Source: a virus. From it: a DNA stretch of 25,548 bases. Of the stretch, positions 1 through 25,548 are shown one piece after another. Each line of letters opens with the position of its first letter. The stretch's first letter is position 1. The stretch is from positions 1 through 25,548 of IMG/VR virus record IMGVR_UViG_3300009181_004851; one strand, given 5' to 3'. Position numbers and translations under genes: made by a program. A model generated the notes under the pieces. It did no database searches. It saw only the letters and a program-made list of their open reading frames with translations, and was not told where the DNA came from.

Positions 1-108
1 ATGGGTTTAATAGGAAGAAAGCGTTTTCAGTACGACACAAGGCTAAATGTTCTTACCTTAACGGAAACCGGCAAACAACTATACAAACACATCTTAGACC
101 ACCTGTAA
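1..108 (+). CDS. Short hypothetical protein or C-terminal fragment, winged-helix-like tail
   Basis: A 35-residue frame opens with ATG at the first base and stops with TAA at 106-108. The window edge makes it impossible to say whether this ATG is the start or an internal methionine. The stretch NVLTLTETGKQLYKHIL resembles the wing and last helix of MarR/PadR-like winged-helix proteins, where a hydrophobic strand and an (L/T)TExGK turn lead into the final helix. That comparison is by eye only. It is followed by a regulatory-looking intergenic region and then the AAA+/VWA cluster, so a regulator here would be well placed, but this is inference. Confidence 0.4.
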   Translation: MGLIGRKRFQYDTRLNVLTLTETGKQLYKHILDHL

Positions 109-136
109 AACTTTAAAAGTTTGACTAGGTGCGAAA

Positions 137-193
137 ATTGAGTGTCAAAAGTTGAGTTAAGAAATAGTTTACTTATTTTTAATTATTGAGTGT
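137..193. repeat. 9-nt direct repeat in the intergenic region
   Basis: ATTGAGTGT occurs at 137-145 and again at 185-193, upstream of the TTGACA promoter. The spacing of 48 nt start to start is about 4.6 helical turns. It could be a pair of regulator sites, but such a short repeat in AT-rich DNA can be chance. Confidence 0.25.
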
Positions 194-226
194 ACTAAGG
201 TGCTCAGTGTTAATAAAGATAAACGG

Positions 227-255
227 TTGACAGCATAAGCGCAGCATGATATCTT
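227..255 (+). promoter_or_regulatory. Sigma70-type promoter for the AAA+/VWA cluster
   Basis: A perfect TTGACA -35 box (227-232) is followed after exactly 17 nt by TATCTT (250-255), a 4/6 match to the -10 consensus. Transcription would start near 261-263. The ATG at 263 would then be essentially leaderless, while the in-frame ATG at 320 would have a leader of about 58 nt. The next clear terminator on this strand is at 6468, so the transcript could cover all genes from 320 to 6449. Confidence 0.55.
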
Positions 256-260
256 ATGCT
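232..260. promoter_or_regulatory. Inverted repeat over the promoter, likely operator
   Basis: AGCATAAG (232-239) is perfectly mirrored by CTTATGCT (253-260), giving 8-bp arms with a 13-nt spacer. The left arm begins at the last base of the -35 box and the right arm covers the end of the -10 box and the start region. That position is typical of a repressor operator. As RNA it would lie mostly upstream of the transcript start, so a DNA-level site is more likely than a hairpin. Confidence 0.5.
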
Positions 261-319
261 ACATGGGCGGCACCGGCCCTAAACGTGGTGCAGCCAACCC
301 TACATCACACCAAACCTCT

Positions 320-745
320 ATGTCCAAACTATCTGTACCGAATCTTGTACAACAAGGCAAGCTCGCTGCTCATCTTTACGATGAGTGTGATGTCGCTTTA
401 TCTCAGTTAAACGAATCTTTTGGCGTACCTTATGATGCGGCCCGAAGTAATTTAACTAATGATTTAGTTAAGGCTGACTTATCAGGTGTCGATCTTAGCT
501 TGTTTCAAGGTAAGGAGTCACTGTTTCGTTTCCCAGAACACAATGCAAACATCGTGGTGCGAATAACCAAAAGCCCCACGGCTCACTCCAAAATAGATAA
601 ACTCGATGACAAAATTGCACAGCTTGAGCAAAAGCTTAAGGTGGCTAAGCTCGAACGCAAACAGTTGATTGATCAACTGAAACTAACGTTCAAAGTTGAC
701 TTCATCACAGACAAAATCAACCTCGCATTCTCCCGAATCAAGTGA
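320..745 (+). CDS. Hypothetical protein with C-terminal coiled coil, first gene of the AAA+/VWA cluster
   Basis: The frame is open from an ATG at 263, but the first 19 codons there encode an unstructured, GC-richer, Gly/Pro-rich stretch, and the promoter would place RNA 5' ends at about 262. I prefer the ATG at 320 (MSKLSVPNL), giving 141 residues. The first two thirds are a mixed alpha/beta sequence of no family I recognise. The last third has regularly spaced Leu/Ile and many Lys/Glu residues (KIDKLDDKIAQLEQKL), which predicts a coiled coil. The stop overlaps a GTG that may start the next gene, so the two are probably translated together. A role in the ATPase module is inferred from position only. 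Confidence 0.65.
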   Translation: MSKLSVPNLVQQGKLAAHLYDECDVALSQLNESFGVPYDAARSNLTNDLVKADLSGVDLSLFQGKESLFRFPEHNANIVVRITKSPTAHSKIDKLDDKIAQLEQKLKVAKLERKQLIDQLKLTFKVDFITDKINLAFSRIK

Positions 746-750
746 TCACC

Positions 751-1962
751 ATGGACAAAAACATTTTCATCTTGCGCGTTGAAATTAGCGCCAGCGTTAG
801 ACAAAGCACTCAGATCAAACTAGATGATTTGCGGTTACAGAAATCAGTTATTGAAGCTTTAGAAAAGCAACAATCAGTTTCTGTGAGACCTAATTTATCA
901 GGTAAGCTCAAAGAATTTTTGAGTTATTTGCGGATTGAACAACGGAAATTGTATGACGATTGCACGATCCATCAAGGAGACACTCACTTTCTCCACGAGG
1001 ATTACTTTACGGACGCAATGCAACGCATTACATTAATCAGACAGAACGCCGCAAACTTTAACGAATTATTAAATGAAATGTGGCTGCCGGAATATGAGAA
1101 ATGGGCGACCACTGTTTCTGGTTTCCTTGAACCACTGTTTCAGCATGAAGATCCTTTGTCGTACAAGATGGCTAAAGAGGCTTACTTATCCTTGTTCCCG
1201 ACAAAACTAGAGTTCGAGAATCCTATAAACGTCTACGTTTTAGGACCGAATCCTGTGTTCATGGATGCTGCAACAAGCAAGGACGATCACCCATTAACAA
1301 AAGCTATATGGGAAGCGTCAGTTACAAACACTAATGAGGTGCTTGAAGCAGCTCGATCAGGAGCAGCAGATCGCGCCTGCCTTAAAGCAGCGGAATTGTT
1401 GGATGATCTTGACGTGCGGATCGCTAGCAAAATAGGTGAGCGACAAACGGGAGGATCAAAACGTAGAGGTTCCTGGCAAATGACGGCAGAGAATTTACAG
1501 TTGATCTCTTCACACTGTCCAGGGTTTGAAAAGCTAACAAGTTTAACAAAAGAACTAACAGAAGTTGGCCTTGGTTTACAAGCGGGCGAAGCTAAGAAGC
1601 GGGATGAAGCATACAATAATTTTGCGGAGATAAAAGTAAGGATAAGAGAGGAACTAGAGAGCATAGTTGCCACAAGGGATTCTTCGGACGGTTTAGAACT
1701 ACTGAAGAAATCTTTAACCTTGTCTGGAACGTATAAAGATCTAACCCTTAAGATAAGAGAAGCTGAGTCGGAGGAGCAGTTAGAAGAAATTTATAGTCAG
1801 ATCGAGCTAGAAACTAACATATATAATCAACGAGCTAAACACCTACAAAATTTATTTACGCAACAAAGTGAATTTGTTAAGTCATCAAATATGGATTTAT
1901 CCGAAGTATTAGCTGAAGTAAGGACACTCAGTGCCAAGACTGTAGAGGAGTTAGATTTTTAA
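751..1962 (+). CDS. DUF3150-like coiled-coil protein, partner of the AAA+/VWA pair
   Basis: About 403 residues. The start is either GTG at 742, overlapping the previous stop, or ATG at 751 in the context ACCATGG, which several other genes here share; I chose 751. The N-terminus (NIFILRVEISASVRQSTQIK), a Leu-rich helix around residues 40-70 and a long helical remainder are reminiscent of DUF3150 proteins. I recall those being encoded beside CobS/MoxR-like ATPases and CobT-like VWA proteins. The middle (about residues 225-245) is basic and the C-terminal half is rich in Glu/Lys/Leu heptads. No catalytic motif is visible. By analogy with three-part chelatase-like machines it may be an adaptor or substrate of the ATPase. 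The family assignment is by eye and moderate. Confidence 0.65.
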   Translation: MDKNIFILRVEISASVRQSTQIKLDDLRLQKSVIEALEKQQSVSVRPNLSGKLKEFLSYLRIEQRKLYDDCTIHQGDTHFLHEDYFTDAMQRITLIRQNAANFNELLNEMWLPEYEKWATTVSGFLEPLFQHEDPLSYKMAKEAYLSLFPTKLEFENPINVYVLGPNPVFMDAATSKDDHPLTKAIWEASVTNTNEVLEAARSGAADRACLKAAELLDDLDVRIASKIGERQTGGSKRRGSWQMTAENLQLISSHCPGFEKLTSLTKELTEVGLGLQAGEAKKRDEAYNNFAEIKVRIREELESIVATRDSSDGLELLKKSLTLSGTYKDLTLKIREAESEEQLEEIYSQIELETNIYNQRAKHLQNLFTQQSEFVKSSNMDLSEVLAEVRTLSAKTVEELDF

Positions 1963-2201
1963 TGAAGAAAACAATTTACACAATTGCATCCGAAAAAGGT
2001 TTTCTTAAAGACATAGAGGAATACACAATGGATATCTTGGAAGCAGTCACTTTTACAAATGTTGACTACGCTTGCGAACGACTGCTTTCTATAAAGCATG
2101 CACTTAAAAATAAGTGCTGGGTGACAACGCAAGAGATCACATTTCCAAGACCTAAACCAGCTGACATCCGTCGCTTCGACACACTCACCAACCAATCATG
2201 A
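1962..2201 (+). CDS. Small hypothetical protein within the AAA+/VWA cluster
   Basis: A 79-residue protein. Its ATG shares one base with the upstream stop (TAATG) and its TGA overlaps the next ATG (ATGA), so it is coupled on both sides and almost certainly translated. The sequence is mainly helical, with an acidic N-terminal half and a basic, Pro-containing C-terminus. I recognise no family. Its fixed place between the DUF3150-like gene and the ATPase suggests a small subunit or regulator of that complex, which is inference. Confidence 0.65.
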   Translation: MKKTIYTIASEKGFLKDIEEYTMDILEAVTFTNVDYACERLLSIKHALKNKCWVTTQEITFPRPKPADIRRFDTLTNQS

Positions 2202-3382
2202 ACGACTTACTTTTCACGAACCTCCAAAAGTTTCGCGGTTCATTAAACAATTCATTCTTAGAACGTGAAGAAATTATTGACGGCCTCTTGGCTTCTGTGA
2301 TCACAAAACAAAATACGTTTTTGTTTGGATTACCAGGGACAGGCAAGTCTGAATTAGTTCGTGCCGTATCAAACGGATTTAAAAACAGTAGATTCTTTGG
2401 TTACTTGTTATCGCCCACAACAGATCCTTCAGAACTGTTTGGCCCTGTGGCAATATCAAAGTTGTTGAAAGACGAGTACACAAGGGATGTACAAGGATAT
2501 TTGCCTAGTGCAAATATCGCATTCCTTGATGAGTTGTTTCGTGGCAGCTCTGCAGTGCTTAACTCACTGTTAACAGTGTTAAACGAACGCACGTTCAATA
2601 ACGGTAAAGAACTAATCCACACGCCAATCCAGTCTGTCGTTGCTGCTACAAACTCATTTCCACAAGAGGAATCGCTTCAAGCGTTTTGCGATAGGTTTTT
2701 ATTTAGACCGACAGTGGAAGCTTTAAAGAAACCAGCATCCCGTAGATTGTTAGATCTATGGGCTTTAGGTTTGAAGAAAAGGCCAAACGTTGAATCAGAA
2801 CTAACTTACGAAGACTTAATTGAACTACAAGAATCCTTAAGTGAAGTTAAAGTCACAGATGAGTTTTTAGATAAATTCTCACAGGTCTTTGATCTACTTG
2901 CTTCCAGAGGAATAACTATTAGCGACAGGCGTCGCGTTCAGATACTTAAGTTTATTAAAGGCTGGGCTATTGTGCAAGGAGATGATACAGTGTATGCTGA
3001 TCATCTACACAAATCATTGGTTCATATTATATATCAGAACGTGGACGATATAGGAGTTATAAAAGAAGTATTACAACAAGCAATACCCACGGCTGAAAGA
3101 ATGATTATTGATATAAAGCGAGCGCTAGGCGGGATATTAAGTGAGTATCACAGTATTAATGGCCAAGAATGTAAGGCTGTAAGCGATCTAAATAAACTCG
3201 TGAGTAAGTTACGTAAGTCACATAACGATGTGTCGGTCTTAGATCAGAAACTTTCATCCATTATGGAATCGAGTGAGTATCGTATCTCAGCGACCACGAG
3301 ACAGGAAGCCACTAAGGTGATCCAAACTTTAGACCAGACCAAACAATTGATTGCAAAATCAATCTCTGAGTTATGCAAATGA
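2198..3382 (+). CDS. RavA/MoxR-type AAA+ ATPase
   Basis: 394 residues. Walker A is GLPGTGKS at residues 44-51 and Walker B is IAFLDELF with D111-E112. Sensor 1 is in VAATNSF near residue 152 and an arginine-finger-like DRFLFR follows near 165. The segments DPSELFGPVAI and LNSLLTVLNERTFNNG match the MoxR group and most resemble RavA (compare its EEVFGP and LNTLLTAINERQF stretches). MoxR ATPases form hexamers and act with VWA-domain partners as metal-insertion or protein-remodelling machines. The next gene is just such a VWA protein, joined by an ATGA overlap. The region after about residue 190 is helical and may hold the lid and a RavA-like extension. Cytoplasmic; no signal or membrane segment. 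Confidence 0.85.
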   Translation: MNDLLFTNLQKFRGSLNNSFLEREEIIDGLLASVITKQNTFLFGLPGTGKSELVRAVSNGFKNSRFFGYLLSPTTDPSELFGPVAISKLLKDEYTRDVQGYLPSANIAFLDELFRGSSAVLNSLLTVLNERTFNNGKELIHTPIQSVVAATNSFPQEESLQAFCDRFLFRPTVEALKKPASRRLLDLWALGLKKRPNVESELTYEDLIELQESLSEVKVTDEFLDKFSQVFDLLASRGITISDRRRVQILKFIKGWAIVQGDDTVYADHLHKSLVHIIYQNVDDIGVIKEVLQQAIPTAERMIIDIKRALGGILSEYHSINGQECKAVSDLNKLVSKLRKSHNDVSVLDQKLSSIMESSEYRISATTRQEATKVIQTLDQTKQLIAKSISELCK

Positions 3383-4926
3383 ACTTAAAAACAGAGCAAC
3401 AATTTATTCGACTCATAAACAACGAGCCTCTTGTTATTTCGGTCTCAGCGCTTTGTGATTTTCTATGGGATGACTTTGTTCGTGATGCACAACCAACAGT
3501 TAGATACTTAGTTGATTACTACAACATCTCTCAGATATCACGATTTGGTAAGGAACTATTTGATCTCTTGTACAACGGTGGTGCGGTTACTCCTTTAATA
3601 AGTTTAGATGAAGTTGAAGATTATTTTCGACTCAAGCAAGATGGTCACAACCCAGCGCATCCAGCGGGGTATAAACCTGAGAATGCTTTTTGGGTGGGCT
3701 TGTTCAATGACGTATGCGAATCCCCGATGTGGCCTAACTTAGCTGCTTTATCGTGCGGTAATCAATTCAATGCAGGTAACAATGCAGTGAACATAATAAA
3801 CAAACTAAGCGAACTTATAGAAAAACAAATAGAAGAAAATGAATTACTTGGTCAGGCACTGATTAAAGGAGGAAAGCAAATACAAGAACTGCGGGATAAA
3901 TTTATGCAAGCTATGCAAGAAGGCAACGAAAAACAAGCGGCTGAATTTAGACAACTAGGTAAGGAACTAGGAAAACAAATGGAGAAAACTTTTAGTGATG
4001 TGCGCTCTCAAATGCAGCCTGCTGTATCAAACGTAATAGATAAAGTAAACGAAGAAGCAGAGGAGTTAAAGGAAGCACTCGATACTTTAGCTGGTACTAA
4101 CAAAGGAATCGGCTCCCACAGTGACGATTTAGAAACGAAGAGACACTTGGCACAAACACTGAAACAGAACAAACGTTTGAAACAGCTGATTAATAAAATT
4201 GGAGCCCTAAGAAAAGCTTGGAATAATAGGAAACGTGCTAAGCAAGCACAAAGTAATTACAGTGACATTGTGGGGGCTAAGTTCTCGGATGATATTAAGA
4301 ATATCTTCCCTGTTGAATTAGCTCTAGCTGGAGACATTATAGGACGGACTTTGTTTGCTCTCAAATACTCACAGAAAACTTTATTAACTAAAGACTACGA
4401 AGCAAAGATAAAAGAAATATCTAAAGGGCCCGTTGTTATGTACATAGACGTAAGCGGATCAATGTCTGGAAGCTCAGAGATATGGAGCAAAGCAATTGCT
4501 TATGTAGTTGCTGAAGAATGTTTAGAGCAGAAGCGAGAACTTCAAGTTCATCTGTTTGATACAGTGATACAAGAAAGCATAATTTTAAAAAGTGATCGAA
4601 ACAATAACGAAAAACTCTTAAACTTTGTAATGACCTGGTCTACAAGAGGTGGTACAGCCTTCTCAGCTGTATTAAACCACGCGCTGACTAAGGCTCAGAT
4701 TGATGCCAAAGCCGACGTTCTACTAATCACGGATGGTGAGTCTGAAATATCAGATCCTCTTGTACGCCGTTTAAATGAATTTAAAGACGAAACATGCCTT
4801 CAATGGAATACTTTTTGTATAGGTCAAAAAGCTAACGTCCTACATAAATTTAGTGATGAAGTTTTCTTAGTTAATGTCAACGATGACCCTAAGTCTGTTG
4901 AATTATTTCAAACATCTTTAAGGTAG
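3379..4926 (+). CDS. ViaA-like von Willebrand factor A domain protein
   Basis: The start at 3379 gives an ATGA overlap with the ATPase stop; an ATG two codons earlier is also possible. About 515 residues. The N-terminal half is helical with a long charged coiled coil (about residues 130-290). The C-terminal VWA domain has a complete MIDAS: D357-x-S359-x-S361 in YIDVSGSMSG, a Thr near 426 in RGGTAF, and D452 in LITDGES. The order of helical region then C-terminal VWA, and the wording around the first motif, resemble ViaA, the partner of RavA; CobT and BchD have the same logic. It probably binds the ATPase and presents a metal-dependent docking site. What the pair remodels in phage infection is unknown. 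Confidence 0.8.
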   Translation: MNLKTEQQFIRLINNEPLVISVSALCDFLWDDFVRDAQPTVRYLVDYYNISQISRFGKELFDLLYNGGAVTPLISLDEVEDYFRLKQDGHNPAHPAGYKPENAFWVGLFNDVCESPMWPNLAALSCGNQFNAGNNAVNIINKLSELIEKQIEENELLGQALIKGGKQIQELRDKFMQAMQEGNEKQAAEFRQLGKELGKQMEKTFSDVRSQMQPAVSNVIDKVNEEAEELKEALDTLAGTNKGIGSHSDDLETKRHLAQTLKQNKRLKQLINKIGALRKAWNNRKRAKQAQSNYSDIVGAKFSDDIKNIFPVELALAGDIIGRTLFALKYSQKTLLTKDYEAKIKEISKGPVVMYIDVSGSMSGSSEIWSKAIAYVVAEECLEQKRELQVHLFDTVIQESIILKSDRNNNEKLLNFVMTWSTRGGTAFSAVLNHALTKAQIDAKADVLLITDGESEISDPLVRRLNEFKDETCLQWNTFCIGQKANVLHKFSDEVFLVNVNDDPKSVELFQTSLR

Positions 4927-4936
4927 CAACTTAATT

Positions 4937-5125
4937 ATGAACACTAAAAGACAGTCGGATCACCAGGTGATTCAGGACATCATTGATTACTACGAAAGGG
5001 AGCAGACCTACTACGACACTCAAGCTCACTTAGGTGACGTACGAACAACAAATGGTACTCAACTTGAAATTTGTTATAAGATACTCGACGGTAAACGCTA
5101 CTGGTCTGCTATAGAGTACCCATGA
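4937..5125 (+). CDS. Small hypothetical protein
   Basis: 62 residues, starting 10 nt after the VWA gene and ending in an ATGA overlap with the next gene. The sequence is hydrophilic, Tyr-rich and acidic to neutral, with a helix (VIQDIIDYYEREQTYYD) and a probable two-strand C-terminus. No family is recognised. Coupling to both neighbours supports real translation. Confidence 0.6.
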   Translation: MNTKRQSDHQVIQDIIDYYEREQTYYDTQAHLGDVRTTNGTQLEICYKILDGKRYWSAIEYP

Positions 5126-5586
5126 GTAGAAGTAAAGATCAGAAAGATATCAGCGACGTTTTGTTTCAATACTGCCCACAGCGTTCGACAAATGAACTTG
5201 AGAAATGGTTAACTAATCTTTTTGTGCTTTTAGAAAAAAACAAAGAAAGTTTAGATAATAATTTTGAACTTACTTTTCACTACAACCAGACATACATAGT
5301 GTTTCTGACTAAAAATAATATTTTTAACTTTACACAGATAACTGACGAAGGTCTTATTTCTGAATGTTCCTTACCTTTAACTATATTTTTACAAGAAGCT
5401 TTTGCTATTTCAACAATAGAAGAAGTAAAAAATTTTATGGTTCTCTCTGACGAGTTTGAGTTTCGTTGCATAGCTATTCTGCTTGCAGATGAGATCATTC
5501 AATGGGATGCCACAACGACCTTATCCGCCAGCTTTGCTACCTATGCAGAGCACAAAACAAAGCTCTCAAACCTTAAGTTTTTATAA
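5122..5586 (+). CDS. Hypothetical protein, last gene of the coupled cluster
   Basis: 154 residues; ATG overlaps the upstream stop (ATGA). It looks like a compact alpha/beta protein: a helical first 45 residues, two or three strands (FELTFHYNQTYIVFLTK), then helices. No motif or membrane segment is seen. The gene is more AT-rich than those downstream. The run of overlaps starting at 320 ends here, and 56 nt separate it from the next gene. Confidence 0.65.
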   Translation: MSRSKDQKDISDVLFQYCPQRSTNELEKWLTNLFVLLEKNKESLDNNFELTFHYNQTYIVFLTKNNIFNFTQITDEGLISECSLPLTIFLQEAFAISTIEEVKNFMVLSDEFEFRCIAILLADEIIQWDATTTLSASFATYAEHKTKLSNLKFL

Positions 5587-5630
5587 AAAGGTTGCAAGCT
5601 TAGTATGTAAGTGTTTAACTGCTCTTGGTC

Positions 5631-5642
5631 ATCACCTCCTTT
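5631..5642 (+). promoter_or_regulatory. 16S rRNA 3'-end-like sequence directly before a start codon
   Basis: ATCACCTCCTTT lies immediately 5' of the ATG at 5643. These 12 bases equal the conserved 3' terminus of bacterial 16S rRNA, which includes the anti-Shine-Dalgarno CCTCC. It is the sense of the rRNA, so it cannot act as an ordinary ribosome binding site. It could pair with a Shine-Dalgarno-like sequence elsewhere or be chance. The match is direct; any function is speculation. Confidence 0.4.
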
Positions 5643-6449
5643 ATGAAACTCTCTTTCAAACTTGGCGACGCTTTCCTAGACACAGCTGAAGCCAACGCAT
5701 TGTTTTCGGCCACAGAGACTAAAGCCTCAATAACGATCAACATTCTTGACCACATAAACTTGCGCGACGTTGACGCGAAAAAGCTCTTTTCTCTCAGTGT
5801 AGAAAAGAAGAACCCCACACTGGCTTCCCTTGCCGCTAAATGTGCTATTGAAGGTCTCACACCAGGTAAGAAGCGCCGCACTGCTCCGATGAACCGCATC
5901 GTAGACATTGCTCCCAGCAAAAGTTTCTCTGATCCGGACGAAGCTGTTGCTGCTATAAACCAGATTGACCACATCAAAGGACTTGGAGCAGCAATGCTCT
6001 TGGTGTCCCTACGAGACGGACACAAAAAAACTCTCCGCCAAGTAGCTGTTGAAGCGGTTAACTACCTTGCTTATAGAGGTGAGGTGAGTGCCGACTCAGA
6101 CTGCTTTAGGGGATTTATTAAGAGCGAGAACGGAAGCTACCGTCCAATCTCTAAGGCTCCTGGAGTCGGTAGGAACGAGGTCTACCACGCGTCCCCTATG
6201 TACATTGCTCTTCGTGATGGCCTAGCTTTGCTAGCTTCCTGGGGAATGGTTCGCATGGAAAAAACAGTTGAGTTTGGTTCTAAAGATTCTGAACCTAATG
6301 GGAACTCGGATCTATTGCGTCGCACTGTGTACGCTGTGGAACTGACGCCCGCAGGACTCACTGTGGCTAATCAATGGGGAGACATCAGTTACTTTGTAAC
6401 CACACGCTGGAGCCAAAGGGTCCGTACCCGTAGCGTATATAGTGTGTGA
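5643..6449 (+). CDS. Hypothetical protein, possibly highly expressed
   Basis: 268 residues from ATG 5643; a TTG six codons upstream is less likely. No family is recognised. A first strand-rich segment contains KASITINILDHINLRD, a basic linker follows (GLTPGKKRRTAPMNR), then helices around AAMLLVSLRDGHKKTLRQVA. A C-terminal region with LALLASWGMVRMEK and YAVELTPAGLTVANQWG looks like a winged-helix wing (the LTPAG turn), so DNA binding is possible. Codons are richer in C-ending forms (ATC, AAC, CTC) than in neighbours. Together with a strong terminator 19 nt after the stop, this suggests an abundant product. Its own promoter is not obvious in 5587-5642. Confidence 0.65.
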   Translation: MKLSFKLGDAFLDTAEANALFSATETKASITINILDHINLRDVDAKKLFSLSVEKKNPTLASLAAKCAIEGLTPGKKRRTAPMNRIVDIAPSKSFSDPDEAVAAINQIDHIKGLGAAMLLVSLRDGHKKTLRQVAVEAVNYLAYRGEVSADSDCFRGFIKSENGSYRPISKAPGVGRNEVYHASPMYIALRDGLALLASWGMVRMEKTVEFGSKDSEPNGNSDLLRRTVYAVELTPAGLTVANQWGDISYFVTTRWSQRVRTRSVYSV

Positions 6450-6467
6450 AGCCTAGCCCACCTGTTC

Positions 6468-6492
6468 GGGCGTCCTCTGGGCGCCCTTTTTT
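6468..6492 (+). terminator. Intrinsic terminator after the 5643 gene, abutting the polymerase start
   Basis: GGGCGTCC and GGGCGCCC form an 8-bp GC-rich stem (one G-T pair) with a 3-nt loop, followed by six T. It ends only 3 nt before the ATG of the DNA polymerase, so polymerase mRNA must come from read-through or from a promoter in or before this hairpin. Confidence 0.85.
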
Positions 6493-6495
6493 ATT

Positions 6496-8391
6496 ATGAA
6501 TTTATTGTATTTAACATCACAAGATAAGTTTGATAAAGCTTTAGTTCAATTAGATAAGATCAAAAAACTTTGCATTGACACTGAAACAACTGGCTTAGAT
6601 GCTCGTATAGCAGATGTTAGGTTAATTCAAGTTTGCTCTACAGAAGAAAACGATGATGACAGGGACATCTACGTTTTTGATATGTTTAAGATTCCAGATC
6701 ACAGCAAGCTAAAAGCTTTTATTGAAAGTCGCGAGATGCTCGTGGCTCACTCAATGAACTTTGATTTCCAGTTCCTACTAAAAATAGGAATTGATTACAA
6801 GAATAAAATATTTGACACTTATATTGCGGAGCGTTGTTTACGTGCTGGCTTTAAAGAAAAACGAATAAGTCCGCAAGCTAAAAAACCTTACTTTGCAGAC
6901 GTATCGTGCAGCTTAAAAGCTGTTGTTAAACGACGACTAGATATTGAACTAGACAAAGAAGAACAAAGATCTGACTGGTCTAAGGAAGATTTGAAGATTG
7001 AACAGATTGAATATGCAGCTAAAGACGTAGACCTCCTCCCACGGGTGGCGGCCAGCCAATTAAAAGAACTTGTGGAGGAATCTTTACTTGATATTTATTC
7101 ACTTGAGTCTAAGTGTATTCGATCTGTAGCTACTATGTGTCATAAAGGATTTAATGTAGATGTTACTAAACTAATGGAACTAAAACTCAGCATTAGTAAG
7201 GAGCTTACAGATAAGACTCTAGAGTTCTGTACGGCACTAAACAGTGCACTTCCTGAAGAACTTAAACTTCCTAAAAATTTAGATGGAACGTTAGCTATAG
7301 GGAAAAAACCGAAGAAAGAATTCAACCCTGGATCAGGAGTGCAGTGCATCCGACTGTTTCAGGAATTAGGAATTAATCTGCCTGTGGATGGAACAACTGG
7401 TAAGCCTACACTTTCCCAGGTTGCTTTAAGTGAATTCGATAGCGAGGATGAAATACTAAATATGTACAGAAAGAGAGTAAAAGTAGAAACTAAATTAGAA
7501 CACGTAGAAAAACTTATAAATAACATAAATCCGATAACTCAACGAATCCACAGCGGTTATAACCAATACGGTGCTAATAGCGGTCGGTTTACGTCCTCAG
7601 GCGCAAAAAAACAAACAGCTGCTAAGGAGAAAACAGAGTTTGCAATTAACGCTCAACAAATACCAAGGAGCAACGAATTTAGAAGTTGTTTCAGGGCACA
7701 AGTTGGTTACAAACTTGTAATTTGCGATTTTTCGCAGATTGAACTCCGGTTAGGGGCAGAATTGATAAAGATCCCTCAAATGATCGAAGCTTTTAAAAAC
7801 GAACAGGACTTACACACGGTTACTGCGAGTTTAATTTACAAAATTCCTGTAGCGGAGGTACAAAAACACCAAAGGCAAGAGGGAAAAACACTTAATTTTG
7901 CTCTGTTATACGGAATGGGTTATCGAAAATATAAAACTTATGCGGCTCAATCAGGCAAAGTTATCTCGTTGTCAGACGCTAAGGTAGCGCACACAGCCTT
8001 TCATACAGCGTACCCACGGCTACGTGAGTGGCACCGTGAAAGATCAGCCATGGTTGCTGATGGGTGGTGCTATGTTCGCACTCCGCTGGGTAGGCGACGC
8101 CTTTTGTCTTATGACGATGCTCTGATGACGGCTTGTGCAAACACGCTAATTCAAGGGGCAGGTGCAGACATACTTAAGCTCTCTTTGGCTGAATTAGGTA
8201 AGTATCTAGACGACGAAGCTTCACTAGTGGCTTGTGTGCACGATGAAATTGTGCTGGAAGTCACTGAAAGCAGAGCAAACCAGTTTAAAGAAATCCTTGA
8301 GAAATCAATGACATTGGCAGCAGAGACTATTTTAAAAGTTGTTCCAGCCAAAGCCGACGCTTCTATTGCAGACACATGGGCAGAAAAATGA
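6496..8391 (+). CDS. Family A DNA polymerase with 3'-5' exonuclease
   Basis: 631 residues, a usual length for phage pol I-type replicative polymerases without the 5' nuclease. The proofreading domain shows Exo I D28-x-E30 in CIDTETTGLD, Exo II in HSMNFDFQFL and Exo III YAAKDVD. The polymerase domain shows motif A ICDFSQIELR (D near 411), the O-helix RQEGKTLNFALLYGMG (from about 460) with Phe at the position of E. coli F762, GRRR, and motif C VHDE (H582, D583, E584). All catalytic acids are present, so it should copy the phage genome with proofreading. There is no Shine-Dalgarno; a terminator hairpin ends 3 nt before the start. Its stop overlaps the next ATG. Confidence 0.95.
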   Translation: MNLLYLTSQDKFDKALVQLDKIKKLCIDTETTGLDARIADVRLIQVCSTEENDDDRDIYVFDMFKIPDHSKLKAFIESREMLVAHSMNFDFQFLLKIGIDYKNKIFDTYIAERCLRAGFKEKRISPQAKKPYFADVSCSLKAVVKRRLDIELDKEEQRSDWSKEDLKIEQIEYAAKDVDLLPRVAASQLKELVEESLLDIYSLESKCIRSVATMCHKGFNVDVTKLMELKLSISKELTDKTLEFCTALNSALPEELKLPKNLDGTLAIGKKPKKEFNPGSGVQCIRLFQELGINLPVDGTTGKPTLSQVALSEFDSEDEILNMYRKRVKVETKLEHVEKLINNINPITQRIHSGYNQYGANSGRFTSSGAKKQTAAKEKTEFAINAQQIPRSNEFRSCFRAQVGYKLVICDFSQIELRLGAELIKIPQMIEAFKNEQDLHTVTASLIYKIPVAEVQKHQRQEGKTLNFALLYGMGYRKYKTYAAQSGKVISLSDAKVAHTAFHTAYPRLREWHRERSAMVADGWCYVRTPLGRRRLLSYDDALMTACANTLIQGAGADILKLSLAELGKYLDDEASLVACVHDEIVLEVTESRANQFKEILEKSMTLAAETILKVVPAKADASIADTWAEK

Positions 8392-8669
8392 GTCAAGCTC
8401 CCGAACCAAAGCGAAAGTTTAAAGAAGGTGATCGAGTCAAGGAGATAAACAAAATGCAACAAATGTGTGTTAGTCCATTTGCATCAAGCGCTTCTAAAAA
8501 CGTGGTAACTAGAATTATGGCGGATACAAGAATAGGTACCGTTTCTGCAACAGGGATAAAGCGAACTTCAACAGGGCACCGTCGGGTTTATGTCGATGTG
8601 TTGTGGGACGGTTCAAAAACTCCTTCGAGACACGAACAAATGCGGTTAGCTTTGCTGGACAACGAATAA
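8388..8669 (+). CDS. Small SH3/KOW-like basic protein
   Basis: The ATG at 8388 overlaps the polymerase stop (ATGA); an in-frame ATG at 8376 lies inside the polymerase gene and is less likely. 93 residues, basic. The segments FKEGDRVKEI, RIGTVSATGI, RRVYVDVLWDGS and PSRHEQMRLAL have the order of strands and turns seen in small SH3-like/KOW barrels that bind nucleic acid. A polymerase accessory or nucleic-acid-binding role is inferred from the coupling. Confidence 0.6.
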   Translation: MSQAPEPKRKFKEGDRVKEINKMQQMCVSPFASSASKNVVTRIMADTRIGTVSATGIKRTSTGHRRVYVDVLWDGSKTPSRHEQMRLALLDNE

Positions 8670-8707
8670 ACGTTGAGTTACTCTTTGCAGAAATTACCAG
8701 AGCTCTA

Positions 8708-9262
8708 ATGGAAAATCAAACGACAACTTTAAATTTGTCTAAGCTACTAAGTGCTGCTTCATTTATCTACGATGCAAACCCGAGTAAAATCGTATTTACG
8801 TTGAGAGGTGAGGGTGGGTATTACGGTTGCGTAAAGTTAAACGATCAAATTCATTTGACTCCAGAAGTATTTCCCACAGCGTTTCAAGCGGCAAATAAAG
8901 CACGTAACCTCCAAAAAAATCTGAAAAATAAAGATAAACCGCAAACCTTAACTAAACCTACAAAAGTAACTAGCGAAAAAGTTAAAAAACAAGTAACTTA
9001 CTCTCGGAAGTTTCACACATTTCGAGAAACTCAGCACATGCCCCTTCTAAAATTCCAAGAGGTGTGGGTTATCACGAAAGGTGATACTTACGTACGAGAT
9101 TATTTAGATAAACAAAAACAAAGTCTTGTAACCTACACGACAGAACGTGGTAAAGCAAAGATCTATAAAGACCACGAGGAGGCCAAGATGAACATGAGAG
9201 TACTTAAAAATTTAATCGGACCTGGTTTTAATCTGATGCGTTTTTTTGTAGAAAACAAGTAA
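8708..9262 (+). CDS. Basic hypothetical protein
   Basis: The frame is open from GTG at 8603, but that would overlap the previous gene by 67 nt. The ATG at 8708 gives 184 residues with a 38-nt gap and is preferred. An N-terminal helical part (TTTLNLSKLLSAASFIYDAN) and a strand pair (IVFTLRGEGGYYGCVKL) are followed by a Lys/Thr-rich linker (about residues 73-105). A second domain contains VWVITKGDTYVRDYLDK and TTERGKAKIYKDHEEA. No family is recognised; the high Lys content suggests nucleic-acid contact. Confidence 0.55.
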   Translation: MENQTTTLNLSKLLSAASFIYDANPSKIVFTLRGEGGYYGCVKLNDQIHLTPEVFPTAFQAANKARNLQKNLKNKDKPQTLTKPTKVTSEKVKKQVTYSRKFHTFRETQHMPLLKFQEVWVITKGDTYVRDYLDKQKQSLVTYTTERGKAKIYKDHEEAKMNMRVLKNLIGPGFNLMRFFVENK

Positions 9263-9282
9263 ACTAGTAAAAAAAGTTTACC

Positions 9283-9513
9283 ATGGCTACAAGATACGCT
9301 GGTGATTATTTTGGTGTCAGCTTAGATGACTCATCAGACTCATCTAAACTTCTTGAATATTTTCCTGGGCTCAGAAACACGTATAGAAAAAAAACTACTG
9401 AAGCAAAGGAAAGACTGTACGAGGAAGACCCGGATAACGAACCTCGACTAACAGGGAACCTACGAGCTGCAGCTAGATTCCCTGGCTTTAAAACGTTTGA
9501 AGCCCCGCGATAG
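9283..9513 (+). CDS. Small hypothetical protein
   Basis: 76 residues starting at ATG 9283 in the context ACCATGG, 20 nt after the previous stop. N-terminal acidic/Ser-rich stretch (DDSSDSSK), then charged helices and a C-terminus rich in Arg/Ala/Phe. No recognised domain. It precedes a virion-like protein gene. Confidence 0.5.
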   Translation: MATRYAGDYFGVSLDDSSDSSKLLEYFPGLRNTYRKKTTEAKERLYEEDPDNEPRLTGNLRAAARFPGFKTFEAPR

Positions 9514-9562
9514 TTTTAGGCCTTGTTTTAAACTATACTATTGAAGATAAAGCTTTCGACCT

Positions 9563-10675
9563 ATGACTGCCTCTAGATATAAAGTACCCAAGGGTTTTTT
9601 AGACGTAGCAGGACAACGGTTAGGGCTGAACCTAGTCGACCTGTTCGGAGACGATGACAAAGGTAAGGCAAACTTGGAAGGGTTTGAGCCTGTATATAAC
9701 ACACAAACACAATTCACGACTAAAGGTAGGGGTGGTGTCTTAAGTTACCAAACACCAAAAGTTCCCACGACGACATACACAAGTGAGTTCTCCCTCATAC
9801 CTGAGAGAAAAGAAGCTGCACCTGCTGGACCAACTGGACCAACTGGACCGACCACAAAAAGCTACAACTGGAACGCATACGGTAACCTCGGGGGACCTGG
9901 CTACGGTGCTAAAGATTTAGAAAAAGCTTTAGCTGAAGGTTTTAGTGAGCAAGATGTTAAAAACTACATACAACAAAATAAACAACTTTTTGGTCCTGGC
10001 CGGTTAAATCTGGCTGAAGATCTCCAAAAGAAATTTGGCTTTGAATACTCTTATGTAAACCCTGTTGTACAGTCAGAAGTTTTAGCAGGTAAATATGGCA
10101 CACCACCATCGTTGACTCGAATGGCAGACCCATCGAAATTCGCAAACCCACTACAAACGCAGGAATTTAAAAAAGCAGAAAATGTAGCCCCAATAACAGC
10201 GGGAATCTCCACGGCCTACGGGATCGACCCTAAGTACTTTGGTGGAGAAGATTTAACAGCTGCTCGTAAACAAGGATTTAGTAATCAACAAATTAAAGAC
10301 TATTTAGACCAAAATCCTTCCTTGCTGAGAGAACAAAATATTAAAGGAGGAGGTGGTCTGTATGACGAACTTGCAAAAGCACTTGCTCCTACCCCACCGG
10401 TAGCTCCAGTTCAAGAAAAACCTAGATTTGACAACCCGCTACAAACTCAAGAATTTGTAAAAGCCCCAGAGTCAATTCAAGAAAAACCTAGAGAAATCTC
10501 AACTAATTTTGGTATCGATTCTTCTTATTTTGGAGGTGAAGATTTAACAGCTGCTCGTAAGCAAGGCTTTAGTGACGCAGAAATTAGAGCGTTCTTAGAT
10601 AAAAATATTACAGGCTTGCTTCGCGAAGGCAATCTACCAGGTAAAGGTGGTGTTTACGATATGCTGAAAGTTTAA
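9563..10675 (+). CDS. Repeat-containing virion-like protein with collagen-like triplets
   Basis: 370 residues of low hydrophobicity. A short (GPT)n collagen-like run lies near residues 88-96. It is followed by three copies of a module of about 45 residues: a degenerate one from about 113 (YGAKDLEKALAEGFSEQDVK) and two close copies, from about 221 and 318, sharing YFGGEDLTAARKQGFS and ending GGxYDxL. The two late copies are preceded by a repeated NPLQTQEF linker. Similar short Gly/Tyr-started helical repeats occur, as I recall, in marine phage structural or ejection proteins. There is no enzyme motif. The position among replication genes is odd for a structural gene. A weak TATACT box lies at 9534-9539. 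Confidence 0.7.
   Translation: MTASRYKVPKGFLDVAGQRLGLNLVDLFGDDDKGKANLEGFEPVYNTQTQFTTKGRGGVLSYQTPKVPTTTYTSEFSLIPERKEAAPAGPTGPTGPTTKSYNWNAYGNLGGPGYGAKDLEKALAEGFSEQDVKNYIQQNKQLFGPGRLNLAEDLQKKFGFEYSYVNPVVQSEVLAGKYGTPPSLTRMADPSKFANPLQTQEFKKAENVAPITAGISTAYGIDPKYFGGEDLTAARKQGFSNQQIKDYLDQNPSLLREQNIKGGGGLYDELAKALAPTPPVAPVQEKPRFDNPLQTQEFVKAPESIQEKPREISTNFGIDSSYFGGEDLTAARKQGFSDAEIRAFLDKNITGLLREGNLPGKGGVYDMLKV
10222..10668 (+). repeat. Two long intragenic repeat copies (protein module)
   Basis: The segments beginning near 10223 and 10514 encode nearly the same module. At DNA level they share stretches such as GAAGATTTAACAGCTGCTCG. The high nucleotide identity between the last two copies, against the diverged first copy near 9901, suggests a recent duplication within the gene. 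Confidence 0.6.
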
Positions 10676-10693
10676 AAATAATAACAAATCTAA

Positions 10694-11218
10694 ATGGATG
10701 AGTATTGTTTAGTCGTAGAAAAAAATAAAAAAGAATTACAACTCTGCGTAAAGGCTAACGATAATAACCACGCTAAGGCACAAGCAGTAGACATTGCACG
10801 AGGACTTCAAGCAGACGCATTTACACTCGTATACGGACAAATTGAATCTTGTGAGTTAAGCGAATTTTTTAACAAATTAGCTTTTAGTAACTTTAGTCAC
10901 ACAGAATGCTTTACTTGGCAAGGAAAATACTGCAACAACACTCCAATAATATATGCGTTAGGGACTAAATACTACGTACGTCCTCTAATACTTTCGTACC
11001 TAGACATACCTAAAGATTCTTTTGTACTACCCAAATGCAAAAGGAAAAACTGCATAAACCCTTTCCACAATACTTACAAAAATATGAAAGCCTCAAAGCT
11101 TACTAGCGCAGATAGGCAATTGGCGCTAGCCTTCGCAAGCCAAGGCACCCCTATCAAGGACATCGCTAAGGCATTTAAAGTTCACCGCTCTTCGATCTAT
11201 CGCTTGTTTAACCAATGA
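10694..11218 (+). CDS. HNH-like zinc-finger protein with C-terminal HTH, catalytic His apparently lost
   Basis: 174 residues. Residues 70-128 follow the plan of small phage HNH endonucleases: CFTWQG, a strand pair, a helix with a leucine-rich stretch, then CxxxxCINPxH (C115, C120, H125). In active relatives a histidine sits two residues before the first of these cysteines (H-x-C); here it is Pro113. The C-terminus (about 138-173, ending DIAKAFKVHRSSIYRLF) is a resolvase-type helix-turn-helix. It may therefore be a DNA-binding regulator derived from a homing-type nuclease. Stop and next ATG overlap (ATGA). Confidence 0.65.
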   Translation: MDEYCLVVEKNKKELQLCVKANDNNHAKAQAVDIARGLQADAFTLVYGQIESCELSEFFNKLAFSNFSHTECFTWQGKYCNNTPIIYALGTKYYVRPLILSYLDIPKDSFVLPKCKRKNCINPFHNTYKNMKASKLTSADRQLALAFASQGTPIKDIAKAFKVHRSSIYRLFNQ

Positions 11219-11859
11219 ACATCCTCCTTTTAGGTCTCCGCGTCACCGACGAACCAATAGAAAGTGAAGGCAACTGCAATTTAAACGCAGAAGCTTTACC
11301 TTCAACCGAAAAGAAAATTCCGACAAAAGTAGTTTTAAGTCAGAAAGCAGATCACTATGTAGGAAAACTACTAAAGAAACTTAAAGATAAGGAAGTTTTC
11401 CTTGCTATCGGACCAACCAAAGCGGACCCGGATGGTTTGCTAAAGATGCAACCAATGCTAATTGCCAGAAAAGACAATTGGGATGATCTACTTGCTATCA
11501 ATCTTTATATAGCCACGGGTGGTCTTGGTCCAAAAGCTGAAGAAAATCAACTTGGCGACAACACAGTCACCAACAGATCTTTGGCTTGGCAGGATGAAAA
11601 CCAAGAAACAAACTGGATGAAGATATCTTGCTGGAATGAACTGTCAGCTCAACTGGCAGAGCTACCTGCAGGAACCCCCACTATTGCTGTTGGAAGGGTA
11701 AGCACATCCGAAAAAGACGAAAGAGTATTCTTGAACTACGGCGTGGATAAGATTCTTTATCTGCCTCGCACACAAAAAGCAGCCCCCACAAAGGCTGCAG
11801 ACCCTGAAAAGGGTCGAGTTTCTACTGCTGCTCTCGGTTCTCTCGATTTTTCGCTTTAA
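11215..11859 (+). CDS. SSB-like single-stranded DNA-binding protein
   Basis: 214 residues. Residues 92-182 have the pattern of an SSB OB fold: INLYIATGGLGPKAEEN, SLAW, TNWMKISCWNELSAQLAEL, then a G-T-P-T-I-A-V-G-R strand. The C-terminus after about residue 185 is a flexible linker ending in AALGSLDFSL, reminiscent of SSB tails that recruit partners, though less acidic than the bacterial DDDIPF. The N-terminal 90 residues are an additional domain of unknown fold. It should coat single strands during phage replication. Coupled to the upstream gene by ATGA. Confidence 0.65.
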   Translation: MNILLLGLRVTDEPIESEGNCNLNAEALPSTEKKIPTKVVLSQKADHYVGKLLKKLKDKEVFLAIGPTKADPDGLLKMQPMLIARKDNWDDLLAINLYIATGGLGPKAEENQLGDNTVTNRSLAWQDENQETNWMKISCWNELSAQLAELPAGTPTIAVGRVSTSEKDERVFLNYGVDKILYLPRTQKAAPTKAADPEKGRVSTAALGSLDFSL

Positions 11860-11865
11860 CTAACC

Positions 11866-12699
11866 ATGGTATTTATCGCAGGCAAATTCTCAGCTGATGA
11901 AATCCTTTGTCAGATTCCCCCCCACACACTACGAATTGATTTGCAGGCTCGTCGTTGGAAATCCGACAGTGATCCTGAGGCGGCCATCGTTGACACCAAC
12001 GACAATGGCATACCCATCGAGTTCATCTTGCTTGGCTTCACACCATTCTTTGGTAACCTCGGCATGCGGGCGCACGAAGAATTTATACGAATTAGTTTTA
12101 TCGGTGTTTCACCCAATCATCGTCTACTACCTCCACGGTGTGTCTGCACGAGCATTATCAGCGGTAAGTCAAGCCAAAAAAACTTTATCACGTACTTCCA
12201 GACGCTGTATAACAATCGTATAAACGTAGGTGAAGTAGTAACAAGTACCAAGTTCGTGCAGAAATCATTTAACGAACGCGATGCCTTTACAGGAGCTGAT
12301 GGTCCAAAAATAAACTACAACGCATTAGAGTTTAAGGATCGACCTTCACAGAATGACGAGGAGAAAAAGCTCATACAGGATGTATCTTCCTGGCTTGAGA
12401 CTTCTGGAACAGAGCTGGTATCAGCTGCATTACGTTCTTCTATCCCCGGTTCTAATCTGGTTGAATTACCTCTGGGTGAAGACCACGGTGGTATTAAGGA
12501 AGCTTTTATGGAGGCTCATCCCAAAAGATTAGAGGGTTCTTTTGAATCGCACAAGGCTTCCTTGCCTCCGGCTGCTGAAGCTCCAAAAAAAGCTGAGGCT
12601 GAAGTACCTCAAGCGACGCCAGCTCAAAAACCAACTAAAGGACGAGAGCTGAACGAAGAACAGAAAGCGGCGCTAAAAGCGGCTGGTCTGGATTTTTGA
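11866..12699 (+). CDS. Hypothetical protein with SSB-like C-terminal tail, likely abundant
   Basis: 277 residues, ATG in ACCATGG context, 6 nt after the SSB-like gene. A beta-rich N-terminal domain (about 1-130, with FILLGFTPFFGNLGMRAHEEF) is followed by a helical part. A Pro/Ala/Lys-rich linker (about 225-260) leads to the terminal AALKAAGLDF. The layout of globular domain, disordered linker and short hydrophobic tail, and the shared LDF ending, mirror the preceding SSB-like protein, so it may be a second ssDNA-binding or replication-hub protein. Codon choice is C-rich compared with neighbours. A strong terminator follows. Confidence 0.65.
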   Translation: MVFIAGKFSADEILCQIPPHTLRIDLQARRWKSDSDPEAAIVDTNDNGIPIEFILLGFTPFFGNLGMRAHEEFIRISFIGVSPNHRLLPPRCVCTSIISGKSSQKNFITYFQTLYNNRINVGEVVTSTKFVQKSFNERDAFTGADGPKINYNALEFKDRPSQNDEEKKLIQDVSSWLETSGTELVSAALRSSIPGSNLVELPLGEDHGGIKEAFMEAHPKRLEGSFESHKASLPPAAEAPKKAEAEVPQATPAQKPTKGRELNEEQKAALKAAGLDF

Positions 12700-12727
12700 C
12701 GTAAACTGTCTAAGGACATGGGGAACG

Positions 12728-12753
12728 CGCCTTCGTTTGAAGGCGTTTTTTTT
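12728..12753 (+). terminator. Intrinsic terminator after the SSB-like pair
   Basis: CGCCTTC and GAAGGCG form a perfect 7-bp stem with a GTTT loop, followed by eight T. It closes the polymerase-SSB transcript. Confidence 0.9.
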
Positions 12754-12780
12754 CTACATTTTTAGAACGATTTGGTATCA

Positions 12781-13314
12781 ATGGCGTTTTACCACGTGCC
12801 GAAATTTATTTTTGGCCCTATTGCCGACTCAAAATTGTGCTCTGGCACAGTCCTCTTACCAGCAGATTTTGACGGCCAACTCTTTGAACAAGTTAAAGAC
12901 TCTAATGTAACAGACATTATTACGAACGTATCAGAACAAAACATCCAAGATAAAAACTGGTGGGAAACTCAGAGGGGTAAGGTTGACTGGGTGATTGCAA
13001 TAACACAAGGACTAGGTGAATACACACCATGGGTCATTGAATACGGTTTAGACGTGGCAAAACAAGGAATATGCATACTGGATCGAATCACTTTTTTAGA
13101 ACCTGTACGCAGTCGCGAAACCTTTCTTAAATCAGCTTCCTTAGTAAATCTAAAGATTCTAAGCCCTAGACCGTCATTCCGTGCAGATGGTAAGCAATTA
13201 AAGGATTCAGTAACCTCAGCGTGGTTTGTTTTCAAAAAAGATGGACAAAAATTTACGAGTACAGTTATCGAGTACGAAGTAGGCTGGCTGCGCCCAAAGA
13301 CCCCCCAACCATGA
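12781..13314 (+). CDS. Methyltransferase-fold protein lacking the NPPY motif
   Basis: ATG 12781 is chosen over a TTG three codons upstream. 177 residues. Residues 43-80 and 96-150 match the pattern of phage/cyanobacterial DNA adenine methyltransferase-like proteins: VTDIITNV, a spacer, GKVDWVI, then ILDRITFLEPVRSRETFL, NLKILSPRPSFRADG and SVTSAWFVF. In active relatives the strand after DW(V/I) carries (D/N)PP(Y/F); here it reads AITQGLGEY. The N-terminal part with the SAM-binding FxGxG motif is replaced by about 40 unrelated residues. It probably keeps the fold without catalysis, so a decoy, DNA-binding or scaffold role is possible. Stop and next ATG overlap. Confidence 0.6.
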   Translation: MAFYHVPKFIFGPIADSKLCSGTVLLPADFDGQLFEQVKDSNVTDIITNVSEQNIQDKNWWETQRGKVDWVIAITQGLGEYTPWVIEYGLDVAKQGICILDRITFLEPVRSRETFLKSASLVNLKILSPRPSFRADGKQLKDSVTSAWFVFKKDGQKFTSTVIEYEVGWLRPKTPQP

Positions 13315-13622
13315 GTAAACAACTCTATAAGGCCTTGGACCAACTTATTGCTCTACAAAAAGAGCAGTGTCTCAAGCTAGATAAAATAGCGGCAGTGTTG
13401 ATAAGTACACAACTACTCACTGAGTGCGTGGATTACCACGGAGAAGCAAGATCAGCTGAGGACTGTGCGTCAATAACATTAGATGGTTTTTCGTCCGCGC
13501 TGTGTCTGATGAACGATTTAGATCAGCGTAACCGTGACTATCAATATCAAGCTAGTGAGTTCTTCGTAGACGATGACGAAGAAGACGAAGAAGAAAATGA
13601 TGTTATCTCGGATTCCTTCTAG
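13311..13622 (+). CDS. Small protein with acidic C-terminus
   Basis: The ATG at 13311 overlaps the upstream TGA. 103 residues: an N-terminal helix (LYKALDQLIALQKEQCLKLDKIAAVL) and a C-terminal run of about 17 residues that is nearly all Asp/Glu (DDDEEDEEENDV). Acidic tails of this sort mimic DNA or bind basic partners, but no known anti-restriction family is recognised. Confidence 0.6.
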   Translation: MSKQLYKALDQLIALQKEQCLKLDKIAAVLISTQLLTECVDYHGEARSAEDCASITLDGFSSALCLMNDLDQRNRDYQYQASEFFVDDDEEDEEENDVISDSF

Positions 13623-13647
13623 AATTACATAAGTTGACACGCACATT

Positions 13648-14427
13648 GTGTCCCAAACAAGGGTAACTTTAAACGGACTAAGGCATTACGTTTGTAATGG
13701 TGTTCCTAAACCACTTCCTTCTGTCACGTCGATCCTAAGCACAGCTCAAACAGAAAAAACGCGACAAAAACTCGCGACTTGGAATCTGTTAAATCCAGGT
13801 GTTGCCGACCAAGCAGCCGAAAGAGGAACGTGGATCCACGGAAGTGCAGAGAACTACCTAAAGGGGTTGCGAGTCGTTCCGCCTGAAAAGTACAAACCTT
13901 ATTGGGATGGTGTCCCTGAATTACTGGATAATTTACTCAAAGGAGGACGAGTTCTGTGGTCAGAAAAACCATTCAACCAGCCTAAATGGAGTAAATATGT
14001 TGGAGACGACGGAGTCGGAAGAATTCACTATTACGATCCAGTAACAGGTCACGGATACGCTGGCTGTTGTGACCTAATCTACATGAACGAAAATGCCGAG
14101 ATAATCTTGGCTGACTTTAAAACCAGTAACGGACCTTATGCAGCAAAGTTTCCTAGAAAAGAACAAGTGATGAGCGAAGAAATACGAAAAGCTTTAGTCT
14201 CCGGTGTTTTTAAAGTTAAGAAAACACGACTGCAGTTAGCAGCTTATAAAGCAGCAGCTGAAAGTTGTTTAGGTATTAAGATAAACAAAACGCAAATAAT
14301 TGTCGCCACAGCGATTAAAGAATTCAACACTCAAATATTTACGTTTGGCCCTGAAGAAATTGAAAGAGACGAAGAAAGTTGGTTTGAAGTTGTGAAACAA
14401 TATTACGATATGCAGCAAGTAACTTAA
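13648..14427 (+). CDS. RecB/Cas4-type PD-(D/E)XK nuclease
   Basis: Start GTG at 13648, 25 nt after the previous stop; no ATG precedes the conserved region. 259 residues. The nuclease core is visible: SVTSIL (24-30), RGTWIHGSAENYL with H64, GCCDLI with D142, ADFKT with D156 and K158, and QLAAYK with Q197 and Y200. These form the catalytic set of RecB-like nucleases, here probably an exonuclease in phage recombination or end processing. The spacer between the D-x-K and the Q-Y motif is long, about 38 residues, and partly basic. There is no Cys cluster of the Cas4 iron-sulfur type. Confidence 0.8.
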   Translation: MSQTRVTLNGLRHYVCNGVPKPLPSVTSILSTAQTEKTRQKLATWNLLNPGVADQAAERGTWIHGSAENYLKGLRVVPPEKYKPYWDGVPELLDNLLKGGRVLWSEKPFNQPKWSKYVGDDGVGRIHYYDPVTGHGYAGCCDLIYMNENAEIILADFKTSNGPYAAKFPRKEQVMSEEIRKALVSGVFKVKKTRLQLAAYKAAAESCLGIKINKTQIIVATAIKEFNTQIFTFGPEEIERDEESWFEVVKQYYDMQQVT

Positions 14428-14456
14428 TGATCCGATCAAGCATAGGGGAACAGACA

Positions 14457-14507
14457 ATGTCTAAAGAATTTATTTCGGGTGCACAACCCCTTTTGTTGGC
14501 AGACTAA
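14457..14507 (+). CDS. Possible 16-residue leader peptide before the primase-helicase
   Basis: An ATG preceded at about 9 nt by AGGGG opens a 16-codon frame (MSKEFISGAQPLLLAD) ending 17 nt before the primase-helicase ATG. It fills the only gap between the nuclease and the primase and has a better ribosome site than most genes here. Such a short frame can be chance. Confidence 0.25.
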   Translation: MSKEFISGAQPLLLAD

Positions 14508-14524
14508 GCTATCCAAGGCACGTC

Positions 14525-17302
14525 ATGAAGTTCATTTGTTCTGTAAACGAAGTAGTCGCTCAGCATGTCCATCCAAAAACTGGAAAGATACCTGTAGGCG
14601 GAAACTTCGCAGCATTCAACCTTAATTGGATAGCGAAGGAGCTGAGTGCGTCGGATCTAGCAACCGAGTTATCACAGGGTTATGGTCTATGCGCGTGGCA
14701 CCTACTTGAAGGCAAGAGACAATCCGAATCAACCGGCGTAATCAAAGCTGGAATGATAATAGTTGATATAGATAACCAGGAAGATCGGAAAGATTCCGAT
14801 GGAAACAAGGTACAGAGACAAGAACTTACTTTTGACCAAGCACTCGAACTAGACATTTGCAAAAAATATCTAACGCTTGCCTATTACTCTCCCTCAACAA
14901 CATCAGAGTGGCCACGGTTCCGATTAGTTTTTGGCTTAGAGAAACCGATAATTGACCCAGGATTTTATAAATTTTTTACACAGAAAATATACGCACAGAT
15001 TCCTGGCTCAGATATAAGAGCGACAACGGTACCCAACCTCTTTTACGGCCCCAAAAAAGGTGAGAAAGTTTTCGACATATCTGGTAACTACATACCAGCT
15101 TCAAAACAGGATGAAGCTCACCGAGCATATTTAGCTACACCAAGAGAAGAAAGCCGGGACGATAAGACTGCAGAAGACATAATGAATACATTAACGATTA
15201 GTGAAGAAGGATTAGATCTTAAAAAATTGGTGTCAACTACTGTACGTTCAGTTTTAGACGGCGAGGCAGTAGAGGACCGAAGCTCAACAATGGCAGCGGT
15301 TTTCAAGGAGCTCATAGGCTGGAGTAATTGGTTGACAGCACATAGTATGCCTGTGTGCGCATCAGCGTTGACAGTAGCACACCAAGCGTTCTATAATATC
15401 TACGCCTACCCTCACGACCTGGACAGCAAATTTGACCGAATCTTAAACTCGATAAAAGACGCGACTGACATCCAGCCTGCGATCGCTCTGGCTTCAGACC
15501 TAGGTTCTCTGGCCATATGGAAAAAAATTAAGAACATCGACTACAAGCTCTATCAACAACATGCGACTGAAGAGATCAAAGAACAGCTCAAGCAACTCAA
15601 AAAAGCACAAGTAAACGCTGTCCTAGATTTTTCTTCCTTTCTACTCGACAGCCCGATTGAAACCAAACCAGACACGGCTATCTCAAAAACTACACAAGAA
15701 AATCAAATGCAAGTCCCATCAACACCCACACAGCTCATTAATCTTCAAAACGCAGGAAATAGTCAGAATCGTCAGTTCTCCGAAAACGATGTAGCAGACA
15801 TAATCGTCACTAATCAGGGCGATGATTTTCTGTACGACAGTAGCCTAGATCAGTTTTATCATTACGACTTTGACTATGACCTGTGGTATCAACAGGATGA
15901 ACAACATATCAAACGAAGGATTGTTAAGGCACTCGACTCATTTGTTTTAGCTGGTGTATTGCCTAAATACACTTCAGCAACAATAAACAGTGTGTACTTA
16001 ATACTGAAAGCCAAGCTTTTGCGCTCCGATGACGGAGGTAGAAAAAGTATTTGGAGTAAGTCAAAAGGTCTTATTGCTTTTCAGAACGGTGTATTAGATA
16101 CACGCACATTTGAATTCTTGGAGGGAAAACATAAAAATTTATTCCTAAGACACAAACTGCAATACGCTTACAACGGTAAGGCAAAATGCCCAGAGTTTAA
16201 AGACTGGTTAAAGAATTCACTTAATGCGGGTCAGGAGCTTTTGATTCAAGCTTTTGCCCGAGCAATACTAACGGGTTACACAGCAGGAGAACGGTTTCTA
16301 CACCTAGTCGGTCCTGGCGGAACAGGAAAATCAACCATGCAACAAATCATGGTTGCGTTAGCAGGCTTTCACGGAACACATACGTCTAGCCTTGAGATTA
16401 TTGAGACTAACAAATTTGAAACGTACAACCTAATAAGTAAGCGCTTACTTTTGCTTACAGATGAAAGCAACTACAACAAACGTATGGACATACTTAAAAA
16501 GCTCACTTCCGCATCAGACACACTACGCGCCGAACGAAAGTACGGCAAAGAGATTATCAGCTTTAAACCTGAATGTTTGGTCTGTATAGCTAGTAACGAA
16601 CACATAACGTCTAACGATTCTAGTAGTGGACTCGAAAGGAGACGACTTACGATTCTTATGGACAAGGTTGTACCTCCTAGCTCCAGAAAAGAACTAATCA
16701 GTGTCCACGACGATCACATCGAAGGATCGTTTGAACCTGAAATGAGTGGCATTGTCACATGGGCGCTGTCTATGTCTTACGACCAAATGAAGGATGTTTT
16801 AGCTAACCCAACTAAGCATGTGCCTTCACTCAACAAGACAAATATAGATGCGCTCTTGTTCAATAATCAATTCGTTTCGTGGCTTAACGACTGTTGTCTG
16901 TATGCACCAAATACGCACACACCTATTGGTCAAGGAGCACGAAAGCCCTCGGTGGACGAATCCGAAAAAGGTATGTACGTATCAAACTCATATGGTGCTC
17001 TGTATCCTAGCTATGCAAACTTCTGCAAGGCCTGTGGCTACAAGCCAGCAGCTAAACACAGATTCATTGAGCGAACCAAAGAAGCTCTAATCAACATCCT
17101 TAAACTGGACGGCATTGAGCTTCTGTTAAAAGATGGTATTCCTTCTATGAAGGGTTTGCGTTTGAAAGGATATGATCTAAAGTCGGACCGGGCTGCAACC
17201 GGGCCTGATCGACTGCCCTCACCAGTTGAGTTTGCTCAAGATCCCACGACATCCATCTGGAACTCTGCCTTTCAAAAACATGACACGCCTACCGAAACTT
17301 GA
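14525..17302 (+). CDS. Primase-helicase (AEP-like N-terminus, D5/SF3 helicase C-terminus)
   Basis: 925 residues. The N-terminal domain resembles archaeo-eukaryotic-type phage primases: IIVDIDN with D81 and D83, then YYSPSTTSEWPRFRLVFGL and a YGP segment. The position after the serine, usually a histidine in this group (S-H-T), is not His here, so primase activity is uncertain. The C-terminal half is an SF3 helicase of the D5/P4 type: Walker A GPGGTGKST (596-604), Walker B LLLLTDES (about 641-648), motif C LVCIASNE and GLERRRL with the arginine finger near 702. A D5-like region precedes it. It would unwind the replication fork and perhaps prime it. The final codons overlap the next gene by 23 nt. 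Confidence 0.88.
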   Translation: MKFICSVNEVVAQHVHPKTGKIPVGGNFAAFNLNWIAKELSASDLATELSQGYGLCAWHLLEGKRQSESTGVIKAGMIIVDIDNQEDRKDSDGNKVQRQELTFDQALELDICKKYLTLAYYSPSTTSEWPRFRLVFGLEKPIIDPGFYKFFTQKIYAQIPGSDIRATTVPNLFYGPKKGEKVFDISGNYIPASKQDEAHRAYLATPREESRDDKTAEDIMNTLTISEEGLDLKKLVSTTVRSVLDGEAVEDRSSTMAAVFKELIGWSNWLTAHSMPVCASALTVAHQAFYNIYAYPHDLDSKFDRILNSIKDATDIQPAIALASDLGSLAIWKKIKNIDYKLYQQHATEEIKEQLKQLKKAQVNAVLDFSSFLLDSPIETKPDTAISKTTQENQMQVPSTPTQLINLQNAGNSQNRQFSENDVADIIVTNQGDDFLYDSSLDQFYHYDFDYDLWYQQDEQHIKRRIVKALDSFVLAGVLPKYTSATINSVYLILKAKLLRSDDGGRKSIWSKSKGLIAFQNGVLDTRTFEFLEGKHKNLFLRHKLQYAYNGKAKCPEFKDWLKNSLNAGQELLIQAFARAILTGYTAGERFLHLVGPGGTGKSTMQQIMVALAGFHGTHTSSLEIIETNKFETYNLISKRLLLLTDESNYNKRMDILKKLTSASDTLRAERKYGKEIISFKPECLVCIASNEHITSNDSSSGLERRRLTILMDKVVPPSSRKELISVHDDHIEGSFEPEMSGIVTWALSMSYDQMKDVLANPTKHVPSLNKTNIDALLFNNQFVSWLNDCCLYAPNTHTPIGQGARKPSVDESEKGMYVSNSYGALYPSYANFCKACGYKPAAKHRFIERTKEALINILKLDGIELLLKDGIPSMKGLRLKGYDLKSDRAATGPDRLPSPVEFAQDPTTSIWNSAFQKHDTPTET

Positions 17303-17861
17303 TCTAACACTAGTAATCGCCGGAGTCCTAGGGATCGGTGCCTACACAGCAGTGGCTTCTCCTGAAAACCTTGGAGCAGCTCTTGCTTTTGGAGGAGGTT
17401 TACTAGGAGGTGCCAGTATTGTGCGCGAACGTTCGTGGGCTGCCAAGAGTCAAGAGGAGACTTCAATAAAAGTCACGTCAACTTTTACAGCTCTTTACGA
17501 AAATAATGGTGGTCTTGTAGATCCTTTTCAACTCGCGTACCTTGCAAACATCGAGCCTGAACGTGCCTACGCATTCTTATCTTCTCTAGCTCAAAACACA
17601 GGAGGAAAAACGATAAACGTTAAAAACGAAGGCCATGTGGTTTTTGAATTTCCTCATACAAAAAGTACGCTTGAAGAACTTACTCTCAATGCACAAAATT
17701 GGGTTAAAGCTCAGAATCAAGAGTTAGTACTAGAACTACAGAAACATAAACAATTTATTAGTCTTCTACAAGCTCAACAGGCTCAGCAAACACAACAAAC
17801 CAGAACAAATGCTTTAGCTTCTTCTGAAGCTCAATCAGATATAGACCCTTGGACTAGGTAG
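17280..17861 (+). CDS. Membrane-anchored protein with winged-helix-like domain and Gln-rich tail
   Basis: The ATG at 17280 lies inside the end of the primase-helicase gene in another frame and gives 193 residues. Two hydrophobic segments, about residues 9-26 and 32-48, form a hairpin in the membrane. A soluble domain (about 62-125) follows, with helices FTALYENNGGLVDPFQLAYL and AYAFLSSL and a strand pair, in the order of a winged helix. A coiled coil and a Gln-rich run (QAQQAQQTQQT) come next. It might tether DNA or a protein complex to the membrane. Its stop overlaps the stop of thyX on the other strand by 8 nt. Confidence 0.6.
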   Translation: MTRLPKLDLTLVIAGVLGIGAYTAVASPENLGAALAFGGGLLGGASIVRERSWAAKSQEETSIKVTSTFTALYENNGGLVDPFQLAYLANIEPERAYAFLSSLAQNTGGKTINVKNEGHVVFEFPHTKSTLEELTLNAQNWVKAQNQELVLELQKHKQFISLLQAQQAQQTQQTRTNALASSEAQSDIDPWTR

Positions 17862-18546
17862 ACTCACCAAAGTTCCAACCTGCTAAAGAAGGATCGTCAA
17901 CGGTTTTAATTGCTTTGTAAACAATAGGAAGTTCTTTTTTTAAAATACGTCCGATGCTGTGGGCTATATTCCGATGCTCTAGTTGAGTATTTTCTTTGCC
18001 ACGCAGGCCAACGTAATGAATAAAAGATCTTATTGTGCCACTCATATGCACTCTTGTTGTTGTGTACTCTGGTAAAACATTTCGTGCACACTCTTTTGCT
18101 ATTCCAAGCTCAAGCATCTCGCGGTATACACTTTTAATATCTTGATCAATAAACTTAAGTTTCTCCCAAAAATAGTTTCGTAGATCTCCTGATATCTCTT
18201 CTGCGCTGCTCTGTCGGTTAGTCTCCGCTTGTAGTCGCAGATCAAATTTAAACTCGTCTTTTACATCAGGTAAAACCTCACTTGGGTCTGAATATCTTTG
18301 CGATAACTCTTGAAAGGTAAAACTGCGATGACGTAATAGTTGCGGCGAGATCGCCCGAGTTGTAGCTATTTCGAAAGATGCCGAAGCTTGTTCAAATACA
18401 CTCCAATGCCCATGCCGAACACAAAAACTTAAGAGTCTAGTAAATTCTTCTCTCTCTGGATCTTTGGTTGATACTCGTGCGTGACGAGCAATAGTTTTTT
18501 CAGATTTTGGTGTGATCCAATTGAGCTCAGCCGAATGAAGCTTCAC
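17854..18546 (-). CDS. thyX: Flavin-dependent thymidylate synthase
   Basis: 230 residues. The ThyX signature RHRx7S is present (R72, H73, R74, S82, in RHRSFTFQELSQRYS), with upstream HGHWSVFE and downstream GLRGKENTQLEHRN, which in the family binds dUMP and FAD. It makes dTMP from dUMP using methylene-tetrahydrofolate and FAD, and serves phage DNA synthesis. The start is GTG, sharing one base with the stop of the upstream small gene (TAGTG), so translation is coupled. ThyX genes are common in cyanophages. Confidence 0.93.
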   Translation of the reverse strand: MKLHSAELNWITPKSEKTIARHARVSTKDPEREEFTRLLSFCVRHGHWSVFEQASASFEIATTRAISPQLLRHRSFTFQELSQRYSDPSEVLPDVKDEFKFDLRLQAETNRQSSAEEISGDLRNYFWEKLKFIDQDIKSVYREMLELGIAKECARNVLPEYTTTRVHMSGTIRSFIHYVGLRGKENTQLEHRNIAHSIGRILKKELPIVYKAIKTVDDPSLAGWNFGEST

Positions 18547-18686
18547 TAGCTACGGGGGAACGCTTGTTGGTACCTTAATCTAGCAGTGAGTTCAGTTGGG
18601 TTTGACACCAACCTAGCAACGTCAGCTGGGCCCAGCCCGAGACGCATCCCTGCCATACGAATAGGTTCACCGCCGTTAGTCATCAT
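18546..18686 (-). CDS. Small hypothetical protein upstream of thyX
   Basis: 46 residues. Its ATG shares a base with the upstream stop (TAATG) and its TAG shares a base with the thyX GTG (TAGTG), so it is locked between two genes. Residues include PIRMAGMRLGLGPADVARLV and a basic Leu/Gln-rich end. Coupling on both sides is the main evidence that it is real. No family is recognised. Confidence 0.55.
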   Translation of the reverse strand: MMTNGGEPIRMAGMRLGLGPADVARLVSNPTELTARLRYQQAFPRS

Positions 18687-19210
18687 TATTTTTTAACCCT
18701 GGGCATATTTAAAGGCATTTGCATAGGCAAAGACCCAGCCGTCCTATAACTTTGAGGATACGAAGCGTACGCTTGATCAGGTACATTTAAAAACGTTTGG
18801 TCAGGTGATGCGGTCAGGATTTGTAACTTTGCTCTCATATCAGGAGTCATAGTATTTTGTGTATCCACCAAGTACTGAGCTTTACTCATATCAAGCGCCC
18901 GCATAGGCATCTTCAGAGAATCCTTGTGGTTATACCCTGCTAGTCCAGTTAACTCTGCACTCTCAACAATATTTCCTTCACCGTATTGAATAGGACCAAT
19001 AGGTTCGCGAGCATACTCACCACGGTCACGACGATACTGGGTATAGATCCGATTCATGTCATCAATTGTTATAGCCCGTCGAGCTTCAATTGCTTCAGCC
19101 GTATTGGCATACATAGAAGGCTTTTCAGTCGCAAGCGTACCAATAGGCTTAACTCGCTCAGCCATCGGGCCGAGACCGCCCGGACGTTGCATGAAGTTGT
19201 GCTTTTCCAT
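18686..19210 (-). CDS. Hypothetical protein, possibly structural
   Basis: 174 residues, rich in Met, Pro and Tyr, without hydrophobic segments. It contains a charged helix (TAEAIEARRAITIDDMNRIYTQYRRDR cut at 20: AEAIEARRAITIDDMNRIYT) and a Pro/Tyr-rich C-terminus ending LNMPRVKK. This low-complexity, loop-rich make-up resembles phage virion or scaffold-associated proteins more than enzymes. It is coupled to the gene after it on the minus strand by TAATG and lies 9 nt from the HNH-like gene before it. Confidence 0.55.
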   Translation of the reverse strand: MEKHNFMQRPGGLGPMAERVKPIGTLATEKPSMYANTAEAIEARRAITIDDMNRIYTQYRRDRGEYAREPIGPIQYGEGNIVESAELTGLAGYNHKDSLKMPMRALDMSKAQYLVDTQNTMTPDMRAKLQILTASPDQTFLNVPDQAYASYPQSYRTAGSLPMQMPLNMPRVKK

Positions 19211-19219
19211 TTTTCTAGT

Positions 19220-19453
19220 CTAACTCCGTTTGGGCTGTTTCTCGCGGTTAGTTTTTTCAGACACTACACGAAGATTTGAAGGGCTGTTGTCCTCGGGGTT
19301 GAAGTTTTTATGATCTACCTCCTTACCATCACCTTTATGTACGCGACCATTTTTTTCCATGTATCGACGAGCTTTATTTCGTGCGGCACGACGTTTCTTC
19401 TGCTCCTCCGTACCTCCGTGCTCTCTATATTCCTTGGCGTAATCTCTAGCCAT
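19220..19453 (-). CDS. Small HNH-like protein
   Basis: The ATG at 19453 overlaps the endolysin stop (TAATG), giving 77 residues. A basic helical N-terminus (EEQKKRRAARNKARRYMEK) is followed by KEVDHKNFNPEDNSPSNLRV. The D-H, Asn-x-x-Asn-L-R-V pattern matches the core of small HNH nucleases without the Cys pairs. Phage proteins of this sort can nick DNA or work in packaging. It lies directly after the endolysin gene. Function is tentative. Confidence 0.6.
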   Translation of the reverse strand: MARDYAKEYREHGGTEEQKKRRAARNKARRYMEKNGRVHKGDGKEVDHKNFNPEDNSPSNLRVVSEKTNREKQPKRS

Positions 19454-20688
19454 TATTTGGACCCCTTGATATACCAACCACTCTTATCACCAGTGACCAT
19501 CCACCGGGGGCCGAGATTCTTCTTGGAATACAACTTACTCTTGCCATCACTGGAGATATAGCCTCCCGAGACAAGATCTAAATCCCCGAACGGATCGTGA
19601 ACAATAATATTTTTTCTATCGGCAGTTACGCCTATACAACAAATCCAGTGACCTCCTCCCGTTGGTGCGGTGACAGGACCTTTATGAAGAATACCTATGG
19701 GAACAGGAATGCCTTTTTGTAGCAAAGATTCAATATCACTCCACGTCCCAGTTTGAACAAAAGAGGCCGAAATTCCAAAATCTTTAAGAGCTTTGAGCTG
19801 CGACGAAGCTTCGGTGGTGTCCCCATAGCTGTATACAACTTTTATATACTCGTCATCTATATTTATAGCCTCAGGATCTAAACCACTCAACATCATGGCA
19901 CAGCTACTTGAGTAGCATGTGCGCATAGGGTCTTTATAGTTGTCACGTTGCGAGTAGTAAGGCACCGCTAACCTAATTTCAGCAGTCGGTTTCTTTACAA
20001 CATCTTTTTCTACATCGTTAATAATTTTCCAGTGGTCGGGAAAAATCCACCAATCACCTGCGGGCTCGGCTGTAAGAAAGACTTTTTGATGATTTTCACC
20101 TGCATACATCCTTAGTTCGGTCCACTGCCACGCTGAATCTTTCGGTACAAACAGTTTTTCTTCGGGTTTTAGCTCATTGCTCGCTATCGGACGACGTTTT
20201 AACCAAGTATCTTGTCTAGCTAAAATTGATTTTGACAGCAAAGGATGTTTAACTTTTTCTAGAAACAATTTACGCTCGGCCTCACGACGACGTACTAATC
20301 CGGGAGACGCCTCTTCGCCACCGGCTTTTACCCAGCGTAAAAATTCAGCAGCGACAACTACTCGAGTCACTCCCTCGTTCAGTAATTTTAATAAAGTTGA
20401 GTTTATAAATGCTGTCGGACCTACATTAAAAGTGAACGAAACTAAAGCGTCATATTCATTCTGATTGAGTTTTGTTACAACAAAAGAACTTACACACTGC
20501 TGAGCACTTTCAGTATCACTCATTAAATAACGGTTAGCTTGTTCCTCTGTAATAGTTAAATCTTCCTTAACATCAGAACCTGTGTGGCCGTAACCAATTG
20601 TTAATATGTTCGCAGGACACCGATAAGCCTTTAGCTCCAGGCCTTCAAATTCTTTAATTAAATCGAGTCCTTTTGAAGATAACCGCAT
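19453..20688 (-). CDS. Bifunctional endolysin: GH24 lysozyme plus C39-like peptidase
   Basis: ATG 20688 gives 411 residues; a TTG two codons earlier is unlikely. Residues 1-145 form a T4/P21-type lysozyme: IKEFEGLELKAY with catalytic Glu15, then LTIGYGHT with Thr30; the region usually holding the second acid reads YRCPAN, as in many R21-like enzymes. A middle segment (about 175-225, KLFVPKDSAWQWTELRMYA to GDWWIFPDHW) looks like an SH3-like wall-binding part. Residues about 240-400 resemble C39-type cysteine peptidases: VPYYSQRDN, TCYSSSCAMML, GGHWICCIGV (His) and VHDPFGD (Asp). It would cut glycan and peptide bonds of peptidoglycan. No signal peptide is seen. Confidence 0.85.
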   Translation of the reverse strand: MRLSSKGLDLIKEFEGLELKAYRCPANILTIGYGHTGSDVKEDLTITEEQANRYLMSDTESAQQCVSSFVVTKLNQNEYDALVSFTFNVGPTAFINSTLLKLLNEGVTRVVVAAEFLRWVKAGGEEASPGLVRRREAERKLFLEKVKHPLLSKSILARQDTWLKRRPIASNELKPEEKLFVPKDSAWQWTELRMYAGENHQKVFLTAEPAGDWWIFPDHWKIINDVEKDVVKKPTAEIRLAVPYYSQRDNYKDPMRTCYSSSCAMMLSGLDPEAINIDDEYIKVVYSYGDTTEASSQLKALKDFGISASFVQTGTWSDIESLLQKGIPVPIGILHKGPVTAPTGGGHWICCIGVTADRKNIIVHDPFGDLDLVSGGYISSDGKSKLYSKKNLGPRWMVTGDKSGWYIKGSK

Positions 20689-20718
20689 GGCCAACGAACA
20701 AGCTTTAGGTACTCTTGC

Positions 20719-20747
20719 AAAGAACCGACAAAAAAGAAAGGTTCTTT
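20719..20747. promoter_or_regulatory. Inverted repeat in the endolysin leader
   Basis: AAAGAACC (20719-20726) and GGTTCTTT (20740-20747) are perfect 8-bp arms around a 13-nt spacer, 31 nt upstream of the endolysin ATG. On the minus strand no T-run follows, so a plain terminator is unlikely. It could be a leader hairpin or an operator. Arm length and spacer equal those of the repeat at 232-260, though the sequences differ. Confidence 0.4.
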
Positions 20748-20781
20748 TGGTTAACTACAGATAAAAAACAGAAAATAAATG

Positions 20782-21180
20782 TTACGCGGCATTTATAGTT
20801 ACCCGATACTCTGTAGCACTACGATCGCTACGATCCACGTACACAGTAGCTGTCTCGTTATTAGTTACTGAATAGGTAAAACTAGAGGCAGCTCTACGGG
20901 TAATTTTAGGAGCTACAGCCTCACCAGCTACAGTTCCATTTGCTCTAAGAACACGCACACCACGCACAGCAAAAGCTTCGGCTGTCAAAGTAACGGTAGC
21001 TGTTCCTGTGGTTCCGTAAGTAATTTGATAAACATCAGCTAAAGGAAAAGAACCATCCCCCGCAAAAGACCGATAATTGTTTATAGTGACATTAGATCCG
21101 TTACTAGTTCGGACCTGACCAAAACGGGTAATACCTTCGGGAGCAGCTCCAATCTCACGGTTGAACGTTACTTCAGCCAT
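20782..21180 (-). CDS. Beta-rich putative structural protein
   Basis: 132 residues, Thr/Val/Ala-rich, with alternating polar and hydrophobic residues throughout (VYQITYGTTGTATVTLTAEA, TATVYVDRS, EYRVTINAA), which predicts an all-beta fold. No enzyme motif. Size and composition fit a capsid decoration or minor virion protein. A good ribosome site (AGGTGG, 9 nt before the ATG) precedes it, one of the few clear ones here. Confidence 0.6.
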   Translation of the reverse strand: MAEVTFNREIGAAPEGITRFGQVRTSNGSNVTINNYRSFAGDGSFPLADVYQITYGTTGTATVTLTAEAFAVRGVRVLRANGTVAGEAVAPKITRRAASSFTYSVTNNETATVYVDRSDRSATEYRVTINAA

Positions 21181-21195
21181 TTTAAAAACCCACCT

Positions 21196-21214
21196 GTTTA
21201 GTAAGATTCTAAAC
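21196..21214. promoter_or_regulatory. Inverted repeat between divergent genes
   Basis: GTTTAG and CTAAAC form 6-bp perfect arms with a 7-nt spacer (TAAGATT), filling the 35-bp gap between the divergent genes at 21180 and 21216. TAAGAT on plus and TAGAAT on minus are -10-like and overlap the repeat, so one factor could control both directions. Confidence 0.4.
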
Positions 21215-21215
21215 C

Positions 21216-21551
21216 ATGGAAAACAAAAAGAACTACAACCGAGTGAATGCCTTAATTTATGAAGTTATTATCTTCTTAGAACAAATTTTTTCAGGTTTAA
21301 CCAGAAATAAACTTATACAAAGAATTAAAGATAACTGTCAGGACGATTGGACAGAATTTAGAGTCTTACTTTTTCTGGAGGAACTAGATAAAGAGACAGC
21401 AGAAGTGCAGAAAAAATGGAAAGAGGAAGAACAAAAACTTATGGAACCTATATATAACGAATCACCTCCAGACGGTTCTAACGCTCAGGATCTATTAGGA
21501 GGCGAAATGAGACTTACTTCCCCTTGGATGCACGATAAGCCCGAGCCTTAG
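21216..21551 (+). CDS. Hypothetical helical protein
   Basis: 111 residues from an ATG in ACCATGG context. The sequence is mostly helical and charged: VNALIYEVIIFLEQIFSGL, then LLFLEELDKETAEVQKKWKE, with a disordered Pro-rich C-terminus. The first hydrophobic helix is amphipathic rather than a clear membrane segment. It is a lone plus-strand gene among minus-strand genes and its 3' end overlaps the convergent small gene by 38 nt. Confidence 0.55.
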   Translation: MENKKNYNRVNALIYEVIIFLEQIFSGLTRNKLIQRIKDNCQDDWTEFRVLLFLEELDKETAEVQKKWKEEEQKLMEPIYNESPPDGSNAQDLLGGEMRLTSPWMHDKPEP

Positions 21552-21726
21552 CACTTGCTCTTTTAGCAGCTTCAGTGTTTTCTATCTGAGTGTTAACTGG
21601 TTTACCACGCGTGGCAGCTTTTTTCTTATCGTCTGTTGCACGACGTTCTTCAGGAGACATATTTGCCCAAGCGGCCCGAGGTAAATACCTTTCAGTGCGA
21701 CCTTTTTCGCGAGCTAGATCAGCCAT
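21514..21726 (-). CDS. Small very basic protein
   Basis: 70 residues, rich in Lys, Arg and Ala (NMSPEERRATDDKKKAATRG, then AKRASAKARAYRASKGK). The composition and lack of hydrophobic core suggest a DNA- or RNA-binding tail-like protein or an internal virion protein. Convergent overlap with the 21216 gene. Confidence 0.55.
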   Translation of the reverse strand: MADLAREKGRTERYLPRAAWANMSPEERRATDDKKKAATRGKPVNTQIENTEAAKRASAKARAYRASKGK

Positions 21727-21759
21727 GATTTAAGAACTCTTTTGTTGTATTATCGTGCA

Positions 21760-21984
21760 CTATTTCTTTTTTTCGTACTCTTCTCGTGTGCCCCAGTCTT
21801 CTTTACCCCATTTACTTAAACGATTTTCAGACGATTTCTTTCCTTCATAGCTGCCACCCATTTCTTTGTAGTACTTTGTAGCCAACTGCATTGCTCTAGC
21901 ACTGTGGCCACCCATACGCTTCCTCGCCTTAGCCTTTGCTCGGGCCCACTTTTCAGGGTCTCTCTTTTTTGCAATTTCAGCCAT
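21760..21984 (-). CDS. DUF5872-like small basic protein
   Basis: 74 residues, preceded by GGAG 9 nt before the ATG. The pattern W-x-x-x-K-A-(K/R) ... MGGHSARAMQLATKYYKEMG, GSYEGKKS, LSKWGKEDWGTR matches, from memory, a short family (DUF5872) seen in phages and some giant viruses. Its typical wording there is SARKAQLAVxxYKxxGGGYxGKK ... LxKWTxExW. The function of that family is not known to me. High Lys content suggests nucleic-acid binding. Confidence 0.65.
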   Translation of the reverse strand: MAEIAKKRDPEKWARAKAKARKRMGGHSARAMQLATKYYKEMGGSYEGKKSSENRLSKWGKEDWGTREEYEKKK

Positions 21985-22028
21985 GTAAAATATCTCCGTG
22001 TGTTCTAGCGTAATTTAGCAAGTGCTAC

Positions 22029-22034
22029 TATAAT
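22029..22034 (+). promoter_or_regulatory. Consensus -10 box before the holin-like gene
   Basis: A perfect TATAAT lies 22 nt before the ATG at 22057, with no good -35 box at 16-18 nt upstream. Transcription would start near 22041. This would let the lone plus-strand holin-like gene be expressed independently of the surrounding minus-strand genes. Confidence 0.4.
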
Positions 22035-22056
22035 TTTAATAGATCTTGCCAAGAAA

Positions 22057-22236
22057 ATGTTAAACCACCTCACACAAAATTGGACTGAACTCGTAGGAGT
22101 TGCTGCTGCCGTCCACGTGCTGGCTCTGGCTATTGTTAACTTGACACCTACACCAAAAGACGACGCAGTGTACGGTAAAGTTTACAGAGCTGTTGAACTT
22201 TTGGCTGGAATCTTCACAAAGTTGGTTAAGAAATAG
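22057..22236 (+). CDS. Holin-like small membrane protein
   Basis: 59 residues. One hydrophobic segment (about residues 12-28, LVGVAAAVHVLALAIVN) is followed by LTPTPKDDAVYGK and an amphipathic helix ending in KLVKK. This arrangement resembles small phage proteins annotated as holins in cyanophages, with NLTPTPKDD as a familiar wording. A holin would form the membrane lesion that lets the signal-less endolysin at 19453-20688 reach peptidoglycan. Its stop directly abuts the stop of the HNH gene on the other strand. Function is moderate, the gene itself good. Confidence 0.65.
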   Translation: MLNHLTQNWTELVGVAAAVHVLALAIVNLTPTPKDDAVYGKVYRAVELLAGIFTKLVKK

Positions 22237-22605
22237 TTAGGCGGCTTCGATTAAACTAGGAACAGTAGAAGCTAGTGTTAACTCACTAGAGTTGAATTCA
22301 TCTTGGTGTAACCAGTGAAGAATTAAAGTTTCTTTTTCTTCCGTCCAAAAGGATTGAGATCTAAACCATATATACCAATTTTCAGAACCTTTAAGAATAT
22401 TACAGTCGCCACAAGCGGCTACCAGGTTGTTTTTAGTGGTCGGTCCTCCTGCAGATCTCGGAATGACATGATCTAGAGTAGCTGGATTTAATTTGCCGCA
22501 ATAAGCACAGCACCCCCATCCATCAAGTATTTGTTTTCTAAATGTTTTTCGCGCACACTTCTTTTGAAGACAGGATAGGTTGAAAATCAGATCCCGTTCG
22601 CTCAC
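22237..22605 (-). CDS. HNH endonuclease
   Basis: 122 residues; GTG 22605 is the only reasonable start, since an in-frame stop lies upstream without ATG. The HNH/zinc core is complete: CAYCGK, TLDHVIPRSAGGPTTKNNLV with the D-H pair and two Asn, then ACGDCNILKGS. It should bind Zn through two CxxC pairs and cut DNA. Free-standing HNH genes of this size are common in phages as homing nucleases or packaging nickases. An inverted repeat covers the start codon. Confidence 0.85.
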   Translation of the reverse strand: MSERDLIFNLSCLQKKCARKTFRKQILDGWGCCAYCGKLNPATLDHVIPRSAGGPTTKNNLVAACGDCNILKGSENWYIWFRSQSFWTEEKETLILHWLHQDEFNSSELTLASTVPSLIEAA

Positions 22606-22614
22606 AAGTGTGAG
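22601..22614. promoter_or_regulatory. Palindrome over the HNH start codon
   Basis: CTCACA (22601-22606) and TGTGAG (22609-22614) are perfect arms separated by AG. The GTG start (22603-22605) lies inside one arm. The 2-nt spacer is too short for an RNA loop, so a protein-binding operator is more likely. Confidence 0.4.
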
Positions 22615-22636
22615 TGCGGCTAAATATATTTTAGCA

Positions 22637-22668
22637 AGAAATGTAACTCAAAATTATCTTACATTTCT
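22637..22668. promoter_or_regulatory. 10-bp inverted repeat upstream of the HNH gene
   Basis: AGAAATGTAA (22637-22646) and TTACATTTCT (22659-22668) match perfectly around a 12-nt spacer, in the AT-rich gap between the HExxH gene and the HNH gene. The right arm overlaps a second small repeat (TTACA-TTTC-TGTAA, 22659-22672). On the minus strand the stem is followed by an A/T mix, not a clean T-run. It could be a weak terminator for 22707-23576, an operator or a hairpin. Confidence 0.45.
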
Positions 22669-22706
22669 GTAAAAAATTAGTGAATGTTTTTTAAATGCGC
22701 AGTTAA

Positions 22707-23576
22707 TTAATAACCTAAACGGGAATCTATATAATCTCTGGTATTATCACGAACTCGTTGTTCCTCATCTCTATAAGCGGAGTTTAAGGATAGATCTAAG
22801 AGGTTTTGTGCGAGTCTCGGACTAAACTCAAACTCACGGTGGACAGGATAGGTTGGCTCATAAGGAACAAAAGAAGCAGGTATTTGTTTATTTTTTGCAA
22901 AGTATTCGTAGGCTTCCGGTCCTAGAGCGTCAGGTATTATAGGTGCAGTAATAATCTGTTTAGCTCTAGTTAAGCCTTTATCTATAAAACTAGCAGGATA
23001 ACCCTTGAACCACGGGTCACCTTGATCCGCTCCAGTAGGGACTCCTATACCCTGAAGTTGCTCCACAGCTCCTCTCTGCGCTTCGGTTTCGGCAATCATA
23101 GTAGGGCGACTCCTAAACTCATTATTTATATAATTTCTTAAAAAACCTACAGGATCTCTTGCTTCAGGAGAATATTGTTTTCTTGGGTTTGCTAAATTAG
23201 GATCTTTTGCATGGGCTCCTTCGTGTGCAATTATAAAAGGATTCCCCTCTTCTTCTTTACTCATATAAATAATACGTTCCTTTGGATCGGTTGAACCTCC
23301 TGGCCCTTTAGAATAAAAATATCCAGTTGCTACTTCAGAACTTCCCGGAAAAAAAGGTTTTATAACTAAATCACGTCCTGTATTCTCTTTAAAATAATTT
23401 TTATATAACTCTCCTTCTGGTGTAAATTCATATTTGTTTGTAGAGGCATCGAAAGCACCAAAGTTTGGTCCTACGTCACCTCTTTCATAGGGCTCAAGAA
23501 CTCTAGGATATACAGTGGGTTTTAAAGAATTAGATGTGTCCTCAACATAATAAGGAAAGTAATCTCGTGACGCCAT
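22707..23576 (-). CDS. HExxH putative metallopeptidase, possibly virion-associated
   Basis: 289 residues. IIAHEGAHAKDP near residues 115-126 contains HEGAH, the zinc-binding HExxH of metallopeptidases. A downstream Glu (AETEAQRGAVEQL, about 162-174) could be the third ligand in a gluzincin layout. The N-terminus is Tyr/Pro-rich and the C-terminus ends YIDSRLGY. No signal or membrane segment. In phages such proteins can act in host-wall entry or head maturation; nothing here decides between these. The same C-terminal ending recurs as a remnant at 24264-24356. Confidence 0.65.
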   Translation of the reverse strand: MASRDYFPYYVEDTSNSLKPTVYPRVLEPYERGDVGPNFGAFDASTNKYEFTPEGELYKNYFKENTGRDLVIKPFFPGSSEVATGYFYSKGPGGSTDPKERIIYMSKEEEGNPFIIAHEGAHAKDPNLANPRKQYSPEARDPVGFLRNYINNEFRSRPTMIAETEAQRGAVEQLQGIGVPTGADQGDPWFKGYPASFIDKGLTRAKQIITAPIIPDALGPEAYEYFAKNKQIPASFVPYEPTYPVHREFEFSPRLAQNLLDLSLNSAYRDEEQRVRDNTRDYIDSRLGY

Positions 23577-23670
23577 ATAAAAAACTCTTTGTTTTTCTTA
23601 CATATTAGCAGTTTTTACTTCTTAGTTTTTTTTGAACAATTTTTAACAAACTAAACACGAGTGTTCTTGA

Positions 23671-23922
23671 CTAATCCCTAAAAGGACACAGTGTTTTCTG
23701 AGCAAGAAGCTTTTTGGCTTCCTGGAAAACCAAATCTAGTTCATCAGCGTCTATGCGTACGTAATGGTCTAGATCATCGCCTAATTCACAAATCTTTACA
23801 AAACCTCCTGCACCTTCGTCGTCAATAGAAATTTGTAAAACCCCACGGCCATGAACAGGGTTCGTATCTGTGCGATGGATAGAAACTGTAAGAATAGTTG
23901 CTACTGGAGTAGGGTCAGTCAT
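23671..23922 (-). CDS. Small acidic hypothetical protein
   Basis: 83 residues, acidic, with strands (VATILTVSIHRT, GVLQISIDDEG, VKICELG) and a C-terminal helix (DELDLVFQEAKKLLAQ). No family is recognised. It lies 34 nt after the next upstream minus-strand gene, probably in the same transcript. Confidence 0.5.
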   Translation of the reverse strand: MTDPTPVATILTVSIHRTDTNPVHGRGVLQISIDDEGAGGFVKICELGDDLDHYVRIDADELDLVFQEAKKLLAQKTLCPFRD

Positions 23923-23956
23923 GGTTTGCTGTTCAAGGGAGCAAGGAAATTAAATG

Positions 23957-24178
23957 TTACCTCTTAAGCAGCGGACCAAAAACGTCTAAGAGCGTTTCAG
24001 TAGGGTGGGTTCGAACATTGTTATAGTCATCCCACATGTTTTGTATATCGGTACGAGTTAATATGTGGGGTGGTTGTTCGTTCATTGTGTACACATTACG
24101 AACCACACGGGGGGTTAACTGAGAAAGGTAATCCTCCATAAAATCTCTAGGTTCTGAGTAAATATCTCGGGTTAGCAT
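23957..24178 (-). CDS. Small hypothetical protein
   Basis: 73 residues, mixed charge, helical: YSEPRDFMEDYLSQLTPRVV and TDIQNMWDDYNNV, ending TLLDVFGPLLKR. No recognised domain. First gene behind the promoter at 24205-24235. Confidence 0.5.
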   Translation of the reverse strand: MLTRDIYSEPRDFMEDYLSQLTPRVVRNVYTMNEQPPHILTRTDIQNMWDDYNNVRTHPTETLLDVFGPLLKR

Positions 24179-24204
24179 CTAACAAAATTAAAAGCTCTAA
24201 AAAC

Positions 24205-24235
24205 ATTATACACTTTTGAGATAAACTAACTTCAA
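24205..24235 (-). promoter_or_regulatory. Sigma70-like promoter for the minus-strand genes
   Basis: On the minus strand TTGAAG (24235-24230) and a perfect TATAAT (24210-24205) are separated by 19 nt, slightly longer than ideal. Transcription would start near 24198, about 20 nt before the 24178 gene, and could run through 23922 and 23576. Confidence 0.5.
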
Positions 24236-24263
24236 GTTTGCAATAACTTAGAAGTTGACCGGA

Positions 24264-24356
24264 CTAATAACCTAATCTGTCGTTTATATAAGCGATTCTT
24301 TCGAACAAACCCACACTGGGTTTTGTTAGACTGCTCTTAGAAAGAAGTTTTTTTAG
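24264..24356 (-). pseudogene. Remnant of a C-terminus like that of the HExxH protein
   Basis: A 31-codon frame without ATG, opened by a stop at its 5' end, terminates in AYINDRLGY followed by TAG. The HExxH protein ends DYIDSRLGY followed by TAA. The nucleotide runs also match (TTAGGTTATTA in both). This looks like the decayed 3' end of a duplicated or related gene, cut off upstream. Confidence 0.45.
24304..24327. other. Hairpin-forming inverted repeat
   Basis: AACAAACCC and GGGTTTTGTT pair with a single bulged base around a 5-nt loop. No T-run follows on either strand. It sits in the leader of the 24369 gene and inside the C-terminal remnant. Confidence 0.35.
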
Positions 24357-24368
24357 TCAAAAATTAAA

Positions 24369-24593
24369 ATGAATTCTGATCTACCAAACATAAGAAATTT
24401 TAGATTAGCTGGTAGTTTACTCGGTATTCCTTTAATTTCAGATGGAGACGAACGATCTAAATGGGGAGATCACACCTACTACCGGCTTAGTAATCCTGGG
24501 TATTCCGACTTCCCCAGAAGCTCTGTGCCAATAGGCATTCCAGAATATGGTTATTTCCCTCAAGGTCAGATAGGGGTGGAAGGTTACCAGTGA
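24369..24593 (+). CDS. Small Tyr/Gly/Pro-rich hypothetical protein
   Basis: 74 residues, rich in Gly, Pro, Ser and Tyr (NPGYSDFPRSSVPIGIPEYG), resembling loop-rich phage structural peptides. ATG 24369 follows an A/T-rich leader. Base composition matches the main phage region, and it is the last gene before the composition changes. Confidence 0.5.
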   Translation: MNSDLPNIRNFRLAGSLLGIPLISDGDERSKWGDHTYYRLSNPGYSDFPRSSVPIGIPEYGYFPQGQIGVEGYQ

Positions 24594-24616
24594 AGTGGCG
24601 TTGACTACTCAAGTTG

Positions 24617-24632
24617 GGGGTGATAGCACCCC
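24617..24632. other. GC hairpin at the composition boundary
   Basis: GGGGTG and CACCCC form a 6-bp stem with an ATAG loop. It is not followed by T on plus; on minus it lies 9 nt past the stop of the 24642 fragment. It could help end either transcript but lacks a T-run. Confidence 0.3.
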
Positions 24633-24641
24633 AGAAATGAG

Positions 24642-24774
24642 TTAGCCAAACTTGATGGCGCCATCCGACATCTGGATCTTGACGTTACCGCTCATTTTGA
24701 TGCTGCCGCCTTCTTTGGTTTCGACAGTGACGCCTTCAACCTTTTCAGCGACGTGCTTGACCAGCCCGGCCAGC
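24642..24774 (-). pseudogene. Start-less C-terminal fragment, baseplate-spike-like
   Basis: The minus frame ending with TAA at 24642 reads VKHVAEKVEGVTVETK, then GGSIKMSGNVKIQMSDGAIK, FG. Alternating short strands with Gly turns resemble the C-terminal beta part of phage spike/baseplate (gpV-like) proteins, but the match is weak. Going upstream the frame runs into a TGA near 24802 without any ATG, overlapping the 24745 gene out of frame. A truncated gene joined at about 24760-24775 explains this best. Confidence 0.3.
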
Positions 24775-24882
24775 CAGGGCGGCGCGGGCGCGGAGGATCA
24801 CATCAGGATGCACAACGTAGTGGGCGCTGGTCTGCTCAGCCCATTCCAGTAGCTCAGCGCACAGAGCGCGGAAGTCAGTCAT
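24745..24882 (-). CDS. Small phage-type protein, probably truncated at the C-terminus
   Basis: 45 residues from ATG 24882 (MTDFRALCAELLEWAEQTSA), ending in ARAALAGRAGQARR. The opening and the ARAALA segment are of a type I recall from short cyanophage proteins that usually continue further after ARAALA. Here the frame soon ends in an Arg-rich tail where it meets the fragment at 24642. Overlaps the stop of the upstream gene by 8 nt. Confidence 0.45.
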   Translation of the reverse strand: MTDFRALCAELLEWAEQTSAHYVVHPDVILRARAALAGRAGQARR

Positions 24883-25096
24883 TGGGCAATGCCTCCAGTT
24901 CAGTGGCGATGGCGAGGATGTCATCTCGTTCGATAACCAAGGCATAAGAACTCCCGCCACAGGTCACAATTTCGTCGCTATGGACGTTGTGGGCAAGAGC
25001 ACGAATGGCGGCGGCGAGTCGCTTGGACCCAGGCAATGGAGCGTCGCAGTAGTAAGCAACCAGCGCTGCCTGCGCAGCGGGGGAGAGGTCAGTCAT
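24875..25096 (-). CDS. Small GC-rich hypothetical protein
   Basis: 73 residues from ATG 25096 (MTDLSPAAQAALVAYYCDAP), ending ILAIATELEALPND. The frame stays open to 25228 through the tandem repeat, but the ATG before TDLS is the natural start, since the same MTD- opening is used by the next gene. The helix-rich sequence has a short Ala/Leu core. Codons are strongly GC-ended, unlike genes left of 24600. No function known. Confidence 0.5.
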   Translation of the reverse strand: MTDLSPAAQAALVAYYCDAPLPGSKRLAAAIRALAHNVHSDEIVTCGGSSYALVIERDDILAIATELEALPND

Positions 25097-25124
25097 GTGA
25101 TTAGTGTGCGGGACTAAGAGGCAT

Positions 25125-25187
25125 GCCGCTGGATCGAGGGGAGCTGCCGCTGGATCGAGGGGAGCTGCCGCTGGATCGAGGGGAGCT
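25125..25187. repeat. Tandem repeat, 3 x 21 bp
   Basis: Three identical 21-bp units stand head to tail at 25125-25145, 25146-25166 and 25167-25187; each starts GCCGCTGG and ends GGGGAGCT. The length is a multiple of three, so on the minus strand it could encode a repeated APLDPAA heptapeptide upstream of the 25096 start. It may be a slippage-prone minisatellite. Confidence 0.9.
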
Positions 25188-25548
25188 CCTGAGTAAATCC
25201 GTCGATTTCCACGGGGGAGGAAAGCCAAGGACTAATAACGCCTGGTAACAATGTACGTAAAGCAAATTATCGCCACGCAGTTTATGACGGTAGATGCCAC
25301 AAGTGATTGGTTCATCTTGATCGCAAGAACATTATGTTTAATAAGTTGAACACTACGCCAGGTACTGTCCAACTTGGTGAACACTCGCTACCCTACCATA
25401 TCCGTGGCGTTACGAAAATGGTTGCAAACCCGTCGATTTCCATGGGGTTAGAAGTGGAGACCGGGCTTTTAGGGGCGTTCTCAAACTTTCGGGCGAGAAA
25501 CGTTTAATGCAGTTAACCTAGCTGCACCCCAGCACCGTAGTCGTGTCC
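25188..25548. other. Terminal stretch without a clear gene
   Basis: Base composition is intermediate. On plus, one frame reads PSIS, then NNVRKANYRHAVYDGRCHK, a TGA at about 25304-25306, then on through VHLDRKNIMFNKLN and PYHIRGVTK to a stop at 25507. It therefore looks like one gene of about 100 codons broken by a single stop, or chance. No family is recognised. A stem (TGCAGTTA / TAGCTGCA, one G-T) lies at 25508-25526 without a T-run. No tRNA or known attachment site seen. Confidence 0.35.
25193..25453. repeat. Spaced direct repeat, 30 nt with 24 matches
   Basis: The copies lie at 25193-25222 and 25424-25453. The core CCGTCGATTTCCAyGGGG (25199-25216 and 25430-25447) differs at one base. 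The distance is 231 nt, a multiple of three, and both encode P-S-I-S in the same plus frame. It could be a duplicated module or a recombination site. Confidence 0.55.

Follow-up and report, generated by a model that had tools for sequence, protein, structure and literature searches.

A probable pseudo-methyltransferase gene with a fixed place in a phage replication module

The window is the whole stretch of DNA analysed here (25,548 bases), a 25.5-kb virus record from IMG/VR. At 12781-13314 on the forward strand it carries a gene for a 177-aa protein which resembles phage DNA methyltransferases and reads differently where their catalytic motif lies. The locus raises the question of whether an enzyme has lost its activity while the fold was kept and, if so, what the protein does for the phage. 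Pseudo-methyltransferases are a known kind of protein, and inactive methyltransferase subunits are known in eukaryotes. The original prediction was of a catalytically dead, methyltransferase-like protein. The profile matches, the predicted fold, the motif loss and the dN/dS values support this, and the motifs suggest that the protein is probably inactive.

The gene, its relatives and its predicted fold

The gene has an ATG start, with an alternative TTG start at 12772, and all of its features lie on the forward strand. FYHVP (residues 3-7; 12787-12801) is the counterpart of FYPTP in the intact phage enzymes. VLLPADFDGQL (residues 24-34; 12850-12882) is the counterpart of EPxxGxG, the SAM motif I of these enzymes; it has lost the acidic residue to another one but has mostly retained the proline. 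DWVIAITQG (residues 69-77; 12985-13011) stands in the place of TNPPF/Y, the catalytic motif IV. Two further blocks are shared with the intact enzymes, namely DRITFLEPVRSRETFL (residues 101-116; 13081-13128; RLQFLEGxKR in the intact enzymes) and LSPRPSFRADG...DSVTSAWFVF (residues 127-151; 13159-13233). The conserved flanking blocks quoted in the original prediction are found in the sequence as described, and the frame is open over its full length, with its stop overlapped in an ATGA by the next gene (13311-13622). The SAM-binding N-terminus had been described as gone. Since the alignment with the intact enzymes begins at FYxxP, the N-terminal half is present, and it is altered (FYPTP to FYHVP, EPxxGxG to LLPADFDG) rather than missing.

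The PHROG 799 family, labelled 'DNA methyltransferase', matches residues 57-163 of the protein with an E-value of 6.7e-6; searches of Pfam and, with phmmer, of the PDB sequences gave no match. An hhalign comparison of 20 family members with 12 intact phage enzymes gives a probability of 98.4% and an E-value of 8.1e-15 over columns 4-169 (2.3e-12 with the 17 closer members), which rules out a chance resemblance to methyltransferases. The closest known systems are the PHROG 799 phage DNA methyltransferases, such as those of Citrobacter phage Tr1 (WNL63277.1), Salmonella phage SSE121 (YP_009148971.1) and Staphylococcus phage S-CoN_Ph25 (WNM55080.1). They share the domain of about 180 aa, the [FY]Y.TP start and the FLExxxR and RPSFxxDG...AWFVW blocks, but they keep EP and NPPF/Y where the window protein has LLPxD and AxTQG. 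Among 21 related long records that carry the gene, the phrog_799 profile detects it in 15 and misses it in six.

A first scan of viral contigs found 42 relatives and a second one 88, with 80 of the 88 listed. Five loci encode intact enzymes with EPACGDG and TNPPF that are 25-27% identical to the window protein, and these loci show none of the window's neighbouring genes. A scan of bacterial and archaeal genomes with two short peptide patterns found no relative. In a collection of phage records, the best tblastn matches of the 177-aa protein were weak (E 0.05 and above among the 20 of 78 listed), and there was no match at the DNA level to window positions 6000-18000.

An AlphaFold2 model of the protein has a mean pLDDT of 76 and a pTM of 0.76, with low confidence at both ends. 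Foldseek returns 28 PDB matches at E<=0.001, of which 27 are titled methyltransferases and one (1ne2) is unnamed; the best E-value is 3.6e-5, M.TaqI scores 1e-4, and the TM-scores of these 28 matches are modest (0.38-0.56 of the query). In a viral library, phage methyltransferases make up most of the named matches. VIA gives a Z-score of 13.1 for 2f8l and 11.1 for M.TaqI (151 residues, 3.4 A), with RNA methyltransferases in between. The protein is predicted on this model to have a class I SAM-dependent methyltransferase (Rossmann-like) fold, and neither Foldseek nor VIA found another. M.TaqI (an N6-adenine DNA methyltransferase; PDB 1aqj / 2adm) shares the catalytic-domain fold at a Z of 11 over about 150 residues and 3.3-3.4 A, but the window protein lacks its NPPY, its SAM motif and its second domain. 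RNA and DNA methyltransferases reach comparable scores, so the substrate cannot be read from the fold. Profile comparison and structure prediction, two of the checks proposed with the original prediction, both point to a methyltransferase-like protein.

Motif replacement and selection across the family

All 12 intact phage enzymes that were aligned have the same E and P in motif I and the same NPP in motif IV. Likewise, NPP is kept in 17 of the 18 intact-group loci that cover motif IV, and the one exception has a stop inside the match. The scans gathered 86 proteins (85 loci and the window), of which 81 belong to the family of the window protein and five to the intact group. In none of the 81 does motif IV contain NPP. 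A further 18 members came from a profile search of 28 long records that had been selected via another gene; 16 of these show motif IV and again none has NPP. Taken over both samples, NPPY/F is absent at motif IV in all 97 readable members. The absence is partly circular in the scan that gave 88 relatives, since one of its patterns contains the altered motif IV. The 42-relative scan, the 28-record profile search and two scans based on neighbouring genes are free of this circularity. The downstream exonuclease gene led to 342 loci, and all 80 that were listed carry the gene, with 79 readable and NPP in none. The conserved upstream gene g11866 led to 191 loci, and 77 of the 80 listed carry the gene, with 74 readable and again no NPP; the three contigs without it stop less than 270 bases from g11866. 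No match to the intact-type profile outscores that of the altered family in any neighbour-fetched locus. Contigs overlap between scans, so the counts from different scans are not additive.

The replacement itself is nearly uniform. Motif IV almost always reads A-[IV]-T-Q-G, with one G-I-T-Q-G locus in the neighbour-based scans, and the divergent members read AITHG, CVTQG, AATTG, ACTMG, ASTMG or ANTTG. At motif I, L25, L26, P27 and D29 are invariant in 49 distinct proteins and no acidic residue precedes the proline; in the divergent members this motif is further altered. Two members (L045 and L046) have an NPP in the C-terminal tail and not at motif IV. The family thus has neither the (D/N/S)PP(Y/F/W) motif IV nor the (D/E)PxxGxG motif I of N6-adenine DNA methyltransferases. 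As no relative read at this locus retains the motifs, their loss is a trait of the family. The replacement of NPPY/F seen in the window is therefore not an isolated mutation, and no homologue with NPPY was found at the same place. Continued SAM-dependent methyltransferase activity by way of an unusual catalytic motif would fit the overall predicted fold and the several flanking residues retained, but it is very improbable given that the motif I glutamate and the motif IV NPP are gone in all readable members and kept throughout the intact enzymes but for the one interrupted locus.

The gene is under purifying selection. The median Nei-Gojobori dN/dS is 0.08 over 285 pairs with a dS of 0.1-1.5 (63 distinct coding sequences; maximum 0.29), and pairs that include the window gene give 0.05-0.12. 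This rules out a decaying gene, in agreement with the original prediction, and supplies the selection analysis in relatives that it had called for. A73, T75, Q76 and G77 are present in 63 of 63 distinct coding sequences and use 4, 4, 2 and 4 codons, respectively, so the replaced motif IV is itself under purifying selection; position 73 is G in one neighbour-fetched locus. The 49 distinct proteins, a count that leaves out L045 and L046, have 58 invariant positions. In a set of 20 sequences reaching down to 36% identity, T75, G77, D29, D69, D101, R102, E107 and D142 are invariant.

The replication neighbourhood and the acidic partner

The window gene lies among genes of DNA replication, all on the forward strand. 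Upstream are a family A DNA polymerase (6496-8391; Pfam DNA_pol_A, 5.6e-64), an SSB-like protein (11215-11859; Pfam SSB, E 2.9e-4, a score that falls short of the curated cut-off) and g11866 (11866-12699), which encodes a conserved protein of 277 aa with the C-terminal tip AAGLDF and is present in 80 of 80 loci. Downstream are the acidic-tail gene (13311-13622), an exonuclease (13648-14427; PHROG 298, E 6.7e-24, with no Pfam match above noise) and a primase-helicase (14525-17302; DUF5906 5.8e-17, D5_N 4.4e-11, PHROG 864 DNA primase 4.7e-43). Further upstream the window has an ATPase (PHROG 19600) at 2198-3382 followed by a PHROG 24053 protein at 3373-4926; matches to MoxR and to a vWA domain are present in a related 86-kb record. 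The tips of two of the upstream proteins are conserved, LGSLDFSL of the SSB-like protein in 67 of 74 and AAGLDF of g11866 in 67 of 81, and look like peptide ligands for a shared partner. No relative of g11866 was found in the phage record collection.

Gene order is fixed as far as the contigs reach. In the 80 loci listed, g11866 and the acidic gene flank the methyltransferase-like gene in every case, and the exonuclease is downstream in 79, the remaining contig ending before it. In the 18 divergent loci the acidic gene, the exonuclease and the primase are downstream in all 18 and g11866 is upstream in 15; the other three begin too late to include it. Ten of the 28 long records do not have the gene. 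Since none of these ten holds the exonuclease either and two begin inside the primase, the absences are explained by contig ends.

This distribution bears on an anti-restriction role, in which the inactive fold would act as a decoy or shield, occupying host recognition sites or pairing with host restriction-modification subunits and so blocking restriction. The relatives are annotated DNA-modifying enzymes, the neighbouring acidic protein could be a DNA mimic, and one related 86-kb phage has a weak match to the restriction-alleviation protein Lar (E 5.9e-4). Anti-restriction genes are typically patchy in distribution, however, and this gene is present in every record that reaches its place. 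There is also no separate target-recognition domain within the 177 aa, and the conservation is strong (dN/dS 0.08). A role of this kind, which the original prediction had suggested as a decoy against restriction, is unlikely.

A predicted intrinsic terminator (12727-12754, forward strand; z -4.3) lies between g11866 and the methyltransferase-like gene. A hairpin with a T-run is found in 52 of 54 distinct spacers under a loose criterion with no shuffle control. Since the predicted terminator recurs, the gene is probably the first of a unit that also encodes the acidic protein, the exonuclease and the primase-helicase. The sequence upstream of the gene showed no sigma-70-like promoter. The spacer in the window (12700-12780) has 81 bases and that of most relatives about 280-305 bases; a promoter or an origin may lie in the longer ones.

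The acidic protein has 103 aa and ends DDDEEDEEENDVISDSF. Its gene overlaps the one before it by four bases in 71 of 81 loci. The original prediction gave it a tail of about 17 acidic residues, which is too high: nine D/E residues are consecutive, 11 are found in the last 20, and the protein ends DVISDSF. A terminal Phe is present in 78 of 81 acidic proteins, nearly always behind the acidic run. The gene product is without it at three loci, and at L045 and L046 the Phe is present on a weakly acidic product. Among the divergent loci, 17 of 18 gave a complete next frame, ending in Phe (14), Trp (2) or Arg (1). An acidic C-terminus with a terminal aromatic residue, as in SSB-type tails, is thus found in most members (Phe in 78 of 81; Phe or Trp in 16 of 17 divergent ones). 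Acidic tails of phage SSBs contact replication partners. T7 gp2.5 likewise ends in an acidic run and Phe, a residue that was reportedly the subject of a 2009 paper by Ghosh, but Pfam recognises no family in the acidic protein, an ssDNA-binding OB-fold included.

Two altered methyltransferases and their possible function

The explanation judged best, at about an even chance, is that the protein is a pseudoenzyme, a non-catalytic DNA-binding or scaffold protein of the replication module with a methyltransferase fold, partnered with an acidic and mostly Phe-ended protein. The computed results are homology, a predicted fold, a fixed place, both motifs replaced in all members read, and purifying selection that extends to the replaced motif IV. 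A PHROG 799-type phage methyltransferase would have lost its SAM motif and its catalytic NPPY/F, apparently before this lineage of uncultured phages diversified, and its fold would have been retained for a non-enzymatic job. The gene would open the transcription unit behind the predicted terminator, and its translation would be coupled to that of the acidic protein. The C-terminal half, which is the better kept one (FLEPxRxRE...RPxFRADG...DSVTSAWFxF), may still engage DNA or a partner, and the tail of the acidic protein may resemble the partner-recruiting tails of phage SSBs. Together, the two proteins may form a DNA-bound adaptor of the replication or recombination machinery. This mechanism is drawn from the motifs and the neighbourhood, and it is the neighbourhood that points to replication; the role of DNA-binding partner suggested in the original prediction fits the fixed place in the replication module. 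Against an adaptor, g11866 and the SSB-like gene lie on the other side of the predicted terminator, and Synechococcus phage S-EIV1, a distant relative, has no match to the family.

The lineage also has a second altered methyltransferase, of the Dam type. A search with PF05869 gave a match in four of 22 records, each time to this second protein. It is present in eight of 23 records, and every one of the six records that carry the pseudoenzyme gene and reach 50 kb is among the eight. Of 28 long records with the Dam-type protein, 18 also hold the pseudoenzyme gene, among them all nine that reach 74 kb; both length cut-offs were set after the results had been seen. In the 80 best of 315 loci, the Dam-type protein has (Y/F)LxPP(R/K) in place of NPPY (80 of 80) and retains a DPAS-type motif I. 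Pfam Dam matches seven of seven proteins of the second family at E<=0.1 (best 6.8e-7). A model of the second protein has a mean pLDDT of 56, too low for use. A direct relation between the two families is unsupported (hhalign 0.6%). The protein AHV82250 of S-EIV1 (L250:2408-3001, annotated 'hypothetical') is 32% identical to the second protein. It has YLFPPN in place of NPPY and is likewise altered, but it belongs to the PF05869 family, unlike the pseudoenzyme. Because of this YLFPPN, the second altered family may extend to an isolated cyanophage. For the primase, the polymerase and the Dam-like protein, the nearest named relatives come from cyanophages (28-32% identity), which is only a hint to the host.

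It is conceivable that the lineage swapped DNA methylation for DNA reading. Two separately inactivated folds and the acidic, Phe-ended protein would then form a non-catalytic complex that recognises DNA sites or their methylation state and steers replication or packaging. This extension is speculative and, like the anti-restriction role, unlikely.

A non-catalytic subunit that activates an intact methyltransferase of the host or phage, in the manner of METTL14, is quite unlikely. The ciliate protein MTA9 is similar to the METTL14-type inactive subunits. METTL14 is described in PMC9852454 as an inactive, methyltransferase-like protein that aids RNA binding. The pseudoenzyme would share with such subunits a methyltransferase fold without the catalytic motif, as far as its sequence and model indicate, and the same phages encode a second methyltransferase-like protein, but no intact partner was found in the families searched. 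PF01555 matches none of 22 related records, the four PF05869 matches are the second altered protein, and the phrog_799 matches in 15 of the 21 gene-carrying records each fall on the pseudoenzyme gene itself. No intact DNA adenine methyltransferase was thus found in 21-22 long records with phrog_799, PF01555 and PF05869, and the second family is without NPPY in the 80 best loci. A C5 cytosine DNA methylase (PF00145, E 1.2e-70) is present in one of 22 related records (L101; G011, 12076-13095). One 86-kb record has matches to Methyltransf_24 and Methyltransf_3, perhaps in one protein, and a Dam match; its Pfam scan covered 68 of the 83 frames with 110 aa or more, with 25 of 26 families listed in the first batch. 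The search for other methyltransferase families covered this one record, and many of the records are fragments.

A new enzyme is also quite doubtful. The rebuilt pockets (LLPxD; DWVxAxTQG) would bind another ligand or act otherwise on DNA. The 58 invariant positions, the residues invariant down to 36% identity and the strong constraint on the new motif IV speak for it, and D29, D69, D101, R102, E107 and D142 could be a new active site, which would count against the adaptor. With FYxxP and the proline of motif I mostly retained, a ligand could still sit in the old pocket. However, D69, R102 and E107 occupy positions that the family shares with its intact relatives, which makes some of the invariance an inherited one, and motif IV drifts in the divergent members, which speaks against a catalytic role for it.

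For the pseudoenzyme adaptor, no report of a phage lineage that keeps an inactive methyltransferase as a fixed gene of its replication module was found in the open-access literature. As far as this literature search reaches, a pseudo-methyltransferase fixed in a phage replication module and doubled by a second altered family is new. Reading the PHROG label 'DNA methyltransferase' as evidence of a capacity for methylation or anti-restriction is probably wrong for these phages. A lineage with two inactivated methyltransferase folds would be a clean natural case, and a testable one, of the use of this fold without catalysis.
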